64,000 nt of DNA from the IMG/VR virus record IMGVR_UViG_3300042894_002372, positions 16,421-80,420 of that record; one strand, 5' to 3'. Source of the stretch: a virus. How positions within the stretch are numbered: position 1 is the stretch's first letter; the number at the start of each line of letters is the position of its first letter. Under the pieces are notes generated by a model, which had not been told where the DNA came from, did not search any database, and saw nothing but the letters and a program-made list of their open reading frames with translations. Shown here piece by piece: positions 1 through 64,000 of this stretch. Both the position numbers and the translations under genes were made by a program.

Positions 1-824
1 TTTTCCGGCACTCCTGCACCTGTGCTTTTTCTTGCTACCACACGCAAACTACCACCATGATAATCAACCACATCAAAGTCCGCAATTTCTAATCCAGCCT
101 CTGCCAACAAGTTGTGCAGGCTCTTGATAGTAAAGTAACTGATGTGTTCATGATACACCATGTCAGTGAAGCGTCCGCTACGAACCATTTCCAGCCAGTA
201 TGGAACTTCAAACACAAATACACCATCCGTGTCTAGTAGAAAACTTACACCATGTGCAAACTCTGTAGGATCGTTAGCATGATTGAATACATTGTTGGCA
301 ATGACAACTGAGGCACGACCATGTTTGGGAACAAGATCATAAGCAACATTGGGATGAAATAATGCCTGTACTGCATCAACTCCTTGTGATTTGGCCAACT
401 CACACATTGCACTGCTGGAATCAATGCCCAACGTGGCGGTTGATTCATTGTTGAATTGTCGGATCAAGTATGCATCGTTGCTGCCAATTTCCACCACAAG
501 ACCCGCAGTGTTGTATTTTGATTTGATAGTTGTGGCAAACTCGTCCCAGTGATCTCTTGCTGTCTTTGAGTTGCTGGATGTGTAACTGTAACTGTACAAG
601 TTGTATCTTGCTTCGGCATTGCTGACATACCCCAATTGCAACATGCCTGAGTTGGGATTCAAATGTACTTGCAATGGAAACACTGGCTCACTTAGATTCA
701 ACTGATCCCGGGACACAAACGTGTCTGCGTAGGCGTGTTGTCCAAAGTCCAATACCTTGGTCACTGATTCTGTAGTGATTAAACATGTGTCCAACTGTCT
801 GCTGTGTGTTATGTCTGTTGTCAT
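1..824 (-). CDS. SAM-dependent C-methyltransferase-like protein (3' end outside window)
   Basis: The frame stays open from an ATG at 824 to the window edge (274 residues), so the C-terminus is missing. A class I SAM-binding motif EIGSNDAYL lies near residue 120, followed by a VFEVPYWLEM and VYHEHISYF stretch typical of sugar C-methyltransferases of the NovU/TylF-associated type. That family normally starts with a four-Cys zinc domain; here only one Cys is seen near residue 14, so the zinc site looks degenerate. The ATG overlaps the TGA of the preceding glycosyltransferase gene (ATGA), so the two are translationally coupled. A role in modifying a sugar or surface glycan is inferred from the neighbours. 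Confidence 0.75.
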   Translation of the reverse strand, partial: MTTDITHSRQLDTCLITTESVTKVLDFGQHAYADTFVSRDQLNLSEPVFPLQVHLNPNSGMLQLGYVSNAEARYNLYSYSYTSSNSKTARDHWDEFATTIKSKYNTAGLVVEIGSNDAYLIRQFNNESTATLGIDSSSAMCELAKSQGVDAVQALFHPNVAYDLVPKHGRASVVIANNVFNHANDPTEFAHGVSFLLDTDGVFVFEVPYWLEMVRSGRFTDMVYHEHISYFTIKSLHNLLAEAGLEIADFDVVDYHGGSLRVVARKSTGAGVPE

Positions 825-1642
825 TTTGGAAGTTTAAATTGTGTTGTTTGATTGTTTGGATCGTTGGCCTTCATAAGTGCCCATGGATCAATTTTTCCTG
901 CGGCTGCCGCATCCCAGTGGGCGGTGTCGATATTTTTAGATCGCATATACGCAGCCAGTTTACCAACATCCACAAGCCGATTGTGTGTGACGTACTTGTT
1001 ATGGAAGTCTTCGGGATTTTTTGGATTGCCTTCAAAGTACTTTTTCTTTTTGGCATTTTCATCTGCATTATTACCAGTTAAATCATGACGGTCGTGTGTG
1101 ACATCTACTTCAATGATTTTCATTATGTCCAGCAGATAAGCCATTTGACTAACTTCAGCATCAATCAATTGATGCTTGCTAAGATAACCTGTTAGCTCTG
1201 GCCACTCTGCTGGTATAATGGGAAATATACTGTATGGATGTTCATTGTGAGTGTGTACTTTTAACAACTTGAACTCTCCAGTGCATTCTATAATACGTTG
1301 GTCCCATGCTTGTGTTGACATGATGGCATCGTCGCACCAAACAAACAACCAATCAGCATTGGCATGTGTGGCAAGTGTATTAAAATAACGATTGAGTGCT
1401 CCGTAACCTAACGGTTCAAACTCCAGTGCAGTATACGTTACATCTCGTTGGTCTAGTACGGGTTGAATCGCATTGACAAAATGTTCACACCCAATTTCAT
1501 CGTTGCTGTCAATGCCAAACACAAATTGTATTTGACTCAAGTCGTGGGCATTATCCAGCAGACTAAACACACTGCGGCTCAGTGCATCTGTGCGTTTGTG
1601 CGTGGGAAGTAGTACGGCTATTTTAAATTCACGATTTGTCAT
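821..1642 (-). CDS. GT-A type glycosyltransferase, family 2-like
   Basis: 273 residues. The N-terminus (IAVLLPTHKRTDALSRSV) is the usual first strand and helix of GT2-like enzymes, and a metal-binding acidic motif WCDDA lies near residue 100. The acceptor and sugar cannot be read from sequence. The gene overlaps the SDR gene upstream (1629) and the methyltransferase downstream (821), so it sits in a compact sugar-modification operon. Candidate targets are host or virion glycans, or hypermodified DNA bases; I cannot distinguish them. Confidence 0.7.
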   Translation of the reverse strand: MTNREFKIAVLLPTHKRTDALSRSVFSLLDNAHDLSQIQFVFGIDSNDEIGCEHFVNAIQPVLDQRDVTYTALEFEPLGYGALNRYFNTLATHANADWLFVWCDDAIMSTQAWDQRIIECTGEFKLLKVHTHNEHPYSIFPIIPAEWPELTGYLSKHQLIDAEVSQMAYLLDIMKIIEVDVTHDRHDLTGNNADENAKKKKYFEGNPKNPEDFHNKYVTHNRLVDVGKLAAYMRSKNIDTAHWDAAAAGKIDPWALMKANDPNNQTTQFKLPK

Positions 1643-2249
1643 GGGGAGTTATTGTGATTTGTTCTATCTTGTATTTAATAGCAGTTGCAATGGCCTCAGC
1701 AATATCTGCAGGTGTCAGTGCAGGACCTTTGGCATAGAGTTTTTCAATTTCATCTGGGGTTTTTGCACCTTGATAATTTTGTTTTAACATATTGCTACGT
1801 ATTTTACCAGGCCTGATTTCTGTAAAGAGCACGTTGGGATACTGTTTCTTCACTGTATTCATACTGTAATGCAATGCGGCCTTGGCGGCAGTGTAGAATA
1901 TGTTATACACAATAGGATCATCAATGTTACTGCTGGTGATATAAATGAAATGTCCGGTGGCACGTTGCTGAACATATTGCTTGGCCAACAGCAATGCGCC
2001 TGTGAAGTTTACATCAACTTGATTTTGCTGATTTTGCCAGGTGTTATCTTGCCAGCCCCGGAACGCACCTACATTAGCACCGGCACAGTTAATAACAATG
2101 TCGTATGGAGATAGATCCAATTGATCTATTGCTTCAAAATTGGATAAATCTAGTTCGTTCCTTGTTGGCGCTGTAATTGTGTGTTGGCCAAACAGTTTGA
2201 CACATGCTTGACCGACACCAGAACTACCGCCGGTGATGAATATGTTCAC
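1629..2249 (-). CDS. Short-chain dehydrogenase/reductase
   Basis: 206 residues with a full classical SDR layout: TGGSSGVG nucleotide-binding motif at residues 6-13, NCAG near 60, a Ser in YITSS near 103, and the catalytic pair in YTAAK near 117. It is a little shorter than most SDRs (about 250) because the C-terminal substrate loop is reduced. It is expected to act as an NAD(P)-dependent oxidoreductase on a sugar or small alcohol. The gene overlaps queD by 4 bases and the glycosyltransferase by 14, so it is co-transcribed with them. Confidence 0.8.
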   Translation of the reverse strand: MNIFITGGSSGVGQACVKLFGQHTITAPTRNELDLSNFEAIDQLDLSPYDIVINCAGANVGAFRGWQDNTWQNQQNQVDVNFTGALLLAKQYVQQRATGHFIYITSSNIDDPIVYNIFYTAAKAALHYSMNTVKKQYPNVLFTEIRPGKIRSNMLKQNYQGAKTPDEIEKLYAKGPALTPADIAEAIATAIKYKIEQITITPHDKS

Positions 2250-2752
2250 GCAAACAGATCCTCATTCCATTCACGATGACCTTCACGGAAAGCCATGTTA
2301 GCTTGTGTCTCACGTACTTCTACTCGATAGCACCACAAACGAGCTGCCTCTCCTGGACCCCACATTTCGGGAATGTACACTCCATTCACATACTTGTACA
2401 ACATGTCACTGAGTCCTTCGCAGCCTAGGCGAGGTAATACTACAACCTTGGCCATTTTCTTTTCCACTAACAAGTTGTATGTGGCCATTTCTGGATCATC
2501 CGCTGCCACAATTAGTGTATGATCAAATTGGTCTTCTAATGTCTTTTTAAGTTCTTTAAGTCCACCGTAATCAGCGGCCCAGTTGCGAACATCCAGTTCA
2601 TTGGTACCAAAGTAAAATTTCATACTGAATGAATATCCATGTATCAAATTACAATGACTGTCTGCCCTCCACTGTCTATACGCACATGGAAATGCGTCGT
2701 GATACTCTTTAGTACTTGTATATTTGTAAACTACGGGATTTAATGTTGTCAT
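2246..2752 (-). CDS. queD: QueD-like 6-carboxytetrahydropterin synthase (T-fold)
   Basis: 168 residues. QueD converts dihydroneopterin triphosphate to 6-carboxytetrahydropterin on the way to preQ0. Visible family features are the catalytic Cys and HG motif (SHCNLIHGY, about residues 32-40), the DHTL Asp-His pair near 75, and a conserved Glu in RVEVRET near 145. Two positions that are zinc-binding His in E. coli QueD appear changed (AYRQW for AHR, HGY for HGH). With FolE at 5519 and the DpdA-like protein at 11498 it fits a 7-deazaguanine pathway. A sigma70-type promoter lies directly upstream, and an AGGAG Shine-Dalgarno fixes the start. Confidence 0.8.
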   Translation of the reverse strand: MTTLNPVVYKYTSTKEYHDAFPCAYRQWRADSHCNLIHGYSFSMKFYFGTNELDVRNWAADYGGLKELKKTLEDQFDHTLIVAADDPEMATYNLLVEKKMAKVVVLPRLGCEGLSDMLYKYVNGVYIPEMWGPGEAARLWCYRVEVRETQANMAFREGHREWNEDLFA

Positions 2753-2769
2753 GCTGTTTCTCCTATGTT

Positions 2770-2798
2770 ATTGTAGCATAGGCAGCAGAGTTTGTAAA
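2770..2798 (-). promoter_or_regulatory. sigma70-type promoter of queD
   Basis: On the minus strand TTTACA (2793-2798), a 17-base spacer and TACAAT (2770-2775) stand just before the queD Shine-Dalgarno. A late-type GATAAATA motif lies further upstream near 2828. Confidence 0.8.
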
Positions 2799-2842
2799 GC
2801 GGGAATGATGCCGAAGACCGCTGTAAAGAAATATTTATCGTA

Positions 2843-3262
2843 TCACACATCGGGATGCGTATAACTGCCTGTGCGATAGTTGCCTTGGCCGGGAATGGTA
2901 TTCCTAACACCGCCAATGGGATCCTCTACGTCGCCAGTTCTTCGTGGAATCAAGTGTACGTGTGGCCAAGGCACTGTCTGCCCGGCTGCCGCACCATAGT
3001 TTAATCCAATGTTAAATCCATCCCAGGCACCCAATTCGACCTGCGATTGCCCGTGATAGATTGCATCTTGCACAGCATCCATCAGCACACCCACTGTGTT
3101 GTATTTAGGTACAAACAACAGGTGTCCTGGGGTCACAGGATAGATATCCTCGAACACTTGTACATGAAAATCTTCACGTACCAATTCAGTCCAAGGCGCA
3201 TGTTGTTTGTTAATTTCCTGCGGCAACCCAGGAACGATTTCTTTTGTGTGTGGTAAAGTCAT
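2843..3262 (-). CDS. HIT-family nucleotide hydrolase/transferase
   Basis: 139 residues from the ATG at 3262. This start is preferred over one at 3298 because an AAGGA Shine-Dalgarno precedes it and the longer version would run into the previous gene. The fold signature is present: GHLLFVPK in the middle and the catalytic triad region QTVPWPHVHLIP near residue 95. In it the first His of the usual H-x-H-x-H is Trp, while the nucleophilic His is kept. HIT proteins hydrolyse or transfer nucleoside monophosphates. The substrate here is unknown. Confidence 0.8.
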   Translation of the reverse strand: MTLPHTKEIVPGLPQEINKQHAPWTELVREDFHVQVFEDIYPVTPGHLLFVPKYNTVGVLMDAVQDAIYHGQSQVELGAWDGFNIGLNYGAAAGQTVPWPHVHLIPRRTGDVEDPIGGVRNTIPGQGNYRTGSYTHPDV

Positions 3263-3273
3263 AATTGATCCTT

Positions 3274-4551
3274 TTATTTGACAGTGGTGTAACCCCAAGG
3301 CTTACTAAAATATTCCGACAGTTGAATCTGTGCAGATTCGTTGTTTAACAAATCAAATCCGTGATACTGAGCGTAATAAAAGTCCCAGCCAACACTGTGT
3401 TTGGGATTTTGTATCCATTCGGCCCGACTCCATGGCATATACTCGGACCATTGTACCCCAGAAACTCTGCTGTTAAATTTGGATCCCAACAGTTCAAACA
3501 CCGCCGCAATTTTGGTTCGTTGCAGTGCATAGTCGAGCGGTTGGTTAACCCAAGGTACAACACTGGGATCTACGTCTTTGCCAGTTGCACCAATGTGGAT
3601 GGTGTCTAATAGAATTGGTTTTTGATACAGGGTAGCAATGCGCTGAATGTCAACAATCAAATTAAATATCACAGTGTCGTTGATTACACTGGCCAATGTG
3701 GTGCCACTGGACTTGGTCACTTGTGTGCCAACATGCACTGCAACAAGATCTACTCGATTCCATACCTGGGTAGTACAGCGATCGCAGGATTCATAAATCA
3801 ATTTGCCTGTGTACACAGTTTTGATCTGAGCAATAACGTTGTCCCAGTCGGCCATGTAAGGGGTTGTATCAAGCCCGAGGTTCATGGTTCCGATATAAAA
3901 CCCGTCCACTTTGTATTTCTCTGCTTCTGTGGCCAATACTCGTTGATACGAGACTAAAGTGTTAAAGAAATTTGCGGTAGAGAATGTAGGTGGCAATGCA
4001 AATGTTGAACCGGTACAGCCAGGACAGATATTTACATCATTGATGTGATTGACTGGAATTGCTTTGATAAACACACGGAGTCCTCGGTCTTTGGAGTACT
4101 TGACCAGTCGCCAAAAATCTTTAGGTATGTTCTTATCACGGTTGTAGGCAATTGGGCTTGAGTCATACAATTCTAAATGTCCAGTTTTGACATCAATGGG
4201 AATATTGGTCTGAAAAACAATTGTATCAAATCCAACACAATCAATCTTATCAATAACCTGAGACACAGCATCGTATCCTACTACCAATTTACCGTCCGCG
4301 GTATAGTCAATTTGTTCGAATCGCATGTCCACGATTGCACTGCGGTATTTGTCAGAGCTTATTGCAGGCTTTACTATGCAATTAGTAAGAGCCGAAACTG
4401 TGTGTGTAGTAGGGGCAGGTGTGGACGCAACTGCTATAGTAGTTTCTATTGCAGTGGCACCAGGCCCGGTTATCGGAGTTCCAGCCCCACCTCCGCCACC
4501 ACACCCAGTTAGGAATAAAACCAGCCCAATTGTGCTAATAATAAAACGCAT
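3274..4551 (-). CDS. Lipoprotein with glycoside-hydrolase-like TIM barrel
   Basis: 425 residues. The N-terminus is a lipoprotein signal peptide with lipobox LTGC, then a Gly-rich and Thr/Pro-rich linker to about residue 55. The rest shows strand patterns of a TIM barrel: IVFQTNIPID, LRVFIKAIPV, VDGFYIGTMNLG, GKLIYES, DLVAVHVGT, PILLDTIHIG and VQWSEYMPW. This resembles GH113-like or similar barrels, but I cannot place the catalytic acids with certainty. A near-consensus sigma70 promoter of its own lies upstream. A host-anchored lipoprotein made early could alter the cell surface or exclude other phages; that is inference. Confidence 0.6.
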   Translation of the reverse strand: MRFIISTIGLVLFLTGCGGGGGAGTPITGPGATAIETTIAVASTPAPTTHTVSALTNCIVKPAISSDKYRSAIVDMRFEQIDYTADGKLVVGYDAVSQVIDKIDCVGFDTIVFQTNIPIDVKTGHLELYDSSPIAYNRDKNIPKDFWRLVKYSKDRGLRVFIKAIPVNHINDVNICPGCTGSTFALPPTFSTANFFNTLVSYQRVLATEAEKYKVDGFYIGTMNLGLDTTPYMADWDNVIAQIKTVYTGKLIYESCDRCTTQVWNRVDLVAVHVGTQVTKSSGTTLASVINDTVIFNLIVDIQRIATLYQKPILLDTIHIGATGKDVDPSVVPWVNQPLDYALQRTKIAAVFELLGSKFNSRVSGVQWSEYMPWSRAEWIQNPKHSVGWDFYYAQYHGFDLLNNESAQIQLSEYFSKPWGYTTVK

Positions 4552-4585
4552 AATACTTTCACCAAGAGTTGTTTAATGTACACGT

Positions 4586-4614
4586 ATTATAACAAATTAA
4601 GAATTATTGGTCAA
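4586..4614 (-). promoter_or_regulatory. sigma70-type promoter of the TIM-barrel lipoprotein gene
   Basis: Minus-strand TTGACC (4609-4614), 17-base spacer, TATAAT (4586-4591), about 35 bases upstream of the ATG at 4551. The -35 box lies inside the last codons of the preceding gene. Confidence 0.85.
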
Positions 4615-5203
4615 CTAGCCATTTTTGATAAACTTGGTGCAATTCTTCCCAATTTAAGATTAATTCTTTGTAATTTCTTGGATTTTTAATACTTTGGTGT
4701 GTGTATTCGGAATTTACTATGTAATCAATGCCCAGTTGGTCGGCCACATACTTTTCTGGAACAGCGGCACCCACTAAACTATTGTAGTCGATGCGGATCA
4801 CACTGTTGTACCTTGACATAACTTCTGAATCGACCAACTGATATGTAATATGCAACCCATGTAATAAATTTGTAAAGTCGTCAGGATCCACATTGAATGG
4901 AGCCACTGGGGTATCTGTATAGACAAAAAATTCATCTGTGTGTTTTGCCACAAAATAACTGACAGCCACATCAAAATAATTTGACCGATCACAAACAACC
5001 AATGTAACAGAATCTCTTATCTCTCGAGGTATTTCCAATAACTCGTCAACGTTGTTGGTGTGATATATCCAACTGCCAGGCAAAAGAGTACAGTTTGAAT
5101 ACCGGAATGCAGTTGGTGCTAATAATCCGATCAACAAAGATTCAACCCAGTGGCTACCAGTACGCCCTGGGCCGTAAATGACAAAGTTTTTATATCGTTC
5201 CAC
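4604..5203 (-). CDS. Sulfotransferase-like P-loop protein
   Basis: 199 residues. [10 protein letters not shown] loop at residues 11-19 resembles the 5'-phosphosulfate (PAPS) binding loop of sulfotransferases. A conserved basic/hydroxyl segment ([15 protein letters not shown], about 71-85) resembles the 3'-phosphate-binding region with its Arg-x-x-x-x-x-x-x-Ser pattern. It belongs to a group of at least five such proteins in this window. The substrate is unknown; family assignment rests on the loop and general layout only. Its start overlaps the ferredoxin gene. Confidence 0.55.
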
Positions 5204-5522
5204 GGTCTAAGTGCTGTAGTTTATCTGGTACATTGGTCCATTTTTCATGGTCTGGCAGTGGTGCCTTACTTTTGGTAATAACAGGCCATAGCTTTGCCAG
5301 CTCAGCATTGATAGCTATAAATGCCCGTTGCGTTTCCGGAACATCCTCTTCAGCATAAATTGCATTTACTGGACATTCTGGAACACATACTGCACAGTCA
5401 ATGCATTCGTCTGGATCAATGGCCAAAAAGTTTGGTCCTTCGACAAAACAATCTACCGGGCATACATCAACACAGTCTGTGTGTTTGCATAAAATGCAGT
5501 CGTCAGTTACAACATAGGTCAT
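5190..5522 (-). CDS. fdxA: 7Fe (3Fe-4S/4Fe-4S) ferredoxin, FdxA type
   Basis: 110 residues. The N-terminal half carries both cluster motifs of Azotobacter-type seven-iron ferredoxins: [17 protein letters not shown] (residues 9-25) and [12 protein letters not shown] (about 40-51). The long C-terminal tail after residue 60 is also typical. It is a soluble electron carrier. The ATG overlaps the folE stop, so it is coupled with FolE, and possible partners in this window are radical SAM enzymes or the desaturase. Ferredoxins of this type are unusual in phages; plant-type 2Fe ferredoxins are the better known cyanophage kind. Confidence 0.9.
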
Positions 5523-6349
5523 CTTGGAGCAAAGTCCTGTTGTAATTTAATATTGTCAAAAAACTCTTTCTTTGTACTTTGATCTGTGTTAAACGCACCT
5601 TTAAGCACAGTGGTCTGTGTTAGACTACTGTGTGCCATAATGCCGCGATTCTCGCAACATCCATGTACTGCTTGAATATAAACACCAACGTCTGTGGCAT
5701 CTGTGGCTCGCATTATTTCGCGGGCAATGTCATTAGCAAGTTCTTCTTGTAGTGTGCCACGACGAGCACACCACTGAGCAATACGAGTGTACTTGCTAAG
5801 GCCAATGAGCTTTTGAGCGGCAATAATCCCGATATAAGCAACGCCACTGACAGGTTGGTGGTGATGACTGCACATACTGCGAAGCTCACTACGCACCACA
5901 AGCATTCCTTCATATCGATCCGCTGAGTCATTTGGGAAAGCGGTTGCATCTGGTTCTGGTTCATATCTACCTGCCATAATTTCGTTAAAATACATTTTAG
6001 CAAGACGTCTTGCTGTGCCTTTTGAGTTGGGATCTGTTTCACGATCAATCAGCAATCGATCCAGCACTGTTTCAAATGCTTCTGCGGCTTCGTCAATTAG
6101 TTGTTCTACATCACCTTGGTGCAGGTAGTCACTGACGTTATCGCCTGCCCAGAAACGTTTGTTGTCACGTTTCATCTTGAAGCGAATAGCATCGCCTAGG
6201 TAACCTTCTTGGTAATCTTTGTCTGACATAATTTCAGTTGCTGTTGTAATTGTGGATGATTCCGTGGCATTGTTGCCAAAGCGGTCTGGTGTAAATTTCT
6301 TTTTAGTATCCGAGTGAAACACTGGATCTGGTGCAAATTCTTTTTTCAA
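5519..6349 (-). CDS. folE: GTP cyclohydrolase I
   Basis: 276 residues from a TTG at 6349. A GGAG lies 7 bases before this TTG, and an in-frame stop is directly upstream, so no earlier start is possible; an internal ATG near residue 41 would give the more usual family length. The zinc ligands are visible in MCSHHH (near 160) and GCCENRG (near 232), with IGLSKYTRI and the following QEE between them. The enzyme turns GTP into dihydroneopterin triphosphate, the first step toward folate and, with QueD, toward preQ0. A perfect-consensus sigma70 promoter lies upstream. The ferredoxin gene overlaps its 3' end. Confidence 0.9.
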
Positions 6350-6390
6350 TCATAGTCTCCGATGTTAAGGCAGTGGATTGCCATTGTGTT

Positions 6391-6419
6391 ATTATACAGG
6401 GTATTTAGGTCGTTGTCAA
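6391..6419 (-). promoter_or_regulatory. Consensus sigma70 promoter of folE with an embedded late motif
   Basis: Minus-strand TTGACA (6414-6419), 17 bases, TATAAT (6391-6396). The spacer contains CTAAATAC (6401-6408), the late-type octamer seen elsewhere. The TGA stop of the upstream gene lies within the -35 box. Confidence 0.9.
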
Positions 6420-7012
6420 GGAACAATGGTTATTTTTCTGCAATCTGGGTAATCAACCGGGATTGGCTTCGGCCGATTTACTTTTACATCTTCCAACAAC
6501 TCTAGGCCACGAACAGCTTCTTCGATTGTGGGCTTGTAATGATATCCAACTCGGAACACTTGTTGTGTTTCCCACGGCGATATGGTCAAATCTCTACCAT
6601 CATATCGTTGTGCCAATATAGTATCATATGCAACAACATCATCCAACAAGATTGCTCCACCACGCCCAATGTGCAGGGGTTTACCGTAACCAAAACTCAA
6701 GCATTGCATGGCGCCTTCACGGTACATGCCCTTTTCAAGTCTACGTGCTGAATCCCAAATGCGTGTTTCTAGGAAAGGATATTCACCTACCCAACGTTGC
6801 CATTCATGGTCTAGCAGTTCGTACTTGATGCCTAGCTTGTGCATGGTCATTGGAATACTCAAATAGGTGTAAGGAGTAAACTTGCACTCTGTGACTTGAT
6901 CATAACGTAAACACAGTTCAATAGCATGTGTACAGCAATCAGTCATCACAGCATACGGAGCACCTGTAAACTCTGCCAGTGCTCTTTCAAACTGTAGTAT
7001 TTTATCGAACAT
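6416..7012 (-). CDS. Short DegT/DnrJ/EryC1-like aminotransferase
   Basis: 198 residues, about half the usual 370-400 of this PLP-dependent sugar aminotransferase family. The N-terminal part FERALAEFTGAPYAVMT and the segment CLSFGYGKPLHIGRGGAILLDD, whose Lys matches the PLP-binding position, are both recognisable. The C-terminal small domain is largely lacking. It may be a minimal enzyme or a non-catalytic derivative. It overlaps galE by 11 bases and follows a glycosyltransferase gene, so a nucleotide-sugar role is likely. Confidence 0.65.
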   Translation of the reverse strand: MFDKILQFERALAEFTGAPYAVMTDCCTHAIELCLRYDQVTECKFTPYTYLSIPMTMHKLGIKYELLDHEWQRWVGEYPFLETRIWDSARRLEKGMYREGAMQCLSFGYGKPLHIGRGGAILLDDVVAYDTILAQRYDGRDLTISPWETQQVFRVGYHYKPTIEEAVRGLELLEDVKVNRPKPIPVDYPDCRKITIVP

Positions 7013-7949
7013 ACCATGCCCAAGCGTGTTGAATCATATCATCTAAGCTATGCGATTGCCATGCACCGGCCACCGCATTAAACTTATCTGCACTGGCAGT
7101 GAGCATGGGAGGGTCACCCACACGTTGTTCACCTACTGTGACCGTTAATGTCTTGTTGGTAATGCGTTCAGCAGCCGCAATGATTTCGCGATTGCTGGTG
7201 CCCATGTTTGATCCAAGATTGTAAATGCCTGCAGGAATTGTTTGATCCAACGCCAACACATGAGCCCGAGCAATATCATCCACGTGTACATAGTCACGAA
7301 TGCATGTTCCGTCTGGCGTGGGATAGTTGTCACCGTATAGTGTAAACTCTTGATTGTCACGAATGCTTTCTAACACACGAGCAATGATGTGTGTGGCACC
7401 GGGCTCTTGTCCATGACGCCCTCGGGGATCTGCACCACAGGCGTTGAAGTAACGAAACGAAACATAGTCAAGCCCATATGCTCGATGGTACGATTCCAAC
7501 ATCATGTCAATCATCAGTTTACTTTCGCCATACGGGCTAACTGGCTCAGTGGGATCAACTTCGTCACACGGGACCATCACAGGTTCGCCGTATGTGGCCG
7601 CACTGGAACTAAAGATAAACCTAGTTTGAGGCATGGCTCGTGTTATGAAAGTAATCAACTCCAGTGTTTTGGCCACATTGTTAAAGTAGTATTCACTTGG
7701 ATTCTTAATACTAGGACCAACCAAGCTGGTTCCTGCACAGTGTACAATAGCATCAGGTCGTACGTTTAATAACTTTTTAAATGCAGTATCACTGTCAAAG
7801 TCTGCCAGTACAAAACTATCAAGCAGACCTTTTTGATGTTTTTGTAAAGGTCTGCGATCGATGCCCACAACTGTATGCCCTGCGTCTTTTAACTGCAAGG
7901 CAACTTGTCCACCAATGTATCCAGCAACGCCTGTGACTACTGTGTTCAT
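7002..7949 (-). CDS. galE: UDP-glucose 4-epimerase-like NAD-dependent sugar epimerase
   Basis: 315 residues. Extended SDR features: GVAGYIGG near residue 7, a Ser in SSSAATYGEP near 120, YGESK (Tyr and Lys of the active site) near 143, and the GalE-type FRYFNACGADPRG near 170 with DGTCIRDYVHVDD near 222. This indicates interconversion of UDP-glucose and UDP-galactose or a related pair. The gene overlaps the upstream glycosyltransferase and the downstream DegT-like gene. Confidence 0.85.
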   Translation of the reverse strand: MNTVVTGVAGYIGGQVALQLKDAGHTVVGIDRRPLQKHQKGLLDSFVLADFDSDTAFKKLLNVRPDAIVHCAGTSLVGPSIKNPSEYYFNNVAKTLELITFITRAMPQTRFIFSSSAATYGEPVMVPCDEVDPTEPVSPYGESKLMIDMMLESYHRAYGLDYVSFRYFNACGADPRGRHGQEPGATHIIARVLESIRDNQEFTLYGDNYPTPDGTCIRDYVHVDDIARAHVLALDQTIPAGIYNLGSNMGTSNREIIAAAERITNKTLTVTVGEQRVGDPPMLTASADKFNAVAGAWQSHSLDDMIQHAWAWYVR

Positions 7950-9148
7950 TCTTCGATTCTTCTCACTTGGTACTTCTCATGTGCAGTATGATCACGATAG
8001 CGATTGCCTGCACGATTCCATTGCTCGCCTTGTCCAGTCATAATATCAATCACTCGATCAATAGTGCCGTTGTTCCAGTCTGAGATCAAGCCCATGTTGT
8101 GATGTGGTTCACGCAATAGGTTTTGCATCTTGTGATAGGCATCATCTATGCTCCAAGGCACGTAGAGCCTATTAGGGTCATTAGCGAATGTTTCGGGGAA
8201 ACTACGATAAGCAGGATATAACACATTACACCCAAGAGTATCGGCTTCAGAAACAGTGTTAGATACCCAGTCTTGTAAAGCACAATTGAATAGCACCCGA
8301 GTATCATTAACAAGATTATAGTAGTCATTTTTGCTTAGATTATCATAAATTTTTAACTTGCCTTCTTGCTCGTACATTCTAGCACGTTCAAGATACTTGG
8401 GATTGTTACTGCGCAATGGACCACCAGAGAAGATGGCAAACTCGCACGGTTCTTTGGTCATGTATCCATACATTTCAATCAAGTCCATGTAGAAGTCAGG
8501 TTGCTTCTCTTGGTCAAACCGTGCGGCAAAGCCTACACGACGTTTGCGTTCGCCAAATGGTCGGATATTCTCTGCACCACCAATTCGCTCTAGCACTTCT
8601 TCTTTGCCAAATGCTAGGCCACTAATATTATATATAGGAGCACGCCATCCAGCAATGCGCATATGAGCAACCATCTCTTCGTTTGTGGCGAGAACTCCTG
8701 TAACGAACTCATTAACCATGTGTTCGTAGAGTCCCATCCACTTTGCCATACCCCATACATGTACGAAATCATCAGGATCAATGGACTGAGCAAGACAGCG
8801 CACATATACCCTGGGACGCTGATCAGCAGGAATTTGATCAAATATATATGGTAAGCTCTCAATGCCTGGTTGAAACATGTCCTCAAAGTAGATAACATCT
8901 TCACTTGTAACTTCTCCTTTGCGCATCATTTGAACCAAGTTCATCATCTGGCTCATGCTGAAATAACTGCGACCATGTGCGTCTAGCACTTGTCCTACAG
9001 AGATTGCCTGTGAGTTGTCAATGGTTGTGCCAGGAACATAAACTACATCAAGCCCACGTCTATCAAACACACGCCGGTTCCACTCTGTAAGTTGTAGTGT
9101 ATAGCGAGCCTCGTAACTCTCGAGACCCATGTAGAATAGTTTTCTCAT
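7946..9148 (-). CDS. GT-B type glycosyltransferase
   Basis: 400 residues. The second half has a GT4-like pattern: VGFAARFDQEKQPDFYMDL near 220, FAIFSGGPL near 250, LKIYDNLSKNDYYNLV near 285 and a Ser-Glu-Ala-Asp segment (SNTVSEADTLGCNVLYP) near 310, where the donor nucleotide binds. It heads a three-gene run with galE and degT. Acceptor unknown. Confidence 0.7.
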   Translation of the reverse strand: MRKLFYMGLESYEARYTLQLTEWNRRVFDRRGLDVVYVPGTTIDNSQAISVGQVLDAHGRSYFSMSQMMNLVQMMRKGEVTSEDVIYFEDMFQPGIESLPYIFDQIPADQRPRVYVRCLAQSIDPDDFVHVWGMAKWMGLYEHMVNEFVTGVLATNEEMVAHMRIAGWRAPIYNISGLAFGKEEVLERIGGAENIRPFGERKRRVGFAARFDQEKQPDFYMDLIEMYGYMTKEPCEFAIFSGGPLRSNNPKYLERARMYEQEGKLKIYDNLSKNDYYNLVNDTRVLFNCALQDWVSNTVSEADTLGCNVLYPAYRSFPETFANDPNRLYVPWSIDDAYHKMQNLLREPHHNMGLISDWNNGTIDRVIDIMTGQGEQWNRAGNRYRDHTAHEKYQVRRIEE

Positions 9149-9149
9149 G

Positions 9150-9371
9150 TTAGATATTTCTATTCAAACGACGAGCGTCCTCTGCCCACATGTCACGAGC
9201 ATTTTTGCCCTGTGAGTACTTGTTGTATTGTTGCCATGCATAACTCTTGAAGTTATACAGGTCTGCTTCGTTGAAGCGATATCCAAAATCGCGACAGAAG
9301 TCTAGAAAGTGATCCAGCTCATCCTGTGCGGCCTGGGCCTTGGGGTTAGAATATACTGCTTGTTTACCCAT
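9150..9371 (-). CDS. Small conserved protein of unknown function (73 aa)
   Basis: An AAGGAA Shine-Dalgarno precedes the ATG at 9371. The protein is helical and rich in Tyr, Asn and Gln (SYAWQQYNKYSQGKN in the middle). I recognise similar short proteins in T4-like marine phages but know of no function. It lies one base after the glycosyltransferase start region in the same transcription direction. Confidence 0.6.
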   Translation of the reverse strand: MGKQAVYSNPKAQAAQDELDHFLDFCRDFGYRFNEADLYNFKSYAWQQYNKYSQGKNARDMWAEDARRLNRNI

Positions 9372-9382
9372 GGTAGTTCCTT

Positions 9383-9835
9383 TTAAATTTTAATGTTAAG
9401 ATTGGGACGAGAAATTTCATATTTGATCAAAGCGCCGTTCTCGCCATCCTCGGCCACTTCAATCCACACTGCACGGTCAGGATACCGAGCGGCAATTTGT
9501 AAGTACAGATCATCGCTGATCATTTCACAACTCTTAAAGTTCAGTTCCAGTGTTCCGCCTGCGTAGAGATTCTCTAGCCAGCGTTTAAACTGAATAAATT
9601 CAATGTCACGATCGTTGTGAAATACATTAATCCAAACACGGAAATGAAAGATATGTCTATGCGGCACGCCAAGAAAGCTGACATCATACTCGTCACCTGT
9701 GGCCAATGCAGGATCATCTGCGGCAGCCGGATACTTGTGGATGCCTTCTTTGCGGAATGTGATCCAGATTTTTCTTTCTGCCTGGTTCATGATTCTAATA
9801 GATTGTTCTACCAGTGCCTGTTCTCTTTGTGTCAT
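9383..9835 (-). CDS. Conserved phage protein, possibly T-fold-like (150 aa)
   Basis: No function is recognised. The segment HRHIFHFRVWINV (about 56-68) and the later SCEMISDDLYLQIAARYP and VWIEVAEDGENG stretches alternate strands and helices in a way that loosely recalls T-fold enzymes such as QueD or QueF. The His-x-His-x-x-x-x-Arg is suggestive but no catalytic set can be assigned. The ATG overlaps the end of the radical SAM gene. A TATAAATC element lies near 9855 upstream. Confidence 0.55.
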   Translation of the reverse strand: MTQREQALVEQSIRIMNQAERKIWITFRKEGIHKYPAAADDPALATGDEYDVSFLGVPHRHIFHFRVWINVFHNDRDIEFIQFKRWLENLYAGGTLELNFKSCEMISDDLYLQIAARYPDRAVWIEVAEDGENGALIKYEISRPNLNIKI

Positions 9836-10965
9836 AAATTACTCTCTATAGATTTATATACGTCGGGGAAAAGTTGTCTACTATTTAGATTTCTGCGATC
9901 ATCAATGTTTTTTAATGCGTCAACAAATGTTACACTAATTTGTTCAGTATTTGCAAGACTTTTGACAACATTTTGATAACCAGTTATATTGGAATAATCT
10001 TTTTGTTGCATACGCTCAATCACTTGATTTCGGTACTCAACACTTAGACCTTGAGGATCAAATGGTCCAGGACCTGTACCGTTATGGTATACTGTTAATG
10101 AAGCTGTTTGGAGTCGGAATCCTTGATCACGTAACCAATCAATTGTGTTCCAAACTGACATTGCATTCAAAGAGAGAAAAACCATATTAAACGAAATACA
10201 ATGTAACGGAACGTCACGTTTGAGTTGCAAAAGATTATTTTCAAACTCTGTCCATTTGCCCGGCCAACGCAGGTACTCGTATTCGACACCAGTAGCATCA
10301 AAACTAACCAACCATCTTACATTAGTCATGTTAATCAAACGTTGGTAAATCTTAGTATCGGTATTCAGTAAATTTGTATTAATTAAAAGTTTACAATCAG
10401 GATTGCGAACAGCAAGTTCATCAAGTAATAGTTCGTTTTCCTTCATTAGCAGCGGTTCGCCGCCAGCTAAGTACACTTCTTTTAAAGATTCTACGTTGTC
10501 TAGCACGTATTTCAAAAAATTGTTTTTGTCTCTGCGCTCAATTTTAATAGTGCGCCCAAGTTCTTGTGCCCACAGCGAACTAACAGTAGGATGACAATAC
10601 ACACAGGCCAGGTTACAAGTATTACTCCATCGTGCATCTAAATACCTAAGATCAAACGTCCCAACTTGATATATAGAATCATCCTTGTTAGGAAAATTCT
10701 GTAGCATGTTTACTTGCAGGGTATTTAGTCCGCCATCTATTCCGCCATGACACCAAGCACAACCAGGCACAACCTGATCGTTCAACATACTACGTTGAAT
10801 GTTAATATTGGTTGGACCAGTTAGCATTTCCGCAACCGAATCAACTTCATCTAAATTGCCAAGATTGTTGCGGCCAACACAACAGTTATCTACTCGTCCA
10901 CTAGGTTCAACATAGACACTAATCCATGGCGCCGGACAAAAATTCTTATTGCCGGGATCGATCAT
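9832..10965 (-). CDS. Radical SAM protein of the twitch/SPASM-like type
   Basis: 377 residues. The radical SAM cluster motif is CNLACVYC near residue 117, followed by a Gly-rich SAM motif YLAGGEPLL near 165. An extra N-terminal Cys-containing part (FCPAPWISVYVEPSGRVDNCC and CAWCHGG) resembles a displaced auxiliary-cluster segment seen in phage twitch-domain proteins. The reaction is unknown. It is coupled by a 4-base overlap to the 179-residue gene upstream, itself coupled to the DpdA-like gene, so a role in base modification is possible but unproven. It is too large, and carries extra Cys clusters, to be a typical QueE. Confidence 0.8.
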   Translation of the reverse strand: MIDPGNKNFCPAPWISVYVEPSGRVDNCCVGRNNLGNLDEVDSVAEMLTGPTNINIQRSMLNDQVVPGCAWCHGGIDGGLNTLQVNMLQNFPNKDDSIYQVGTFDLRYLDARWSNTCNLACVYCHPTVSSLWAQELGRTIKIERRDKNNFLKYVLDNVESLKEVYLAGGEPLLMKENELLLDELAVRNPDCKLLINTNLLNTDTKIYQRLINMTNVRWLVSFDATGVEYEYLRWPGKWTEFENNLLQLKRDVPLHCISFNMVFLSLNAMSVWNTIDWLRDQGFRLQTASLTVYHNGTGPGPFDPQGLSVEYRNQVIERMQQKDYSNITGYQNVVKSLANTEQISVTFVDALKNIDDRRNLNSRQLFPDVYKSIESNL

Positions 10966-11501
10966 AATTTCTCGTCCTTTGTGTATTTAGACCATGGAGT
11001 GAATTTGTTTCGATTTTGTAATGTGTGTAGGCTATGGCACCAAACACCAGGGTTGGTTGCCGCAAAGTCTCGATCGTCTATTTTAAGTGTGGTATTATAC
11101 CCCAGCAGACGGATGTAAGGAAGTTTTACAGAGATCATTGGAATAAAGTTATTGTGCTCGCACAATCCACCTTCAAGCAATCCCTCAACACACTTGATAT
11201 CAATGTCTAGTGTGCATAGATGTCCTTTGTTTAAAAAATGTTGGATCATCTGTTCCCAGGGAGACCAAAACACAGAATCATTGGTTTGTATGCTAGAAGG
11301 AAAACTCTGATTGGCACCAAAATAAATGTGCTCAATGTGTTGTGTTGCATCTTCATACAAGGCAAAGTCATCTAGCCAATCTTGAATTTCACTGACTGGC
11401 TGTAACCCCACTACAAACAATGTTTTCTTACCAAATGCTGGAGTATGTTCTACTTCTGTGCCTGTGAAAAACTTAACATTTTCGTGGCCTGCTCGGTTCA
11501 T
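10962..11501 (-). CDS. Conserved partner of the DpdA-like gene, unknown function (179 aa)
   Basis: No known domain is recognised. The C-terminal half (FIPMISVKLPYIRLLGY, then LKIDDRDFAATNPGVWCHSLHTL) looks strongly conserved in type, with many aromatic and acidic residues. The gene overlaps DpdA (11498) and the radical SAM gene (10965) by 4 bases on each side, so all three are probably made together. A late motif CTAAATAC (10983-10990) lies within its 3' end. Confidence 0.6.
   Translation of the reverse strand: MNRAGHENVKFFTGTEVEHTPAFGKKTLFVVGLQPVSEIQDWLDDFALYEDATQHIEHIYFGANQSFPSSIQTNDSVFWSPWEQMIQHFLNKGHLCTLDIDIKCVEGLLEGGLCEHNNFIPMISVKLPYIRLLGYNTTLKIDDRDFAATNPGVWCHSLHTLQNRNKFTPWSKYTKDEKL
10983..10990 (-). 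promoter_or_regulatory. Late promoter motif before the radical SAM gene
   Basis: CTAAATAC on the minus strand, 17 bases before the ATG at 10965, followed by an AAAGGA Shine-Dalgarno. This is the leadered kind of late motif. Confidence 0.6.
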
Positions 11502-13066
11502 TTAGATTGTTCCTGTTCAAGTTTATCCAAATTGTCTACAGACAATTCCTCTTCATCTGATTGTACACTATCTTCGGTATCTGTGTCAACAGTTTCGAAC
11601 AGGCTGTTGAATTGAGTGTGTGCGTTCTTGGCTTTTTTGCCTTTGAACCCACGTGTGCCCACAATGTCCATCCAATAACGATCGTAGGATTCAATAATGG
11701 CTTCTGCTTCGGCACGATCAGCAGTGGCAAAGATTGCTTCTACAATGTCCTCAAACTTGGTATGGTCACCGCATGTGTCCCACATCATTCGAGGCCTATT
11801 GCCAGCATCAAATTCACGATTGGCACGTTGTACAGACTCTAAGTGTAACCAAACATTATGGCCCATTAGCAAAGCATACGAGAAACTGTCCCAACTGGTT
11901 TTGCCTTCCTTACCAATCTTATTTAGGTCACCTGGCTTGTAATAGCAAATATCTTTCATTTGTAAATGCTGACTGATAGGACTGTCTTCAAATGTATCAA
12001 CCAATCCATCTGCCACAACACCTTGACTGAATGGGCGTGTGTCTGCGGCATATTTCTTGTCATCCACAATGGGGTTCATTCTGTAACTCCACTTGCCGTT
12101 GTGTGGCAACACAATCTCGTGGTACACTTGTCCGTTGGCTGTGGCAAGGAATGGGCTGGCACAATCAAAGGAAATAGTAAATTGTGGATTCACATACTTT
12201 CTAACAGCCCTTTGAATCACGGTGAGTAACACAGCCCATTCCAACTTGCTTGTGCCCAAGAAATGCATCCAATCATGAACACCCGGTTGCAACAAGTTAT
12301 CATGACGCAGTGCTACCAATCGTCGTAGCACCAAATGCACATCGCACATGTTCTGACCACCCATTGACCACCCATTAAAGTGTGTGTCGGGATATTTTAT
12401 CGGATCACAGTACTCTTTCATCATGTCATACCAGCGATCTGCATCAGCATGATTGGCACCTTGCAACACATTCAAGAATTTGGCACCACCATTCTTAACA
12501 CCTTTACGATGCTTCATAAAGTAATCGTTGTTGAACTTGGTAGCGTCAACTGCTTCTTGCAGTGTGGTAATTTGACAAGCCGCCGATGCTTTCTTGTCAT
12601 GAATGACCCAGGTTGGAATATCTAGGATCATGCCATAGTCAGACACACCGTCTAACCATTTAAGCACAGCGTCACGTTTCTTTTGTGCTTTGGCACAGCC
12701 TGAGTTGGCTTTCCAATCGCCTTCCCATAAGCCTTTAGCAATCTGGAATCCACCTGAGTCGCCTAATATTACAGTGCCAGGTTCTCGATTACGAACCATG
12801 TCCTCTGACCAGTCCTGCTTGGTCAAATCCAAATTAGCATGACCACCGGAGTACAAACTCCACCGATATGGGAACAGACCCGTTTGACTGTTGAGCCAAT
12901 TCATCTGTTCCATGTCCGGCATGCCCTGTGGCATACGTGCAGGTTCTATGTATGGCCCATTAACTGGGTCACGTTGCTTGCCTATGAACGTGGCATAGAA
13001 TCCTGAAATGGCAGGCAAGAACACAGCATAGTCATTCTGTTTGGCAGTTAAGTTATCTTGCGTCAT
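11498..13066 (-). CDS. dpdA: DpdA-like tRNA-guanine transglycosylase homologue (DNA 7-deazaguanine insertion)
   Basis: 522 residues. TGT-fold signatures are visible: LGDSGGFQIAKG near residue 96 (the DSGGFQ of TGTs), ILDIPTWVI near 148, NVLQGAN near 198, NGWSMGGQN near 232, HFLGTSKLEWAVLL near 268 and ISFDCASPF near 301. The FDxASPF motif is the DpdA-type form of the TGT nucleophile region. DpdA exchanges guanine in DNA for a 7-deazaguanine such as preQ0. The last 60 residues are acidic and low-complexity. FolE and QueD in this window could feed it; QueE and QueC are not visible here. Confidence 0.75.
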   Translation of the reverse strand: MTQDNLTAKQNDYAVFLPAISGFYATFIGKQRDPVNGPYIEPARMPQGMPDMEQMNWLNSQTGLFPYRWSLYSGGHANLDLTKQDWSEDMVRNREPGTVILGDSGGFQIAKGLWEGDWKANSGCAKAQKKRDAVLKWLDGVSDYGMILDIPTWVIHDKKASAACQITTLQEAVDATKFNNDYFMKHRKGVKNGGAKFLNVLQGANHADADRWYDMMKEYCDPIKYPDTHFNGWSMGGQNMCDVHLVLRRLVALRHDNLLQPGVHDWMHFLGTSKLEWAVLLTVIQRAVRKYVNPQFTISFDCASPFLATANGQVYHEIVLPHNGKWSYRMNPIVDDKKYAADTRPFSQGVVADGLVDTFEDSPISQHLQMKDICYYKPGDLNKIGKEGKTSWDSFSYALLMGHNVWLHLESVQRANREFDAGNRPRMMWDTCGDHTKFEDIVEAIFATADRAEAEAIIESYDRYWMDIVGTRGFKGKKAKNAHTQFNSLFETVDTDTEDSVQSDEEELSVDNLDKLEQEQSK

Positions 13067-13754
13067 AAAATTTCACTGACTCTATTAGATCGTAATCTAT
13101 TTTATAGTATTCTTTGAGGTGGACCATATGTGTTGGACAGGTATTTAGATGTTCGGTAAGCATATCTTTTATTTGTTGTTGCGTCCAGCCAACAACTGTT
13201 TTAGATTTATCATACCATCCTGGAAATTGGTTAGCTTTTCCTAATGCAGATATATTGTATGGATTATGAATATCTGTATGCCATTTTGATTGTTTCCTAG
13301 GAACGATTTTATCAACCGCCCAGTGATTCCATGTTTCGGACAAAAAATTATCACAATTAAACCATACAGTTCGTGCATGATCTATATTGTCTAAAAACAT
13401 GGTTTGTGGTGCTGTGTGTTCGTCAAACACTATATGATCAAATATATCATTGAATCCTATATTTAGAAAAAAATGAGGATTCTCCGGAGAGCAGCCAACA
13501 AAGGCCTGCGCCGCACCTGAGATCCATCGGTCTATCGGATCTTTAAGCACAACCACATACGTAGCATCATCAATGGGATCTTTAATATAATTAATATTAT
13601 TTCCATTAAATTTGTCTTTCATCCAAGTACTAGCATTTTTTGGAATGTTTATATATATGTAATTTTTATTATTGACTCCAAGATGATGTATCCCTTTACC
13701 CCGGCCGTTCCAATCGGTAATTTTCCAACCAAGAGAAAGAAGAGGATTACCCAT
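13053..13754 (-). CDS. Sulfotransferase-like protein (233 aa)
   Basis: A YIYINIPKNASTWM segment near residue 31 resembles the PKxGxT/S phosphosulfate loop of carbohydrate sulfotransferases. VVVLKDPIDRWISGAAQAF near 68 resembles their R-x-P-x-x-R-x-x-S 3'-phosphate motif. It lies between gp45 and DpdA; TAATG coupling joins it to gp45. The substrate is unknown. Confidence 0.6.
   Translation of the reverse strand: MGNPLLSLGWKITDWNGRGKGIHHLGVNNKNYIYINIPKNASTWMKDKFNGNNINYIKDPIDDATYVVVLKDPIDRWISGAAQAFVGCSPENPHFFLNIGFNDIFDHIVFDEHTAPQTMFLDNIDHARTVWFNCDNFLSETWNHWAVDKIVPRKQSKWHTDIHNPYNISALGKANQFPGWYDKSKTVVGWTQQQIKDMLTEHLNTCPTHMVHLKEYYKIDYDLIESVKFYDAR
13141..13148 (-). promoter_or_regulatory. Late promoter motif upstream of the DpdA-like gene
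   Basis: CTAAATAC on the minus strand, inside the 3' part of the preceding gene and about 75 bases before the DpdA start. Confidence 0.45.
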
Positions 13755-14476
13755 TACTTGCTCTGTGCAGGTAAGATGTAGTTGTAAACAGCAAGACCAG
13801 AGTCAACTGTGATCATTGCGGCACCATCATCGCTGATCTTGACAACTTTGTCGCCTGTTAAATCCATGATAGAAATAAATGTCTTGATGGGCCATGACCA
13901 CGCACGTTTCAATTGACCAGTGATGCCTGGTTGGAACACAAAGTTGCCTGCGTGTGTTGAATGGTCACCAAAGAAAAACATTAAATTGCCATTTTCTGTT
14001 TTTGCTTGGAAGTTTGTTTCTTCACTGTTGGCCTGTGCCTGCATTTTTAAACGCATGACGCTGGCATTGGTTGGCTCAAACTCAATGTGCCAGTTGACAC
14101 CTTTGAACTTGACAGTTTTAAGTTTCTCATTCACAATCTCACTGGCCATAAAGCGATAACTGTTTTTAAAGTCACCTAACTTGTTTTCAAAGTTAATGCC
14201 GTCGGGCTCGCCGGTACTACGCCGTGTGATGCTGAGTTTGGCATCTTCACGATACTCTTGCAAGTTCAACAAGATTTTTAGTTTGCTCAAGTTAGGCATG
14301 CCGAAGTTGCCAACGAAGTCTGGAACTGGATTGGCAAACTTGCCCTCAACTACTACAGACCTGTCTTCTGCCAGCCCAGAAATAACTGTGTCTTCTTCTG
14401 TGCCTGTAATTTTTACCAAATCGATTACACCCAAATCAAGTGTGTGTTCGACTAAGTCTAATAAATGATCTCTCAT
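13754..14476 (-). CDS. 45: Sliding clamp, T4 gp45-like
   Basis: 240 residues, close to T4 gp45 (228). Secondary-structure pattern and the C-terminal GLAVYNYILPAQ ending match phage trimeric clamps; FMASEIVNEKLKTVKFKGV near 115 marks the inter-domain region. It tethers the polymerase to DNA and, in T4, also activates late transcription. It has its own sigma70-type promoter, and the polymerase gp43 lies two genes upstream, as in related phages. Confidence 0.8.
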   Translation of the reverse strand: MRDHLLDLVEHTLDLGVIDLVKITGTEEDTVISGLAEDRSVVVEGKFANPVPDFVGNFGMPNLSKLKILLNLQEYREDAKLSITRRSTGEPDGINFENKLGDFKNSYRFMASEIVNEKLKTVKFKGVNWHIEFEPTNASVMRLKMQAQANSEETNFQAKTENGNLMFFFGDHSTHAGNFVFQPGITGQLKRAWSWPIKTFISIMDLTGDKVVKISDDGAAMITVDSGLAVYNYILPAQSK

Positions 14477-14496
14477 GTTTAATTCTCCTATTGTGT

Positions 14497-14525
14497 ATTG
14501 TATATGGTTTATTTAGATTTTGCAA
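14497..14525 (-). promoter_or_regulatory. sigma70-type promoter of gp45 with an embedded late motif
   Basis: Minus-strand TTGCAA (14520-14525), 17 bases, TACAAT (14497-14502). CTAAATAA (14509-14516) lies within the spacer. A GGAG Shine-Dalgarno follows. Confidence 0.75.
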
Positions 14526-14526
14526 G

Positions 14527-15492
14527 TTATTTGTTAACTATTTTTGCCAAAGTCTGTCCACCACGGATGCTTTCAAGCTCGCCAGGTTTACGCAGTTCTA
14601 GCCAGGTTAGATTGCCCATGTCTGTCCAACTGAACATTTGTCGGTATCCAATTGATTTTGCAATTGCTTTTACTCGGTTTCCCGGAGTATAGAAACAGAA
14701 ATTCTTTTCAACCAACGCAACACAATGTGCTCGGTCGCAGTCGTTGAATGTCATTGCCAATATACCACCTGGGCGTAGTTTATTAAAGATGTTTCGTAAG
14801 TATTGCTCCACCACTTCGAGTGGGGTAAACTCAAAAAAGTTAAATGCAAGACACATGCCAAATTGATTGTCTGGCAGTGCGTCTAGCACGTTGGTTGAGC
14901 ATGGGTTTTGTTCGTATACTCGCAGTCTGCGTTGGTACTCTTCTGGAAAAGTACTCAATGCTGGCTGCAATAGTTCCGCGCTGTAGTCAACAAGGTATAG
15001 AGGATCCAGTGCTACCAAGTCACTTATAAATGTTTCAACTCCGGGGCGAATAATTAGGCCAGGATATTTCCAATCAACATAGCTCTTAATGCGGTTAGAA
15101 ATCATTTGTTGAACGTCTGCAGTCATTGGCATGCGACGATCTAGAATTTGTTGATTGACCTTTTTATTAGTAGGCTCGTCAAGTCGACCATACCGTGCTA
15201 CCGCTTCATTGTATAACCTGGTGCTTTCGGCATACTGTGTTTTTTCAGCCGTCTCAATCATGCTGTCTAGTTCGCTTATTAATTCAACCAGTGTAGAACT
15301 AAAATGATCAAAAGCAGTTATTACACGAGTTTGATCTTCCTGCAGAGTTTGTGTAAATGCACGTGGCTGTATCACACTGTTCTGTACATTATACACAATT
15401 TCTTCTAGCTTATGCCGTGCAGTATATTGGATGGTGTTAACATCAAACTCTGACAAATGATTGCGGTATGCAACTAATTCACTAAGTTTCAT
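14527..15492 (-). CDS. SAM methyltransferase-like protein next to gp43
   Basis: 321 residues. The first 150 are helical and partly coiled-coil-like (EDQTRVITAFDHFSSTLVELI). The second half has a class I methyltransferase pattern: LYLVDYSAELL near 165, then FGMCLAFNFFEF near 212 and KLRPGGILAMTFNDCD near 237. The canonical glycine motif I is not clear (VDYS is the acidic end of strand 2), so catalytic activity is uncertain. It sits 3 bases after the polymerase stop. Confidence 0.55.
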   Translation of the reverse strand: MKLSELVAYRNHLSEFDVNTIQYTARHKLEEIVYNVQNSVIQPRAFTQTLQEDQTRVITAFDHFSSTLVELISELDSMIETAEKTQYAESTRLYNEAVARYGRLDEPTNKKVNQQILDRRMPMTADVQQMISNRIKSYVDWKYPGLIIRPGVETFISDLVALDPLYLVDYSAELLQPALSTFPEEYQRRLRVYEQNPCSTNVLDALPDNQFGMCLAFNFFEFTPLEVVEQYLRNIFNKLRPGGILAMTFNDCDRAHCVALVEKNFCFYTPGNRVKAIAKSIGYRQMFSWTDMGNLTWLELRKPGELESIRGGQTLAKIVNK

Positions 15493-15495
15493 AGA

Positions 15496-18153
15496 TCACC
15501 ATTCAAATAAAGTTTGGAATGTATTCTCTGTGTTGGTGGCACTTGCCAAGTCCCAATCCAGCACACCCAACAAGTTGTCAATTTTTTGATCCACAACAGT
15601 GGCCTCCATCAATCCATCATCAAATGGCAGTTCTGTGAACCAAGCAGGCAAGCGTTGTTCATCTGTGGGATAACCAATTGACGTCCACCCAAGAGCATTG
15701 CTTTTAAGTTTACACACAATAGTTTTCATACCATCAACAATTTGCATACTGTAGTTGTCGCCATTCATTTTCCGCATGTTGTTCCAGTTCATGGCAGCTC
15801 GCACATGTCCTGGCATATTGGCTTTGCCAAGCCTTGCCTCTTCTGCACCATACTTGGTCAAGTTGTTCACACGCTTGGGCGACCCTTTTTCCCAGCCCGG
15901 ACGTTCCATAAACTCATATTTGAATTCACGAATACGTGCTACAATGGAATCTCTGTCAGCACCATGCAATGTACTATTTAGAATTTCCAACAAGAAGTCT
16001 TGAATTACCTTAGGTGTATCACTACGCTTCAAGTCCAGGCCCATGGCCTTGGTCTTGCCCTTCTTGCCTTCCACATCCAGTCGCTTGCCTTCCAAGTCAA
16101 TGATGTTCACAGCATAGCGTTTCTTTGTGATAAACAGGCCACGATCTGCCACCAGTTCTCGACCTGCCGCAATCAACGCACCCATCTCTCTTGGACAGTG
16201 AAATGCCTGTTCCATGAAGCCTGGAAAACTCTCATTCACTTGTTCAGCAATAGAGTCATACAAGGCAATGGCAGTTTCCTTGTTCCACGCCATACGACCT
16301 TCTGCTACTTCTTTCTTCAGCACTGGCCACGCAGTAAAGTAGCAGGAGTCTGTGTCACCATAGATGATGGCTTCGCCGGTGTGATCATACACACCTGTGA
16401 TACATTCGTTGATGTGTGCATCCATGTGCCGGGCAATGGCACGACCAGTTAGTGTAGTGCTTTGTCCAATGCGATGATCGAAGAACCTGCAACCAGGATT
16501 TAAAATAGCACCATATAACGAGTTCAAGTTAATCTTCTTGACCAACTGTCGCTTGTCCCAGAATGCTTCTTCTTTCTTGTCCCGGGCTGTTTTCTTTTTG
16601 GCCTGTAGTTCTTTACGTTCACTGTACCAACGTTCCAACAAGCCTGGGATGATACCCTTCTTTTCGTATGTGAGAATAGTACCGTTAGCACTCATGATCC
16701 AAGGCTGATTGCTGTCAAACATGATGGTCCAGATCTCTGCGGCACTGTGTGTGCTTTCTGTGCCATCTTGCCAGTCAATAGTGATCTCTGTGCCACGTTG
16801 CTGTTCCATTACCGCAGTGTATTCCAAACTGCCAAACAAGCCCTCCCAGGCAGCCGCAAAACTTGCACCCTTGGCAATTTTTTCTTTGATGTAGTGATCA
16901 CTCATGATGGGACGCAGTTGGCCTACTACAGTTTCTGGTCCCATGTTCATGGCACGAATGGCCGATGGATATAGACTGTTGATGTCGACTGATCCAATCC
17001 AGTCATGCAGGCCCTTCTTTGGATACGCAACATACGCACCTGCGGCCTGGGTGTCATCGTCTGTGAGTCGTTGCTTGCGATTGGGCACTACCATGCCACG
17101 TTCGTGCGCTTCATTGATAATGGCCTGCTCAGTCACTGCCACAGCACCCATTGTGGTTTGTAGTAGCACAGTATTGGCGTGTGCCAGTTCGCTGGCTAGA
17201 CTCAAGAACTGTAGTTTACGATCCAGTTTGTGCAACAACAGTGTATCTTGTCTGTTGTATTCAATAAACTTTTTAAAGTGTTGGTTGTACAAAGCATCCA
17301 GGGTGCCTTCAAACTGTGTCTTGCGTTCGTTGAGTTCGTACTCGCCAATGGCATCTAAACTGTACGAATGGCGTTCTTCATATGTGTACTTGCGATACAG
17401 TTGCATATAGTCCATATGCACACGACCAATCAAGTCATATGTTTGGCTTTCACTGCCAAAGCGTTCAAACATACGCATCTTGGGCAGTTGTCCCCACAGA
17501 CAGAACTTACGTGTGTCGTCTTTGCTCAGCACACGAGTGCAACGATTCACAGTGTAGGGAATATCGTAGCCTTCTGAGTTCCAGCCACTCAGCACGTCTG
17601 CATCTTCGATCAAGTCCAGGAATGTTTTGATCATGTCCTCTTCTCGTTCAAACAAGATGGTATTTTCAAAGTCCTTCACAAGATCTTGTGCAGTTGCCCA
17701 CGATAAGCCTTTGGGCGGAACTGCCAATGTGACCAATTGATCTAACCAGTTCAGGTAGACTGAGATTGCAGTGATGGGGTTGAATGGATCATCCACAGGC
17801 GAGAAACCTCGTTCTTTGTCAAAGTCTACCTCAATGTCGAAAAATGCAACATTGAGTTCTGGAGCGTCTTGGTCTTTGTAGTTTTCTTCTAAGCAACGAA
17901 AGATAGGGTTAATATCACTCTCATACAATTGTTTGCTAGAGTGCATGCGAACTTCCTTGCGGAACTCTTTGTTGTTGCGTGTTGAGAAACGACTCACAGG
18001 TGTTCCATAGATACTTTGGAACTTGCCTCGAGGGTCATCGTAGTAAAAGATGTAGTTGGCAGGATACTCTTGGTATTTCCTCACGCCGTCTCGGCGTTCT
18101 ACAACGTGGATGCGATCGTGTTCACGATCAAATAGTGCGTCAATATAACTCAT
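15496..18153 (-). CDS. 43: Family B DNA polymerase, T4 gp43-like
   Basis: 885 residues, about the T4 gp43 length (898). All exonuclease motifs are present: FDIE (106-108 region), NSEGYDIP and YNRQD. Polymerase motif A (DINSLYPSAI), motif B (KKINLNSLYGA) and motif C (YGDTDS) follow in order. It is the replicative polymerase with proofreading, acting with gp45 and gp44. The leader between DsbA and gp43 contains two small hairpins, and gp43 of T4 and RB69 is known to repress its own translation by binding a leader hairpin. The start is after GGAG. Confidence 0.97.
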   Translation of the reverse strand: MSYIDALFDREHDRIHVVERRDGVRKYQEYPANYIFYYDDPRGKFQSIYGTPVSRFSTRNNKEFRKEVRMHSSKQLYESDINPIFRCLEENYKDQDAPELNVAFFDIEVDFDKERGFSPVDDPFNPITAISVYLNWLDQLVTLAVPPKGLSWATAQDLVKDFENTILFEREEDMIKTFLDLIEDADVLSGWNSEGYDIPYTVNRCTRVLSKDDTRKFCLWGQLPKMRMFERFGSESQTYDLIGRVHMDYMQLYRKYTYEERHSYSLDAIGEYELNERKTQFEGTLDALYNQHFKKFIEYNRQDTLLLHKLDRKLQFLSLASELAHANTVLLQTTMGAVAVTEQAIINEAHERGMVVPNRKQRLTDDDTQAAGAYVAYPKKGLHDWIGSVDINSLYPSAIRAMNMGPETVVGQLRPIMSDHYIKEKIAKGASFAAAWEGLFGSLEYTAVMEQQRGTEITIDWQDGTESTHSAAEIWTIMFDSNQPWIMSANGTILTYEKKGIIPGLLERWYSERKELQAKKKTARDKKEEAFWDKRQLVKKINLNSLYGAILNPGCRFFDHRIGQSTTLTGRAIARHMDAHINECITGVYDHTGEAIIYGDTDSCYFTAWPVLKKEVAEGRMAWNKETAIALYDSIAEQVNESFPGFMEQAFHCPREMGALIAAGRELVADRGLFITKKRYAVNIIDLEGKRLDVEGKKGKTKAMGLDLKRSDTPKVIQDFLLEILNSTLHGADRDSIVARIREFKYEFMERPGWEKGSPKRVNNLTKYGAEEARLGKANMPGHVRAAMNWNNMRKMNGDNYSMQIVDGMKTIVCKLKSNALGWTSIGYPTDEQRLPAWFTELPFDDGLMEATVVDQKIDNLLGVLDWDLASATNTENTFQTLFEW

Positions 18154-18187
18154 AGTCTCCGTTTGTGGCCGGTAAGCCGTGATTCAT

Positions 18188-18222
18188 GTTCCTTACGGGA
18201 ACGACTCGCTGTTGTAAAACAG
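18188..18222 (-). promoter_or_regulatory. Tandem hairpins in the gp43 leader, possible autogenous operator
   Basis: Minus-strand transcript: CUGUU-UUAC-AACAG then GUUCC-CGUAA-GGAAC, two 5-bp stems with short loops, 35-70 bases before the gp43 ATG. T4-like gp43 represses its own mRNA at a hairpin near the start; here the hairpins lie further upstream, so the analogy is only suggestive. Confidence 0.4.
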
Positions 18223-18225
18223 TAC

Positions 18226-18489
18226 TTATAGAGTTTTGCCAACAGTCTCAAGAATTGTTTCAAGTGTTTCGTGGTCTTGTTTTTCTTTACCAAATTCAGC
18301 TTTGTGTGCTAACTTGATAGCCTTCTTTAAGATGGCAGGCTTGACTTCTAGTTCCTCAGCAATGGCTTTGATGGTGTCGTTGAGACCACCTTGCAGTGTG
18401 TCAATTTCGTGCATGACCTGCATGCCCTCGTTGATGATTTGAACGAGTTTGATCTTTTGATCGCCGTTGAATGATTTGGGTTGTGACAT
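18226..18489 (-). CDS. dsbA: DsbA-like double-stranded DNA-binding protein
   Basis: 87 residues, as T4 DsbA (89). The pattern IINEGMQVMHEIDTLQGGLNDTIKAIAEELEVKPAILKKAIKLAHK follows that of DsbA (helical, D..Lgv..k.fn.Ll.lyhk). DsbA is a late-expressed DNA-binding protein near late-transcription genes in T4. Here it lies just before gp43 with its own sigma70 promoter, so it is probably early. Confidence 0.6.
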   Translation of the reverse strand: MSQPKSFNGDQKIKLVQIINEGMQVMHEIDTLQGGLNDTIKAIAEELEVKPAILKKAIKLAHKAEFGKEKQDHETLETILETVGKTL

Positions 18490-18508
18490 AAAATGCTCCT
18501 TGTTTTCT

Positions 18509-18537
18509 ATTATATACTTGTTCTAGCGCAAAGTCAA
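18509..18537 (-). promoter_or_regulatory. sigma70-type promoter of dsbA/gp43
   Basis: Minus-strand TTGACT (18532-18537), 17 bases, TATAAT (18509-18514), followed by AAGGAG and the dsbA ATG. Confidence 0.9.
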
Positions 18538-18563
18538 ATATTGTTTGGCTCAAGATTACCAAA

Positions 18564-18571
18564 TAAATATC
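18564..18571 (+). promoter_or_regulatory. Late motif of the leaderless kind before 18575
   Basis: TAAATATC followed by TGC and the ATG at 18575. There is no Shine-Dalgarno. If this is a T4-type late -10 element, transcription would start at or next to the A of ATG. Confidence 0.5.
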
Positions 18572-18574
18572 TGC

Positions 18575-19456
18575 ATGTCAAAAATATATGTAGAAATAAA
18601 CCAAGCAATTGATTTTAACATTGATATTTACAATACCCCCATTGGTGAACAGTTCTTTAATCAGCATGTGGAAATTACCAAACAAGATCCAGTTCGTGCA
18701 GTGCCTGTTGTTACAGATTTTACCAAATACACAATTAACTATTTTATAAAATTAATCGAAGAAGCACGTGACACCAATACAGTAGACTGGTCCATGTACA
18801 ATATTCAAGCCGGCCCGGAACATTACGAGTCTAACCAGTTGCATTTTAATTCAATGCATAAAGATTTAGAAGTAACAGCAGGAATCAACAAATATGCAGG
18901 ACTTGATAAAGAACAAATAAAATTAGTTGACGAATTGCATTGTTGCCTGCACAGTTTAGAAACCACTGAAGCCCCTCTTGATTACAATTTTACAGGACGG
19001 TCGTTTGCTAACATTAGTTATTTTATTAATGGCCCAACAGACAATCAAATGCCCGAGCCTGTAAAATTTGCCAGAGTAATCAAACCAGGCGAGGTACAGT
19101 TAGATTACCCGTATGTGGGCAAAGAACCATTCTTTTGCATGATGCACAATGATAATTCAATGTTATTACAAACTTGTAAAATGATTGATCGTGTCAGCCT
19201 TAATTGGAAATTACATCTCAACGATTTCAATGGTACCCACTGGGGGCCAGCGCCGTGGCCCAATGATGTGAATGCCGCGCTCACTGAGTGGTACTATACA
19301 AATCAACTTGACCTAACAATGCTAGGATACAGTTTAGAAAAAATAATAGACCATACTGGATTTTGTATTCCAGGTAGAATTGACAATCTGTCCAAACTTG
19401 AGTACATGAGAAACACTCCAAACATCCAGATCACTGGATATCAACTTATTAATTAA
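18575..19456 (+). CDS. Unknown phage protein (293 aa)
   Basis: No domain is recognised. The start at 18575 is chosen because a late motif lies directly before it and the 10 extra codons upstream add nothing. The protein is rich in Asn, Asp and Tyr, has several Cys/His (HCCLHSLE near 140, FCMMHNDN near 190), and lacks membrane segments or signal peptide. It forms a plus-strand pair with the 456-residue gene two bases downstream, opposite to all neighbours. Confidence 0.6.
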   Translation: MSKIYVEINQAIDFNIDIYNTPIGEQFFNQHVEITKQDPVRAVPVVTDFTKYTINYFIKLIEEARDTNTVDWSMYNIQAGPEHYESNQLHFNSMHKDLEVTAGINKYAGLDKEQIKLVDELHCCLHSLETTEAPLDYNFTGRSFANISYFINGPTDNQMPEPVKFARVIKPGEVQLDYPYVGKEPFFCMMHNDNSMLLQTCKMIDRVSLNWKLHLNDFNGTHWGPAPWPNDVNAALTEWYYTNQLDLTMLGYSLEKIIDHTGFCIPGRIDNLSKLEYMRNTPNIQITGYQLIN

Positions 19457-19458
19457 AC

Positions 19459-20829
19459 ATGAATAAAGATTTTCCAAACATTGCAGTGGTACTGTACGAC
19501 AATTTAAAACCTGAATGTGCTGATATCGCACAGAACTTGATTGACTTGACTGAGTTTAAACTGTGCGGGCGATACCAGTTTAATCTATATCAAACAAAAA
19601 CGCTCACTGAAGAATTAAAAAAACTGGCTGAGCAAGGGTACGACTGGGCCGGCGTAGTTGCCGCTGGAAACTTCTTGCAAAATCAAACATTGGTAATTGA
19701 CACAATTGAACATGCCAAATTAGAAAATGCACCAATGGCCTGTCACATATTAGATCGTGGCGGCTATTATCATTTACACCCACAATGGTTTGCACTTGAT
19801 TTACAGGCATGGACAGCAGTTGGTCAACCTGCATTCGAAGAACAGTCTGGCCCAGTCACGTTTACTACACGTAAAACACATCGTGATACAGACAATGCAC
19901 ACGATGATTATACTCCTTGGTGGGTAGCACCCGAGTCAGAAGAGTTGGTAGAATACACTAGCGATTATCAATATACCGGTATCAATGTTATTGCTGAGTT
20001 TATTCGTGCCGGGCACCGCATAACTAATATTTCCAATGAGATCAGACAGAAGAAAAATTATTGCTATCCTGATCATGGACATGACGATATTGTAAAACTA
20101 ATTGCTGATAAAAATCACGAGCCCCAGGACGAAGCACTTTGGTGGTTTGGATTTGCTATGCGGCAAATTACCAAAAACTTGGACACTGGTTATTATGTGT
20201 TGAACACCGAAACATTGATTGATCCGCAAGAGATGAAACGTCGGCCGCTTGATTGTTTTGTTGGGGTATGTGGCGGACTCAAGCCTGCTTGTATAACTGG
20301 CAATGATAATTTTGTTGCCAACACCATTGTGTATCTATTTGATATCAGCCGAGCGGCAATAGAGTGGCAGCAGTATTTGTTGGCAGAGTGGAACGGTGAT
20401 TTTGATGTGTTTGAAAGTGTTTGGCACAAATTTCAATCAGCGCATCCAGACTATGGTCCTATGTATCACAGTCATCAGTCAATCGCTGACAACATAGATT
20501 GGTTTTTGAACAATGCCGGATTAACAAGAACTGATTTTCGCGCAAGATGGATCAAGTATTGTGGCATGACACACACATTTGTACACCTTGACCTTATGGA
20601 TGCTGACGCCACTGCAAAAATACTAGAAATAACCAATCAATCTGCGTTGGGATCCTATTTGTGGACCAGCAATGCATTTGTCATGGACTATCTGATGTTT
20701 TTTAAAACTCGGGCCTGGGCCTTGAACAAGACTCAGAGCTTTATCAACGAACTTGCTGCCAATACTGCACAACCTATTTTGTTAGAGAATCAAGGTTCTC
20801 TTAAACACATATTACCCAATGTGCAGTAG
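19459..20829 (+). CDS. Unknown phage protein, possible glycosyltransferase/methyltransferase-like fusion (456 aa)
   Basis: The N-terminal third (GYDWAGVVAAGNFLQN and CHILDRGGYYHLHPQWFALDLQAW) resembles glycosyltransferase-like proteins of marine phages that describe a sugar site. The segment CFVGVCGGLKPACITG and NTIVYLFDISRAAIEWQQYLL near 270-320 looks like a Rossmann region with an acidic strand end, as in methyltransferases. Both comparisons are weak. The 3' end overlaps the end of the opposite-strand gene at 20812 by 18 bases. Confidence 0.5.
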   Translation: MNKDFPNIAVVLYDNLKPECADIAQNLIDLTEFKLCGRYQFNLYQTKTLTEELKKLAEQGYDWAGVVAAGNFLQNQTLVIDTIEHAKLENAPMACHILDRGGYYHLHPQWFALDLQAWTAVGQPAFEEQSGPVTFTTRKTHRDTDNAHDDYTPWWVAPESEELVEYTSDYQYTGINVIAEFIRAGHRITNISNEIRQKKNYCYPDHGHDDIVKLIADKNHEPQDEALWWFGFAMRQITKNLDTGYYVLNTETLIDPQEMKRRPLDCFVGVCGGLKPACITGNDNFVANTIVYLFDISRAAIEWQQYLLAEWNGDFDVFESVWHKFQSAHPDYGPMYHSHQSIADNIDWFLNNAGLTRTDFRARWIKYCGMTHTFVHLDLMDADATAKILEITNQSALGSYLWTSNAFVMDYLMFFKTRAWALNKTQSFINELAANTAQPILLENQGSLKHILPNVQ

Positions 20830-21477
20830 AATGATGTCTTTTTGATCAACCAACCGATGCTGTACCCAGTTGGAACTGCAATGTACATGTGTGCGATCAA
20901 ACATGCCAATTGACCCCAGCTGGTAGTTGTACACACCGTCCAACAGCCAGGTGTCCACAATAGACGGAGTTCCTGCCCAGCAATGATTGACTTCCTGAGT
21001 CTGACTAACAGTGCTTATAACAGGAAATCGATTGTTGTCGGCAATAAATTCTTTAAAGTATTGCTGTAAGTCATCATTAGTCAAGAATGCCCGATCCCAT
21101 ATTACAGTTTTAAACACCCCGTTGATATTTTCATCTAATGGGATGATTGCACTTTTGGCATAATTTAGATCTGTGGTAGGGTATACACCGTCAACATGCA
21201 GTTGGTGCGGCAAGTATTGTCGCTGATAGGCCATGTAAAAGAATGTACCGCGAGGAACATACCGATATAAAATATCACCCATTCGCCGAAATGCTTCATC
21301 ACCTGGCTGCAATATGTGTCTGCGATCAATGTTTGTAATTTCCTGTCCATAGATGCGCAGTGAATCTTCAACACTGTAAGGACGATCCACTGGATCAACA
21401 TCAATAAGTGCTGCCAGGTCAGATTTAAACCACACAATGTCGTCAGCAGTTAGTGCATTTTCAAAAGTTTCAACCAT
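20812..21477 (-). CDS. 2-oxoglutarate/Fe(II) oxygenase-like protein (221 aa)
   Basis: The iron site is readable as LPHQLHVDG (His-x-Asp, about 93-101), and a distal His with the 2-oxoglutarate Arg is likely in THVHCSSNWVQHRL near 200. Such enzymes hydroxylate proteins, nucleic acids or small molecules. The gene overlaps the next oxygenase gene by 8 bases, so the two may act together. Confidence 0.6.
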   Translation of the reverse strand: MVETFENALTADDIVWFKSDLAALIDVDPVDRPYSVEDSLRIYGQEITNIDRRHILQPGDEAFRRMGDILYRYVPRGTFFYMAYQRQYLPHQLHVDGVYPTTDLNYAKSAIIPLDENINGVFKTVIWDRAFLTNDDLQQYFKEFIADNNRFPVISTVSQTQEVNHCWAGTPSIVDTWLLDGVYNYQLGSIGMFDRTHVHCSSNWVQHRLVDQKDIILLHIG

Positions 21478-22183
21478 TTTTTATCGCCTCTCGATAGCTG
21501 TTTACAACCAAGTGATTCCACTCTGGGTTGCGCCATGCGCCGTGTACAATCATGTGGAATCGATCAGTATCACTGTTGTTATGTACTGCATGCTGATAGT
21601 GGTTGTTGAACAAAAATACACTGCCGCTATTTCTAAAAGGCACAGTGCCATGTATGTTGGTTAGTCTGCAATCCTCTGGATTGTTTAGAGAAATGTTTAC
21701 AGCGGCACCAGGGGTATTGTTTACATTGTCGCTATGGGGTGCAATGTATCCTCCAGGTTCGACCAACATGTATCGTAGTCGTTGATATTGATTGTACGGA
21801 AACACATCTTTAAAAAATTTCACAGTAACCGGGCACTGATCTTGTATTTCAGTCCAATTGTACTTGACTTTGTCAGGATCTAGGCCATATGTCTGCGGAA
21901 CATTAGTCATTGTAGCACCGATGCCATGTACAGCCAAACTACGCCAGCCCTTCATTCCCGCTTCTTCGCCGCGATGGAATACAAACATGTCTCGCAAGGC
22001 CTGTGCTTCTTGGTACATTTCTGCGTAGGGTGCGTCAATACCAAGAATTTCTAGCCACGGTGCTTGACTGTGTTTTAAAATCCAATCAGCTTGGAAATGC
22101 ACATCGCCTTCTGGAAGTGGCAACAACTCAAATGTATTCTTATCATTGTATTGATCTAAAAATTCTTTAATCCACTGTTCCAT
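21470..22183 (-). CDS. Aspartyl/asparaginyl beta-hydroxylase-like 2OG oxygenase
   Basis: 237 residues. His-x-Asp in YIAPHSDNVN near 147, distal His in NNHYQHAVHNNSD near 195 and Arg in TDRFHMIVHG near 207 give the full 2OG-Fe(II) set. The nearest recognised family is aspartyl/asparaginyl beta-hydroxylase. Substrate unknown. It overlaps both its neighbours, the radical SAM gene upstream and the other oxygenase downstream. Confidence 0.75.
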   Translation of the reverse strand: MEQWIKEFLDQYNDKNTFELLPLPEGDVHFQADWILKHSQAPWLEILGIDAPYAEMYQEAQALRDMFVFHRGEEAGMKGWRSLAVHGIGATMTNVPQTYGLDPDKVKYNWTEIQDQCPVTVKFFKDVFPYNQYQRLRYMLVEPGGYIAPHSDNVNNTPGAAVNISLNNPEDCRLTNIHGTVPFRNSGSVFLFNNHYQHAVHNNSDTDRFHMIVHGAWRNPEWNHLVVNSYREAIKNG

Positions 22184-23246
22184 TGCTTATTTCCTTGTTG
22201 TTTAACACAGTGTTTAACACTTGTCTTTCCCAGTGTTGATACTTTCTACCACAATGAGAATCACACAAGATTAATCTGCCATCTTTGTATTTTTCTATTT
22301 TCCAACGTTCTTCAATTTGATTGAACCATTCTGTTGCGGCTTCAATTCCTATTTCGAGTGCATTGTTGTTGACATGGTCCACAATGGTCTTTAGTTGTGT
22401 GTGGACCAGATCGTACCAAGGTCCATCCATAAATGTACGGGGAAATGCACCAAGATAACAGCAAGGATACACTTCTCCATTGGCAGCAATAAAAATAGTT
22501 TCACTGCGATTGCTGTAACAATCCAGTGTTTCTTTTTCTTCTGGCGGCAGCCGTGGAGTTGTATGGTCTTTCCATTGTATTATTTGATCAATAGTGCGTG
22601 GCCCATTGCGGTCATCAACAATGCCTAAGATATGTGTCATATTTCCATGGCGGTCAAATGCTGGTCCGTAGTCCCGACCGTGATCAGTAAGATCAAATCT
22701 ATAAAACCCCAAGATTTTAGCCATGTCGCGACAGGCATCAATTTGATGCAAGTTATGTTGAAATTTAATCATTTTCCACACAGCACTACTGCCATTGGAC
22801 ATTGCCGTCTGCGCATTGCGAATGATATTTTGCCAGTTAGTGTCTACTCTATACATGGCATGAGTGTCTTCAAGCCCGTCAAGATCAAATATTATTTCCA
22901 CATTGCACTGACCAATGCGTGTCCAGAATTCTCGATCTCTGGCGCTGCCATTGGTATTGATTGTGATTCTAGTGGAGGGATTAACACTACGGAAGTACTC
23001 AACAATTTCCACAGCGTCTGGTGCCATTATGAAATCGCCAAAGTTGCCGCAAAAATCAATAAGCCTTAGTTGTCGAATAAAATCAACAGGAAATATCTGT
23101 TTTACTTGTTCCAGTGATAAAGATGTTTCAGGATACCCAAAGTTGTGCGGATATCCGTTTGCATTTCTTACACACAATGGGCATCGTGCGTTGCAAAGTG
23201 TTGTGAGTTCTAGGTGTATCTCTTTAACATTATCGATGGTGATCAT
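22167..23246 (-). CDS. SPASM-type radical SAM protein (359 aa)
   Basis: The cluster motif CNARCPLC lies at residues 18-25. The C-terminal part has the auxiliary-cluster Cys pattern LDCYSN, GEVYPCCYLG and LCDSHC. SPASM enzymes often modify peptides or sugars. It is transcribed with two 2OG oxygenases, so a combined modification pathway is possible. No good Shine-Dalgarno is seen before the ATG, and the leader is highly structured. Confidence 0.8.
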   Translation of the reverse strand: MITIDNVKEIHLELTTLCNARCPLCVRNANGYPHNFGYPETSLSLEQVKQIFPVDFIRQLRLIDFCGNFGDFIMAPDAVEIVEYFRSVNPSTRITINTNGSARDREFWTRIGQCNVEIIFDLDGLEDTHAMYRVDTNWQNIIRNAQTAMSNGSSAVWKMIKFQHNLHQIDACRDMAKILGFYRFDLTDHGRDYGPAFDRHGNMTHILGIVDDRNGPRTIDQIIQWKDHTTPRLPPEEKETLDCYSNRSETIFIAANGEVYPCCYLGAFPRTFMDGPWYDLVHTQLKTIVDHVNNNALEIGIEAATEWFNQIEERWKIEKYKDGRLILCDSHCGRKYQHWERQVLNTVLNNKEISNGTVD

Positions 23247-23266
23247 GATGTATATAGCTCACTTTT

Positions 23267-23346
23267 GGATTCCCGGTAGCGAATCGGGCCGTCCAAGGCA
23301 GCAGCCGCCTCACACTTACGGTAACAAGTACCGGTCCTAAGGTGTG
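23267..23346 (-). ncRNA. Structured leader RNA: three consecutive stem-loops
   Basis: Between the deaminase stop and the radical SAM start the minus-strand transcript can form three adjacent stems. The first (23311-23346) has an 8-bp outer stem CACAC(C)UUA/UAAGUGUG with one bulge and an inner stem CGGUA/UACCG. The second (23296-23310) is AGGC/GCCU with a 7-base loop. The third (23267-23294) has GGA/UCC and CCCG/CGGG. The 7-base loop lacks the U33 expected of a tRNA anticodon loop and there is no T-loop, so this is not a tRNA. A cis-regulatory element is possible. Confidence 0.4.
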
Positions 23347-23351
23347 TTCTT

Positions 23352-23984
23352 TTATTTGCCGGCAACTGCCAATGCGGCACCTTTGTTAAAACTTGGTGAC
23401 CAGGGTGAGTTGCCCTGCTTTAGACCTTTGCGCTTGCTCCATTCGTATCCTGCACGGTGCCCAGAGCAGTCTTTGGTACACTGTGACCCCAAGAAACTTA
23501 GTTCGTCTAAATGATCTTTTAAAAATGTATCAGCAAATGCCTTGCACAGTTGTCGGATGCGTGGGTTGGTTGTGGTCTTGACATGAAACTTTTTACGCAC
23601 TTCGTCCTGTGATGGATCTGCGTAGCCTGCATACACTTTGTGTACACCAGACTGGTTGATTAGGTCTGTGCAACTTTCACCATGCCGATCTGGCATGTCT
23701 TCTGTGCAAGGACTCAGTGTTGTGATTATGATGCTACCCGGGGGAATGTCGCCAAACTGTTCCTGATAAGCATCCATTGCCGCACGTTCTGCGTGTACAC
23801 GTGAACCATCTTCTGCAGGATAGTTTATGGCACTTACACAATTGTCGTTGGGATCTAGTACTGCGGCAGCCACCATGCCCAGGTCAGTGTGGTCACGTTT
23901 GCCTTGAACTATTTGACTGCAGAGATCCACTAGAATGTTATCTAGTTTGTCTAAGTTTTTGATTCTGAAGTCACTTAACAGCAT
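23352..23984 (-). CDS. Deaminase-fold protein fused to a GSQCTKDCSGH module
   Basis: 210 residues. The zinc deaminase motifs are HAERAAM (catalytic Glu, near 66) and TLSPCTEDMPDRHGESC (two zinc Cys with a long insert), close to the RibD-type deaminase layout. The last 50 residues form a separate module (FLGSQCTKDCSGHRAGY then SPSFNKGAAL) that I recognise as a recurrent attachment on virion or cargo proteins of aquatic phages. It could be a nucleotide deaminase or a delivered effector. The ATG is coupled (TAATG) to the 25-residue gene upstream. Confidence 0.65.
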   Translation of the reverse strand: MLLSDFRIKNLDKLDNILVDLCSQIVQGKRDHTDLGMVAAAVLDPNDNCVSAINYPAEDGSRVHAERAAMDAYQEQFGDIPPGSIIITTLSPCTEDMPDRHGESCTDLINQSGVHKVYAGYADPSQDEVRKKFHVKTTTNPRIRQLCKAFADTFLKDHLDELSFLGSQCTKDCSGHRAGYEWSKRKGLKQGNSPWSPSFNKGAALAVAGK

Positions 23985-24061
23985 TATACTGGTGAGTAGG
24001 GATTGCGGAAACGATCGTATCCGTCATCTTCTGGATATACAGGATAGTCGTTTGCGCTCAT
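23984..24061 (-). CDS. 25-residue microprotein coupled on both sides
   Basis: The ATG at 24061 overlaps the TGA of the upstream gene (ATGA), and the TAA overlaps the ATG of the deaminase gene (TAATG). This double coupling in a 78-base frame argues that it is translated. The product is acidic and aromatic (Tyr, Asp, Pro-rich: PVYPEDDGYDRFRNPYSP). Function unknown. Confidence 0.6.
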   Translation of the reverse strand: MSANDYPVYPEDDGYDRFRNPYSPV

Positions 24062-25242
24062 TTTTTAGGTTGCACTGCTGTTGGAACGTTTCGATACACA
24101 CGCTTGGTAGGGTCGTACACAGTTTTCATTGGGCCTGCACCGGCCAACTGTTTGAGACGAGACATAGCCGCATCAAACTTGTCAGCATCCATATTGCCGA
24201 CTTTTTCGCCTTCATCAATATCAGGCTCTGTCATTTTGCCTAGTCTAGAAATATGCGATTTGCTCATCAAGTGATCATCTTCCGCGTCCGGCTCTGTTCC
24301 GCCGTAACGACTAGCGTCTGCATGATGACGAATACCGGTTGCGGTCTTTTCAACTCGTCCTGGGGTAACAGGCGTAGTATCCTGCTGGCCCGATGGAGGA
24401 CGGCCACGGCCCCTCTCGCCCTCAGCCAGTTCGGGTTCTTGATTGGATTCAATGTAATCAGCCGCTGTGTCAATATAGTCAGCCGCATTAGTAATTTTCA
24501 TTTGTACCCACTCTGGCATATTTTCGTTGTCATCCAACATGCCGTTGAGTCTGCGAGCCGCACGTACAATAGTGTTCAATTGATCTTTTGCTTGGTCACC
24601 TTCGTAATCGTATTCGCCCGAGTCAGCGTGGTCAACAGAGTGGCCATCGCTGTCTACTTTGGCTTCCGCCATGCCTTGCTGACCGTAATCGGCTTCAATG
24701 TTATCCAACATACGATCATAAATTTGTTCAAAGTCATCATCGCCGTGATAGCCTGTATCGATAGAGATATCATCATACATGTCTTGTATAGATTGTTCAA
24801 TTTCTCGGCCGTATTTGCCTTGTTGTGCATTGTATAGCATGTCAAACCCGTTGTCGCCGGATCGTGCAACTTTGTGTAAAAATTCTTCAACATCATTGCT
24901 GCCAGTTTCCGCCACACCTTGAGGTTTATCGTTGGGGTTGGTAGTCAACATAAACTCTTTGTCTTTGTTGAACAGTTTGGCCTGCATTGTACGTGCGGCT
25001 TTGTTTGCGGCAGCCTTATCTTGGAATGCATAAGGATTGCCTGATTTGTCTCGGATCAGTTTTCCATTGAGGCGAATATACCAAGTACTTGACTGCTGGT
25101 CAAGTGCATGATTCTCGTCATTGGCGCCACCGTCTGCACGATATGCTTGTGAGTCTTTGCCAAAGCCACTGGTGCTGTTAGCAACGTCACGTTCATATGC
25201 ATCACGTGGGTCTCTCATTTCGTATAGATCATTTAGGTTCAT
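24058..25242 (-). CDS. Probable virion cargo polyprotein with [VML]AE sites (394 aa)
   Basis: No enzyme is recognised. The N-terminus MNLNDLYE fits an L-x-E prohead-protease site. Further sites follow in GVAE (109-112), GMAE (190-193) and ELAE (271-274), dividing the protein into four modules. The first module has a small W-I repeat-like fold (TWYIRLNGKLIRD, then AAANKAARTMQAKLF). The last contains GIRHHADASRYGGTEPDA and MDADKFDAAMSRLKQLAGAGP. The protein is acidic overall. It is the first of a run of similar proteins up to 36652. Confidence 0.55.
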   Translation of the reverse strand: MNLNDLYEMRDPRDAYERDVANSTSGFGKDSQAYRADGGANDENHALDQQSSTWYIRLNGKLIRDKSGNPYAFQDKAAANKAARTMQAKLFNKDKEFMLTTNPNDKPQGVAETGSNDVEEFLHKVARSGDNGFDMLYNAQQGKYGREIEQSIQDMYDDISIDTGYHGDDDFEQIYDRMLDNIEADYGQQGMAEAKVDSDGHSVDHADSGEYDYEGDQAKDQLNTIVRAARRLNGMLDDNENMPEWVQMKITNAADYIDTAADYIESNQEPELAEGERGRGRPPSGQQDTTPVTPGRVEKTATGIRHHADASRYGGTEPDAEDDHLMSKSHISRLGKMTEPDIDEGEKVGNMDADKFDAAMSRLKQLAGAGPMKTVYDPTKRVYRNVPTAVQPKK

Positions 25243-25940
25243 TATGCTTCCTCTACGTAGTCAGCTGACAGATCTTGTCGGCGTTGTCTAGCCTGGTACA
25301 TTTCCAAGGCCATCTGTGCTTGGTCTAGATTTTTAAAACGGCTCTTCATTGCACGGTCACCATGACGAATTTCAAATCCCGCACGTTCGTCTCCGTATAT
25401 TTCACATGAACGACCGTCTTCTAATGCAATGGTTTTAACCGGTGCTGATTCCGCATAGGTTGGTTCTTGCACAGGTGTTGTGGGCATTTGTACAATGGGA
25501 TTCTCGTCAGTGGGATCTTCTGCAACAGCAGTGATTTGTTTGGCAATGATGCTGGCATCTTTCGCAGGCTTTTTACTGATGTCACGATCTACTCGAACCG
25601 GGTCTTTTAAGTCAGTGTCTTTCTTTTCGTCAGCAATACTGTCAAGGTAGTCAGCAAAGGACTTTTTAACCTTGTCTAACTTGTCTTCACTGGTCACTGC
25701 TTCTTCCAGGGCTTCCTCGTCGTGCTCGACACTTTCGCTGGAGCCAACCATGTAACCAGCACTGGGTGCTTTCTTGTTGGGATTGCCGCCTAGTACTGGA
25801 CCTTGATCGGGCATTTTAAATAATGCAGGCATTTGTGGCACAGACCGTTGTTGTGCGTTCAATCCTTTTGAAACGCTATCTGGTGTGATAGTGCTTTCAA
25901 TCAATGCAAGTCTCTGCATTATCGTGTAAATTTCATCCAT
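25242..25940 (-). CDS. Acidic low-complexity phage protein, probable virion core or cargo (232 aa)
   Basis: Helical start (MDEIYTIMQRLALIE), then long Pro, Lys and Glu-rich linkers and a C-terminal small globular segment (SCEIYGDERAGFEIRHG, then LDQAQMALEMYQ) resembling the repeat modules of the 1295-residue protein. No enzyme recognised. Its stop overlaps the next start. Confidence 0.5.
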   Translation of the reverse strand: MDEIYTIMQRLALIESTITPDSVSKGLNAQQRSVPQMPALFKMPDQGPVLGGNPNKKAPSAGYMVGSSESVEHDEEALEEAVTSEDKLDKVKKSFADYLDSIADEKKDTDLKDPVRVDRDISKKPAKDASIIAKQITAVAEDPTDENPIVQMPTTPVQEPTYAESAPVKTIALEDGRSCEIYGDERAGFEIRHGDRAMKSRFKNLDQAQMALEMYQARQRRQDLSADYVEEA

Positions 25941-25941
25941 G

Positions 25942-26382
25942 TTATGCCCTCGCGTCCTTCAAATAACTTTTCAGTTGCCACTGATACTTGCCGTGTTGGC
26001 TTTGGCGTTCTGCGGCAAAGTTTGCAATGTCTTCACGACCTTCGGCAGCACTGGCTTCGAAAACTTGGCGGCTAAGGTTGATCATTATTTGGGTGTCTGC
26101 GAGTAATTCTTCCAGCATCAAGCGAGCACGTGGCACTTTGGTTTGATCCGGTATCTGTGTTAGTTCTAAAAAGCGGCTGAGACTGCCAGGGGCATATTCT
26201 TCTGTGGTGCGGATGTATTCAGCAATGGGATCTATAGCATCAAACGCATCTTCGTAGATCTTAGATAAAAACTTGTGCAATTCACCAAAGTCTGGCCCTT
26301 CCACATTCCAATGAAAATAGTGTGCCTTCAAATAGTACGAAAATGTACTGGCCAAATAGGTCTTTAGTAAATCACTTAACAT
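25942..26382 (-). CDS. dps: Dps-like ferritin (DNA protection/ferroxidase)
   Basis: 146 residues. The Dps signature is in KAHYFHWNVEGPDFGELHKF (19-38). Relative to E. coli Dps the ferroxidase residues are kept at the same spacing: His24 and His36 (12 apart), Asp51 and Glu55. The Asp of position 67 is replaced by Ser40. Dps dodecamers oxidise and store iron and bind DNA. In a phage, and placed among probable packaged proteins, it could protect DNA in the virion or after entry. It overlaps the 66-residue tagged gene by 11 bases. Confidence 0.9.
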   Translation of the reverse strand: MLSDLLKTYLASTFSYYLKAHYFHWNVEGPDFGELHKFLSKIYEDAFDAIDPIAEYIRTTEEYAPGSLSRFLELTQIPDQTKVPRARLMLEELLADTQIMINLSRQVFEASAAEGREDIANFAAERQSQHGKYQWQLKSYLKDARA

Positions 26383-26572
26383 TTGTTTTCCTTGCTTTCT
26401 TTCTCATACTTTTCGGGGTATTGGGAAAAGGGTCCGTGGTATATTTACCAGAAAAGAAACTATCGGGATTTCTTGACTGCATGCCGCCCATGGGCATGGC
26501 CACAGTGGCAACGCTACCACTACTGGTGGCACCAACGGATGCATTTTCTTTGATAAATTCCTGAGCTCTCAT
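26372..26572 (-). CDS. Small capsid-targeting-tagged protein (66 aa)
   Basis: Starts MRAQEFIKEN, matching the T4 internal-protein tag pattern with a FI-K-E site. The rest is Gly/Ser-rich then basic (ASVGATSSGSVATVA, then KSMRKKARKTN at the C-terminus), which suits a DNA-bound internal protein. The ATG is four bases from the next gene's stop region. No enzyme function expected. Confidence 0.6.
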   Translation of the reverse strand: MRAQEFIKENASVGATSSGSVATVAMPMGGMQSRNPDSFFSGKYTTDPFPNTPKSMRKKARKTNVK

Positions 26573-26850
26573 GTGAGTATCTTTAGTAGATTTCCTTTGA
26601 TTTTTCCGGGACCGTAATCCACACGCATATTTAAAACACGTATGGTGGCACCGGGAGAATTGACAAGTTCGTAACTGATTACATATTCGCCTGGCTCTGC
26701 TTCGATCTGTATCATTTCTTCAAGATACTCATCTCGCCAACGCCAGGTTCTTTCAGCAAATAATTCGTCATCTACGTAAACGCGGTAAACAGGTGGAGTT
26801 TCAGTCCAACTGCAATCAACGTCACATAGCACACGAATAAATTGTTTCAT
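26569..26850 (-). CDS. Small beta-sandwich-like phage protein (93 aa)
   Basis: Alternating strands (VYRVYVDDELFAERTW, then YVISYELVNSPGATIRVLNMRVDYG) suggest a carbohydrate-binding-module-like beta sandwich, as in some phage fibre or baseplate proteins. The same layout is seen at 39353-39787. A late motif CTAAATAC lies 3 bases before the ATG with no Shine-Dalgarno. Confidence 0.5.
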   Translation of the reverse strand: MKQFIRVLCDVDCSWTETPPVYRVYVDDELFAERTWRWRDEYLEEMIQIEAEPGEYVISYELVNSPGATIRVLNMRVDYGPGKIKGNLLKILT

Positions 26851-26853
26851 TGT

Positions 26854-26861
26854 GTATTTAG
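26854..26861 (-). promoter_or_regulatory. Late motif of the leaderless kind before 26850
   Basis: CTAAATAC then ACA and ATG on the minus strand. No Shine-Dalgarno is present. Confidence 0.5.
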
Positions 26862-26890
26862 TGTTATTAACCGCATAGTTAAATTACAAA

Positions 26891-26898
26891 TAAGTATC
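26891..26898 (+). promoter_or_regulatory. Late motif of the leaderless kind before 26902
   Basis: TAAGTATC then TAT and ATG. It is one base off the TAAATATC before 18575. No Shine-Dalgarno. Confidence 0.45.
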
Positions 26899-26901
26899 TA
26901 T

Positions 26902-28854
26902 ATGGCCAACATAACAATTCCTATAGTATCTAAACGCACCGCACCGGTAGTAACAGGTGACGGCGGCGCACGTGATTTAGCTATGATTGAAACCATGAAA
27001 CGCATGGCCGCTAGGCCCGAGCGCACAAGAAAAAATTTAACCCCTGTAAATTTACAATCAAATGTGTCAAGAAACACTCGTGTGGCACTGATACTTGCCC
27101 CAGAATGGGGTCCATATATTCCACCTTATAATCTTGCTAGACTGACCGCACTATCTAAAGCATCCGGGTATGCCACACAATGTTTTGACATAAACATCGC
27201 GGCCTATCACTACGGAGATAAAGACCAGTGGAACGGATACAATGATTGGCGCTGGAAAAATGAAACATATTTTACTGACATACACAGATCTATTGAACCG
27301 TTGTTGATCGAATACATTGACAAGATTGTTGCGTTTAACCCCACTGTTGTGGGTTTCAGCATTTATTACAGCAATAACCAATGTACCAACTGGATTATAC
27401 AACAACTAAGACAGCGTATCCCAGATGTAAGAATTATAGCAGGTGGGCCACAGGCCACGCAAGAACAACTTATTGCACCGGAGTTAATGGACCACATTGT
27501 GGTAGGTGAAGGAGAGATTATTTTCATGGATCTACTAGACAAGGTTGAAAATAACATAGTAATTACCGAGCATATACATCGCCACGACAAAGGTATTCGA
27601 ATTGACCTTGACAGTATGCCCATACCAGACTACAGTGATTTTGATCTAAGCCTGTACACTATGGGCACAGGTATATCTTCTGAAATGAGTCGAGGCTGTG
27701 TGGCCAAATGTCAGTTTTGCAGTGAAACCACATTCTGGAGATATCGTAACAGGCAGGCGTTAAGCATTGTTGACGAAGTGGAATTCAATTACAATCAATA
27801 CGGAATTAAAACAGTTTGGTTCATTGACAGTTTGGTCAACGGTGACCTAACAGAGCTACGTCAGTTTGCTCAAGAAATTGTAGCACGTAAAATAGATATT
27901 GACTGGCTAGGATATGCTAGATGTGATCATCGTATGGACATCAAATACTTGCAAGATCTCAAATCCAGTGGGTGTGCAGTATTAAATTTTGGAGTTGAAT
28001 CAGGATCTAATCATGTTCTTCAATTGATGAAAAAAAATGTCAAACGTGAAGCAGTAGAACAGAATCTAACTGACATGACAGTGATTGGCCTACACGCATT
28101 TACAAATTGGTTTACAGGATTCCCGGGCGAGACACAAAATGATGCTGCCGAAACAATGACACTACTATGGCGCACAAGAAATACCACCATCACTGGCCGA
28201 AACTTTGGAATCTGTAATCTAAATCCAGACACGCCGTTGTCACAGAATAGAGAAGACTTTGATGTAAGTCGTGGGCACTATGGCGGACATTGGGTGACCA
28301 ATGATTATACAAATACAATTCTGCACAGATTAGTCAGATATAAATCCGCTAACATAATACTCAACCATTTGCACTGCGACAACCGGACCCCGCCAGGTAT
28401 TCAATCCCGACCGGAACGCCCGGGTATTGAATCGCACTATGAATTGTTGTACGACAAAAACAACATACAAGATATCATACCCTACGAAATGTTTGACTAT
28501 GCCATAATCAAGCTGTCAACAAATCCCATTGCTGATTCGTTGGTAAACGAAATATGGCCGTTGTTACGAGTATTATGGTTGGCAGTGGGCGAATTTAAAT
28601 TGGATGTGAGATTTGATCCCACAATTGATTTGCCAGAATTCGGGCCTGGATCGTGTTTGAATGATGGCTTGCGTCCCAATGATTATTTTAAAGCACATTA
28701 CAAATTTGAAATTGGCAGACATGGTGCGTGGCATGCGGATTTTGCTACAGAATTACAAGCAGGCGGCCCCAATGGCAATCCCACTCAGGACGGAAAAACC
28801 TATGCATTTACTCATGCATGGCAAGGCACCGGAACCTGGGATCGCCCCGAATAA
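26902..28854 (+). CDS. B12-binding-type radical SAM protein
   Basis: 650 residues from the ATG at 26902, preferred because a late motif lies just before it. An N-terminal cobalamin-type Rossmann region (PYNLARLTALSKASGYATQCFD; VGFSIYYSNN; IIAGGPQATQE; VVGEGE) precedes the radical SAM motif CVAKCQFC near residue 268. Later parts resemble elongator/MiaB-like C-terminal segments (LGYARCDHRMD; FTGFPGET). The family does methylations, ring rearrangements and other radical chemistry. It pairs with the desaturase 31 bases downstream, which suggests lipid modification, but this is inference. Confidence 0.8.
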   Translation: MANITIPIVSKRTAPVVTGDGGARDLAMIETMKRMAARPERTRKNLTPVNLQSNVSRNTRVALILAPEWGPYIPPYNLARLTALSKASGYATQCFDINIAAYHYGDKDQWNGYNDWRWKNETYFTDIHRSIEPLLIEYIDKIVAFNPTVVGFSIYYSNNQCTNWIIQQLRQRIPDVRIIAGGPQATQEQLIAPELMDHIVVGEGEIIFMDLLDKVENNIVITEHIHRHDKGIRIDLDSMPIPDYSDFDLSLYTMGTGISSEMSRGCVAKCQFCSETTFWRYRNRQALSIVDEVEFNYNQYGIKTVWFIDSLVNGDLTELRQFAQEIVARKIDIDWLGYARCDHRMDIKYLQDLKSSGCAVLNFGVESGSNHVLQLMKKNVKREAVEQNLTDMTVIGLHAFTNWFTGFPGETQNDAAETMTLLWRTRNTTITGRNFGICNLNPDTPLSQNREDFDVSRGHYGGHWVTNDYTNTILHRLVRYKSANIILNHLHCDNRTPPGIQSRPERPGIESHYELLYDKNNIQDIIPYEMFDYAIIKLSTNPIADSLVNEIWPLLRVLWLAVGEFKLDVRFDPTIDLPEFGPGSCLNDGLRPNDYFKAHYKFEIGRHGAWHADFATELQAGGPNGNPTQDGKTYAFTHAWQGTGTWDRPE

Positions 28855-28874
28855 CAATTTAGCAGTAGTTTTGC

Positions 28875-28882
28875 TTAAATAC
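28875..28882 (+). promoter_or_regulatory. Late motif of the leaderless kind before the desaturase
   Basis: TTAAATAC then TCA and ATG at 28886. No Shine-Dalgarno. Confidence 0.5.
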
Positions 28883-28885
28883 TCA

Positions 28886-29590
28886 ATGACTGAACTTATC
28901 TATACCCTAATAGTCACACATATCACTATAATCTGTGTTACATTATACCTACATCGCGGGCAAGCACATCGCGGCATTGTTTTTACTCCTGTGTTAGAAC
29001 ACTTCATGCGCTTTTGGTTATGGGGAACTACCGGCATGGTGACCAAACAATGGGTTAGCATCCATCGCAAACATCACAGATTTAGTGATGCAGAAGGTGA
29101 TCCACATACTCCGCATGTGTACGGCATAGGTCGTGTGTTGTTCCGTGGCGCAGGCCTGTATCACTCAGCCAGCCGAGATGCTGACATGGTGGCACAATAT
29201 GGCGTAGGTACACCGGATGACTGGATGGAACGCAATGTGTACACTGCACACAGCAGACTGGGCATTGTGTTAATGCTGGCAGTTGATGTTGCGTTGTTTG
29301 GTGTGTGGGGTGTGTTAATCTGGGGTATACAAATGGCATGGATACCGTTCTGGGCAGCCGGAGTTATCAACGGCATTGGACATTGGTGGGGATATAGAAA
29401 TGGCGAAACTAAAGATCACAGCAGAAACATTGTGCCTTGGGATATTGTTGTTGGTGGCGAATGCCTGCATAACAACCATCATCTGGATCCTGCTAACCCT
29501 CGACTGAGCCGTCGTTGGTTTGAATTTGATGCAGGATGGATGTGGCTCACAGTATTTAGACTAGTAGGACTGGCTCGCTTACGTAGTTAA
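28886..29590 (+). CDS. Fatty-acid desaturase, delta-9 acyl type
   Basis: 234 residues from ATG 28886; the longer frame upstream overlaps the radical SAM gene and lacks family similarity. Three histidine boxes of membrane desaturases are visible: HRGQAH near residue 23, HRKHH near 60 and HNNHH near 195. Hydrophobic segments flank them. It inserts a double bond in acyl chains in the inner membrane using a ferredoxin-type donor. The 3' end overlaps the opposite gene by 4 bases. Desaturases are known auxiliary genes of cyanophages. Confidence 0.9.
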   Translation: MTELIYTLIVTHITIICVTLYLHRGQAHRGIVFTPVLEHFMRFWLWGTTGMVTKQWVSIHRKHHRFSDAEGDPHTPHVYGIGRVLFRGAGLYHSASRDADMVAQYGVGTPDDWMERNVYTAHSRLGIVLMLAVDVALFGVWGVLIWGIQMAWIPFWAAGVINGIGHWWGYRNGETKDHSRNIVPWDIVVGGECLHNNHHLDPANPRLSRRWFEFDAGWMWLTVFRLVGLARLRS

Positions 29591-29775
29591 CGCAGTTCTT
29601 TGATTGAGCCCACGTGCCAATCTTCAATGCGGTACTGTGCTTTGATCATTTGTCTGGCCACATGAGTGTTGGGAGCCCAGACCACTGCATCAACCCAGCC
29701 CACATATCCAGGATTTTGAACACGCACTTTGGCAGTCCATTGCTTTGCACCTCGAACGATTTCTTTGGCTCGCAT
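29587..29775 (-). CDS. Small protein with a single cargo-repeat module (62 aa)
   Basis: Starts MRAKEIVRGAKQW, a degenerate capsid-targeting-like tag lacking the final Glu. The remainder (WTAKVRVQNPGYVGWVDAVVWAPNTHVARQMI, read in two halves) resembles one copy of the repeated module in the 1295-residue protein. Its ATG touches the stop of the next gene. Confidence 0.5.
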   Translation of the reverse strand: MRAKEIVRGAKQWTAKVRVQNPGYVGWVDAVVWAPNTHVARQMIKAQYRIEDWHVGSIKELR

Positions 29776-31268
29776 CAGCAGTTCCAGCGACGACGTGCTT
29801 TACAGATGGCCTTGTCTGGCGTTTTGGCACATGAAATACTGTGCATCTTCATTTGTCCGCGACTGCGGCTACAATAACTCTTTCTACGCTTGCTGGCCTT
29901 GCTACCCCGCTTTAGTTTGCTGGGTTTGGTAGTCACAGCAGTCTTTAGTTTAGAACCAGGATTCTCTCTGCGATAAGCATTCACAGCCTTTTGACTCATG
30001 CCTGCAGTACGATCTCGTTTGTTGGCCTTTTGCCAGTCTTCGTTCAGTTGCGAAGTCACAGCAAACGCATACAGTTCATCTTCGGTCAGGCTTTCTAGGT
30101 CCTCCCATACTGCTTCAGCATCTACACCATTTTGTTCAGCAATGCCTTCGATAATAGATTCAATAAGATCAAACTCTTCTGTCAAGCCTTCTTCAGCATT
30201 GGGTTTGTCACGGAGTGGGCCGCCTGTGACCCAGGCATCGCAGGTTCTACGGCTGGCACATTTGAATTTTAAGAACTTACAATAACCCATCTCACCTGCA
30301 TCAATTACACCGGCTGCATCCGCAGGAGAGTCACTGTCGATGCCTTGAGCAATGCAGTCCAGGGTGTGTTGACGTATATCAAAAGCCGCACAGTTGCCGC
30401 ATAGGCTCGACTTGGCTTCGTCTACTGAGTCCAAGTTCCACTCATCAACTTTTTTCATCCAGAACTTAGTGTTGGGCATGTCTGGATTTAGCGGCCCATA
30501 GCCATAGTCATCAATGGCTTTTTGTCTGTTCTTGAGATTGAGTGTAATGTCTTGTGTAGCAGGCGGGCACTTGTTATCAGAGTCTTCTACTATGCTTTCA
30601 GCAGACACACAGTTGGGAACCTGACGGCCACCTTTGTTCTTCATGCCCTGTTGTTGATAACCGTCCCAGCATTTTTCATCCAGTTGTGCTTCCGCCGCCC
30701 CTTGTTCATCTATGCTTTCTCCAGTACCTACGTTATGTCTAAATTCAATGGCCTTAGTATCTGTGTTGTATATTGTAAAGTAAGTGTTTGGATCGTGCGT
30801 TTCTTTGGCCATTGATTTAACAACTTCAAAAGCTTCGTTTTTAGTTAATACTTTTGAAGATACATCTTTGCTGTTGATATAAACTTTATAAACTCTATCC
30901 CGGCCACTATTTAAATTCAAATCTCGATTTACTCCTAGTCTTTCGTCAGGAGATAATACTTTATTTTTAAACCAACGGAACAATAACCAGAAGAAATAGG
31001 ACATAGCAATGCCATTGACTACCATTTGGGCAACATCGTTAAAGCCTTCCGCCACACCTTCTGATTTGTTGCCATAGTTGCCCGCACCTTTTTTGCGACA
31101 CTGTACCAGTCGACCGGATGCATAAGCACTGGGCCATACTTTTGCACTAGCCTTGACCTTGTAGTAGCAGGCATCTTTCTTTTCCATCAGATCTGAATAT
31201 TCAACCACAGGTCCACCACAGTGCGGACAAGTGTGTTGTGATTCTGTAATGATATCTTTTATGTTCAT
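29775..31268 (-). CDS. Cys-rich mosaic virion/cargo protein (497 aa)
   Basis: N-terminus MNIKDIITES gives an I-T-E site. Modules in order: a zinc-like CPHCGG segment; KVWPSAYASGRLVQCRKKG; GVAE (about 69-72); one hydrophobic segment MSYFFWLLFRWF; a small W-I-type module; GAAE (about 190); CWDGYQQQGMKNKGGRQVPNC; a Cys-rich block LCGNCAAFDIRQH...YCKFLKFKCASRRTCDAW; then acidic GLTE/GIAE sites and a basic C-terminus SYCSRSRGQMKMH. These modules recur in aquatic phage proteins without known function. Probably packaged and cut by the prohead protease. Confidence 0.55.
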   Translation of the reverse strand: MNIKDIITESQHTCPHCGGPVVEYSDLMEKKDACYYKVKASAKVWPSAYASGRLVQCRKKGAGNYGNKSEGVAEGFNDVAQMVVNGIAMSYFFWLLFRWFKNKVLSPDERLGVNRDLNLNSGRDRVYKVYINSKDVSSKVLTKNEAFEVVKSMAKETHDPNTYFTIYNTDTKAIEFRHNVGTGESIDEQGAAEAQLDEKCWDGYQQQGMKNKGGRQVPNCVSAESIVEDSDNKCPPATQDITLNLKNRQKAIDDYGYGPLNPDMPNTKFWMKKVDEWNLDSVDEAKSSLCGNCAAFDIRQHTLDCIAQGIDSDSPADAAGVIDAGEMGYCKFLKFKCASRRTCDAWVTGGPLRDKPNAEEGLTEEFDLIESIIEGIAEQNGVDAEAVWEDLESLTEDELYAFAVTSQLNEDWQKANKRDRTAGMSQKAVNAYRRENPGSKLKTAVTTKPSKLKRGSKASKRRKSYCSRSRGQMKMHSISCAKTPDKAICKARRRWNC

Positions 31269-31699
31269 TTTTTAGTTCCTTTTGTGCTGACATTTATTGC
31301 TGGTCCTGAACGATTGGCATTGGGATCTTTACGGCGTTTTCTGGCTGCGGCACTGGCCCGGCCTTTTTTACCCAGAGCATGTGCTTTGGCCTGTGGCAAA
31401 CACTTGGGTTTGCCTTCTGATTCCGACCCTCGAGCACAGTCACCACGTATTTTACCGTCGGGTCCAAAGCGTACCCATTTGTCTTTGAACCAGTCACGAA
31501 GATTTTCATTCACGTGTGTGTTGGCATGTGCCTCACACATGCCACATGTTTCACACACCATTTCCATTTCAACTGATTCGTTCTGTTTTCGTTTACCGGC
31601 ACAGTGCGCCTTTTGTGAGAAGCCTCGAGGGTGGCTGCAATTGATACTGCTTTTGTATTTTTTGCTCCACTTTTCGAATACAAACTCACTTGCTTTCAT
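31265..31699 (-). CDS. Capsid-targeting-tagged Cys- and Lys-rich protein (144 aa)
   Basis: Starts MKASEFVFEK (tag with V-F-E site). Two recurrent phage modules follow: SSINCSHPRGFSQKAHCAGK, and a DWFKDKW...CARGSESEGKPKCLPQAKA part. The C-terminus is very basic (RASAAARKRRKDPNANR), which suits DNA binding inside the capsid. A late motif precedes it within the upstream gene. No enzyme recognised. Confidence 0.55.
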   Translation of the reverse strand: MKASEFVFEKWSKKYKSSINCSHPRGFSQKAHCAGKRKQNESVEMEMVCETCGMCEAHANTHVNENLRDWFKDKWVRFGPDGKIRGDCARGSESEGKPKCLPQAKAHALGKKGRASAAARKRRKDPNANRSGPAINVSTKGTKK

Positions 31700-32763
31700 T
31701 TTTTCTTACCTCGTCTCATATTTAGTTGCCACTGTGCCATCCTGCGGCGTTCACCTGTGCTGGATCCAGCAATCTTTTCCAGTTGGCCCAAGGTGGCTTT
31801 TTTAGGAATCCCTACTCGCTTGCTCAAGCCCTTGCGTCCAGGATTCTTACCATCTGCAAAATTCTCTGCTACACCTTGCTTGGGAATCAACAATTCAGGC
31901 ATACGATACTCACTGACATCTACTGGATATGGCTGTAGTGATGCTTTGTATAATTCAGCATATTGTTCTTGTTCTTCAGGTGTCTTGGCTCTGTAAAACT
32001 TGTTGGCAATGGCCATGTCGCCTACTAAAGTTCCTGGTGGAATTGAAATCTTTTTTGGACCATAGTATTTTAATTTGTCAGAATCTTTGTTGGTCAAACT
32101 GTAAAAGGTTGATTCCCATTTGTCTGGATGCAGGGCATATTGTGCAGTTGCTCTTTCTGGCACAAACTCTGCAAGTGTATCTGCACCAGGATGAAATTTA
32201 CCTAACTTGGATAAACTTATAGCAGTATCATTGCTTTCGCCTTCCGCCACACCTTGTGGGCCCTGTTCAACAGCTACATAAGCAGGACCGGTATAACCAT
32301 CTGGATACTTATGAAAGTGCTGAATAGTTCTATGCCAACCTTCTAGCAAATCATAACCATCGGGACGTTTAACAAGTATCACAGGTTCTCTACGAACACC
32401 ACCTTGTTGTTGTGCTAATGCCGCTTGAGTGGCATGTCTTTCTTTGTCTTTTGGAACACCCATACCTAAATCACTACTCCCACCGGCACGGCCTATTAAT
32501 AGTTGTTTAGTCTTTGGATCAAACATATCCATTGTAAACTTCATATCGGGTATCAGTTGCCATTTAGTGTTAATAGTAAGACCTGCACCTTGCACTTTTT
32601 CTATAATGCCGTTTTTAACAGCGTCTGCAGGGAGATTACTAAAATTGCCTTTGTTGGGTACTAGCCAATCTTTAAGGACATACTCAGGCCAAGTGGGCAA
32701 CAGACTCTTAACATATTGTAATAGTCTATCTCTATATTCGATTAAAAATTCATTGGCTCGCAT
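31696..32763 (-). CDS. Capsid-targeting-tagged protein with ParB-like domain (355 aa)
   Basis: Starts MRANEFLIEY (L-I-E site). A ParB/sulfiredoxin-like core is seen in REPVILVKRPDGYDLLEGWHRT near residue 135-155. GVAE sites follow near 177 and 298. The second domain (FVPERATAQYALHPDKWES to DVSEYRMPELL) is unrecognised; the C-terminus KNPGRKGLSKRVGIPKKATL...GERRRMAQW is a basic module recurrent in aquatic phages. ParB-like domains may act as nucleases or CTP/ATPases; here it could be a delivered effector. Confidence 0.6.
   Translation of the reverse strand: MRANEFLIEYRDRLLQYVKSLLPTWPEYVLKDWLVPNKGNFSNLPADAVKNGIIEKVQGAGLTINTKWQLIPDMKFTMDMFDPKTKQLLIGRAGGSSDLGMGVPKDKERHATQAALAQQQGGVRREPVILVKRPDGYDLLEGWHRTIQHFHKYPDGYTGPAYVAVEQGPQGVAEGESNDTAISLSKLGKFHPGADTLAEFVPERATAQYALHPDKWESTFYSLTNKDSDKLKYYGPKKISIPPGTLVGDMAIANKFYRAKTPEEQEQYAELYKASLQPYPVDVSEYRMPELLIPKQGVAENFADGKNPGRKGLSKRVGIPKKATLGQLEKIAGSSTGERRRMAQWQLNMRRGKKK
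31718..31725 (-). promoter_or_regulatory. Late motif before the 144-residue gene
   Basis: CTAAATAT on the minus strand, 18 bases before the ATG at 31699; a GAGG Shine-Dalgarno follows. Confidence 0.45.
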
Positions 32764-32764
32764 G

Positions 32765-35700
32765 TTAACTCACTATTGGTAGCACAGTAACATCTGTGCC
32801 ATAGCTGTAGCCATTGTCGGTCAACCACTGTGTGGCCACACGGTTAGCATCACGCTGTTGATTGCCTATGCCGGAAAATCTATGCAGTTCATTACCATCA
32901 GAATCTACAATCTTCCAAGCACCTGTAAATGCGCCTGGTACAGCTCGTTGTTGTGCTAGGTCTGCGGTGGATCCTGCCACAGGTGTAGATGCCGTTTCTT
33001 CTGCTGGTTCAACTTGATAGTTGCCATCAAAGTCGTTTTCTCTGGCCCATAGTGCGGCTAACTCATTGGCTTTTGCTCTAGTGTTTTCTGCAGGACGGAA
33101 ACGATATACTTCGCGATTTAATCCGTCAATAATTTTCCACTGTCCTGTTGGGCTTGTGGCTGTACGACCTGCGGCTATTGGCATGTCTAAGCCAACAATT
33201 CCAACTCCACCGACGGTACGTATGCCAAACATACGTTCAGCCTGACCTCGTTGTAGGCTATGTGGACCGTGTTCAATGTAATCATTGAGGCGAACCAATG
33301 CCTCTTCATCATTGGTGATTCCATCAGCATCCTCTACTGAGTTGCCAGTTTGTTTGTTGTAGATTTCATATTTGGGAGTTTGCTCGGCAGGTGCTTCGCG
33401 AACAGGAACAGCTGACCAACCGTTGTTTCTGAAGAACTCTTCCTCGGTGGCACCACTGGTGTTTAAATTCCATTCTTTTCTGGCTTTTTTCATTGCTTCA
33501 AATTCAGTAGAAGCAACAACCTCTATACCCTGACTCTGATATGGAGAATCACTGCTACCAGTGACTTTCCAAACAAAGGTCTGCTGAGATTCTTCATATG
33601 GACGCAACGGTTTGGCAGTCATATCTTTAGCCGTGGCCCAATCTGGGTATTCTGCCCGGCCTTTTTCAATTGCTTCTTCCTTGCTGGTAGCAACAACTTC
33701 AACACTGGCACCAAAACCTGGGCGGCCCACACGCCACCAATATTTCTTACCTTCGGTTGGATCTTTTTTAATTTTGCGTTCTAGTTGTGCTTGTTTAACA
33801 AAACTACGCAAGGCAGCTGCAGGAATCTTGCCTGCCACATATTCACTGAAGTACTTGATAGTATCGTCACCCTTTTGATCCTGCGTCAACAACTTGTACA
33901 GTTTCTTCAAGTATTCTTCGCGATACATTTCGGGGTTCAGGGCCGCACTCATGGCCACTGTGAATCGCAACAGAGTGTTTTCGATCTTGTCAAAGTTTTC
34001 GTCCAACCAATCGCCACCGGGTGAGCGGAATTCAATGTGTCCGTCTTTGGTATTGATACTGGTATACTTGCTAGTAGCACCTGAGTGTATGGCCTTGCTT
34101 GCCAAACTGTCCAGGTTGCCTTTCATTTTGTCCAGCAAACGTTCGGCTTCGTCAGGTTTAGTGCGCACTTGATCGCGTACCAATTTCATTGCTGATTTAG
34201 CGTAGGTATTGCCAGCACGACCAAAGTTGTCCAGCACATACTCGTCGCCCATTAACAGGGCTAGTTTAACAAAGTCCAAGTTTTCTCTACTGTAGTTGGG
34301 TACAGATATGTTGATGTGCAGGCCTGTTGAATCATTGGTGTAGCAACCATATACCTTGGCCCACTTTTTAACCTTGTTCAAGTCACTTAATATATCGTCA
34401 ATGGGCAAGGGTGGACTTACAAACTCCAGGCCTACATCATCGCTGTCATCGGCTTCTAAACTGCCATCAGGTTCCACAATATAATGTTGTGCAGTTGGGC
34501 TGGGTCTTGTTACCCCGCCACTGTGGTAGTTGCCGCTGGCTCGAACGTCACGTCCTATAGCATCTTGAAATTCGTTGGCAACATCTTCGATACTGGCCTC
34601 ACCGCCACCCTGTGAATACAAGTGAGGCCAATTTATATCATAATTGCTTTCAACGTCCTGCATGGTATTGATATTATTATCTTCCAGCCATTCTGATTCT
34701 AAATCTGCATTTTGATTAAAATCTTCTTGAGCGGATTCACGTGCGGCATCATACCAGTAGTTGCCGTAGCCTTCTTCAACAATTTTTTCGGCAGCATTGC
34801 GATATACTTGTCTATCGGGCTCTGGGTATTCACCGTAATCGCCGGGTTCTATACCTAGTATTTCTGCAATTTCATCTGCACTGGCGTTTTCTTTAATGTA
34901 GTTGTAAACAAATTCAACTTCGTCTCCGTCCCAACGAGTATCAAACGACTCACTTAGCCATTCGTAATATTGATCCTGCATCCGGTCACGCAGTCTAGTG
35001 ACATCGCCGCGGCTGTTGTAATCTCCATCGTAGAAGAAATCATAAGCCTCCTGTATGCTACTAACACCTTCATCGTAACTGTAATCGGCTTCCATTTGAC
35101 CGTCGTCATCGCCGCCTTCCACATTGGGCACAATCATTTCAAATTCCATGCCGGCAATAGCACCGGTCTTGGCCGCTTCACGACGCAGGCTACCTGTGCT
35201 CATGTTGATTTCGAACAACTCATCTTCGTATATCAGCGGCAACTGCCCAGTTTCTTTAAACTCACGCAGTGCATTGGCCAAGCCGGTCATTAACAAGCCT
35301 GGTTGTCCTTGACTGTTGGTCTTTAGTCCTAGTTTGTTTGCTTCTTTACCCACAGCACCAGGACGTACATCTCGGGTCAGAGCCATGCTAAAGCGTGGAT
35401 CCTTGGCCTGCTTCTTTGTGGGAATATATCCTGATGCTTCTGCTAAATCATCTGTTTGGCCGGCAGCAAAATGTTCCGGGTGCAGTTTGGCATAGTTACG
35501 CATGAGTACGCCGGCACGAGCATTGGCTTCGTTTTCGTATGGACTGCCAGTTTCGCCTGCGTCAGATCCCATGTCACTGCCATCACGTTCGTGTTGATGT
35601 TTGTGTGTGAGTTCATGTGCCACTGTGCGCAACACATCCATGATGTGTCGTTGTCCCCAGGCCACTTCTAACATTTTTTCATTGTCGTTGTAGCGACCAA

Positions 35701-36652
35701 ACGTCTTGTGCCGCACTGGCCACTGTGGATCTTTACGCAGGCGAACACGTGGCATCTGTTCAATTGTTAATTCTGCAACACAAAACTCCACAAAGTCTGT
35801 GAGTATATCTTCATCTGACTTGGGTTCTTCATTCAAGAACATCTGTGTTGTGGGACTTACTCCGTCCCATGAAGCACCAACATCTTCTGTGGCTTTGAAT
35901 CCGTAGGTGAATTTAAATGGTTTATCGATTTCAATAGACCGTTCTTTAAGACTCAGTGCTCGATCTTTGGCAGCGGTTCTGGCATCATACAACTGTTGTA
36001 TCACACCTTGTGAACGCAACATCTTGTACGCAATGTTTTCTGGACCCAGTTCACCATGCTGATCAAGTCCGGCTTGACGCATCTTTTTAATCTTGGCAGC
36101 AGTGTTGGTTAGACGTTTTAGGTTGCCAGATTTCACTGCTGATTCAATACGATGCTTGATCACATCGTACTTGCTCTTGACCGCAGTGTCGTTTATTGTG
36201 GAACGTTTTTTCAGTGGAATGTTGATCCAGTCGTTATTCAGCACACTGAATATGCCTTGACTCACTGCTGATTTGTTGGCGTTTTCCACATAGAGTTCTA
36301 CATCGTAGCCACCAATTTTGATATTGTGTGTTTCGTTGTACTGAAACTTTTTAGCATCAAACAGCTCGCGATACACTTCACTCACATCTGCTTCAGGCAG
36401 GTCAACTACCAAGTGCAAGTCTATGTCACTATGTGGAGTATATGTGTAACCAGCATTGCTGCCGGACAAGGTAATGTCTTTGACATTTAAGTCGCCAATC
36501 CCCAAACTTTGTTTAAAGTCTTCAGCAATTTTTAACAGCGTGGCCCGCACCTGTGGGCGCATTTTATTGCCCTGCCAGATGCGTGGGTTTAACTGTTCAT
36601 TAAATTTAACAGCGTCAGCAAGGTTGTAGGAATCTAGTTCAAGAATATTCAT
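32765..36652 (-). CDS. Polyvalent-type protein: nucleotidyltransferase, HExxH metallopeptidase and amidoligase domains with repeats (1295 aa)
   Basis: Start at 36652 is chosen because a late motif lies 8 bases before it. Domain 1 (about 55-130) is a nucleotidyltransferase: GS at 64-65, SDIDL at 75-79, then VELYVE. Domain 2 (about 290-390) is a zinc peptidase with HELTH (346-350) and ENEANARAG. A DDLAE site (401-405) starts a recurrent module SGYIPTKKQAKDPRF. Domain 3 (about 500-960) resembles amidoligases (GMEFEM, GLHINIS, EFRSPGGDW). The last 325 residues carry at least four short repeats. This domain mix matches the phage polyvalent-protein class delivered with DNA. Confidence 0.75.
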   Translation of the reverse strand: MNILELDSYNLADAVKFNEQLNPRIWQGNKMRPQVRATLLKIAEDFKQSLGIGDLNVKDITLSGSNAGYTYTPHSDIDLHLVVDLPEADVSEVYRELFDAKKFQYNETHNIKIGGYDVELYVENANKSAVSQGIFSVLNNDWINIPLKKRSTINDTAVKSKYDVIKHRIESAVKSGNLKRLTNTAAKIKKMRQAGLDQHGELGPENIAYKMLRSQGVIQQLYDARTAAKDRALSLKERSIEIDKPFKFTYGFKATEDVGASWDGVSPTTQMFLNEEPKSDEDILTDFVEFCVAELTIEQMPRVRLRKDPQWPVRHKTFGRYNDNEKMLEVAWGQRHIMDVLRTVAHELTHKHQHERDGSDMGSDAGETGSPYENEANARAGVLMRNYAKLHPEHFAAGQTDDLAEASGYIPTKKQAKDPRFSMALTRDVRPGAVGKEANKLGLKTNSQGQPGLLMTGLANALREFKETGQLPLIYEDELFEINMSTGSLRREAAKTGAIAGMEFEMIVPNVEGGDDDGQMEADYSYDEGVSSIQEAYDFFYDGDYNSRGDVTRLRDRMQDQYYEWLSESFDTRWDGDEVEFVYNYIKENASADEIAEILGIEPGDYGEYPEPDRQVYRNAAEKIVEEGYGNYWYDAARESAQEDFNQNADLESEWLEDNNINTMQDVESNYDINWPHLYSQGGGEASIEDVANEFQDAIGRDVRASGNYHSGGVTRPSPTAQHYIVEPDGSLEADDSDDVGLEFVSPPLPIDDILSDLNKVKKWAKVYGCYTNDSTGLHINISVPNYSRENLDFVKLALLMGDEYVLDNFGRAGNTYAKSAMKLVRDQVRTKPDEAERLLDKMKGNLDSLASKAIHSGATSKYTSINTKDGHIEFRSPGGDWLDENFDKIENTLLRFTVAMSAALNPEMYREEYLKKLYKLLTQDQKGDDTIKYFSEYVAGKIPAAALRSFVKQAQLERKIKKDPTEGKKYWWRVGRPGFGASVEVVATSKEEAIEKGRAEYPDWATAKDMTAKPLRPYEESQQTFVWKVTGSSDSPYQSQGIEVVASTEFEAMKKARKEWNLNTSGATEEEFFRNNGWSAVPVREAPAEQTPKYEIYNKQTGNSVEDADGITNDEEALVRLNDYIEHGPHSLQRGQAERMFGIRTVGGVGIVGLDMPIAAGRTATSPTGQWKIIDGLNREVYRFRPAENTRAKANELAALWARENDFDGNYQVEPAEETASTPVAGSTADLAQQRAVPGAFTGAWKIVDSDGNELHRFSGIGNQQRDANRVATQWLTDNGYSYGTDVTVLPIVS

Positions 36653-36660
36653 GATTGTAA

Positions 36661-36668
36661 TATTTAGC
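36661..36668 (-). promoter_or_regulatory. Late motif before the 1295-residue gene
   Basis: CTAAATAT on the minus strand, 8 bases before the ATG at 36652. No Shine-Dalgarno is seen, so the leader would be 2-3 bases. Confidence 0.5.
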
Positions 36669-36677
36669 GCAAATGAA

Positions 36678-36703
36678 AAAGCCACTGGGCAAAGTGGCTT
36701 TTG
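36678..36703 (-). terminator. Bidirectional intrinsic terminator
   Basis: 9-bp stem AAAAGCCAC / GTGGCTTTT with an 8-base loop and T-rich ends on both strands. It follows the glycosyltransferase-like gene at 36726 on the minus strand and separates it from the 1295-residue gene. Confidence 0.8.
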
Positions 36704-36725
36704 GAATCGGAATTAAACTAGCAGT

Positions 36726-37628
36726 TTATTTCTTTTTGCTGGCTTTTTTGCTTGATGCCAACACCGTGGTTTCAGCCGGCGCAGGTACCGCGGCAGCTTT
36801 TGCGGCAGCTTGTCTTGCTTCCACCATTGGAGTAACATCAGTGATCAGTTTCTCTTGTGACTCGTGTGCGAATGTGTATGTGCCGGTGTGACGTAGTAAC
36901 ACACGTTTGTCAACCCAAACCCGGCCACCTAGGTCACGCCAGTTTTCACAGAATGTCCAGTCTTCACTGTAGTAACGGTTTTCACGCACTGCTGTGTCAA
37001 AGTAGGTTTTCATATAGGGGTTGAGTTCCACTGGCAGGCCAATGTCGTTGATAAACGGCTTGGTTGCAGGGTGTGCATTCAACTTGTCAAACACATGCCG
37101 TTTGACTAAAAAGAAGCCTGTACCTGTTTTACTAACTTCTTGCAGACCATCTGCACCTTCTTCTGCACCGTCAAATCCATTCACACACCATTTGATTGGC
37201 AGGCTTTTCATTGGGTACAATCCACCAATCACATCCACATCACGGTTCAACATGACCAACAGGTGCCATGGCTCCCAGCCAATGTCAGCATCCACAAACA
37301 TCAAGTGTGTTGAGTCAGGATTGGCCAAAAACTTGGCCACCATGGTGTTACGAGCACGACTGATCAAACTTTCGTTTGTGAGTGTTTCCATGGTCCAATC
37401 AATGCCCAACTGACGTGCAGTGTTTGACCATTTGATGTAGCTCATAAATGTTGACTCAGTCAACATACCGCCGTAACATGGCATACAAATGTGAACTCTT
37501 GTGGTTTTTAAGTAATCAATGTTTACTTGGATTTGTTGTTGCCCACCCACCTGTTGTGGTGTTGATGGAATTTCTGTTGTGGGCACAACATCTGGCATTT
37601 TGCCTGTTACGTTTTGTTCTTCAGCCAT
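36726..37628 (-). CDS. Glycosyltransferase-like protein with GT-A fold
   Basis: 300 residues. After a Pro/Gln-rich N-terminus the GT-A pattern appears: VHICMPCYGGM near 46, SRARNTMVAKFL near 90, and the metal-binding FVDADIGW near 112. GTGFFLVKRHVF near 167 follows. The C-terminus is Ala-rich then Lys-rich (SSKKASKKK). Such proteins are common next to virion genes in aquatic phages; the acceptor is unknown. A late motif and an AAGGAA Shine-Dalgarno precede it. Confidence 0.75.
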   Translation of the reverse strand: MAEEQNVTGKMPDVVPTTEIPSTPQQVGGQQQIQVNIDYLKTTRVHICMPCYGGMLTESTFMSYIKWSNTARQLGIDWTMETLTNESLISRARNTMVAKFLANPDSTHLMFVDADIGWEPWHLLVMLNRDVDVIGGLYPMKSLPIKWCVNGFDGAEEGADGLQEVSKTGTGFFLVKRHVFDKLNAHPATKPFINDIGLPVELNPYMKTYFDTAVRENRYYSEDWTFCENWRDLGGRVWVDKRVLLRHTGTYTFAHESQEKLITDVTPMVEARQAAAKAAAVPAPAETTVLASSKKASKKK

Positions 37629-37651
37629 GTTTTCCTTAAAAAGTTAGTCAG

Positions 37652-37659
37652 ATATTTAC
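37652..37659 (-). promoter_or_regulatory. Late promoter motif of the GT-A gene
   Basis: GTAAATAT on the minus strand, followed by AAGGAA and the ATG at 37628. Confidence 0.5.
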
Positions 37660-37678
37660 TACCAGTTGCCTACCCAGG

Positions 37679-38563
37679 TTAAATTTCTACGGTGATTAAT
37701 TCAAATTCGTTGGCACGTTCTTCATAGTTAATGTAACCACGTGGGTTGCACAAGATACGTGTAGAACCAATCCGGTAATCAAACACATGATGTGTATGAC
37801 CGTGTGTCCACAGTTTAATTTGCGGATGATCTAATATGTAATCATCCATGTTGCTACTGTAGCCACCGTTCATGATCACATCATCTGCATAGCGTGGATG
37901 TGTGCTCAATTTGCTGGGACTGTGATGTCCGCAAACCACAAACTTTTGGTCCGGCTTGCCCTCAATGATTTGCTGAATATAACCTCGGAATTTTACATGT
38001 TCTTCCATGGCATCTTCGGGACTAAACTTTGCAGTACGAGTTTTGAAAATGGGTTTTTCACGGTTGTCTACCCCGTTGATTTGCTCATAGTTCTTGTAGT
38101 TTACAACTCGGTTGGAGTTTTCAACACAGCGAAAGTCATTCATCATGCTGGTCATGTGATACAGAGTTATTCCGTCACCGTTGTTCATGTCTGTCCACAG
38201 TGTGCCACCGATAAAGGTAACATCGTTGATAACCTTGATTTCTTTTTCCAACAGGTAAACGTTTGGCAAGTAACCGAGCACATTCTTTAAGTGTTTTTCT
38301 GTGTGGGCAAAGTCGCCGTTATAATGCTCATGGTTGCCCATGATGTAAATCACGTGTGGGAACTGTGCAGAACATCGTTGCATAAAATCGTGATAACGAT
38401 TACTGCGGTATTCTGGTCCCATGATTCCGTGTGGATCATGCTGTGTCATGTCTTTGGCCACAAGAATATCTCCAGAAAGAATTAGTACTTCTGCGTTGTT
38501 GTTATTGGTTAGGTCTAAGTCACCAAATTCCAGGTGAACATCACTTGCTACTGCTATCTTCAT
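37679..38563 (-). CDS. Calcineurin-like metallophosphoesterase
   Basis: 294 residues with all metal motifs: SDVHLE (8-13), SGDIL (30-34), MGNHEHY near 76, CGHHSP near 208 and HGHTHH near 252. It hydrolyses phosphomonoesters or diesters; substrate unknown. Two copies of CGGAGTA stand just before the ATG, giving overlapping possible Shine-Dalgarno sites. Confidence 0.9.
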   Translation of the reverse strand: MKIAVASDVHLEFGDLDLTNNNNAEVLILSGDILVAKDMTQHDPHGIMGPEYRSNRYHDFMQRCSAQFPHVIYIMGNHEHYNGDFAHTEKHLKNVLGYLPNVYLLEKEIKVINDVTFIGGTLWTDMNNGDGITLYHMTSMMNDFRCVENSNRVVNYKNYEQINGVDNREKPIFKTRTAKFSPEDAMEEHVKFRGYIQQIIEGKPDQKFVVCGHHSPSKLSTHPRYADDVIMNGGYSSNMDDYILDHPQIKLWTHGHTHHVFDYRIGSTRILCNPRGYINYEERANEFELITVEI

Positions 38564-38580
38564 ACTCCGTACTCCGAGTA

Positions 38581-39336
38581 TTATCGATTATATGTTTTTT
38601 CGTCTATATAATCAGGGTTGATGTGTGTAAAATCAGCGTGGATGCTGTTTACTTGTTTTTCTAATTGTAACACATTCTCCAGCCACTCCACAACCTTGAC
38701 ATTGCCGATCTGACGCGATTCGCGAATATAATTTTGGGCCTGCTCAGAAATGCCTAATTTCTTATCAAACACTGCGCGGATTGCTGAATCTGGTTGACCA
38801 TACAAGTCAGCAATAACTTGATCTTTGTCACGGTCGTTGCCTTTGAGATACATTTTGCGTATTTCGGATGCAGAGTTAGCATCAACTCCATTTACTTTAA
38901 AGTTGATAGTGGGAGTGATCACAACGTAGCCATGTTTGGTCATGGGCTTGATTGACTTTTTATTTTTGGGCAATGGTTGTAGATAACCTGGGGAGCCATC
39001 TTTTTTAGGAGCAAAGTTAAAACGTTCAGCATCCTTGGCACTCACAGCAAATACCAGCACTGTGTTGGCTTTTTCTTCGTCAGGAACAGCACTGGTAATT
39101 TCAACAGCTTGATATGGATTTTTTACATTGACAATGCGACTGGCAGGAATACCCAGTTTGGTCATCATCATTACCTTGTCGGAGTAACTGAACGGACTAG
39201 TAACAGGTGCTTGTACACCACTGGTAGCAATGTACACACTGGCATCGCCGTACTGTTTGTTCAGCCAATCGTAGCTGGCCTTATGGCCTTTATGAAATGG
39301 ATGGAAACGTCCTGGGTAGATTACTAGATAATTCAT
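38581..39336 (-). CDS. Cytidylyltransferase-fold nucleotidyltransferase (251 aa)
   Basis: GRFHPFHKGH at residues 9-18 is the H-x-G-H nucleotide-binding motif and NSASEIRKMYL near 175 is the second motif (S-x-x-x-I-R). This is the fold of NMN/pantetheine adenylyltransferases. In T4-like marine phages it is often annotated as a nucleotidyltransferase. The insert at 110-150 (Lys and Pro-rich) is unusual. A motif GCATAAATATGC, both palindromic and late-promoter-like, lies just before the ATG. Confidence 0.8.
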   Translation of the reverse strand: MNYLVIYPGRFHPFHKGHKASYDWLNKQYGDASVYIATSGVQAPVTSPFSYSDKVMMMTKLGIPASRIVNVKNPYQAVEITSAVPDEEKANTVLVFAVSAKDAERFNFAPKKDGSPGYLQPLPKNKKSIKPMTKHGYVVITPTINFKVNGVDANSASEIRKMYLKGNDRDKDQVIADLYGQPDSAIRAVFDKKLGISEQAQNYIRESRQIGNVKVVEWLENVLQLEKQVNSIHADFTHINPDYIDEKTYNR

Positions 39337-39352
39337 TATAGCATATTTATGC

Positions 39353-39787
39353 TTACATGTTTTCTAGCAGCCACAGGTAAATTGGTGTTGTAAATCGTAA
39401 ACTCACATGACCATTACAGCCCATGTCACCAAAGAATTTGTCTTCAATAGGTGCTTGTGATCCGTTAAAACTGTGATGATACACACTTTGGTCAACAAAC
39501 ACCTGACCCAGTTCAATGTCATCAAATGCAACATTAGTAATGGACAACATTGCATCTTTGGTAATATTACCGTCGTCGTCTACAATAGTGTGCTCCGGAG
39601 TTTTATTTTTCATCACAAACTTAAACTCATGTTCGCCTTCGTCGTCGAGAATTTCTAAACTCACAGGCATCGGTTCTGTCATGTGATCAATTGAAAGTAG
39701 CAAAACATCATCAAGCAACACTTCAAACCCCAGTGCGGCGGCATAGTCAGAGGAGGTGAGATCAAAAGAGACTGTTATTTTATCCAT
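39353..39787 (-). CDS. Beta-sandwich-like virion protein (144 aa)
   Basis: Strand-rich (ITVSFDLTSSDY, LGFEVLLDDVLLLS, VSLEILDDEGEHEFKFVM) with a FDDIELGQVFVDQ loop region. It resembles carbohydrate-binding-module-like proteins of phage fibres or decorations, like the 93-residue protein at 26569. AAGGAA precedes the ATG. Function unknown. Confidence 0.5.
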   Translation of the reverse strand: MDKITVSFDLTSSDYAAALGFEVLLDDVLLLSIDHMTEPMPVSLEILDDEGEHEFKFVMKNKTPEHTIVDDDGNITKDAMLSITNVAFDDIELGQVFVDQSVYHHSFNGSQAPIEDKFFGDMGCNGHVSLRFTTPIYLWLLENM

Positions 39788-39796
39788 AATTATTCC

Positions 39797-40180
39797 TTAG
39801 TACGAAACTGTTACGTTGTTGATGTAAGCAGGGTTATTGTCATATTCTTCGAAGCTGGTTACTACTGCTTTTAACCAGGAAAAATTACCGGTCAAATTAA
39901 CAGGGTATCTAAAGTCAGTTGCAGGTGTAGATCCATCACCGTATTCAAACACATCAAACCAGTTGGCATCAGCAGGATCAAAATCCAGTGTTGCTTGCAG
40001 GGTTATTTTACCCGGAAAGTTTTCAACAGTGATAAACACAGTTTCTAAACTGCCTTGCCCTTGGTAGTAGCCTACTGCTTTAACAGGATCGCTTTCAAAG
40101 TCAACAGTACTACCATCATAGTTGCCGCTGGGGGTGCCGGTCACTAGGTCGCTTAATAATGTCAACGTTGTGATAGTCAT
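39797..40180 (-). CDS. Beta-rich phage protein, probably virion-associated (127 aa)
   Basis: All-beta pattern (YYQGQGSLETVFITVENFPG, ITLQATLDFDPADANWFDVF, SWLKAVVTSF) as in phage fibre or decoration domains. No enzyme is recognised. It forms a run with the 144-residue gene and a 54-residue gene. Confidence 0.5.
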   Translation of the reverse strand: MTITTLTLLSDLVTGTPSGNYDGSTVDFESDPVKAVGYYQGQGSLETVFITVENFPGKITLQATLDFDPADANWFDVFEYGDGSTPATDFRYPVNLTGNFSWLKAVVTSFEEYDNNPAYINNVTVSY

Positions 40181-40181
40181 G

Positions 40182-40346
40182 TTATGCTCGTTCCGCTTCT
40201 ACGACAACCCCTGCACCAGCCAGTTCTTCTGCTACACTTTGTAGTGCTGTAACAATGTCTGCTGTGGCAATTTCGATGCCAGCATCTGTATCTTTGACCA
40301 ATTTTGATAGTTTGATCACAACTATTTCTTCGTGTATTTTTGCCAT
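40182..40346 (-). CDS. Small protein of unknown function (54 aa)
   Basis: ATG at 40346, TAA at 40182, ending one base before the ATG of the next gene. Sequence is Ile/Val and Glu-rich (EEIVVIKLSKLVKD then VTALQSVAEELAGAG). It is a plausible helical protein in a gene-dense run. A TAAGTA late-like element lies 7 bases before the ATG; no Shine-Dalgarno is seen. Confidence 0.55.
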   Translation of the reverse strand: MAKIHEEIVVIKLSKLVKDTDAGIEIATADIVTALQSVAEELAGAGVVVEAERA

Positions 40347-40356
40347 AGTATATTAC

Positions 40357-41031
40357 TTATGATTTTATGATCTGAATTGTGTTTTTTATCAAGCCGGGAT
40401 ATACCAAACTCAACATGGTCATCCAGCCAGTGTCCGTGTGATCCACAAAATAATACGACTCAGTCCAGCCTCGCCAATTAGTGTGCAATGTCCAGTCCTT
40501 CAATCCCGGACTTAATCTAATGCCTTCTTGCTTTTTTAACAAGTTGCTGATTGATCGTTTTTGCTGTTCGTTTACCACCACTGATCTCAAGTAGGTGCGA
40601 TGCGTGTATGCAGATTCTTTAAGACAGATAGTGTCTCTGGGACGATCAATCACTGCTTGTGTGTAGGTTAGATAACTAAGCCCTGACACTGTGTCTGTTA
40701 TTTCAGAGAACAGTTCGGAATCATTGGTGTACACACGTACTTGATTGTATTCTATCACCACTTTGTGTTGATATTTGGTGTTGATCAACACATCACACAT
40801 GCTGTGTAAATTTTTTACCACGTCATCTGTGATGGCCCGGTTTGCAGAATAGTAGTCTTGTAGTTTGTTTACCCACTCTCTACGCACTGATACAACGTGA
40901 TCAATTGCATCATGGTCAAGTTTACGCAGGCATCCTGCTTCCCGCAGCCGGCCATACATGCAGTATCGGTATTGATCGTAAAACAACCGATCTTTACTTA
41001 CATCATTGAATGTTGGGATTGAATTGGTCAA
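40357..41031 (-). CDS. Unknown protein linked to the ClpA gene (224 aa)
   Basis: No domain recognised; the type is known from T4-like marine phages. Aromatic-rich N-terminus (DQYRYCMYGRLREAG), central strands (YQHKVVIEYNQVRVYTND), and WTLHTNWRGWTESYYFVDH near 180. The gene overlaps the ClpA 3' end by 29 bases, so it is probably expressed with it. Confidence 0.55.
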   Translation of the reverse strand: MTNSIPTFNDVSKDRLFYDQYRYCMYGRLREAGCLRKLDHDAIDHVVSVRREWVNKLQDYYSANRAITDDVVKNLHSMCDVLINTKYQHKVVIEYNQVRVYTNDSELFSEITDTVSGLSYLTYTQAVIDRPRDTICLKESAYTHRTYLRSVVVNEQQKRSISNLLKKQEGIRLSPGLKDWTLHTNWRGWTESYYFVDHTDTGWMTMLSLVYPGLIKNTIQIIKS

Positions 41032-43285
41032 TTACAATGTATCCTTCGTCATTGACAACAGGTATGGTCAATGTTGATGTGGTTGTGAATTCCACTGCGT
41101 CATTGACCATACTGGCATGAATTGCACAGTCAGCAATTTGATCAAACAAGATGCGCTTGCTCAATGGTACACGGATCAGTTCGTCAATCTTGCGACCCAA
41201 TGGACGAGCACCCATCTTGGGATCGTAACCCTTGTCTGCCAGCATGTCGATCACATCTTCAGCAAAGGTAAGACGAATGTTCTTGCTCAACAATGTTTCT
41301 TGCAACTCTGCTGTGAACTTGACCACAATTTTCTTGATGGCCAATTTGTCCAACTTGTTGAACTTGCACACTTTGTCAATACGATTACGCAGTTCAGGCT
41401 TGAAGAACTCTTTCATGGCACGATCTTCTTCGCCAGATTTTTCTAATGATTGACCAAAGCCAATGTTGTTGTTTTCATTGTCTCTAGCACCCAGGTTCGA
41501 AGTCATTATAATGATACAGTTCTTGACGTCAACTGATTTACCACTGCTGCCGGTGATCCGGGCCTCGTCCAGCATCTGCAACATGATGTTGACCACATCC
41601 GGGTGTGCCTTTTCAATTTCGTCAAACAACAGGATACTGAACGGGTGCTTGGAAATATCGCTGATCAACTTGCCACCACCCACATTGCCGTCATCAAAGC
41701 CCACATATCCCGGTGGCGCACCAATCAAACTGGCAATGCTGTGCTTCTCTTGGAACTCACTCATGTCATATTTCAGCAGGTGCATGTCGAGATTTTTACT
41801 CAGCAGTTTGGCCAATTCTGTTTTACCTGTGCCGGTTGGACCCAGGAACAAGAAACTGGCCACAGGCTTTTTAGCATTGCCAATGCCGGAGAAGTTGATG
41901 TAGATACGTTCTAGCACAGTGTCAATGGCTTCGTCTTGTCCGTACAAGAACTGCTTGATGTTACCTTCAAGTTCAGTGACTTTGGTACTGCGTTCGTTTT
42001 GTAATCTATCCAGTGGAACTCCAGTGACACGACTGAGTTGCGCCATAATCATGTCACGGTTGATAGTGACTGTGCCTAGGTCTTTGACACGTTCTCCAGC
42101 ACAAGCGCCATCCAACAGGTCAATTGACTTGTCAGGATTCTTACGATCATGAATGTAGCGTCCACTTAGTTCCACAGCCGCTGTCATTGCTTCTGTGTCA
42201 ATTAGCACATTGTGGAATGTTTCTAACCGGGGGCTAATGCCAATTAAGATTTGTTCAGTGGTTTCTGCATCGGGCTCACCAATGTTGACTCTGTGGAATC
42301 GACGCATCAACGCACGATCCTTTTCAAACGATTCGTAGTATTCTTCCCAAGTAGTTGATGCAATGACCTTGATGTTGCCTTTGGTAATGGCCGGCTTGAT
42401 CATGTTGGCAAAGTCCAAACTGCTGGAGCCACTGGTGCCAGCACCCATCATGGTGTGTGCTTCGTCAATGAACAAGACACAGTTCTTTTTGGTTTCCAAC
42501 GCGGCAATAACGTCCTTGAACTTTTCTTCAAACTCTCCGCGATACTTTGAACCTGCTAGTAAGGATCCAATCTCTAATCCCCAAACTTCAGAGCCTTTAA
42601 GGAACTCTGGAACACGACCTGCGTTGATCTCCTGTGCAAGCCCGTCGATGATGGCCGTTTTGCCCACACCTGGATCGCCTACCATGAGTACATTGGCCTT
42701 GAACTTGCGAGCCAACACAGTGATCATTTCTTCAAGTTCAGTGGCTCGACCAATCATTGGCTCTAACTTGCCGTCGGTTGCCATCTTGCTTAGATTTGTA
42801 CAGTGTTGATCCAGTATCTCGTTTGCACTTTCGTTGCTGAGACCTTTTTCTGGTGCGCTGTGATTCTTTTGGTAGAACTCAGCAAACTCAGTTTTGTGAA
42901 CGCCATACTTCAACAAGAAATAGTGTGCATGACTGTTGTTTTCTGCCATCATTGCTAGATATAAATCCAACAGTGTAATTGATCTGCGTCCGGTAAACAG
43001 CACCTGTGTTAAAGCACGATTAAACATACGCTCAAGGCCATTTGTTTTGCGTGGTGTGTAATCTTCTTTGCTGGTTAGTAAACTAACCTGCGATAGGATA
43101 TATGCACTGAGTTCGCCTTCAAACTGTTCAACGGCTGTGCCGTATTTGATCAACACCGATCGAAACGGTGCGTATTGAATCATGGCCATCAATACATGTT
43201 CAGTTATTACATAAGCATGGTTGTGGGCTTTGGCAATAGCAACAGCATTGTTGACAATCTTTTCAATTTCAGGATTATTTTGCAT
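41003..43285 (-). CDS. clpA: ClpA-type AAA+ unfoldase
   Basis: 760 residues. ClpN-like helical domain (1-150), AAA-1 with GDPGVGKT near 195 and LFIDEAHT near 265, AAA-2 with LGPTGTGKT near 495 and LLFDEIEKAHPD near 565. The segment NIGFGQS near 622 lies where ClpA/ClpX carry the IGL/IGF loop that docks ClpP. No ClpP gene is visible in the window, so this unfoldase may use host ClpP. A consensus-like sigma70 promoter precedes it, so expression is probably early. Confidence 0.9.
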   Translation of the reverse strand: MQNNPEIEKIVNNAVAIAKAHNHAYVITEHVLMAMIQYAPFRSVLIKYGTAVEQFEGELSAYILSQVSLLTSKEDYTPRKTNGLERMFNRALTQVLFTGRRSITLLDLYLAMMAENNSHAHYFLLKYGVHKTEFAEFYQKNHSAPEKGLSNESANEILDQHCTNLSKMATDGKLEPMIGRATELEEMITVLARKFKANVLMVGDPGVGKTAIIDGLAQEINAGRVPEFLKGSEVWGLEIGSLLAGSKYRGEFEEKFKDVIAALETKKNCVLFIDEAHTMMGAGTSGSSSLDFANMIKPAITKGNIKVIASTTWEEYYESFEKDRALMRRFHRVNIGEPDAETTEQILIGISPRLETFHNVLIDTEAMTAAVELSGRYIHDRKNPDKSIDLLDGACAGERVKDLGTVTINRDMIMAQLSRVTGVPLDRLQNERSTKVTELEGNIKQFLYGQDEAIDTVLERIYINFSGIGNAKKPVASFLFLGPTGTGKTELAKLLSKNLDMHLLKYDMSEFQEKHSIASLIGAPPGYVGFDDGNVGGGKLISDISKHPFSILLFDEIEKAHPDVVNIMLQMLDEARITGSSGKSVDVKNCIIIMTSNLGARDNENNNIGFGQSLEKSGEEDRAMKEFFKPELRNRIDKVCKFNKLDKLAIKKIVVKFTAELQETLLSKNIRLTFAEDVIDMLADKGYDPKMGARPLGRKIDELIRVPLSKRILFDQIADCAIHASMVNDAVEFTTTSTLTIPVVNDEGYIVIDQFNPNIQ

Positions 43286-43314
43286 CTTTTCCTTTTGTGG
43301 TTCGTGTATATATT

Positions 43315-43343
43315 ATTATACAGCAATTTGTTTTATATATCAA
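43315..43343 (-). promoter_or_regulatory. sigma70-type promoter of clpA
   Basis: Minus-strand TTGATA (43338-43343), 17 bases, TATAAT (43315-43320). The dnaJ TGA stop lies inside the -35 box. AAAAGGA follows before the ATG. Confidence 0.85.
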
Positions 43344-44119
43344 GAGGTAATTGTTCGTTTTTGCTCTATCATGTCCAGCAGATCTTTTGGTATGTCTTTG
43401 GGAATCACTGCCTGTATTTGAACCAGCATGTCGCCGGGACCTGTGCGTCCGGGCAATCCTCTGCCACGTAATCTCAGTCGAGCGCCAGGCTGTGTGCCTT
43501 TTGGCACAACAATGGTTATCTCGTTGCCCAGCAAATCTTTAACTACAGTTTCGGTGCCTAGTATAAGATCCCAGATGTTTACTTCGTGGTCAGTTAACAG
43601 ATTTGATCCTTGTCGACCCCAGGTTGAACTGGCAGCAATTCTAAAAGTTATCACAAGATCACTGCTGTGTGGACCAATGCCCCGGTACTGAACGCTGTCG
43701 CCATCGTTGATGCCCACAGGAATTTCTATTTCTACTGTAGACGCACCAATGCCAATTGTGCGTTTGCCACCTGTTGCTACATCTGCCAAAGTAATAGTTA
43801 AGTTTGCACGACTGACTGTGGGCTGGTGGCGTTGTTGACGCTGTCCAAACTGTGTGCCAAACACATTAAAGATAGTATCAAAATCAAACTGTGGGCCACC
43901 TGCCGGATTAAAGTTGTTGAACTGTGGTCTGGGATTGTCGTACTGTTGTCGTTTGGCACTGTCGCCTAGGGTGTCATAAGCGGCTTGTATTTCTTGAAAC
44001 CGGGCAGTGTCTCCACCTTTGTCTGGATGATGTTGGCTGGCCAACTTACGAAAAGCCCGTTTGATTTCATCTTGCGTGGCAGTTCGGCTCACGCCCAAAG
44101 TTGAATAGTAATCTATCAT
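43340..44119 (-). CDS. dnaJ: DnaJ/CbpA-type J-domain co-chaperone
   Basis: 259 residues. J domain (1-60) with the HPDKGG motif; a Phe/Gly/Gln-rich linker; C-terminal client-binding domains ([36 protein letters not shown]). The Cys-rich zinc region of DnaJ type I is missing, as in CbpA. It recruits host DnaK. The ATG follows directly on a T-run of a terminator; the mRNA comes from a promoter embedded in that hairpin. Confidence 0.92.
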
Positions 44120-44124
44120 GAAAA

Positions 44125-44154
44125 AAGTCCTGTACAGTTAATTATACAGGACTT
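44125..44154 (-). terminator. Intrinsic terminator overlapping the dnaJ promoter
   Basis: 10-bp stem AAGTCCTGTA / TACAGGACTT with a 10-base loop, followed on the minus strand by a T-run that directly precedes the dnaJ ATG. It should end transcripts of the 70-residue gene. The -10 box of the dnaJ promoter is in its loop and 5' arm. Confidence 0.85.
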
Positions 44155-44169
44155 GCAGGGTCGAGTCAA
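44141..44169 (-). promoter_or_regulatory. sigma70-type promoter of dnaJ
   Basis: Minus-strand TTGACT (44164-44169), 17 bases, TATAAT (44141-44146). The -10 box lies in the 5' arm and loop of the terminator, so the dnaJ mRNA starts past the first arm and can escape it. Confidence 0.9.
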
Positions 44170-44382
44170 TTACTTCTTGACAGGAACTTCGTGTCCTTCT
44201 AGTTTCTTGTGTACCTTGACTTCTTTGCAGTTTTGTTTGACTTTTTTGGTTTTTGGATCAATTACATCCTTGCCTTCTTTGTCTTTAACATCAACACAAA
44301 CTCGAGTTTTTTCTTTTGGCTCCTCGGCCACTGCAAATTGACTACCTAGAGCCAATGCTAATGCTAATACGATTTTTTTCAT
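44170..44382 (-). CDS. Small exported protein (70 aa)
   Basis: Signal peptide MKKIVLALALALGSQFAVA with cleavage expected after AVA. The mature part is about 51 residues, Lys/Glu-rich with two Cys (RVCVDVKD and KQNCKEV) that could form a disulfide in the periplasm. No family recognised. It could act at the envelope before lysis. The TAA lies just before the dnaJ -35 box. Confidence 0.7.
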   Translation of the reverse strand: MKKIVLALALALGSQFAVAEEPKEKTRVCVDVKDKEGKDVIDPKTKKVKQNCKEVKVHKKLEGHEVPVKK

Positions 44383-44399
44383 TTTATTTTTCCTTTATT

Positions 44400-45023
44400 T
44401 TATCCAATCATTACAGCCGAGTACAATGTGTACCTGTCTTTATTTATATTGCGTATATTGTGCAGTGTGCCAGCACCGTTGAGAAACATGATGCCTTTGT
44501 TACGTTGGCCGGTCATGGTGTAGTATGGTTCTGGTGAAGTGATATCAAACAGTTCAGTTCCAGTATCGTTGTCAGTTAAATTAACAATCATCTGTAGAAT
44601 AATGTGATTATTATCACAGTGCAGAGATGTAGCAAATCCGGGTGCATCATAATTTATAACAGTTACAGTCTTTGCACAATCAACATAGTAATCAATATCT
44701 CTGTACCAGAGCTTTCTAAAATAACCCTTGCCTGTATCCGTGTCTACTAGAACAGCGGCACCAAGAAATTCTGCACATTGCCGGCCTGGCACCTGTAGTA
44801 TTTCTTTCAACATGTCTGACGTGCAATCCATGCGACACTGTTTTCGTTGGTGACTGATAGCTGATGTTGTATTATCAACCCAGATGTCTGTGCAAAGTAA
44901 TTCATTTGAACAATCAGGAGCATCAACTAGTTCAACTTCCCAAAACACATTATCATACATGCCATTTAAGTGGCTTGGCTGTAGCACTTCGTGTATGCGT
45001 CGTTGGCCTAGTTGTATATGCAT
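44400..45023 (-). CDS. 2OG-Fe(II) oxygenase-like protein (207 aa)
   Basis: The start at 45023 (TGATG overlap with the holin stop) is preferred; the longer frame upstream is a shadow of the holin gene. His-x-Asp is in SLHCDNNH near 138, and a distal His plus Arg in GAGTLHNIRNINKDRY near 183-198. It resembles prolyl-4-hydroxylase-type oxygenases. Substrate unknown; one of four such genes in this window. Confidence 0.65.
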   Translation of the reverse strand: MHIQLGQRRIHEVLQPSHLNGMYDNVFWEVELVDAPDCSNELLCTDIWVDNTTSAISHQRKQCRMDCTSDMLKEILQVPGRQCAEFLGAAVLVDTDTGKGYFRKLWYRDIDYYVDCAKTVTVINYDAPGFATSLHCDNNHIILQMIVNLTDNDTGTELFDITSPEPYYTMTGQRNKGIMFLNGAGTLHNIRNINKDRYTLYSAVMIG

Positions 45024-45550
45024 CAGCGTTCCGGGAACGGTGGAATTACAGGTGCTGTCTTGCCACCCCAGCCTGTTATTATTTCTGTACTCGCTGCCGC
45101 TCCAAATCCTGTTGACGTGCTTGCAAATCCTGCGTTTGAAGGTTGTGATCCCCAGGCGTGTGTGACTGTTGTTGCTGTTGGTGCACCAAACGTACCAAGC
45201 CCGGACTGCGGTGTTGATCCAGGTATTTGATATGTTGAACCGACATTCGATGGTAAGTTGATTCCGCCATTGTTGGCTCCTCCTAGTTTTTCTTGTGTAC
45301 GACCATAGGCTGCAATGCCCAACACAGCACCCATGGCAATGTGATACAACCCAGCGCCTTGCAAGGTAATAGGTTGCCACTGAATGTTGACCTGTCCTTT
45401 TGAAAGGCTTTGTAGCACTGACCACAGCACTGGAAATATCACAAAGTCAGCAATACAGGTCAACATGTAACTCCATCCCATCATGGGACGCCATTTTGAA
45501 TTCATCCAGTCTTCTTTTTTCTTTTCACTCTCACTCATTTTTTGTGTCAT
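45023..45550 (-). CDS. Holin, 3-TM type
   Basis: 175 residues. Helices: MGWSYMLTCIADFVIFPVLW (24-43), a hydrophobic HIAMGAVLGIAAYGR segment near 70-84 and an amphipathic region between. The Gly/Ser/Thr-rich tail (90-175) is of low complexity. The layout matches 3TM holins of T4-like marine phages; it should release the endolysin by holing the inner membrane. The cassette order supports it. Confidence 0.75.
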   Translation of the reverse strand: MTQKMSESEKKKEDWMNSKWRPMMGWSYMLTCIADFVIFPVLWSVLQSLSKGQVNIQWQPITLQGAGLYHIAMGAVLGIAAYGRTQEKLGGANNGGINLPSNVGSTYQIPGSTPQSGLGTFGAPTATTVTHAWGSQPSNAGFASTSTGFGAAASTEIITGWGGKTAPVIPPFPER

Positions 45551-45571
45551 ATCTGGCTCCGTATTATAATT

Positions 45572-46108
45572 TTAAAACCACAGCCAATAGCCCTGGGCCA
45601 TTAGCACTAATCCCAAAGCACCAACGCCCAGACTGGCCTTATACATTTTGTTGTTTACCGACAAAATACTAGCACTCAACAGCACAATAGCCAGTTGAAA
45701 CAACATGCCGGAGAATGTTAGCCATGGGCTGTGTGCTCTAGCCGCTTCACGTGCGGCGTCTTGTGCTCGTGCCTTGGCCAGTAATTCTCGTTTGCCTTCG
45801 CCGGTGTCAGGTTCGCTTTCGTATCTAGCAATCTTGGCTTCTAGTTTCTCAATACGTTCTTTGTCAACACCTTTTCGGGCTTCTTCTAATTGTCCTTCGG
45901 CCAAAGTCTGTTTGATACTTTTGCTCTGATAGAATCCATAAGTGTTGCTGGCCTGTAACAGGTTGGTTTGTGCTGTGCTTGAAAAGCCATTGGCAAGATA
46001 TGTGTTGGCAGCTAAAAATAAGGCCATAAACACAATGACCAGGCCGGCTTTGTCTTTGATCTGTGCTTCACGCTCTGAACGTGATAGGGGTTTGCTTTCG
46101 TCAGCCAT
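45572..46108 (-). CDS. Membrane protein with coiled coil (DUF4337-like, 178 aa)
   Basis: TM segment near 22-40, a coiled coil (QLEEARKGVDKERIEKLEAK, 75-100 region), then two TM segments (WLTFSGMLFQLAIVLLSASIL and YKASLGVGALGLVLMAQGYW). The arrangement resembles DUF4337 proteins. It sits between holin and endolysin and may help lysis or membrane stability. Confidence 0.6.
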   Translation of the reverse strand: MADESKPLSRSEREAQIKDKAGLVIVFMALFLAANTYLANGFSSTAQTNLLQASNTYGFYQSKSIKQTLAEGQLEEARKGVDKERIEKLEAKIARYESEPDTGEGKRELLAKARAQDAAREAARAHSPWLTFSGMLFQLAIVLLSASILSVNNKMYKASLGVGALGLVLMAQGYWLWF

Positions 46109-46112
46109 TTCG

Positions 46113-46229
46113 TTAATCCTTTTTAATCACGGCCATGACACGGGCCTGTATGCGTTTTGCAAAGTCCGGTTGTGGAAAGTTCCAACCAATGAATGCTCCT
46201 ACGGCCAACCAAAATAGTGTTTCCAACAT
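46113..46229 (-). CDS. Small single-TM protein in the lysis cassette (38 aa)
   Basis: ATG at 46229, TAA at 46113. One N-terminal TM helix (LETLFWLAVGAFIGWNF) and a short basic tail. GGAGC lies before the ATG. It could be a pinholin-like, antiholin or membrane-adaptor protein; no family is recognised. Confidence 0.55.
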   Translation of the reverse strand: MLETLFWLAVGAFIGWNFPQPDFAKRIQARVMAVIKKD

Positions 46230-46232
46230 GAT

Positions 46233-46850
46233 TTATGCTCCTAGTATATGTAATGCGTGTTCAGTGTGCTTGATGCGATCTTCTAAGCCAATATAGCCAC
46301 CGTTGATGGCTCGTGTTAGTCCCTTGGTATCATTTGCATCAGCAAATCTATTTAAGTTATTTTGTTCCCAAAAGAAACAAGCACTCTGTGCGGCACCTTC
46401 GAATGTGGCCAGGTACTCGGCAGCTTCTTCTACTGAAATGCCTAGTGATCCTGCAAAAAATGTGTAGTTGTCTTTGCCGGTCAACTGAATAAGTCCACGA
46501 CCACAAAAACGCCAGCCATCGCCTGATGTTTCGTCGCCGTTGCCCATGCGATTGGCATACACTCTGTTGGCAATGCGCTCGGGTTTGTTGGCGTATTGTT
46601 GTGCTAGTTCTGCTGTGGGGAAATACTTTTTAAACACCGTCATCAAACTGGCGGCCTTGTAGTTTAGGTTTTCTTTGATAAAAACAAAATTGCCCGACTC
46701 GTGTGCGCACTGTGCCACAAAGTGTGCCACACGCAGGGGTGTGTTGATTTCGTAATCATCCAACAACTGGTCCAGTGCTTCGTGCCAGTGCGTGATATGG
46801 GGGTTCTTGACCATTTGTTTTAGTTGGTCCAGTGCTAGTATACTACTCAT
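46233..46850 (-). CDS. GH19 endolysin (chitinase-type muramidase)
   Basis: 205 residues. GH19 signatures: FVAQCAHESGNF (catalytic Glu, near 51), FCGRGLIQLTGKDNY near 112-126, and a Trp/Asn-rich FFWEQNNLNRFAD near 160. It cuts peptidoglycan at lysis. No signal peptide, so it needs the holin. An AAGGAG Shine-Dalgarno with a late motif TTAAATAC upstream (46868-46875) marks the leadered late kind. Confidence 0.9.
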   Translation of the reverse strand: MSSILALDQLKQMVKNPHITHWHEALDQLLDDYEINTPLRVAHFVAQCAHESGNFVFIKENLNYKAASLMTVFKKYFPTAELAQQYANKPERIANRVYANRMGNGDETSGDGWRFCGRGLIQLTGKDNYTFFAGSLGISVEEAAEYLATFEGAAQSACFFWEQNNLNRFADANDTKGLTRAINGGYIGLEDRIKHTEHALHILGA

Positions 46851-46867
46851 TTAACGGCTCCTTGTTT

Positions 46868-46875
46868 GTATTTAA
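46868..46875 (-). promoter_or_regulatory. Late promoter motif of the endolysin gene
   Basis: TTAAATAC on the minus strand, then AAACAAGGAGCC and the ATG at 46850. Confidence 0.55.
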
Positions 46876-46890
46876 TCTTTTGATATGACA

Positions 46891-47535
46891 TTACCGCCCA
46901 GTCCACACCCAGGGATCATTGATAATTGGTGTACCGTCAGATCGTTGCATGAAATTGCCACCGTGCATATCCCAATGATATCCCCGGGATTTGCCAAGAT
47001 TAAATAGTTCGTCAAGAGTACTAACCATCAGTGGCATTCTCTCGGCACCCAATTTTTTCTCTAGTACCGCATACTCGTTTGGCTGATTTCTTTGCATGGA
47101 GTTCATAAACCCCTTCACAGTGAGAGCTTTGTATTGATGAAGCCAACTCCTAATCAGACGACCTAGGTCATCCAGGGCAAATCTTATTGGACCCTGAGTC
47201 TTTTTCAATGGCTCGGTTCGTATCATTAGATAGCGATTGTTGCCCCACATAAAACTGTCATGGCCATAAAATCGCGGCAACAAGGGATTGTTGCTGTGGT
47301 TGGTACAGTAGTCGTACCAGGTAAAAAACATCTTTTGATCAGGACTAAAGTCCTTTTTTCCTTGGGTGCCAAATATCTTCAACACCAAGCCGGTGCTGGG
47401 TTCTAAGTATGCCGTTTGGTCCACACCCTTGCCCAGATATTGATAACCCTTGGCTTCCAGTGCAGATCTGATGCCTTTGTCTGTGGTTGAAAATTCTTCT
47501 AGATTCTGCTCGTCGATAAATTCCTGCGATCTCAT
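46891..47535 (-). CDS. Capsid-targeting-tagged protein-kinase-like protein (214 aa)
   Basis: Starts MRSQEFIDEQ (I-D-E site). A kinase-like core follows: Gly-rich loop GKGVDQTAY (35-43), VLKIFG with Lys53, then HWDMHGGN with Asp189 and Asn194, and IIND with Asp207. The spacing Asp-5-Asn-13-Asp equals that of the catalytic loop and DFG Asp in eukaryotic-type kinases. It is short for a kinase, with a reduced C-lobe. It may be delivered with the DNA and act on host proteins; that is inference. Confidence 0.65.
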   Translation of the reverse strand: MRSQEFIDEQNLEEFSTTDKGIRSALEAKGYQYLGKGVDQTAYLEPSTGLVLKIFGTQGKKDFSPDQKMFFTWYDYCTNHSNNPLLPRFYGHDSFMWGNNRYLMIRTEPLKKTQGPIRFALDDLGRLIRSWLHQYKALTVKGFMNSMQRNQPNEYAVLEKKLGAERMPLMVSTLDELFNLGKSRGYHWDMHGGNFMQRSDGTPIINDPWVWTGR

Positions 47536-47813
47536 TTAACGACTCCTTCAAATATATTTTTTTGTATTCGATACCACTGTTGCCAAGCATCTGCTTTCAC
47601 AGCGCACTCATAGTATGTGCCATAGTTGATGGTTACTGTTCTAGCAACATCACTTAACACAGGTGCATCTTTTAATTTTTCTAAATTGGGACAACGTTCT
47701 AAAGAGTTTAGTCCAGGCGGATCAGGAAACCGTGCAGTAACTGGTACTGCGGTTGAGCATCCTGCAAGTGCCACAAGTGTAACTAAACTAGCTACGACAC
47801 GTTTGTTGATCAT
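47532..47813 (-). CDS. Outer-membrane spanin lipoprotein, Rz1-like
   Basis: 93 residues. Lipoprotein signal peptide with lipobox LAGC and a Pro-containing mature start (VPVTARFPDPP). Further on there are two Cys (RCPNLEK and YECAVKA). Together with the Rz-like protein at 48163 it should fuse inner and outer membranes in the last step of lysis. The position in the cassette supports this. Confidence 0.65.
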   Translation of the reverse strand: MINKRVVASLVTLVALAGCSTAVPVTARFPDPPGLNSLERCPNLEKLKDAPVLSDVARTVTINYGTYYECAVKADAWQQWYRIQKNIFEGVVK

Positions 47814-48166
47814 TTCCTATGCCCTTGACTTTCGGGTGCCATTCCCCAGGATGCATCTTCAGCGGCTTTCCGGGGCAATGATTTATAATTTTGTTTACGA
47901 TCAGCACCGTGGAACTCTCGAGCAACATCCGGACTGATGCCAACTTTCTTGGCAAACTTGGGATTGTGTGCTGCCGCTGCCATTGTACGGAATTGTGCTT
48001 GGCTAGTAGACTTTTCGTCTAGTTCTTGTTCCGCTAAGCCACCTGCGGCTGCATCTTGCGCAGACATACGAACAGTTTCTGCATCACGTTCGGCATCTGC
48101 TGCCTGTGATTCCCAACTGTCAGGATTGTCGGGTTGATCTTCAATTATAAATTCACGTGCTCTCAT
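47810..48166 (-). CDS. Capsid-targeting-tagged small protein (118 aa)
   Basis: Starts MRAREFIIED (I-I-E site). An acidic, Ala-rich linker follows with GLAE near 45, then AAAAHNPKFAKKVGISPDVAREF, a module I recognise from other aquatic phage proteins. The C-terminus is basic. It overlaps both spanin genes, so a cargo gene lies between them. Confidence 0.55.
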   Translation of the reverse strand: MRAREFIIEDQPDNPDSWESQAADAERDAETVRMSAQDAAAGGLAEQELDEKSTSQAQFRTMAAAAHNPKFAKKVGISPDVAREFHGADRKQNYKSLPRKAAEDASWGMAPESQGHRK

Positions 48167-48636
48167 TTCTTAGGTCCTTCTGCGGCATCGTTGTGTGCCT
48201 TGATAAATTCTCGGGGTATTTCACAAATGCCGCCTGGCATGAACTTGGTGTCATACTTGACTACTTCGCGGTCAACATATTGTTTTACAATCTCTGTGCG
48301 TCCACGAATGTACTTGATCGTCTCTCGGGTTTTGGTTTGTATTTCTGTGTTGGCAACAGCAGATTGTTCTTCGGCAATTTTTAACTTTGCTTCAACTTCT
48401 ACAACTTTTGCTTGCCAACGATCATCGGCGGCTTGTCCGCCCAGCATCCAGGCACCAATGACCAACAACACAACGCCTGCCAACTCAGCAGGTGTTTTGT
48501 ACAGTGCAACACCAGGAATCCAACGCACTGCTTTGCTGGCTAAAAATAGTCCAAATCCGCCTGCGGCAGCGGCCCAGGCAATGAGTACAAAAATAAAATC
48601 TGGGATTAAACTAAACATCCATGCAAGTTGCGACAT
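48163..48636 (-). CDS. Inner-membrane spanin, Rz-like
   Basis: 157 residues. Two N-terminal hydrophobic segments (FIFVLIAWAAAAGGFGLFLA and LAGVVLLVIGAWMLGG), then a periplasmic coiled coil (KVVEVEAKLKIAEEQSAVAN) and a conserved C-terminal GGICEIPREFIKAHNDAA. This matches i-spanins. A late motif CTAAATAC (48656-48663) with AAGG precedes it. Confidence 0.7.
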   Translation of the reverse strand: MSQLAWMFSLIPDFIFVLIAWAAAAGGFGLFLASKAVRWIPGVALYKTPAELAGVVLLVIGAWMLGGQAADDRWQAKVVEVEAKLKIAEEQSAVANTEIQTKTRETIKYIRGRTEIVKQYVDREVVKYDTKFMPGGICEIPREFIKAHNDAAEGPKK

Positions 48637-48655
48637 ACGTATACCTTATATATAC

Positions 48656-48663
48656 GTATTTAG
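48656..48663 (-). promoter_or_regulatory. Late promoter motif of the spanin/cargo run
   Basis: CTAAATAC on the minus strand, then an AAGG Shine-Dalgarno and the ATG at 48636. Confidence 0.6.
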
Positions 48664-48693
48664 CAAGTGACGTGCGACACTCGACTCAGGGAT

Positions 48694-49488
48694 TTACTTT
48701 AACCCCATGCTTTTTCGTATGTTTGTGGCACTGATATTATGGGTTGATTCGTCAAATGATTCTTGTTCAATTTTATAGCCCACGTCACGTCCGTATGTGA
48801 TGTTTACAATGTTAGGAACAACCTGTATTTCGTATTGTCCTTGATACACCATGTCTAGATCTCTGCGTATATAATTCTTTACTTGTTCAATAGCAAATGG
48901 ATTTGAACCTTGCCATCCTTGACAGTCGCGAATTTGAATCACAACCTGCCCTGTTTTTGCAATGGCACGGTCAAACAGCGCACGATGGCCTGCATGCCAT
49001 GGCTGCCAACGTCCTAGCATTTGCACAGTTTCTCGTTGCCAATCAAACACAGGTCTACGACGATTATCTAAGATATGCGCGGCAATGAACTCGCCCCATT
49101 TCTCACTGTGCTGTTCTGTAATTCTAAAATCATAAACTTCAGGCGGAACAAAGGCTCGGTTAGTGTCTTCGTATCTACCTTTGTCAATGGTGTCAACCCA
49201 CACAGTCCAGTCTGCTTTGAAGTTATTGCGCATTTCCACCAAGGGAGCAACAAAGTCACAGATGACATAATCAACATCGGTCATCGTGTCTGCCAATGAT
49301 CGCATACGTAGACTTTGTCGAATACGGCCTGCTTCGCTAAAGTCCCAGTCATTGTATTCTTTACGTACATCGTCGGCATTTAACCAATGAACTCGTTTCT
49401 TTTCGTTTTGCAAATGCTCGAGTATGTGCTGTGCCAGATATGTTTTGCCGGCTCCTGGTAAGCCCATGATTAAAATACGTTGTGGCAT
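48694..49488 (-). CDS. CysC-like kinase fused to a cytidylyltransferase-fold nucleotidyltransferase
   Basis: 264 residues. N-terminal P-loop GLPGAGKT (9-16) with WLNADDVRKEYNDWDFSEAGRIRQS near 35-60, the layout of adenylylsulfate (APS) kinases. From 160 a nucleotidyltransferase domain has GRWQPWHAGHRALF (H-x-G-H) and ISATNIRKSM near 255. PAPS synthases join a sulfurylase and an APS kinase, so a PAPS-making function is conceivable next to sulfotransferase-like genes; NMN adenylyltransferase/kinase activity is the other possibility. The phosphate acceptor cannot be read. Confidence 0.7.
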   Translation of the reverse strand: MPQRILIMGLPGAGKTYLAQHILEHLQNEKKRVHWLNADDVRKEYNDWDFSEAGRIRQSLRMRSLADTMTDVDYVICDFVAPLVEMRNNFKADWTVWVDTIDKGRYEDTNRAFVPPEVYDFRITEQHSEKWGEFIAAHILDNRRRPVFDWQRETVQMLGRWQPWHAGHRALFDRAIAKTGQVVIQIRDCQGWQGSNPFAIEQVKNYIRRDLDMVYQGQYEIQVVPNIVNITYGRDVGYKIEQESFDESTHNISATNIRKSMGLK

Positions 49489-49489
49489 G

Positions 49490-50119
49490 TTATTTCCATT
49501 TCCTTGAAGTGTGTTTTGCTAGATCATCTGTGGCATGATGCGCCACAGGTTGAAAGTATTTACTGTTGGTATCATCCACTAGAATATTTGTCAACTGCGG
49601 ATGCGCAAAATCTATTGGGAATTCCAACTGCTTTGCAATTTGACGCAGGTAATCTTCTTGGTACAAGTGTAGCAATTCATAACTTAAAAACACCGGATCC
49701 CAGGTGCGTAGTTTTTCGTATTCAGCAAGTGCAATGTCAACAGTGGGTTCGCCACGCACACGAGTTTGCTGATAGTTTAGTATGTTGCGATCTCGCCCGA
49801 TAATGGCAATCTTTACACAGATGCCCAAGCCCATGGCAGTGGCAGCAAAACGCACAATGTCAGGCACAGTGCGTTCGCCTTTGAGCATGTAAGGTGTACT
49901 TACACTAGTTACAAAGTAATCACAGCGGCTCCAGTCAAAGTCATTGAGTAAATCAGGATTTTCCCAGTACTCGGCAAAGGGTTCTTGGTCATGTCCTATC
50001 CAGTATTCGTGTAACAGTGCATGCCATCCGTGTACATCAGGATGCAATGCAAATATCTTGCTCCATAAATGATTGCCTGACCCTTGCGGGCCTGTTACGA
50101 TTAAAAGTGTTTTTGGCAT
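49490..50119 (-). CDS. Sulfotransferase-like P-loop protein (209 aa)
   Basis: N-terminal TGPQGSGNHLW loop (9-19) in the position of a PAPS-binding loop. A hydrophobic strand (CVKIAIIGRDRNIL near 112-125) with Arg follows, as in the 3'-phosphate site. It lies one base from the CysC-like fusion gene. Function inferred, substrate unknown. Confidence 0.55.
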   Translation of the reverse strand: MPKTLLIVTGPQGSGNHLWSKIFALHPDVHGWHALLHEYWIGHDQEPFAEYWENPDLLNDFDWSRCDYFVTSVSTPYMLKGERTVPDIVRFAATAMGLGICVKIAIIGRDRNILNYQQTRVRGEPTVDIALAEYEKLRTWDPVFLSYELLHLYQEDYLRQIAKQLEFPIDFAHPQLTNILVDDTNSKYFQPVAHHATDDLAKHTSRKWK

Positions 50120-50132
50120 TGTGTCATGAGTA

Positions 50133-50924
50133 TTATGAAATTATTCCTACGCTAGTTAATAATTTTTTATCGTGATGGTGTTTCCACTTTTGTAACAACG
50201 CTAGTTGTTTACTATTAATTTTAGGTATGTTAAACAATGTTTCTAAAATTTTTGCATCACTATTAACCAAGTCTTGCAATTTAACAACCACATCAGCTGA
50301 TTCTAAATATGGTATCATTGGACTATGTACTAGTTCATTGTTAAAATACGCACCAGGCGCCCTATCTTGATATTTAAAATTTAAAAAATAGTTAGTATAC
50401 GGGTTTGACAATATTTCTCTTTGTATATTCTCGGGCAGACGATCGATCTGCCTAACGCTAAGACATTTTGGCCACAATGGATCTTTTATATTGTTGTAAT
50501 GTGTTTGCCACATTTTTAAAAATTTTTTAAATTTGGCATATTTTACATTCCGAATATTTTGACCAAAGTACCAATATGCTTTTTTATAATAAGCCAGTAA
50601 ATCTTGGCTATGATAGTCTGTATAGATAACAATTTTTTTACACAGTAATTCTTCTAAGATGCTGTTACTATCATCTCCAAATGGATTGCATTGAAAATAA
50701 ATTTTATCAACATTAGTCAGAGAGTCTGCTGTGATCTGGGCACTTGGCCATATTTCAGTGTTTTTCCATTGATCGGGAGATTTTATATTCCAGTGCTCCT
50801 GAATTATTTGGTCCAATGATAGATCTCTGTCAAATGCAGTGTAAAACTGGTCCGACAATAACAAAAGATGTAGCAATAGAAACCCACCAGAGCCGCCGGA
50901 ATATTGAAGTGCCCAATTAGTCAT
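50133..50924 (-). CDS. P-loop protein of the sulfotransferase-like group (263 aa)
   Basis: Start at 50924 gives MTNWALQYSGGSGGFLLLHLL, where SGGSGGF is the loop; the longer frame overlaps the upstream gene. The middle is strand-helix with KKIVIYTDY near 115. It is AT-rich and Lys/Tyr/Asn-rich unlike its neighbours, which may mean different origin. No Shine-Dalgarno is seen. Confidence 0.45.
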   Translation of the reverse strand: MTNWALQYSGGSGGFLLLHLLLLSDQFYTAFDRDLSLDQIIQEHWNIKSPDQWKNTEIWPSAQITADSLTNVDKIYFQCNPFGDDSNSILEELLCKKIVIYTDYHSQDLLAYYKKAYWYFGQNIRNVKYAKFKKFLKMWQTHYNNIKDPLWPKCLSVRQIDRLPENIQREILSNPYTNYFLNFKYQDRAPGAYFNNELVHSPMIPYLESADVVVKLQDLVNSDAKILETLFNIPKINSKQLALLQKWKHHHDKKLLTSVGIIS

Positions 50925-50955
50925 ACAATTTTTTTTAAAAGTGTTTTTCTCGTTG

Positions 50956-51180
50956 TTAATCTTTGTCTGTGACAATGACAGCAACTTGATCAACCCAGAC
51001 CATTCTACCTTCACAAGCAATGTTCCATTTTGTTTCGCCGTATTCGTGTGTGCATTCAGTGTAGGTTTCTCCAATAATGCGAACATCAGTTGCTAGATGC
51101 TCCTCTCCATTTTCAAAGATGCGCCACACTAACTCACTGCCGTTGTGCTTGGTATTAAATCTAACATGATACTTGTTCAT
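50956..51180 (-). CDS. Small conserved phage protein (74 aa)
   Basis: Strand-rich (YHVRFNTKHNGSELVWRIF, then TKWNIACEGRMVWVDQVAVIV). I recognise the type from T4-like marine phages but know no function. The ATG overlaps the 2OG oxygenase stop (ATGA). Confidence 0.6.
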   Translation of the reverse strand: MNKYHVRFNTKHNGSELVWRIFENGEEHLATDVRIIGETYTECTHEYGETKWNIACEGRMVWVDQVAVIVTDKD

Positions 51181-51839
51181 TGTAGCGATGCTAGGAAACA
51201 GCGAGTCTGATCTGTAATAACACCAGTCAACTGAAACGTTACTCTAGGATGATGACCTGCGTTGGCAGTGCTGTGCGGCATGTTGGCCCAGTCAAAAGTT
51301 GATACATCACCGGCACGCCATTGATTCCAATGGTAGTTGCCATACTCCCAGAACTGTCCAGGTTGCCAATCTGTTAACTGTACAAAATAACGTCCTATCT
51401 TTGTGGGATCTTCTGGCGACCATTTCTGCAGTTTGTCTATGTGTAGATTCCACACTTCTCCAGGCTGTTGTACGTGTATGCGTTCCATACAATCATCTAG
51501 ACCAAATGCCCGAGTAATTGCTTGTAACGAAGCAGGAATCTGCCAGTTAATATGAGTAATGATCATTTTGGGATCTGCGCCCACACGTTCAATGTCGTAT
51601 TCTTCTGCCAACAAATCTTCTCTTGGAGGAGGAACACCTTCACCTTTGTAGCCGCGAGTTTCCCAAGTTGCTGGGTTTGAGTTGGCAACAATGTCTTCAA
51701 TATCGGCCTGCCATGTGGGTTCAATATGTCCTAGATGGTTGATTACATCTTCGAATCGATCTATTTTGACAGTGTCAAAATGATATGTACTGTAACTCTT
51801 GGTGAAATCCCAACTGCTTTTAAATTCGTCTGTTATCAT
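51177..51839 (-). CDS. 2OG-Fe(II) oxygenase, aspartyl/asparaginyl hydroxylase-like (220 aa)
   Basis: His-x-Asp in VWNLHIDKLQ near 130 and distal His plus Arg in MPHSTANAGHHPRVTFQL near 187-204 give the full site. WEYGNYHWNQWRAGDV between them is a typical core strand. Substrate unknown. It overlaps both flanking genes, the sulfotransferase-like one upstream. Confidence 0.75.
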   Translation of the reverse strand: MITDEFKSSWDFTKSYSTYHFDTVKIDRFEDVINHLGHIEPTWQADIEDIVANSNPATWETRGYKGEGVPPPREDLLAEEYDIERVGADPKMIITHINWQIPASLQAITRAFGLDDCMERIHVQQPGEVWNLHIDKLQKWSPEDPTKIGRYFVQLTDWQPGQFWEYGNYHWNQWRAGDVSTFDWANMPHSTANAGHHPRVTFQLTGVITDQTRCFLASLQ

Positions 51840-52462
51840 ATTAATGTGACCCTTACGTCGCTTGCGCCATAACTTTGTTCATACTCTGCCGGCGGAACTT
51901 CTATACCCAACATACGTGCCAACTGTTGATTGGTCAACGGATGTTGTCCTGGATATTTCAATGAAGCATTCACAATGCCTGTGTTCTGTTGTTTAATTAT
52001 GCTGGCCATTGTTTTTAAATTTTTATAGTACATGTCATATGCAGGATAGGTAATATCAAAGTGTCCACACTTGACCCACCAGCCTAGGCAAGCATCATCT
52101 GGACGATGTACCAACACAATGGGAGTTTCAGGAAATAATGTTCGCAAATGTTCAATGTGATTGCTGAATACATGGCTTTTGATAATTCGCGTACCTTTGG
52201 ATTCTTTAAATTGAAACGGCTCGGCAAATATTTTTTCCAATTGTTCTCTATTTAATGTGGTCAAATCCTCAGGCAACGGTGAAATCATGCCCGGGTCAAA
52301 GTAAGCACCCAAATGCATGAGTTCCATCTTACCACTGGCATCATGATAATAGGTCCATTCATCTCTATAGTCTGAACGATCAATGTCAGGACTATAGTAA
52401 ATGTTTTTAACTACACTGCTCCATTTTGAGCCTGGAGCACCGGCTACAAAGATATATTTCAT
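51836..52462 (-). CDS. Sulfotransferase-like P-loop protein (208 aa)
   Basis: VAGAPGSKWSSVV at 6-18 is a PAPS-loop-like motif. KGTRIIKSHVFSNHIEHL near 90 and PIVLVHRPDDACLGWW near 115 match the sulfotransferase core with its His/Arg and 3'-phosphate Arg region. It overlaps the oxygenase downstream and the Bug-protein gene upstream by 4 bases. Substrate unknown. Confidence 0.6.
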   Translation of the reverse strand: MKYIFVAGAPGSKWSSVVKNIYYSPDIDRSDYRDEWTYYHDASGKMELMHLGAYFDPGMISPLPEDLTTLNREQLEKIFAEPFQFKESKGTRIIKSHVFSNHIEHLRTLFPETPIVLVHRPDDACLGWWVKCGHFDITYPAYDMYYKNLKTMASIIKQQNTGIVNASLKYPGQHPLTNQQLARMLGIEVPPAEYEQSYGASDVRVTLI

Positions 52463-53436
52463 TCTTTACTTAAATCAATTCGACTCAGCACAGGAATAAA
52501 TGCCGCACGTAGTTCATCCATGTGCTTCTTTAAACCCACAGGGTTTAATTCATCTTCTGCGTAGAAAATAACGTTGGCATCCATGTATTCACGGTACTCT
52601 GCTGAACGAACTGCTTTACTAAACTGTTGTTGATACCAGGTGACAATTTCTTTATTGGTACCTGGTGGCAACTGTATTGACCAAGCGGCATACACATTAA
52701 TACCAGGCGCCACTGTGTTCAGCAACGGTACGTTGGGAAACTGTGCCATCCGTTGTGTACCAGTAAATCCAATGGGTTTTACCTTGCCTGCATCCACCAG
52801 AGCCTTGGCCACTGCAATGGGCATGATACCAAATTCTGTGCCTGTTTTGCCATCATAACTGGCTACACTTTGTACTGCTGGTTGTGGGCCGTTGAACTTG
52901 ACAGGTTTAACTGTGTCTTTGTTGCCGCGGCCTTTGTCCATCAAGTATTCAAATGCTGTTCTATGTGCGCCACCACCAATGGCAATGCTGATTGTTCTGC
53001 CTGATTGAATATATTTCACAAACTCTTGTGGAGTATTGACGCCACTCTTAGGGCTGGCAACCAATACCAGGGGCGATTTACCCATGGTCAATACATCCAC
53101 AAATGAGTCGTAGTTGTATTTCTTAATAGACTTTTCCCAAATATCATTTGTGACATAACTGCTCATGTGACTGGGCAAGTTGATTGTATGGCCATCGTTT
53201 GTGGCTTCCAAAAACTTGTTGTTGGCAATTACACTGTCTGCACCTGGTATGTTTTGTACCACAAAAACAAATTTGGGATTTTCTTTTTGCACAATCTGTG
53301 CCAGTTTTCTAAAGGCCATTTCGTTTCCGGCACCGGGTGTGTTGCCAATAGATACAGTAACGGGTTTAGTGGGTTCCCAAGCAAATACCAGGGCAGGCGC
53401 TAATAACAGCGCGGCAAATAATTTTTTGATTGACAT
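52459..53436 (-). CDS. Bug/TctC-family periplasmic solute-binding protein
   Basis: 325 residues from ATG 53436, chosen by AAGGAA and because it starts a signal peptide MSIKKLFAALLLAPALVFA. The mature protein has family features: IGNTPGAGNEMAFRKLA near 35, VVQNIPGADSVIANN near 60, and GGGAHRTAFEYL near 155. These proteins bring carboxylates to tripartite tricarboxylate transporters and are greatly expanded in Burkholderiales. A phage copy could alter uptake or replace a host protein. It is a clue to the host. Confidence 0.85.
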   Translation of the reverse strand: MSIKKLFAALLLAPALVFAWEPTKPVTVSIGNTPGAGNEMAFRKLAQIVQKENPKFVFVVQNIPGADSVIANNKFLEATNDGHTINLPSHMSSYVTNDIWEKSIKKYNYDSFVDVLTMGKSPLVLVASPKSGVNTPQEFVKYIQSGRTISIAIGGGAHRTAFEYLMDKGRGNKDTVKPVKFNGPQPAVQSVASYDGKTGTEFGIMPIAVAKALVDAGKVKPIGFTGTQRMAQFPNVPLLNTVAPGINVYAAWSIQLPPGTNKEIVTWYQQQFSKAVRSAEYREYMDANVIFYAEDELNPVGLKKHMDELRAAFIPVLSRIDLSKE

Positions 53437-53528
53437 ATAGTTCCTTAAATAGTATGCTTGATTTTTAAACGCCTGGCAAATAATTTGCTGGTTTGTCAAA
53501 AATTCTACTTTATTTATTAAATTTTTCT
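53437..53528. promoter_or_regulatory. Divergent promoter region with a GCAAAT-A-ATTTGC palindrome
   Basis: Ninety-two bases between the minus-strand Bug gene and the plus-strand methyltransferase gene. A 6-bp palindrome with a one-base centre (GCAAATAATTTGC, about 53474-53486) is visible, with a TTATTTATTAAAT late-like stretch close to the plus-strand ATG. A TTGACA on the minus strand has no matching -10 box. An operator is possible. Confidence 0.35.
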
Positions 53529-54254
53529 ATGAACACTAAAATTTTTAACCTAATCTGCAAAAATTTGCAGGACTCCTTTAACCTGCCCAAGCATGCTAAT
53601 ATCACAATCAACGCAGATACTCAGGTACAAAATTTACCCTGGACACCTGCACGTTATCGCAAGTTCAAGGACGCTGTAGAAGCAGAACTAAGTTTGCCCT
53701 GTGATTATATAGGTACCGTACGGAACATTGTGGATGATCTCTCTGAACGTTATATCTTGCGTTTCTTTAGTGAAATTTGGAAGCCACGCACAGGTGACTA
53801 TGAACACACGGGCTGGGAACTTGCAGAAGAAATTAACAAACTGAACCCGGAACGTGTGCTCGATGTGGGTTGTGGCTATCATCCTTTTAAAGGACGTATC
53901 AACAACTTGGTTGGCATTGATCCCTACAATAACTGCGCAGATTATGAAGTAGATATCCTAGAGTACCGAGTAAAACATCAGTATGATGTTATCATGGCAC
54001 TAGGGTCAATCAATTTCAACTCACATGATGAAATTGAAACAAGATTCAGTCATTGTGTAGATTTGTTAAAAACAGATGGCAAGTTCTTTTTACGTGCTAA
54101 CCCTGGCATCACGCACAAGACAGGCCCGTATGTGGAAATTTTTAATTGGACGTTTGAAGTAGTAAACAAGTTTGCTGAAAAATATAATCTTCGACTAGAA
54201 ACGTTTAAGAAAGATGCTAATGATCGATTGTATTTTGTGTATCAAAAACTTTGA
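53529..54254 (+). CDS. Class I SAM methyltransferase
   Basis: 241 residues from ATG 53529. SAM motif I is VLDVGCGYHP near 113-122, followed by LVGIDPYN near 132, YDVIMALGSIN near 158 and LLKTDGKFFLRANPG near 185. No Shine-Dalgarno. It is a lone plus-strand gene whose end overlaps the SGNH gene by 38 bases. Substrate unknown. Confidence 0.75.
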   Translation: MNTKIFNLICKNLQDSFNLPKHANITINADTQVQNLPWTPARYRKFKDAVEAELSLPCDYIGTVRNIVDDLSERYILRFFSEIWKPRTGDYEHTGWELAEEINKLNPERVLDVGCGYHPFKGRINNLVGIDPYNNCADYEVDILEYRVKHQYDVIMALGSINFNSHDEIETRFSHCVDLLKTDGKFFLRANPGITHKTGPYVEIFNWTFEVVNKFAEKYNLRLETFKKDANDRLYFVYQKL

Positions 54255-54900
54255 TTATTAATTGGCCGGCAGCAGCATGTGCTGATTCCAATGGGTGTCC
54301 TATAGCTGTAATAGGATGCCCATTTTTTTTGCTCCATTGTTGAAAATTCATGCCGCCAAATGTGGTCATATGCGGCCGAATATAGTCTTGTAGATCGGTA
54401 ATGGCAGGGGTTGTATGCCACCGCCGATCAAACATCAAGTCATCCATATAGGTCATTATAAATGGACACCCTTTTTGTTTAAGTGTATCAATGACCAATC
54501 GAACACTCATGAGAGTTGCGAGTTTATCTCTTATTTCAGAATGTAAATTTTTATAATATGTGTTTGCTATGTCGGTTGTATCAATTGGCATAAGCGTTGA
54601 CCAAGCCACGCCAGCCCACCTCTCTGGGTTGTTAAGATTAACATAATCAAAACGATCTATAAAGGTCCATCCAATTACAAATAATGTTTGTTCGTTCGTG
54701 GCCAAATGAGTTAACACTCGTTCTGCAATTTGTAAATTTCCTGCGCCTGGGCGAGCGTATATTAAGTAATCGTATCCAAGATAGGCGGCCAGGTGTGCAG
54801 GCCAGGTTAATCGACTACCGGTAGGATATTGATCGTTTTGTACATCGTCACTTAGTTCGCTACCAAAGATAAAACTGCAACCAAAACTTTTTAAATTCAT
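54217..54900 (-). CDS. SGNH-like hydrolase (227 aa)
   Basis: Block I is SFGCSFIFGSEL at 5-16 (GCSF in place of GDSL), and block V is GHPLESAHAAA near 206 with His-x-x-x-x-x-His. VIGWTFIDRFDYV near 75 gives the middle. SGNH enzymes are esterases or deacetylases of carbohydrates and lipids; in this phage group the function is unknown. The last 38 bases overlap the methyltransferase on the other strand. Confidence 0.65.
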   Translation of the reverse strand: MNLKSFGCSFIFGSELSDDVQNDQYPTGSRLTWPAHLAAYLGYDYLIYARPGAGNLQIAERVLTHLATNEQTLFVIGWTFIDRFDYVNLNNPERWAGVAWSTLMPIDTTDIANTYYKNLHSEIRDKLATLMSVRLVIDTLKQKGCPFIMTYMDDLMFDRRWHTTPAITDLQDYIRPHMTTFGGMNFQQWSKKNGHPITAIGHPLESAHAAAGQLIIKVFDTQNTIDH

Positions 54901-54938
54901 AGGTAGTTATATACCTACTTTACAGAGCAGGGCGTAAA

Positions 54939-55535
54939 TTAACGCAGGCCGGCTGCGGTTTGTAGGGATTTTAGTTCTGCGTCAGTTTCGTAGATCTGCT
55001 TGTAAGGCAGTCCGGCTGACACACGTACTTCGTTGAGATCTTTTTCGTAGCGTTCTCTATAGGCCTTAGGGCTAGTGGGAACTGTACTGTCAAATGAGTC
55101 TCTGCTGAACGGCACAGAGTCACCTTTATAGTGCATGGTCCAGTCATCTGGCTCATACTCTGTTAAAGTGTTCAGGTCATTCAACAGGGTTTCCACGTGC
55201 TGACCTGCTGTGCTACGACGACGTATTTCCACGTATACCAAGTAACGATTGGGTTTGACTTCTCCAGGACTCTTGTCTGCATCTAGTACAAAGTCATAGC
55301 CTTTTTCAAACCAGGCCATTAGATCTTTGGCCGCTTGTGGATCACGCACAAAGAAACTCACAACAATGATGTCATCGTCGTCACCCATTTTACTGCTAAA
55401 TTCGTCAACATGAATAGTGGGCTTCATCAAGCCTTCCAGGTCCTTGTAACTAAGGCTTTCAGACAGCAGGTTGCTGAGGCTGTTGGGAAAGGTTGTTTTG
55501 TGCATTTTGTGCTTGCTCGTCGTTTTGGTATTCAT
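54939..55535 (-). CDS. Conserved T4-like marine-phage protein, start uncertain
   Basis: About 198 residues if begun at 55535. The recognisable part starts SLSYKDLEGLMKPTIHVDEF and continues SKMGDDDDIIVVSFFVRD, WFEKGYDFVLDADKSPGEV and NRYLVYVEI. No good Shine-Dalgarno is found at 55535 or 55505, and the gene overlaps the next one (ending 55459) by 47-77 bases in another frame. A programmed frameshift joining the two is possible. Function unknown. Confidence 0.5.
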   Translation of the reverse strand: MNTKTTSKHKMHKTTFPNSLSNLLSESLSYKDLEGLMKPTIHVDEFSSKMGDDDDIIVVSFFVRDPQAAKDLMAWFEKGYDFVLDADKSPGEVKPNRYLVYVEIRRRSTAGQHVETLLNDLNTLTEYEPDDWTMHYKGDSVPFSRDSFDSTVPTSPKAYRERYEKDLNEVRVSAGLPYKQIYETDAELKSLQTAAGLR

Positions 55536-56142
55536 CTTGATCAATGTCTTGTTCGTAGGCATCATCCAAGTCTGCCAGGTCAATGTCTTGATCTTCCAGT
55601 TCAATGGATCCTGTGCGTATGTCACTCATCAGGCTCTTTGGCATGGTAATTTCTACCAACCAAATCTTCTGTTCCATTATCTTTGCTTTGTGTGTGCCCG
55701 GACGATAGTCACTGGGTGACTCAATCTTTACCGGCACTTTCATTGTGGTTTTCTTGAACTTCACTGTGCAGTCAAACGGCAGCAATCTACGTGCGCCACG
55801 TGGGTCAGGCATGCGTTTTTCGGGCCACATGAATGTGCAAGTTACGCTGTATTTGCCAATGTCTGGGCCAGCAACTAGTTCGCCAATATCCCAGTTTTGA
55901 AATGCGTACAAGTCTAGTTCGTCAATAACACGCTCAAAGTCCAACAGGGTCAGCAAACTTCCTTCGCTCATGTAAATGTCGCGAATGTTCTCTGCCACTT
56001 GCCAGTAATCTGATCCGTCTTTAAATACTTTTTCGTCTGCTAAATCCATACAGTTATTTATGGCAATGAGACTGTGCGGGGTATTTTGGAATTGTGTCTC
56101 GGTTAGCCTAATACTTATGCCGTATAAATCCTTTATCACCAC
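55459..56142 (-). CDS. Conserved T4-like marine-phage protein (227 aa)
   Basis: Middle segment (GSDYWQVAENIRDIYMSEGSLL and LLTLLDFERVIDELDLYAFQNWDIGELV) looks helical and conserved; CTFMWPEKRMPDPRGARRLLPFDC follows. The last 45 residues are acidic then Gln/Asn-rich (NDEQAQNAQNNLSQQPQQP). No enzyme recognised. It may be a structural or assembly protein; it is overlapped by the next gene. Confidence 0.55.
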   Translation of the reverse strand: MVIKDLYGISIRLTETQFQNTPHSLIAINNCMDLADEKVFKDGSDYWQVAENIRDIYMSEGSLLTLLDFERVIDELDLYAFQNWDIGELVAGPDIGKYSVTCTFMWPEKRMPDPRGARRLLPFDCTVKFKKTTMKVPVKIESPSDYRPGTHKAKIMEQKIWLVEITMPKSLMSDIRTGSIELEDQDIDLADLDDAYEQDIDQDEYQNDEQAQNAQNNLSQQPQQPAV

Positions 56143-56166
56143 CCAGAGAATTCAAAAAGTTATAGC

Positions 56167-56174
56167 CTAAATAC
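56167..56174 (+). promoter_or_regulatory. Late promoter motif of phoH
   Basis: CTAAATAC on the plus strand, 51 bases before the phoH start. A hairpin follows in the leader. Confidence 0.6.
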
Positions 56175-56178
56175 TTAG

Positions 56179-56195
56179 GACAGCAGGTTGCTGTC
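56179..56195 (+). promoter_or_regulatory. Leader hairpin of phoH
   Basis: 7-bp stem GACAGCA / TGCTGTC with a GGT loop, 30 bases upstream of the phoH start. There is no T-run after it, so it is more likely a regulatory or stabilising leader element than a terminator. Confidence 0.4.
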
Positions 56196-56224
56196 AGACA
56201 AAACCCTCAACTTTGGAGATTACA

Positions 56225-56956
56225 TTGAGCAGACAAAGAGCCGCAAAAGCACAAAAACGTATGGCACAAGTAGAAAACACAATTGATTTTTCCCAGGCAC
56301 ACCAGTATCATCGCCCTCGAGCGATTGCACTTGTGCCACGGACTCGCAATCAAGAACGACTTGTACTGGCGTTGTTGGATGATGACCAACACATCGTAGT
56401 AACAGCAGGACCGGCAGGCACTGGCAAAACCTATCTAGCCATGCAAGCCGCAGTAAAAGCCCTTAAAGAAGGCTCCTGCGAACGTATAGTATTAACACGC
56501 CCAGCGGTGGGCGTAGAGGATGAATCACACGGATTCCTACCAGGGGACCTTAACCAGAAAATGGAACCTTGGACAAGACCCTTGATAGATGTGCTACGTG
56601 AGACCTATCGTCCACAGGACATAGCTGCCATGATTGAAAATCAGTTGATAGAAATATCACCCTTGGCATTCATGCGTGGGCGAACGTTCAAGCACAGCTG
56701 GATCATTGCTGATGAAATGCAAAATGCCACACCCAATCAGATGAAAATGCTAATGACACGCATCGGTGTGGGCAGTAAGATTGTGGTCACAGGCGATGTA
56801 GAACAGACTGACCGACCGGGCAGTAACAACGGTCTGCTGGACTTGTGTGTCAAGTTAGATCGAACGGATGTGGAAGGAATTGCAGTATGCCCAATGGAAA
56901 CACGAGATGTTCAACGTCATGCTATCATTGGCTCAGTATTAAAACTTTACTCTTGA
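56225..56956 (+). CDS. phoH: PhoH-like ATPase
   Basis: 243 residues from a TTG at 56225, chosen because GGAGA stands 5 bases before it; an alternative TTG at 56213 overlaps that site. Walker A is AGPAGTGKTYLA near 57-68, Walker B IIADEMQN near 155, and VTGDVEQTD near 180. PhoH is one of the most common genes of marine and T4-like phages; it is an ATP-dependent RNA-related protein of unclear role. Confidence 0.9.
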   Translation: MSRQRAAKAQKRMAQVENTIDFSQAHQYHRPRAIALVPRTRNQERLVLALLDDDQHIVVTAGPAGTGKTYLAMQAAVKALKEGSCERIVLTRPAVGVEDESHGFLPGDLNQKMEPWTRPLIDVLRETYRPQDIAAMIENQLIEISPLAFMRGRTFKHSWIIADEMQNATPNQMKMLMTRIGVGSKIVVTGDVEQTDRPGSNNGLLDLCVKLDRTDVEGIAVCPMETRDVQRHAIIGSVLKLYS

Positions 56957-57555
56957 TATGTGATTAACTGGTAAATTTCTTTCCAGTTTTTAACAGTTAT
57001 GATGCCTTCATGGTAGTGGTGCATATTATGTCCGTGCTCTACCAGAAGGCTTCTTAACCCGGCTCGATACCCGGCTTCGGCATTTTCAATTTTGTCTTCT
57101 AACCAGTAGCATCCAGTACCTTCGTATTCTTCCAGTGCTTCTTCCTTGTCGGCTCCGGTGTCCAAGCACACTATGCGTTCAAATGCTGATGTTCCAAACA
57201 GTTTGTTTAGATTCATTTCACGCAGTTTTTGTGCGTTGGGATCTAGACTCAAACTGGTAATACAGTGAAATCTAAATCCATGCTCTTCGTGCAGTCGCTT
57301 GACGTAATACATGGCATCACGCAGTGCAGGCAAGAATCCAATTGCGGCTGACTCATTGAACAAGCGTATTAGTTTTTTAACCTGCTCTTTGGGTATGCCA
57401 TATCTCATTGACATATCATAGTTGAGCTTGCTACCAGGAACTTCTTCAAAGCCGTGTTCCTGCATCCAAACATTAAACGCCCATTCCCAATCTAATAAGA
57501 CACCATCAGCATCAGTTAGGATTAGTTTTTTTAGGTTTTTGTATTTTGATTTCAT
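56947..57555 (-). CDS. HAD-superfamily phosphatase
   Basis: 202 residues. Motif I is LTDADGVLLDW at 13-23, motif II the Ser/Thr of CITSLS near 97, and motif IV WLEDKIENAEAG near 150. It hydrolyses small phosphates. It is preceded by a perfect-consensus sigma70 promoter, so it is likely early. The 3' end overlaps phoH tail to tail by 10 bases. Confidence 0.85.
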   Translation of the reverse strand: MKSKYKNLKKLILTDADGVLLDWEWAFNVWMQEHGFEEVPGSKLNYDMSMRYGIPKEQVKKLIRLFNESAAIGFLPALRDAMYYVKRLHEEHGFRFHCITSLSLDPNAQKLREMNLNKLFGTSAFERIVCLDTGADKEEALEEYEGTGCYWLEDKIENAEAGYRAGLRSLLVEHGHNMHHYHEGIITVKNWKEIYQLITYQE

Positions 57556-57560
57556 AGTGT

Positions 57561-57589
57561 ATTATACTACAAAATCCGATTGCTGTCAA
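57561..57589 (-). promoter_or_regulatory. Consensus sigma70 promoter of the HAD gene
   Basis: Minus-strand TTGACA (57584-57589), 17 bases, TATAAT (57561-57566). The TGA stop of the preceding gene lies in the -35 box. Confidence 0.9.
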
Positions 57590-57879
57590 CTGGCTGCGGG
57601 CACAGGCGTATCCGCTTTGACATCAATTGGATGTCCGTTTTCGTTAAACAGCCGTTCGATGATATTGGCATAGTGCTGGTAATAATAACTCACAACAGTG
57701 TCCCACACTCTAGGAACTTGTACACCGTTCATACTACATTTTTCAACTCGTAACAATTTAAAATCCAAAATTACACTGGCAGTTTGAATATCGCTGGTTT
57801 TTAATCTTGTGACCACAGTCATAACTTCGTCAGTTTGGCCATTTGCTTTTTTGTAATAGGTAAGGATTAGATATCTCAT
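57586..57879 (-). CDS. Conserved small phage protein (97 aa)
   Basis: MRYLILTYYKKANGQTDEVM start and the segments SDIQTASVILDFKLLRVEKC and DTVVSYYYQHYANIIERLF look conserved among T4-like marine phages, without known function. A late motif TTAAATAC stands 3 bases before the ATG with no Shine-Dalgarno. Confidence 0.6.
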   Translation of the reverse strand: MRYLILTYYKKANGQTDEVMTVVTRLKTSDIQTASVILDFKLLRVEKCSMNGVQVPRVWDTVVSYYYQHYANIIERLFNENGHPIDVKADTPVPAAS

Positions 57880-57882
57880 GGT

Positions 57883-57890
57883 GTATTTAA
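57883..57890 (-). promoter_or_regulatory. Late motif of the leaderless kind before 57879
   Basis: TTAAATAC then ACC and ATG on the minus strand. No Shine-Dalgarno. Confidence 0.5.
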
Positions 57891-58588
57891 ATGATTTGTA
57901 AGTGTTGCTGATTTTTTTTGTTACGGTCGATTAGGGCATCGAGCAATTGAGCATTCGGGATGAATTGCAATTGATTGCATAGGGTTTGATAAGCACTAGG
58001 AGTTCGATCAAAGTCAATGAAAAAATCTCGGTACATTATTTCTATGTCATTGCTGGGCAGATGCTGTAGTTCAATTTTAGAGGTAGAAGGCAGCAGTTCA
58101 CGATACGTCAGCGTTTGGCATCGATACAACTCCAAACAATGTTTTATTTTTTGTTGTGTTTGTCCCTTGAGAATAAATTTAATTTCGGCAAAGTCTCTGG
58201 GTCCCAGCACACGATCCAGCACTTTGCGTCGAAAGTCGCTGAAAACTTGATCTTCATATCCTGCACAATTGATACGCACAAACCTTGAGTGATTGACTTT
58301 TTCCAGTGTCTCTACGTGTTCAGGATATTTGTACAAGTGATACGGAACAGCAACAGACCGAATACTACGGTTAGCACATTCGTCGTTGAACATCAACAAG
58401 TATTTGTTAAAATTTTTACGCCAGTCGGTGTGTATCAAGCTGTGAGAATTCAACCATTTTTGCATGTAATTTGGATTGAGTTGTAGATCCATTTCTAGCT
58501 TTTGACCAAAGTGTACTGACAACCAGTTGGATATAAACTCGCCGCCGGCACCTTCTTGATAATCAACCACAATCAATTGTTCAAGCAC
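57887..58588 (-). CDS. P-loop protein of the sulfotransferase-like group (233 aa)
   Basis: N-terminal VVDYQEGAGGEFISNWL (7-23) contains a glycine loop like that of the protein at 50133. RSVAVPYHLYKYPEHVETL near 78 and RFVRINCAGYEDQVFSDFRRKVL near 102-125 follow. Function unknown; assignment to the group rests on the loop and the layout. The ATG overlaps the SGNH gene by 8 bases. Confidence 0.45.
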   Translation of the reverse strand: MLEQLIVVDYQEGAGGEFISNWLSVHFGQKLEMDLQLNPNYMQKWLNSHSLIHTDWRKNFNKYLLMFNDECANRSIRSVAVPYHLYKYPEHVETLEKVNHSRFVRINCAGYEDQVFSDFRRKVLDRVLGPRDFAEIKFILKGQTQQKIKHCLELYRCQTLTYRELLPSTSKIELQHLPSNDIEIMYRDFFIDFDRTPSAYQTLCNQLQFIPNAQLLDALIDRNKKNQQHLQII

Positions 58589-59150
58589 GGTGCAATAGTT
58601 TTATTGTTTTAGCCCACATTTCATGTGTGCGTGGTCCGGGATGTGTGCCCGACACATCACTATCTCGATTTGGCATGAGATTGATAACCCCTGGCCAATG
58701 TGATGAACCATGTGATCCAAACCCAATGTTAAGGCATTGTGGAGACATGTATTTTACTTGTTGTATCAATGCACCCACGTCTTCGCTGTATCTTTCGATC
58801 CAAAAAAACACAATACGAGTTTGTGGGGTGAAACACTTGGATTCAAGAAAATTTGTTAGATTAGTCACGCTGTGATGATTCATATAGTGCCCAGACAGTC
58901 CATAGTTTTGACAGTGATCAAAATATGAAGTCAATATATCTGGTTCTGGAACTCCGACACCAAACACAATGCTGTTGCCAAAAAACGCCCACTCGGCAGG
59001 CCAGTCGTATGTTTGAGCATGTCGATAACCCTGAGAGTTAAATCTATATTCAATTAGACCTGTGTGATCTTTGCCCCAACAATTTACAGTCTGGCCGCGA
59101 TGTTGCCAAGCCGGCTCATAGCAGTTGTCAACGGAGGTTGCCAAGTTCAC
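58581..59150 (-). CDS. SGNH-like hydrolase (189 aa)
   Basis: Block I FFGNSIVFGVGV near 52 with GNS for GDS, a middle FFWIERYSED near 118, and block V GTHPGPRTHEMW near 171. A probable esterase fold of unknown substrate. A second SGNH protein lies at 54217. It overlaps the gp44 gene by 4 bases. Confidence 0.6.
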   Translation of the reverse strand: MNLATSVDNCYEPAWQHRGQTVNCWGKDHTGLIEYRFNSQGYRHAQTYDWPAEWAFFGNSIVFGVGVPEPDILTSYFDHCQNYGLSGHYMNHHSVTNLTNFLESKCFTPQTRIVFFWIERYSEDVGALIQQVKYMSPQCLNIGFGSHGSSHWPGVINLMPNRDSDVSGTHPGPRTHEMWAKTIKLLHRA

Positions 59151-60070
59151 TCAAGTTGCCCGAGTTCAATCAGTGTTGCACTTAAATTAATTTCTTGATC
59201 TGCTACCAGTGGAATGTTGGCAATACCATTGCGAATAATGATAATTGCTTGGTCTTGTTTCTCAACATCTTTACTCCACAAGTCAAGATTGTCGTACATC
59301 CACCGGAACGTAACATCTGCTTCTTCTGGAGTACTCTGTTGACACAGTAGTGTACGTGCTTCACGAATCTTACCTGCTTTGAACAAGCCCACACAGTCCA
59401 GTTTCCAGTCGCCCACAGAACGATCAGTCACACTGGGTGCCAACAGTGTGCCAGTTTGACTGTTTTGTTGTGTTAGATTCAAACACTTGCGTAGATCTGG
59501 ATAAGTGGCTTTGACATAACTGTCTAGTGTGTCAATGTCAAACTCTATACCTTCTGTGACCAACACAGTGGCCGCACGGGCAGTGAACTCTGTGTGATCA
59601 GTTTTGGGAATGGCAATATGCTGACACCGACTGTGGATCGGTGGCAGGATCTTGTTGGGATAGTTACAGGTCAAAATAAACCGCACACTGTGACTGTAGT
59701 CTTCCATCAAGTTACGCATGGCAGGTTGTACACTGCTGGGATTCATGTAGTCTGCTTCATCAATCAGCACAACCTTGAATCGGCCAAATGGCATGGTCTG
59801 ACAAAAAGAGATCAGTTTGTCAACCCATTCAATCTTACGTGCTTCTTTACTGCCGTTAGCATACAGTACATCGTATTCGTCTACACCCAGTTCATTGATC
59901 AACACTTTGGCCAAGGTTGTTTTACCTGTGCCTGGCCCACCACTGAACAACAGGTGCGGAATGGTTCCATCCTTGATCCAAGCTGCCACTTGTTGTCTAT
60001 GATTATCATCAATAAACACATAGTCGCTGACTGACCGAGGTCTGTATTTTTCTGTCCAAAGTTCTTTCAT
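59147..60070 (-). CDS. 44: Clamp-loader ATPase, T4 gp44-like
   Basis: 307 residues. Walker A SGGPGTGKTTL near 44-54, Walker B VVLIDEADYM near 103, the SRC motif IHSRCQH near 150 and a C-terminal helical lid. It opens the gp45 clamp. In T4 the partner gp62 follows; here no gp62-like gene is seen nearby. A sigma70-like promoter precedes it. Confidence 0.92.
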   Translation of the reverse strand: MKELWTEKYRPRSVSDYVFIDDNHRQQVAAWIKDGTIPHLLFSGGPGTGKTTLAKVLINELGVDEYDVLYANGSKEARKIEWVDKLISFCQTMPFGRFKVVLIDEADYMNPSSVQPAMRNLMEDYSHSVRFILTCNYPNKILPPIHSRCQHIAIPKTDHTEFTARAATVLVTEGIEFDIDTLDSYVKATYPDLRKCLNLTQQNSQTGTLLAPSVTDRSVGDWKLDCVGLFKAGKIREARTLLCQQSTPEEADVTFRWMYDNLDLWSKDVEKQDQAIIIIRNGIANIPLVADQEINLSATLIELGQLE

Positions 60071-60101
60071 GCTATTTCAATTTGTTGTTTCATTGTTGAC
60101 A

Positions 60102-60130
60102 ATTATAACACCAAGAGCGGTGTGTGTCTA
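60102..60130 (-). promoter_or_regulatory. sigma70-type promoter of gp44
   Basis: Minus-strand TAGACA (60125-60130), 17 bases, TATAAT (60102-60107), directly after the TAG stop of the upstream gene. Confidence 0.75.
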
Positions 60131-60619
60131 CTAGTTTGGAACAGTTCCGTCTTGTAACACTTTAAATGTTTCGGCTGCTGCCACACGTTTGCGTAGACTA
60201 CTTGATGAAAAGGAATGGTCGCGTCCATTGAATACCAATTCAATACCACGCTGATTACCTTCCCATTGTCCGGTAAAATCTTTTTCTTGATATTCTACTC
60301 CCAAAATGCGTACATCCAAGGGAAGAATTAACAACAGGTCAATTAGATCCTGTTCAGTTTGGTACACAACAACTTCGTCTACATAACGGCAAGCGGCCAA
60401 TTGAATTTGACGTTCTACAATACTTTGAATAGGTTTGTTTTTGGTGTCGGGGCGATCGATTGTGGGATCTGTTTGCAGCCCACAGATTAGATAATCACAA
60501 TGATTCTTTGCTTCACTCAGCATAGCAACATGTCCGGCATGCAACATGTCAAATGTGCTGAAGGTAATGCCAATTTTCTTGCCGTCGGCCTTTAGTTCTT
60601 TGATGTGATTGAAGATCAT
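60131..60619 (-). CDS. Glycerol-3-phosphate-cytidylyltransferase-like protein
   Basis: 162 residues. TFSTFDMLHAGHVAML at 19-34 has the H-x-G-H motif, and GRDHSFSSSSLRKRV near 135 the S-S-S-x-x-R motif of TagD/HldE-C-like cytidylyltransferases. It activates a sugar or alcohol phosphate as a CDP or ADP derivative. Coupled to the GroES-like gene by overlap. Confidence 0.8.
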   Translation of the reverse strand: MIFNHIKELKADGKKIGITFSTFDMLHAGHVAMLSEAKNHCDYLICGLQTDPTIDRPDTKNKPIQSIVERQIQLAACRYVDEVVVYQTEQDLIDLLLILPLDVRILGVEYQEKDFTGQWEGNQRGIELVFNGRDHSFSSSSLRKRVAAAETFKVLQDGTVPN

Positions 60620-61011
60620 TATGCAAATCTATGCTTGGATTCCACATGTTCGGCTGTGCTCATTGTGTCATCTTGCGGCTGTTCATCTGACACTAGCAAA
60701 ATGTCACCGGGATCAACTCGTCGGATGGTACGTTCAACACCGTTGTCGTCAATTTCAATTCCACGTGTCCAACGACCGTGTGCCACGCAGATCCAGTCAC
60801 CAGGTGCAACATCCTGTTGCTCTGGACCAACAGCATAGACCTGTGCCCAGCGTGGACGAATACCTAGACCTGTTCCGTTGTCGTTTAATAACACAATACC
60901 CGCAGATGTTTGGCGCATGTCAAACGACATGTCTCTCACAATCACTGCATCTCTCAATGGCTCAAGACTGTCGGCTGATAATTTATATGGTGCAAATGCG
61001 GCTTTGTTCAT
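60619..61011 (-). CDS. 31: GroES-like co-chaperonin (gp31 type)
   Basis: 130 residues. GroES pattern: LRDAVIVRDM (19-28), a mobile-loop region with SAGIVLLND (36-44), AQVYAVGPEQQDVAPGDWI (56-75), and DPGDILLVSDE near 103. In T4 gp31 replaces GroES so that GroEL can fold the capsid protein. The C-terminal extension is acidic. It sits in a late structural/assembly neighbourhood. Confidence 0.85.
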   Translation of the reverse strand: MNKAAFAPYKLSADSLEPLRDAVIVRDMSFDMRQTSAGIVLLNDNGTGLGIRPRWAQVYAVGPEQQDVAPGDWICVAHGRWTRGIEIDDNGVERTIRRVDPGDILLVSDEQPQDDTMSTAEHVESKHRFA

Positions 61012-61020
61012 TGATTCCTC

Positions 61021-61596
61021 TTAGATTTTGTTGACGCCTGGCTTGTTTTGTGCCATTTGACGTGGTGTGGTAAGTAGTTCTTGTTTGACTGTTTGTGCTT
61101 TGGCAATGGCAGCTGCCAGGCCGCCGCGTGGAATAGTTTTTGCGGGTTCTTGTGCTAGTTCTGGAACAACAGCTTCTAGTTCTGCAAGTTCTTCTAATGA
61201 TTCAATTTCTGGAATTTCTTCAACATCGACAGGTTCTGGCGCAGGTTGCATCTTATCATGTACAGATACTAACCGTTCATCATTGTATGCATCCAACACT
61301 GAATCACTTACAACTTTTTCTTTGCGTTTTTTAATCTTGGCTTTTTCTGCCTGTTGCTTTTTGGCAACTGCGGTGCTGGTGGTGGGCTCCATTGCTGATG
61401 TGTTTGTGCTCTGTTTCTGATAGTGTTTTTGTACCTGTTTGTTCTTGGACTCAATCACGCGGTTGGCACTATCAAGTGTATCACCACGAGCATTAACATT
61501 CATATTGCCGACTGCACGGACGTTTTCGTTTTCTAACATCAATGCGCCAATGTCAACCACACGCCCCATTGCCGATTTATATATTTTTTGTGCCAT
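61021..61596 (-). CDS. Conserved T4-like marine-phage protein (191 aa)
   Basis: N-terminal YKSAMGRVVDIGALMLENENVRAVGNMNVN (read as two halves) is a well-conserved pattern in this phage group, followed by Lys/Gln-rich and then acidic Glu/Pro-rich low-complexity regions. Probably structural; no function known. AAAGGA and a TTAAATAT motif precede the ATG. Confidence 0.55.
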   Translation of the reverse strand: MAQKIYKSAMGRVVDIGALMLENENVRAVGNMNVNARGDTLDSANRVIESKNKQVQKHYQKQSTNTSAMEPTTSTAVAKKQQAEKAKIKKRKEKVVSDSVLDAYNDERLVSVHDKMQPAPEPVDVEEIPEIESLEELAELEAVVPELAQEPAKTIPRGGLAAAIAKAQTVKQELLTTPRQMAQNKPGVNKI

Positions 61597-61619
61597 AACT
61601 ATTCCTTTGAAATATATGT

Positions 61620-61627
61620 ATATTTAA
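61620..61627 (-). promoter_or_regulatory. Late motif before the 191-residue gene
   Basis: TTAAATAT on the minus strand, followed by AAAGGA and the ATG at 61596. Confidence 0.45.
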
Positions 61628-62133
61628 CGTAGAAACTCTTCCACATCTAAATTATAGTACATGCTGTCAATTCGGTGTACCTGTAATTTGTACAGTACAT
61701 AACTTGCCACGCTTGAACCACGTCCAACACCCCACACTATCTTGTGTTCGGTCATTACGTCAACCATGTACACCATAAAACGTAATAGATCGAACAGGTC
61801 ACGCTCTTGATACAACAGCAACTCTTTGCCGCAACGCTGTAGTTCTGCTTCGGTACTGCATAATCCCAGCACATGTGCCGCAATGTCCATGTTCTTGTAC
61901 TGCTTGGGCATGTGCCATGCGGCCTGTTGCTGTGCGTGAAAGTCTTTGGGGTTGATATGTTCTTGCTCATGTGTCCATTGCGGAACAGGATCCAACAGTT
62001 CAGCTAGACATGTTAATTCCACAGCGGAATCAACAATCATTCCGCTGAGTTCAGCAGGCGTGTGACCTTTCATTACAAGATCGCACAGATCTTCTTCTGT
62101 GTAAATTAACTCACCAACGTTATTTTGTTTCAT
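61624..62133 (-). CDS. DnaE-like fragment (DNA polymerase III alpha palm motif)
   Basis: 169 residues from ATG 62133. The C-terminal segment IVWGVGRGSSVASYVLYKL and HRIDSMYYNLDVEEFLR match the GRGSaagS...iDPl.y.l.FERFL region of the bacterial replicase alpha subunit. The catalytic Asp motifs and the rest of the polymerase are absent, so polymerase activity is not expected. The N-terminal 120 residues are helical. It could interact with host polymerase III parts. It overlaps its upstream neighbour. Confidence 0.6.
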   Translation of the reverse strand: MKQNNVGELIYTEEDLCDLVMKGHTPAELSGMIVDSAVELTCLAELLDPVPQWTHEQEHINPKDFHAQQQAAWHMPKQYKNMDIAAHVLGLCSTEAELQRCGKELLLYQERDLFDLLRFMVYMVDVMTEHKIVWGVGRGSSVASYVLYKLQVHRIDSMYYNLDVEEFLR

Positions 62134-62731
62134 CTTTATTAAAATTAACAAACACAATAGTATTACCAGTGTCCTCGGAAACAGGGGCGTTGTCCTCAGG
62201 CCATTGTAGTTCTAATTCTCTCCAGGATGATACAGCACCTAGGCTCATGATGTTTTCTGTTTCGGATATCTTATTATTGTAGTGCATCAAGTTGGCGTCG
62301 TGCCACCAGCCCTTTTGATCATACGGGCCAATTGGTTCTTCGTCACTGTGCATGTAAGTTACTTCGCCACCAAGTTCACTGCTGATTTCAACTTCGCCGA
62401 TGATCATGCGGTCTTCACAAATGGCATTTAGTTTGCAGTATAGCATAATACCAATCAGTTGGTCAACTGGTTCATCTGGTAATGTGGTGATCTTAACACC
62501 GGCATTGGCCAACAGCTTGCATTGTTCTTCATTACTACCATTGATAAACACACTGGATTCCAGTGAGTCTGCAATGAAAAATTTAATACGATCAAATGCA
62601 ACATTGTGACTTTCACCATCCATTGTTGTGGTCATCATCCATAAACGAACCCGGTAATTGTTCATTCTCAGCATGCCGTCAAAATAACATCCGGCCATGA
62701 AGTCAATGGAGTATTGCAGTCTTACATTCAT
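62120..62731 (-). CDS. Conserved phage protein of unknown function (203 aa)
   Basis: Strand-rich N-terminus (YRVRLWMMTTTMDGESHNVAFDRIKFF, in two halves) followed by SSVFINGSNEEQCKLL and LIGIMLYCKLNAI. The type is known in T4-like marine phages without function. ATGA overlap with the 82-residue gene upstream. Confidence 0.55.
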   Translation of the reverse strand: MNVRLQYSIDFMAGCYFDGMLRMNNYRVRLWMMTTTMDGESHNVAFDRIKFFIADSLESSVFINGSNEEQCKLLANAGVKITTLPDEPVDQLIGIMLYCKLNAICEDRMIIGEVEISSELGGEVTYMHSDEEPIGPYDQKGWWHDANLMHYNNKISETENIMSLGAVSSWRELELQWPEDNAPVSEDTGNTIVFVNFNKDETK

Positions 62732-62976
62732 GATATATCAATGATTTGATCAAAGTTGGGACCTCGCCCGTCTTTGTCATTTTGTTTGTTGAACAGAGCT
62801 GTGGATTTCTCTGTGTACTTGGTTTGATATGTTTCGATTGCCATTTGAATTTGGCGCACCAGTTCAGTATTGCCCATTCTAAGAGCAATACCCATTTTTT
62901 TGTTGAGTTCTGATATTTTAGAGCCTAGCTCGTCGATGGTCAACGAGTCTACGCTGTTTATTAACGGATGTTCCAT
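62728..62976 (-). CDS. Small helical phage protein (82 aa)
   Basis: Helical pattern (LTIDELGSKISELNKKMGIAL, TELVRQIQMAIETYQTKYTEK). Conserved type in T4-like marine phages; function unknown. It follows a hairpin terminator of the fibre-like gene. Confidence 0.55.
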   Translation of the reverse strand: MEHPLINSVDSLTIDELGSKISELNKKMGIALRMGNTELVRQIQMAIETYQTKYTEKSTALFNKQNDKDGRGPNFDQIIDIS

Positions 62977-62991
62977 GCGTTAATTGTACAG

Positions 62992-63015
62992 CAGGTTGAC
63001 AGCAAAGTCAACCTG
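62992..63015 (-). terminator. Stem-loop terminator after the fibre-like gene
   Basis: 9-bp stem CAGGTTGAC / GTCAACCTG with a 6-base loop, directly after the stop of the gene at 63021. No T-run follows on the minus strand (CTGTAC), so it may be factor-dependent or a stabilising 3' hairpin. Confidence 0.5.
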
Positions 63016-63020
63016 TTTGG

Positions 63021-63929
63021 TCAGGCAAACACTGCTCCGTTGTTGCCGATACAATACCATTTGGAGTTTGTGTACATTAGTGTAACTGCATCGCCAATGT
63101 CGTTGAATGTGATGGTGCCTGTGCCACTTGACTTCCATCCTGCATTGGTCACAGTAACAACCATATCACCAGTGTCACCGGCCATTGCTAGTACTTTAAC
63201 TTGACCATCTGTGCCGGCAGCCAACGTTGCTGTTTCAGCGGCAGCAGTTGTAAAATAACTAGTAGTTTTTGTCAAACTTGCGGCAGCGGCACTGGCCAAG
63301 TCTTCGCTTCCAGTCAAGAACAATGGATTTGTATACAAATTGCGTGGGCGAGTCAATTCACTTAGATAAACTGTGTTGCCACCATCATCTGTGTGGAATT
63401 GAAATTCGTATGTGCCTGTTTCGGCAAATGTAATAATGTTGCTGGCAAAGCCTTCGATACCAGTGACACTGGCAGCGGCTGCGCCATTACCAACAGCAGC
63501 CGGCAATGTCAAGGTGTGTGCTGTGCTTGCCACAGTGACTCGCACAGTGACAAAACTCAGTGTGCCTGCGGCAGAAAAGTTGGTAAATGCCAAACTGATG
63601 CTGCCACCAGTTGTCACAGTTTGATAATGACCAGCGGCATAGTTGATACCAACACTTCCACTAAGGGTGCCCAGTGCTACACGAGTCAACGACATGTCTT
63701 GTAATTGCGCATTGCTTAACACAGACCCGTTCATGTTGTTGTCAAGCACAGTTCCTGTCAGTGCGGCTTTTAACACCGCGTAAGATTGCAATTGAGTAAT
63801 TTCGTCGGCAGCAAACTGAAAATTGGTTTTGGTATTGGTGAAGTTATCACGAAAACCTTGCGAATTGTTATCTTGCCCGGCTACAGGGTATGCGCCGTCG
63901 ATGTTGTTGGGGTTAATGTTTGATGACAT
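63021..63929 (-). CDS. Fibre-like virion protein (302 aa)
   Basis: Start MSSNINPNNIDGAYPVAGQ then SQGFRDNFTNTKTNF is a pattern I recognise from tail-fibre or head-fibre proteins of T4-like marine phages. The rest is a Thr/Ala/Gly-rich beta structure (VRVTVASTAHTLTLPAA; TGTYEFQFHTDDGG). Likely on the virion surface and involved in attachment or decoration. A late motif and AGGA precede it. Confidence 0.7.
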   Translation of the reverse strand: MSSNINPNNIDGAYPVAGQDNNSQGFRDNFTNTKTNFQFAADEITQLQSYAVLKAALTGTVLDNNMNGSVLSNAQLQDMSLTRVALGTLSGSVGINYAAGHYQTVTTGGSISLAFTNFSAAGTLSFVTVRVTVASTAHTLTLPAAVGNGAAAASVTGIEGFASNIITFAETGTYEFQFHTDDGGNTVYLSELTRPRNLYTNPLFLTGSEDLASAAAASLTKTTSYFTTAAAETATLAAGTDGQVKVLAMAGDTGDMVVTVTNAGWKSSGTGTITFNDIGDAVTLMYTNSKWYCIGNNGAVFA

Positions 63930-63951
63930 TTGTTTATCCTAATTTGTTAGT

Positions 63952-63959
63952 GTATTTAG
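63952..63959 (-). promoter_or_regulatory. Late promoter motif of the fibre-like gene
   Basis: CTAAATAC on the minus strand, then AGGA and the ATG at 63929. A TATAAT box (63964-63969) lies just upstream but with a poor -35. Confidence 0.6.
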
Positions 63960-64000
63960 CACGATTATACGTTGCTTAAATTATCCTATGTACCAATTGG

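Follow-up and report, generated by a model that had tools for sequence, protein, structure and literature searches.

Why should five different proteins of one phage begin with nearly the same nine residues? To our knowledge, the entry of polyvalent effectors and virion enzymes into the phage head is mostly unknown outside T4. The DNA analysed here (the window, 64,000 nucleotides) comprises bases 16421-80420 of the 80,420-bp virus record G000, and a megablast search with the window found no match among known phages. The original prediction listed five N-termini of the form M-[RK]-[AS]-x-E-F-[ILV]-x-E and read them as capsid-targeting tags trimmed by a prohead protease. All five were verified as quoted, all on the minus strand, with start codons at 26572 (MRAQEFIKE), 31699 (MKASEFVFE), 32763 (MRANEFLIE), 47535 (MRSQEFIDE) and 48166 (MRAREFIIE); the positions first given for them are the low (stop-codon) ends of these minus-strand ORFs rather than their starts. 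Two weaker neighbours, MNIKDIITE (start 31268) and MNLNDLYE (start 25242), were likewise found in the interval 24058-36652. The description of this interval as a run of tagged proteins holds for three of the five tags, while the other two lie 10-15 kb away at 46.9-48.2 kb, and the operon is itself broken by two plus-strand genes (26842-28854 and 28661-29590). Five starts of the form M-x3-E-F-[ILVM]-x-E were observed, against an expectation of 0.0039 when residues 1-60 of each of the 98 called genes of the 80,420-bp record were shuffled, with at most 1 in 20,000 shuffles. The features are given below, with a slash at each predicted cut.

24061-25242, minus: 394-aa linker protein, starts MNLNDLYE/; linkers at residues 112 and 193; part-syntenic in the related record G004
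24907-24921, minus: DNA linker CAAGGTGTGGCGGAA (QGVAE) of the 394-aa protein
25945-26382, minus: Dps/ferritin-like DNA-binding protein, untagged, same operon (PF00210, E 1.6e-20; phrog_3636)
26375-26572, minus: 66-aa tagged protein, capsid N-arm mimic; homologues in 51 loci; phrog_17311, without function
26546-26572, minus: tag MRAQEFIKE/ of the 66-aa protein, then NASVGATSSGSVATVA; capsid site copy
29778-31268, minus: 497-aa polyprotein; phrog_727 joins modules of it and of the adjoining ORF
31242-31268, minus: weaker tag MNIKDIITE/ of the 497-aa polyprotein; homologous module behind QGMAE or SVAE elsewhere
30675-30677, 30177-30179 and 30039-30041 (Glu codons), minus: predicted cuts QLDE/KCW, GLTE/EFDLIES and QLNE/DWQK (DUF6321) of the 497-aa polyprotein
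31268-31699, minus: 144-aa two-module cargo protein; contexts of its NLRxWF module end in [LIVM]xE in 24/25
31673-31699, minus: tag MKASEFVFE/, preceding the WSKKYKSSINC module, whose contexts end in [LIVM]xE in 45/48
31505-31507 (Glu codon), minus: predicted second site of the 144-aa protein, HVNE/NLRDWFKDKWVRFGP
31699-32763, minus: 355-aa cargo with a ParB/sulfiredoxin-like module (about residues 10-165), a middle module and an NFADGK module
32737-32763, minus: tag MRANEFLIE/ of this ParB-like protein; E9 invariant in 14 homologues
Residues 174 and 300 of the 355-aa cargo, minus: QGVAE linkers; structure model disordered at 169-247 and 277-309, around the linkers
32242-32256, minus: DNA linker CAAGGTGTGGCGGAA (QGVAE) of the 355-aa protein
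31864-31878, minus: DNA linker variant CAAGGTGTAGCAGAG (QGVAE/NFADGK) of the 355-aa protein
32768-36652, minus: 1295-aa multi-domain protein, starts MNILE/; nucleotidyltransferase, M78-type zinc peptidase, amidoligase
35828-35830 and 35438-35440, minus: predicted sites FLNE/EPKSDED and DLAE/ASGYIP of the 1295-aa protein
46894-47535, minus: 214-aa protein-kinase-like cargo (conserved kinase residues and structure model)
47509-47535, minus: tag MRSQEFIDE/ of the kinase-like protein; model residues 1-15 of low confidence
48140-48166, minus: tag MRAREFIIE/ of the 118-aa protein
48014-48016, minus: predicted second site of the 118-aa protein, ELDE/KSTSQAQF

Across 158 related loci, drawn from two IMG/VR scans, the strict tag pattern heads 83 distinct proteins. 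Permuted tag motifs head a mean of 1.4 proteins, with one permutation reaching 24, and a broad form of the tag is found on 29 body clusters that have no mutual BLAST match. Position 7 is occupied by I (44), L (18) or V (15; n=77). F6 is invariant and E9 present in 77/77 by the search pattern; E9 is also invariant in a separate alignment of the ParB-like module (14 homologues), which includes untagged copies. The equivalent of T4 position 4 is A or S, not aromatic, and the residue directly after the predicted cut is variable. The codons of A3, E5, F6, I7 and E9 follow genome-average usage, the exception being Arg2, nearly always AGA. This usage indicates that selection acts on the peptide and not on the DNA.

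In the window's own 80-kb partial record, neither gp21 nor gp23 nor any other head gene was seen. The gp21 prohead protease (PF03420) and the gp23 capsid protein (PF07068) are both encoded in 9 of the 20 long records of relatives; the remaining 11 have neither. One carrier of both genes, G004 (346,856 bp), shows synteny with the window's cluster, and most blocks are 77-98% identical, with identities of 95% for the Dps-like protein, 98.5% for the 66-aa protein and 83% for the 1295-aa protein. In this clade the capsid protein sequence runs ...NTRKYLKE/NASAGSTASGNIATLNRVILP, with the cut placed by T4 homology, and the 66-aa window protein (26375-26572) reads MRAQEFIKE/NASVGATSSGSVATVAMP. Its segment EFIKE/NASVGATSSGSVATVA thereby matches both the capsid site of the relatives and the N-arm behind it, KYLKE/NASAGSTASGNIATLN. 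About ten other cargo proteins, small or large, copy the capsid site and arm, for example as MKIRDILE/SATAGATSAGNIAAV and ...RYVLE/SASGGGTSAGSVASV. Two cyanophage proteins that copy the capsid arm of their own phage, S-SCSM1 ORF97 and S-CREM2 ORF160, are virion-detected.

Virion proteomes of isolated cyanophages bear on whether proteins with such N-termini reach the head. In the published S-CREM2 proteome, 52 of 219 ORFs are in the virion (PMC10665884). Ten-residue T4-like tags are carried by ORF6 (SAM hydrolase, MKDFDSFLEE), ORF13 (MKDLHSFLTE), ORF14 (APH-like kinase, MKRFDAFLTE), ORF136 (MQTFSMFFSE) and ORF154 (cytidylyltransferase, MKNFSSFLTE), and mass spectrometry detected every one of them in the virion (hypergeometric p = 0.0006, an optimistic value, as the pattern was broadened after this proteome was seen). 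These tags keep both T4 targeting residues, an aromatic at the Y4 position and F7, and the virion-detected Cas9 (ORF12) contains RFASFMAE/A near residue 24. The pattern was fixed for the scan of S-SCSM1, where matches were counted at annotated gene starts; one of two tagged proteins, the NMNAT with MKSFLQFLKE, is labelled as a virion protein, and ORF30 (MKTFKQFMSE) is without a virion label. When the two phages are pooled, 6 of 7 T4-like-tagged proteins are in virions, in proteomes that do not report N-termini (Fisher p = 0.0003). Homologues in S-CRM01 and P-SSM2 are likewise tagged; S-CBWM1 and the examined part of S-CREM1, which have no virion labels, were excluded from these tests. The authors of the S-CREM2 proteome caution that co-purification is possible, and their paper makes no mention of a targeting sequence (PMC10665884). 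The N-terminal domain of the 1295-aa window protein is homologous to another virion-detected protein, S-CREM2 ORF156.

In T4, the first ten residues of IPIII are required for head entry, residues 4 and 7 serving targeting and residues 8 and 10 processing, and gp21 cuts after L/I-x-E (PMC9026906). Like the CTS of T4 IPI/IPII/IPIII and Alt, the window tag is a short N-terminal peptide ending in F-[ILV]-x-E on unrelated proteins, and it retains equivalents of F7, I8 and E10; gp21 and gp23 (in relatives) and ADP-ribosyltransferase-type enzymes among the cargo extend the likeness. Unlike in T4, the tag has nine residues instead of ten, A or S stands where T4 has the aromatic residue 4 important for its targeting, the cargo families are far more numerous and unrelated, and they are arranged in exchangeable arrays of several modules that contain gp21-type sites. 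The comparison thus supports a tag that would be CTS-like in working and divergent in form. The virion-associated enzymes of S-CREM2, S-SCSM1 and S-CRM01 offer a similar set of tagged proteins (kinase, cytidylyltransferase/NMNAT, SAM hydrolase; virion detection for S-CREM2 and S-SCSM1), with ten-residue tags nearer to T4 than those of the window.

Four independent lines support the predicted role of the tag in capsid targeting and prohead-protease processing: the gp21 and gp23 genes of complete relatives, including the syntenic G004; a tag shaped like the capsid cleavage site, with one protein copying both site and N-arm; T4-like-tagged cyanophage proteins detected in virions; and conserved positions matching the roles of T4 F7, I8 and E10 (PMC9026906). 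These proteins are very probably virion cargo of a large T4-type lake phage, with a nine-residue targeting tag, gp21-type trimming and modular splitting. Before the DNA is packaged, the M-R-[AS]-x-E-F-[ILV]-x-E N-terminus would dock each protein to the prohead core, and a gp21-type prohead protease would then cut after the last Glu of the tag. The mature kinase-like, ParB-like, nucleotidyltransferase/peptidase/amidoligase and capsid-arm mimic proteins, among others, would remain in the head and be injected along with the DNA, where they may take over or disarm the host. The sequences themselves show the tag and its peptide conservation on unrelated bodies, its match to the capsid-protein site, the sites where modules begin, the exchange of modules and the seam conserved in DNA; for the window's own phage, we infer packaging, cleavage and injection.

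The predicted cargo functions hold to differing degrees. The kinase-like assignment is well supported, as K53, D189xH, N194 and D207P are conserved in the 214-aa protein and its model (pLDDT 84) has protein kinases as its best PDB matches (probability 1.00, TM about 0.4). Support for the ParB-like assignment is moderate, its model matching ParB, Noc and sulfiredoxin folds at E 0.02-0.1 only. In the 1295-aa protein, the amidoligase scores above Pfam's cut-off, and the nucleotidyltransferase and M78 peptidase below it. The C-terminal module of the 118-aa protein, from residue 53, corresponds to phrog_22033 and phrog_25121, 'virion structural protein'. Tagged relatives carry ART-PolyVal (E 4.7e-14), Zeta toxin (E 9.6e-15), GNAT and GH19 domains, which overlap the domain vocabulary of polyvalent proteins (PMC5512222).

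Polyvalent proteins are predicted to be packaged and injected (PMC5512222). At least two unrelated effector-type domains per polypeptide, as in such proteins, are found in 32768-36652 and in multi-linker relatives. The likeness to the set described by Iyer et al. 2017 (PMC5512222) covers ART-PolyVal, ParB-like, kinase, GNAT, Pol-beta nucleotidyltransferase, zinc peptidase, Zeta toxin and lysozyme domains. In contrast to that account, there is an explicit N-terminal targeting tag here, and whereas release was proposed there to be by the proteins' own peptidase domains (PMC5512222), the sites described here fit a separate T4-type prohead protease. As described for SPN3US and phiKZ, many head cargo (ejection) proteins of giant phages are similarly cut by the prohead protease after Glu (PMC5694885, PMC10052503); the same descriptions set these phages apart as a different, diverged clade with its own cleavage consensus (PMC5694885, PMC10052503, PMC9026906). 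The most likely explanation is an extension of T4-type capsid targeting to modular, gp21-processed "polyvalent" cargo.

Many of the cargo proteins are arrays of modules, and if each module begins right behind [LIVM]-x-E, a gp21-type protease would split the arrays into separate effectors. Modules that follow an N-terminal tag in one phage recur in a second phage as internal parts of longer proteins. Counted over distinct contexts, [LIVM]-x-E directly precedes the module start in 24/25 cases for NLRxWF, 13/13 for DWQK, 45/48 for WSxKYK, 8/8 for AFDxPY, 11/12 for the ParB-like module and 17/20 for NFADGK, compared with about 1% at random positions. The looser KCW pattern gives 26/42, and no signal was obtained in this count for the CPxCGG module, the start of which could not be fixed. 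In the 14 aligned homologues of the ParB-like module, internal copies have lost M-R-A-x-E-F and kept [LI]xE, which mirrors the T4 split between targeting and processing residues.

A different account of the same junctions is that the tag targets and is trimmed while internal [LIVM]xE and QGVAE are flexible acidic spacers, the proteins being injected intact like the phage N4 virion RNA polymerase. Packaging without processing is on record for some injected polyvalent proteins (PMC5512222), and junctions are generally enriched in Glu. At BLAST left edges, with VAE removed, [LIVM]xE reaches 36% versus 13-17% at control offsets, but Glu after polar residues is likewise raised (35% vs 19-24%), so acidic linkers explain part of the junction signal. 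Because this peak is mixed with general Glu enrichment, the per-module counts weigh more. Against spacers, P3 is kept as [LIVM] and P1 as Glu before several unrelated modules while the flanks vary, [LIVM]xD, xK and xQ have no clear enrichment at the BLAST-edge junctions, and internal copies retain [LI]xE after losing the rest of the tag. Tat (twin-arginine) signals, whether N-terminal or deep in polyproteins, also lie 1-2 residues behind IxE or VxE, as in QGVAE/DL-SRRGFLKG (residue 608) and GIEE/DL-SRRGFLQG (residue 1125). An internal Tat signal is functional only when freed, and cleavage would thus be needed for it. Intact injection is possible on this evidence, if rather unlikely.

Separately, the three N-terminal Tat examples with a strict or near-strict tag have a homologous lysozyme-like body in common.

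The QGVAE linker is conserved at the DNA level, with 50 of 73 sites matching CAAGGTGTGGCGGAA exactly and GCG as the Ala codon in 65/73, compared with 8% in overall genome use. This weakens a reading of QGVAE as conserved for being a protease site, and agrees with intact injection in that no protease selection is required. The linker was therefore treated as a seam first and a cut site second. The linker core lies in one frame and sense of the called gene in 101 of 110 contexts, the rest being mostly without a called gene. In a wider locus set, 277 linker contexts open on both sides connect 170 upstream with 184 downstream module clusters, and 46 upstream modules have at least two downstream partners across the linker. 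The simplest interpretation of this pattern is a seam for recombination. Modules are shared out among proteins and phages, in many cases probably by way of the 15-bp Q-G-V-A-E seam. Where a module directly adjoins, V-A-E also fits the cut-site rule (QGVAE/NFADGK, QGVAE/AFDQPY, QGVAE/DWQK). Translation initiation within the gene, at the linker, was dropped as a candidate, as no Met directly follows the linkers in the window's record.

A fuller scheme, which we regard as an even bet, is one of plug-in effectors with interchangeable modules in lake T4-type jumbo phages. Recombination at the CAAGGTGTGGCGGAA seam, encoding a gp21-type site, would assemble polyproteins that are loaded by the tag and cut by the maturation protease, with some Tat signals exposed, before injection.

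Two further readings concern the tag itself. The peptide might direct proteins to some other destination than the capsid, such as a chaperone, the cell membrane or a replication compartment of the phage, a reading to which the missing T4 aromatic residue 4 lends something. It is nevertheless very improbable, since the tag has the form of the capsid maturation site, capsid-arm mimicry is seen, tagged proteins of relatives are in virions and a gp21-type protease is present. That the common N-terminus is a hitch-hiking 5' segment, recombined among tandem genes and without a targeting role, is hardly credible: gene segments are clearly shuffled in these phages and Arg2 is nearly always AGA, yet the tag codons vary freely while E5, F6, [ILV]7 and E9 are kept, the capsid protein outside the tagged set has the same kind of site, and independent cyanophages carry a T4-like tag on virion proteins.

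Under targeting by the tag and processing by a gp21-type protease, a readable tag and cut-site rule would make virion cargo and its mature ends predictable from sequence across T4-type phages. The rule would cover abundant cyanophages, in which virion kinases and NMNATs have been reported without a packaging route. The tags would also serve as short, naturally occurring peptides with which proteins can be loaded into phage heads, and the QGVAE seam may be a natural case of modular proteins joined through a short common DNA sequence.

Two virion-detected cyanophage proteins parallel the tagged 66-aa protein of the window, since each copies the mature N-arm of its own major capsid protein (pattern GFTG..A..GP.AGYDP).

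L396:43121-43306, S-SCSM1 ORF97
L387:38342-39235, S-CREM2 ORF160

The end of the 66-aa mimic is overlapped by a Dps/ferritin-like gene (25942-26382, minus strand), and both are retained as a pair in the 346,856-bp relative G004. A Cas9-like nuclease detected in virions, S-CREM2 ORF12 (L385:7704-10313), carries RFASFMAE|A near residue 24, possibly an internal variant of the targeting tag.

Further features lie within the minus-strand cargo operon and beyond it.

24907-24921, 31864-31878 and 32242-32256, minus: near-invariant 15-bp coding repeat CAAGGTGTGGCGGAA (QGVAE)
26842-29590, plus: radical-SAM-like and desaturase-like genes, identified by eye
29587-29775, minus: 62-aa protein, MRAKEIVRGAKQW...
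38581-39336, minus: untagged cytidylyltransferase/NMNAT-like gene, by eye
46233-46850, minus: untagged GH19-type lysozyme-like gene, by eye

The opposite-strand pair breaks the operon. CAAGGTGTGGCGGAA links shuffled modules in numerous lake-virus proteins, and at least 120 stretches were matched in a 17-mer scan of IMG/VR. Compared with the tagged 67-aa protein of the related locus L120 (MRATEFLCEELLPGF...), which it resembles, the 62-aa protein has a decayed tag, its final Glu being gone.

The window's cytidylyltransferase/NMNAT-like gene has no tag, although its cyanophage homologues carry one and have been detected in virions. The lysozyme-like gene directly adjoins the tagged kinase-like gene.

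In eight loci, prohead-protease-like sites immediately precede Tat-type signals (L118, L280, L298, L361 at aa 608, L110 at aa 1125, L093, L030 and L032), and some of the carriers are lysozyme-like. This arrangement suggests that the Tat-bearing proteins are virion cargo, intended for export once injected.

Follow-up and report, generated by a model that had tools for sequence, protein, structure and literature searches.

An open reading frame that appears to encode three unrelated enzymes in one chain of 1295 residues raises the question of whether the product works as one protein or is made to be taken apart. The window, a 64,000-nucleotide stretch (positions 16,421 to 80,420 of IMG/VR record IMGVR_UViG_3300042894_002372), comes from a large virus whose hosts are freshwater bacteria. 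To our knowledge, the packaging and processing of polyvalent proteins have been proposed and hardly tested so far. With a probability of about 0.78, we take the product to be a polyprotein that a T4-related jumbo phage makes late, packs into its capsid and cuts with its prohead protease. All steps from packaging and cleavage to ejection and action in the host are inferred, and there is no virion proteome for this phage.

The gene and its predicted domains

The following features were assigned to the gene:

32765..36652, minus strand: polyvalent polyprotein gene, 1295 aa, stop included (ATG at 36652, stop at 32765)
35948..36631, minus strand: Pol-beta-type nucleotidyltransferase (NTase) with C-terminal helices, residues 8-235 (phrog_36119, Pfam, AF2/Foldseek, conserved residues)
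35819..35947, minus strand: disordered linker, residues 236-278, with a DGVxPTTxMFLxE peptide (pLDDT <50 at 237-276)
35459..35818, minus strand: HELTH gluzincin-like metallopeptidase, residues 279-398 (profiles, AF2/Foldseek, conserved residues)
35603..35617, minus strand: zinc motif H346-E-L-T-H350, third ligand E373 (invariant, 45/45)
35303..35434, minus strand: SGYIPTKKQAKDPRF small module, residues 407-450, also fused directly after the NTase in other phages
33773..35203, minus strand: amidoligase, glutamine-synthetase fold, residues 484-960 (PF12224, fold search, conserved residues)
32774..33745, minus strand: about five tandem beta-beta-alpha-beta units, residues 970-1293, function unknown (AF2 secondary structure, repeat profile)

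The position given for the ORF in the preliminary description was correct, to which we add the minus strand; a plus-strand reading was rejected because it has stops throughout. A longer ORF of 1306 aa begins with GTG at 36685. Conservation of the start MN[IL]xEL fixed 36652 as the start instead. Relatives were found in 30 viral contigs; of those that are complete, most align along their whole length from N- to C-terminus, with 42-100% identity in their best segment, so the ORF is not a chance one. A PDB sequence search with the whole protein gave no match.

The same description had read an NTase, a HELTH peptidase and an amidoligase in that order. This order proved real by profiles, predicted folds and catalytic residues invariant in relatives, and two of the checks suggested at the time, profile searches and structure prediction, were run. 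In the profile searches the amidoligase and the isolated NTase scored above the Pfam cut-off and Peptidase_M78 below it. AlphaFold2 models (pTM 0.38-0.43) searched with Foldseek gave all three folds at weak E-values (0.007 to 0.5, all >0.001).

PHROG 36119 matched residues 8-235 with E=5.5e-37. NTP_transf_2 (PF01909) was over its cut-off of 21 with the NTase domain alone (E=1e-4, 23.0 bits) and under it with the whole protein (E=8.7e-4, 20.1 bits). The GS motif, DxD and third acidic residue expected of a Pol-beta NTase are present; G64, S65, D76, D78 and E119 are invariant in 45/45 sequences. Foldseek pointed to AadA/AAD(9) adenylyltransferases (prob 0.85). These and the MNT nucleotidyltransferases, the best Foldseek and profile leads, share the Pol-beta core with C-terminal helices, but the phage NTase is only 11-20% identical to them and forms its own phage-specific family, phrog_36119. 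As far as profiles and models can tell, the N-terminal module is confirmed as a Pol-beta-type NTase; its substrate is unknown.

Peptidase_M78 (PF06114) matched the HELTH domain under the gathering cut-off of 22 (E=3.4e-3, 17.6 bits), and the domain was therefore filed as gluzincin-like, not M78. The zincin profile gave only chance-level matches in the PDB, so the fold search was used, which found the mini-gluzincins jannalysin/abylysin (prob 0.99). An HExxH helix, a Glu in the next helix and a zincin fold, the marks of a gluzincin, are all there, with H346, E347, H350 and E373 invariant (45/45). Despite this likeness to mini-gluzincins and Peptidase_M78, the HELTH domain is a distinct phage clade. 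The linker peptide before it is duplicated in some relatives.

Amidoligase_2 (PF12224) matched residues 687-882 above its gathering cut-off of 22 (E=1.6e-7, 31.9 bits). Foldseek returned glutamine synthetases, YbdK and PafA (prob up to 0.89, E 0.009), and E503, E505, H710, E727, D729, H779, E874 and R876 are invariant (20/20); the profile found no match in the PDB. The above-cut-off profile, the glutamine-synthetase/PafA-like fold and the invariant acidic and His residues place the module with the Amidoligase_2/COOH-NH2 ligase superfamily, from which it differs in lying inside a phage polyprotein, in a long helical insertion and in an unknown reaction partner. The beta-beta-alpha-beta unit that follows was considered as a tag common to neighbouring genes and rejected, with no useful-score match outside the polyprotein family.

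Late promoter and [LI]xE sites at the module junctions

A promoter motif and four short triads were located as follows:

36661..36667, minus strand: CTAAATA, T4-type late-promoter core (CGCTAAATA at 36669-36661), 8 nt before the ATG
36638..36646, minus strand: I3-L4-E5, N-terminal [LI]xE site (residues 1-5 predicted disordered by AF2; E5 21/21, P2 variable)
35942..35950, minus strand: L235-K236-E237, [LI]xE site ending the NTase (L 21/21, E 19/21, seven residue types at P2)
35828..35836, minus strand: L273-N274-E275, [LI]xE site preceding the zincin (L 16/17, E 16/19)
35210..35218, minus strand: L479-F480-E481, [LI]xE site at the amidoligase start (21/21; residues 476-482 predicted disordered)

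A TATAAATA-like late promoter upstream marks a T4-type late gene, and the 1295-aa gene has one. The motif TAAATA lies within 45 nt upstream in 76/77 family genes (2 expected). In the related phage G001 the late-promoter motif precedes 68/421 genes, the portal gene included, against 4.3 expected. The promoter form of this lineage is mostly (C/G)TAAATA, and the exact TATAAATA promoter showed no enrichment in the window. Sequence evidence says that the gene is expressed late; the motif is observed and expression is inferred from it.

Only four conserved [LI]-x-E triads have a middle residue that varies (E5, E237, E275 and E481), and all of them lie in junctions. With the other 19 residues at P1 there were 4 conserved triads in total and none in junctions. 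AF2 places the [LI]xE sites inside or bordering disordered segments. Where the start of an amidoligase module is covered, [LI]xE stands directly before it in 56/56 cases, and an equivalent of E5 is found in 69/77 members of the wider NTase-led family. The E of the NTase-end site is missing in about 20% of family members, which was counted against cleavage. An N-terminal [LI]xE alone is not enriched genome-wide (46/343, much as for other residues) and therefore carries weight only together with position, register and conservation. We also compiled 114 junctions of modules that elsewhere stand alone, preceded by a T4-like capsid-targeting peptide (M[RK]xxEF[LIV]xE). In these junctions E occupies P1 in 92% and L/I/V occupies P3 in 84%, P4 and P1' are flat, and control fusions carry [LIV]xE in 4%.

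The triads could be structural or used only at the N-terminus, with the polyprotein packaged and injected whole. The virion RNA polymerase of N4, despite holding a metallopeptidase domain, is packaged without being processed (PMC5512222), and E5 belongs to a conserved N-terminal stretch that extends past it, so this site may be structural. The sites lie in disordered linkers, however, with P3 and P1 fixed and P2 free to vary; the same register recurs before modules that stand alone behind a targeting peptide and is lacking in control fusions. We consider injection of the uncut chain unlikely. Processing of polyvalent proteins by their own zincin-like metallopeptidases has also been proposed (PMC5512222). 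The HELTH zincin, its catalytic residues intact in sequence, could then cut the polyprotein without the prohead protease. But [LIV]xE junctions are also found in family members without a recognised zincin (e.g., GNAT- or ART-bearing ones), the motif is that of gp21, a protease type encoded by related phages, and the zincin also occurs standalone, where half of its clusters have an N-terminal [LI]xE of their own. Such autoprocessing is highly improbable.

Prohead protease and tagged neighbours

Cleavage by the prohead protease, our preferred reading, presupposes the enzyme. A gp21-type S77 protease gene (35% identical to T4 gp21) is present in four related contigs of 228-347 kb, which combine an S77 protease with a gp23-type capsid; related phages of 320-347 kb encode this protease. 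The MCP in relatives is a homolog of gp23 and has L[KR]E in the corresponding position. The protease gene is not in the window's own 80-kb record, a fragment without that region, and cleavage specificity was therefore taken from relatives and T4. In T4, [LI]xE is the motif behind which gp21 cleaves, and a targeting sequence of 10 residues is sufficient (PMC9026906).

The following neighbouring genes carry related motifs:

31696..32763, minus strand: capsid-targeting-like N-terminus MRANEFLIE, two GVAE junctions, C-terminal NFADGK module
31265..31699, minus strand: N-terminus MKASEFVFE, then a KWSKKY module
29775..31268, minus strand: N-terminus MNIKDIITE, GVAE/GAAE/GIAE tags, DUF6321 C-terminus
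25242..25940, minus strand: N-terminus with LIE ending at residue 15
24058..25242, minus strand: N-terminus MNLNDLYE, GVAE and GMAE tags

The surroundings had been called tagged cargo genes, which is borne out by these T4-like capsid-targeting N-termini. Of 126 T4 ORFs, the targeting regex picks out just ipII and ipIII; in relatives, 64 cases are start-anchored vs 2 internal. The peptide M[KR]xxxEF[IL]xE is found in neighbours and in some standalone homologs of polyprotein modules, but not at the N-terminus of the 1295-aa protein (MNILELDSYNL), whose prohead-protease motif near the N-terminus is the IxE at residue 5 only (I3-L-E5, E 21/21). Like T4 IPI-III and Alt (PMC9026906), these proteins have an N-terminal [LI]xE, and M[RK]xxEF[LIV]xE at the start of neighbours and standalone modules resembles MKTYQEFIAE of ipII/ipIII. 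In T4 each gene gives one cargo protein, whereas here several cargo modules follow one another in a chain that repeats the site internally, and the mature T4 parts have no detected sequence relation to the present cargo. The recurring GVAE tag is most simply read as this [LIV]xE cleavage site in its internal form. As a universal genome-wide tag it was rejected in G001 (4 exact GVAE, three in genes beside the polyvalent gene); this scarcity and placement make it an internal junction motif.

In the proposed scheme, the T4-type late promoter would have the gene transcribed together with structural genes, and the N-terminal region and/or an associated core would bring the product into the prohead. 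The gp21-type (S77) protease would then cut in the disordered junctions, each time behind the E of an [LIV]-x-E (E5, E237, E275 and E481). Probably, then, the chain is split in the prohead and does not work as one protein, although cleavage itself is inferred. Inside the head, this would free the NTase, the gluzincin metallopeptidase, the amidoligase and small accessory domains. They would leave the head together with the DNA and enter the next cell, where they may modify host targets by nucleotide transfer, proteolysis and amide-bond ligation. Cleavage sites that are exact and open to refutation, a protease that can be named and a late promoter all follow from the sequence itself.

The NTase-led family and its standalone modules

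The NTase is the constant N-terminal module of a family in which the C-terminal cargo varies (zincin, amidoligase, GNAT, ParB-like, ART-PolyVal). By its distribution the family is phage-only: it was found in at least 593 viral contigs vs 4 MAG fragments in 84,980 species genomes. The counts in this study are drawn from related sequences, and effective sample sizes are smaller than they appear.

The preliminary comparison with polyvalent proteins is supported by disparate enzymes in one chain, a phage-only family and the presence in family members of ART-PolyVal, the domain that defines the class. As in that class (PMC5512222, Iyer et al. 2017), several unrelated enzymatic domains share one phage chain; the 1295-aa protein holds two or more such catalytic domains in a single polypeptide and is phage-encoded (virus record; family in viral contigs). 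Pol-beta NTase and zincin are named in that paper, and the present family has ART-PolyVal, GNAT and ParB-like domains. ART-PolyVal (PF18760) is absent from the 1295-aa chain itself and enters only through NTase-led members (L188 and L204, E 1e-13 and 1e-15). For transfer to the host in the virion, the signs are indirect and consist of the late promoter, the protease sites and the tagged neighbours. The NTases of that paper differ in being minimal and mainly from firmicute mobile elements, amidoligase has 0 occurrences there, and the present gene and modules are marked by a T4-type late promoter and prohead-protease-type sites, not zincin-centred processing.

It seems fairly probable that this T4-related jumbo-phage lineage loads its heads with combinatorial cargo polyproteins, a constant NTase plus variable modules with internal prohead-protease sites between them. 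One late gene would yield several effectors in a fixed ratio, and modules would pass freely from standalone, capsid-targeted forms into fusions and back. If so, these polyproteins would be something like a phage counterpart of polymorphic toxins and a modular way to load enzymes for delivery to the next host cell. The rule of [LIV]xE at module starts connects polyvalent proteins with the internal-protein system of T4 and could be used to delimit modules, and with them candidate injected effectors, in hundreds of genomes of uncultured phages.

The standalone modules bear on a further possibility, that the protein is not virion cargo and acts late within the cell, as a set of enzymes for modifying proteins of the phage or the host ahead of lysis. 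In cyanophages both the zincin and the NTase also occur alone, near replication genes, and only 3/27 standalone zincins have the late-promoter motif. Against this stand the late promoter, the targeting-like tags and the clustering with tagged genes, and we regard an intracellular role as very unlikely. Packaging in the capsid is favored by the standalone amidoligases, which have an N-terminal [LI]xE in 16/16 clusters vs a background of 13%. In phage Atu_ph07, whose published virion list comprises 131 proteins (PMC6102473), the standalone amidoligase is encoded two genes from the portal gene.

A three-enzyme phage gene

The preliminary description had read three enzyme domains in one chain, and the open reading frame (ORF) is present on the minus strand of the window, whose source record is an 80,420-bp virus fragment:

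36652 (ATG) to 32765 (stop), minus strand: polyvalent gene, ORF of 1295 aa

Profiles and predicted folds back the domain assignments. Amidoligase_2 matched above the Pfam cut-off, NTP_transf_2 scored approximately at its cut-off and Peptidase_M78 below it; residues 8-235 matched phrog_36119 in PHROGs. Two AlphaFold2 models (mean pLDDT 75 and 74; pTM 0.43 and 0.38) predicted a folded nucleotidyltransferase (NTase) at 8-233, a disordered linker at 237-276, a folded metallopeptidase (zincin) at 279-398, a folded amidoligase at about 484-960 and, running on to the C-terminus, roughly five beta-beta-alpha-beta units in tandem. The best Foldseek leads were AadA/AAD(9) adenylyltransferases for the NTase and the mini-gluzincins jannalysin and abylysin for the zincin; those for the amidoligase were glutamine synthetase, YbdK and PafA. 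The Foldseek E-values are weak (0.007 and above), yet consistent with the independent profile matches and motifs. Across 45 and 20 aligned relatives, none of the three enzymes shows any change in its catalytic residues. The C-terminal units (window 32774-33745, each about 50 aa, pattern W-x-[IV]...G-x-E...RF...ANxxAxxW) could not be assigned to a recognised family.

Close relatives are found on 30 viral contigs, most of which keep the module order; some chains exceed 2,000 aa through extra modules. Single-domain scans found at least 559 relatives of the zincin, at least 593 of the NTase and 370 of the amidoligase. In the NTase set this domain lies at the N-terminus or a few residues from it and the downstream part is highly variable; two members (L028 and L029) carry it internally. 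Pfam domains in relatives include GNAT, ART-PolyVal, ParB-like, M48, DUF5661 and DUF6934. The family is a phage family, because 84,980 species genomes gave matches only in four short MAG contigs. Standalone versions occur in cultured phages: the NTase in cyanophages, Molly and Cr30, the zincin in cyanophages B23 and S-SRM01, and the amidoligase in Atu_ph07. The standalone cyanophage NTase L062 (S-CRM01 g125) ends ...DKSLSL precisely where the polyproteins go on with xE and cargo.

Late-promoter motif and gene neighbourhood

Immediately 5' of the polyvalent gene ATG lies CGCTAAATA. It resembles the T4 late promoter, which is established to be TATAAATA. The TAAATA core is found upstream in 16/16 relatives, though many differ in the remaining upstream sequence, and within 45 nt upstream of 76 of the 77 NTase-led genes (2 expected). 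In G001, a related 347-kb phage contig, 68 of 421 genes, the portal gene included, have it within 40 nt upstream (4.3 expected).

The surroundings had been described as tagged cargo, and this holds: neighbouring genes at 24058, 25242, 29775, 31265 and 31696 bear targeting-type N-termini. Two unrelated proteins outside the main cargo cluster start with T4-like targeting peptides:

46891-47535, minus strand: N-terminus MRSQEFIDE
47810-48166, minus strand: N-terminus MRAREFIIE

Amid the cargo cluster, on the plus strand (26842-29590), are a B12-binding radical SAM protein and a probable fatty-acid desaturase-like protein. Upstream of the cluster, a ClpB/ClpA-like ATPase adjoins a DnaJ-like protein (41003-44119, minus strand).

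Targeting-like peptides and junction sites

T4 targets proteins to the head by an N-terminal sequence of 10 residues, and its gp21 protease cleaves after the E of L/I-x-E (PMC9026906). Many unrelated short proteins of these phages start with M[RK]xxEF[LIV]xE, a pattern shared with T4 ipII/ipIII, for which the T4 record reads MKTYQEFIAE. Of 126 T4 ORFs examined, none but these two matches the regular expression; in relatives it matches 64 times at starts versus twice internally. From 93 tagged proteins the tag was removed and the remainder searched within larger proteins (identity of at least 50%). At 114 internal junctions, E directly precedes the module in 92%, and the position two residues ahead of this E position holds L/I/V in 84%, with flat flanking positions. 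In the control, standalone proteins lacking an N-terminal [LIVM]xE, [LIV]xE occurs at 4% of 319 internal junctions. Three modules serve as examples (slash, module start):

NFADG: standalone MRAQEFVTE/NFADG, internal KQGVAE/NFADG (internal form in the window, about 31875)
KWSKKY: MKASEFVFE/KWSKKY (window 31699), against DYIEE/KWSQKY
RATSVV: MRANEFLIE/RATSVV, against NEQLNE/RATSVV

Given these junctions and the control, the recurring GVAE tag is most simply read as an internal version of the targeting-peptide cleavage site, which would also account for the tag among the cargo. The L133/L118 zincin occurs alone as MRAREFVVE/STFQEHEEQ and within a larger protein as LLSLNE/STYQEHEDQ (90% identical over the aligned stretch).

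Across 21 aligned relatives we scanned for triads with [LI] at least 90% conserved, at least four residue types next, and a third residue at least 80% conserved. Triads ending in E were found at 5, 237, 275 and 481, all within module junctions; the other 19 residues combined gave four, none in a junction. We placed the junctions ourselves, using profile borders, which makes this partly a post hoc test. [LI]xE precedes the amidoligase module, internal or N-terminal, in 56/56 non-identical copies with a covered start, its middle residue (P2) being of at least eight types. In some relatives (L103, L104, L077, L078, L099) the NTase/zincin linker peptide DGVxPTTxMF[LT]xE is tandemly duplicated, and some copies end in FTNE or FTSE, which are not [LIV]xE.

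Proposed processing route

The protein belongs to the known class of polyvalent proteins (PMC5512222). That paper names Pol-beta NTases (mainly of firmicute mobile elements) and zincins among the domains, proposes processing by the zincin, and sets T4 Alt against "genuine polyvalent proteins". It never mentions amidoligases, and among the papers searched it is the only one to contain both "prohead protease" and "polyvalent protein", the former merely in a reference title; we therefore rate as new to the class an NTase-led family with modules apparently bounded by T4-type prohead-protease sites.

In the best-supported reading, the gene would be transcribed late and the polyprotein cut at [LIV]xE by a gp21-type protease, both supported by sequence statistics; entry into the prohead core, between these steps, is supported by analogy and tagged relatives. 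Ejection of the products with the DNA is inferred, as are the targets of the separated enzymes in the host. No experiment demonstrates packaging, cleavage or function, and because the sequences counted are related to one another, the counts do not represent independent events. As guesses, with no evidence to pick a substrate, the NTase may nucleotidylate a host protein, RNA or small molecule, the zincin may cleave a host (or phage core) protein, and the amidoligase may form amides on a protein or peptide with ATP.

The gene's own genome is a fragment without head genes. Four related contigs (228-347 kb) encode an S77 protease; that of G001 shows 35% identity to T4 gp21. Its gene lies between those for the core protein and the scaffold, with the portal gene ahead of the former and the gene for the gp23-type capsid protein after the latter; this capsid protein has a conserved L[KR]E close to the expected start of the mature N-terminus. 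The gene directly 3' of the G001 major capsid gene (L038, 9457-10233) has HHIVPRSLGG...HFVCHWLL and NGMFGKHHT-type repeats, and looks like an HNH-type homing endonuclease.

Follow-up and report, generated by a model that had tools for sequence, protein, structure and literature searches.

A T7 gp0.7-type kinase-domain protein with a T4-like, putative capsid-targeting leader in uncultured T4-type jumbo phages

The kinase of phage T7, which is synthesised inside the infected cell, is the classic example of a phage taking over its host by phosphorylation. Its Ser/Thr kinase activity has been demonstrated, and its shut-off domain is a distinct, C-terminal one (PMC4858673). Of the phage enzymes that are packaged in the head and ejected, only a few have been studied, with Alt of phage T4 as the model. 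In T4, short leaders act as capsid-targeting sequences that gp21 cuts off after [LI]xE, and both Alt and the internal proteins (IPs) are ejected (PMC9026906); IPII and IPIII start with MKTYQEFIAE, and Alt with MELITELFDE. Kinases have further been predicted to be injected as parts of polyvalent proteins, alongside ARTs, GNATs and nucleotidyltransferases (PMC5512222). Our search of the open-access literature turned up no earlier description of a T7-type kinase targeted to the capsid, and on virion-packaged phage kinases only the polyvalent-protein prediction; the phrase "protein kinase" is absent from a survey of jumbo phages (PMC7824862).

The window analysed here, a stretch of 64,000 nucleotides, is part of an 80,420-base virus record and encodes a small kinase-like protein (Table 1), whose ATG is immediately preceded by the Shine-Dalgarno-like GAAGGAG. 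Comparison with its closest, 73% identical homolog (dN 0.16, dS 1.1, dN/dS ~0.15) indicates a real gene under purifying selection. The first-pass annotation had proposed a kinase from a glycine-rich loop, an upstream lysine and three catalytic residues at kinase spacing, and all of these are present: G35-x-G37, K53, D189-x-H-x-x-N194 and D207-P, with D189, N194 and D207 spaced by 5 and 13. The pattern exceeds chance, as it is conserved among 11 homologs collected from IMG/VR contigs, in whose alignment G35, G37, R106 and E108 are invariant and K53, D189, H191, N194, R198, D207 and P208 are at least 90% conserved. As to the DFG position, the aspartate assigned to it stands but the DFG triplet does not, the actual sequence being N-D-P.

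Table 1. Features of the window discussed in the text.
Feature	Coordinates	Strand	Evidence
Kinase-domain protein, T7 gp0.7-type	46891..47535	(-)	214 aa; PHROG 15752 E 7e-5; hhalign; conserved motifs
Tag MRSQEFIDE, capsid-targeting-type, predicted gp21-type cleavage after IDE	47509..47535	(-)	ORF-start enrichment, T4 leader match
Rz-like inner-membrane spanin candidate	48163..48636	(-)	PHROG 4952 E 1.7e-6; 1327 E 0.008
Second tagged cassette ORF, MRAREFIIE	47810..48166	(-)	PHROG 16759 E 5.5e-16; 22033 E 1.8e-9
Rz1/LysC-like lipoprotein (putative outer-membrane spanin)	47532..47813	(-)	PF23793 E 0.001; PHROG 456 E 8e-4
Endolysin	46233..46850	(-)	PHROG 181 E 3e-75
Holin, GTA 3TM type	45023..45550	(-)	PF11351 E 1.2e-6; PHROG 3427 E 1e-7
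Tagged ORF, MRAQEFIKE/NASVGATSSG (slash, predicted site)	26372..26572	(-)	66 aa; post-site sequence resembles G001 gp23 site
Tagged ORF, MRANEFLIE	31696..32763	(-)	355 aa; no Pfam family
Tagged ORF, MKASEFVFE	31265..31699	(-)	144 aa; tag motif

When the profile of the 11 homologs was aligned with hhalign to a T7-type profile comprising T7 gene 0.7 and five related kinases, the match reached 98.1% (E 1.3e-13, 152 columns), whereas unrelated comparisons, with an endolysin control and the protein P0015, gave 0.5% and 0.7%, respectively. PHROG 15752, annotated as T7-type kinase, is the best or near-best match of every homolog and is matched by T7 gp0.7 itself at 1.7e-46, and tblastn searches with relatives of the window kinase returned kinases of Przondovirus and Kaohsiungvirus. 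The corresponding stretch of gp0.7 reads GNG...VIKVG...FDMHSGNIMF...ITDP, with an identical 5/13 spacing of D195, N200 and D213, so that its N-terminal domain (PHROG 15752 / 2828) shares the G-x-G, the lysine, the D-x-H-x-x-N and the I-x-D-P with the window kinase. Judged by its sequence profiles, from which the fold is predicted, the window protein is distantly related to the kinase domain of T7 gp0.7. The earlier contrast with the T7 kinase is thus only partly apt: the kinase domains are homologous, but the window protein lacks the C-terminal host-transcription shut-off domain, bears a T4-type N-terminal tag that gp0.7 does not have, and lies in a late-gene context among lysis genes, whereas the gp0.7 gene is an early one and precedes the gene for the RNA polymerase. 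Because of the missing shut-off domain and the location in a lysis cassette, we class it as a kinase-domain relative and not as a gp0.7 ortholog.

The DLHxGN...DP motif occurs in non-protein kinases too, no alpha-C glutamate is evident in the window kinase, neither it nor its homologs match a Pfam protein-kinase model at E 1, and the best hits among PDB profiles are weak (SalKC-type kinase domains, E 0.5); T7 gp0.7 likewise found no solved relative by sequence among these profiles. All this would suit an enzyme that is tagged and ejected but phosphorylates a small molecule, a nucleotide signal or host RNA in place of proteins, for example in counter-defence; we regard such a substrate as unlikely, given that, among characterised proteins, the nearest relative is the Ser/Thr protein kinase domain of T7 (PMC4858673) and that a PADLOC search returned no defence-related family for the kinase. 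Still more remote is a non-catalytic pseudokinase with ATP or a host partner as its ligand; it would account for the reduction of DFG to DP and for the homolog P0003, in which isoleucine replaces K53, yet every catalytic residue is intact in the window protein, and its D-x-H-x-x-N and D-P are shared by T7 gp0.7, which is active. Membership in the Kinase-PolyVal family (PF18762) was considered and rejected, as one homolog alone matched it, at E 0.15 and 12.5 bits against a cut-off of 27.

As the first-pass annotation had noted, the protein begins with MRSQEFIDE, and its reading of these residues as a capsid-targeting tag gains support from the reuse of the motif, its enrichment at ORF starts and its likeness to T4 leaders. 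Six related records (~1.19 Mb) were searched for the motif M[KRF]x(1-2)[EQD][FIL][IVLT]x[ED], in short form M[RK]xxE[FI][IL]xE: 55 out of 1486 ORFs have it among their first 30 residues, but of 6334 internal methionines just 2 are followed by it (Fisher p 1e-37), while shuffling the first 40 residues yields a mean of 0.8 and a maximum of 4. Once their first 12 residues are removed, the 55 proteins fall into 36 unrelated BLAST clusters, and an alignment of 51 of them retains as conserved columns only M1, E5, E9 and one proline; [LI]xE is present in 47 of the 55 tags. In the window's 80-kb record, a degenerate DNA pattern for the tag has five matches, all at ORF starts (the kinase and four others), and its reversed control none; as the five also use different codons, selection acts on the tag peptide. 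Of the 13 family kinases in the six contigs, 5 carry the strict tag, compared with 50 of the remaining 1473 ORFs (p 6e-5); these counts are not all independent, since they include orthologs from G000 and G001. Tagged kinases of the family start with MRSQEFIDE, MRAQEFIDE, MRAKQFVTE, MKASEFLTE, MRANEFIIE, MKANEFITE or MKINEIIAE, two homologs (L012/G005) have the Alt-like starts MFLTELFDTE and MFLTELFENE, and some (P0004, P0007, P0008) have no clear tag.

Relatives of the kinase were found in viral contigs at identities of 73% (L002), 35-44% (L003, L010, L019) and ~20-24% (L012, L016), and none in the bacterial genomes searched. A profile search recovered family members from every one of the 10 records it covered, the richest having four or five matches; this presence is not a frequency, as these records, identical or near-identical viruses among them, were reached through the kinase family itself. 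The genes often lie in tandem and inside runs of tagged genes (L003, L012, L016, L019), which in L012 and L016 comprise about ten genes each. P0015 (L016:4720-5391), which bears the tag and has a kinase-like glycine loop but no evident canonical catalytic loop, was evaluated as a further member and rejected on its hhalign result; it matches PHROG 4301, whose function is not annotated, and constitutes a second, separate kinase-like group.

The proposed location within a lysis cassette was borne out by Pfam and PHROG matches, which place the kinase between the genes of a spanin-like lipoprotein and an endolysin. In order of transcription, the cassette encodes the Rz-like protein, a second tagged ORF, the Rz1/LysC-like lipoprotein, the kinase, the endolysin, a DUF4337 protein and the GTA-type holin; the lipoprotein gene overlaps the kinase start by 4 bp, and the C-terminal part of the second tagged ORF resembles virion structural proteins of jumbo phages (in tblastn, proteins of 121Q and PBECO4 annotated as structural). 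This placement is peculiar to the window virus and its nearest relative, L002, where the homolog likewise lies beside the endolysin gene, between it and a spanin-like gene. Together with translational coupling to the spanin-like gene, it could point to a kinase that acts late in the cytoplasm, in the timing or regulation of lysis, and whose N-terminal motif is incidental to that role. We consider this improbable, since the homologs of L003, L010, L012, L016, L019 and Rhizobium phage RHph_I1_18 lie outside lysis cassettes, mostly beside tagged genes, since the tag is common to unrelated proteins, and since T4 ipII and ipIII, which directly adjoin the lysozyme gene e, have no known lysis function. 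With these T4 genes as precedent, the position rather fits a late, packaged protein, and late genes linked to lysozyme have previously been interpreted as packaging candidates (PMC9503650). In two relatives the T4 late-promoter motif TATAAATA precedes a head-operon gene, but the 150 bp ahead of the window kinase contain no such site.

Several neighbours and other genes of the window deserve mention on their own. An APS-kinase-like P-loop domain fused to an apparent nucleotidyltransferase domain is encoded at 48694-49488 (-) and conserved in L002. A ClpA/B-like ATPase adjoins a DnaJ-like protein (41003-43285 and 43340-44119, both (-)), a gene order that recurs in L002 and in phage PA5oct (DnaJ then ClpA). 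Elsewhere we found a ferritin-like (Dps-type) protein (25942-26382, (-); PF00210, E 1.6e-20), with a similar protein in L003, and two radical SAM proteins with SPASM-type matches (9832-10965 and 22167-23246, (-)).

Likeness to T4 is seen in the leader and, among relatives, in head genes. Like T4 IPII, IPIII and Alt, the window group combines a short N-terminal E[FI]IxE motif, the [LI]xE rule and unrelated cargo. The window tag differs in that it usually has 9 residues instead of 10, is carried by many more genes and lacks the aromatic residue 4 that is important for targeting in T4: of the IPIII targeting residues Tyr 4 and Phe 7, the phenylalanine matches when both are aligned on EFIxE, whereas the tyrosine position differs. 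The cargo also differs, being a kinase here and an ADP-ribosyltransferase or anti-restriction protein in T4. An S77 (gp21-family) protease and gp23 occur in the three largest relatives (G001, G002, G003) and in RHph_I1_18; that the protease is seen in relatives only follows from the window's 80-kb record being a fragment without head genes. The gp23 of the three relatives has a likely processing site of the same type, predicted from sequence, which in G001 reads LKE/NASAGSTSSG. As a separate observation, the window ORF at 26372-26572 continues after its predicted cleavage site with NASVGATSSGSVATV, resembling NASAGSTSSGNIATL of G001 gp23 as if the capsid site had been copied or had converged.

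The nearest cultured type by gp23 is PA5oct (65.6%), where a small, head-operon virion protein detected by mass spectrometry (MS) begins with MKINDIITE, which weakly supports the tag reading. PA5oct and Serratia phage BF were considered as proteomics proxies and set aside; the tag is nearly absent from both (the 287-kb PA5oct has one exact match, in a protein not marked as MS-detected), so that their virion data are no direct test of it. The same MKINDIITE protein would also accord with a tagged kinase that enters the prohead and works there on head-assembly or core proteins, without being an ejected effector. There is little to recommend that role over the ejected kinase that we favour, because the size of the family, its tandem copies and its patchy sequence suit a host-interaction cargo better than a core assembly factor, and because Alt and the IPs, its precedents in T4, are ejected proteins (PMC9026906).

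A parallel in a named phage is provided by RHph_I1_18, which has gp21 and gp23 and encodes two tandem kinases of the same family, EVB91_001 and EVB91_002. The start of the latter, (M)KSFSEHIAES, is close to that of T4 IPIII. The two are just 22-24% identical to the window protein, and EVB91_001, unlike the window kinase, has an additional N-terminal domain (PHROG 18642). Beside the two kinases lies a further gene (L005:1866-2567) whose product starts with MISFKSHLNES and has an LYRGHQSG stretch that, by eye, is ADP-ribosyltransferase-like; it has no Pfam match.

Among the other tagged proteins, three members match GNAT acetyltransferases (best E 0.001; one model 7e-5), and several, by eye, resemble ADP-ribosyltransferases. 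These are enzyme classes that were predicted for injected polyvalent proteins (PMC5512222). Like the window kinase, the Kinase-PolyVal proteins (PF18762) are predicted injected phage kinases; they belong, however, to a different kinase group and are domains of large multidomain proteins, whereas in the window group every activity resides in a small protein apart, which bears a tag of its own. In L012:1795-10434 and L016:2068-7650, about ten consecutive small genes each carry, nearly without exception, an M[KR]xxE[FI]IxE leader; these runs, mostly without assigned function, are a ready list of candidate injected proteins.

Sequence comparisons thus support a kinase family, the repeated use of one motif by unrelated proteins, and the presence of T4-type head genes among relatives. 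The reading we favour, and hold to be rather probable, is that of a capsid-targeted, probably ejected T7-type kinase that acts at the start of infection. We infer its packaging, cleavage, ejection, activity and substrates as follows. A T7 gp0.7-type kinase domain would have been turned into capsid cargo of a T4-type jumbo phage. Produced late, from the lysis cassette, it would bind the prohead core through MRSQEFIDE, be cut after IDE by a gp21-type protease and remain in the head. Given its short T4-type head-loading leader, the protein probably enters the host along with the viral DNA; on leaving the head, it would phosphorylate host proteins before any phage gene expression, an early action that would parallel that of T4 Alt, which acts by ADP-ribosylation.

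For the group as a whole, the balance tips slightly towards a broader proposal: that a lineage of uncultured T4-type jumbo phages uses a single short N-terminal tag to address dozens of unrelated effectors to the capsid in general. T7-type kinases, of which a record may have as many as four or five, would be the identifiable cargo that recurs most, and the whole would form a modular injected arsenal for host takeover, assembled from small proteins one by one. A T7-type kinase with a T4-type capsid address would join two strategies in one protein and, if this is true, host targets would be phosphorylated before the first phage transcript is made. The tag also offers a simple, testable sequence rule that nominates many jumbo-phage proteins of unknown function as injected effectors, including kinases, acetyltransferases and possible ADP-ribosyltransferases.
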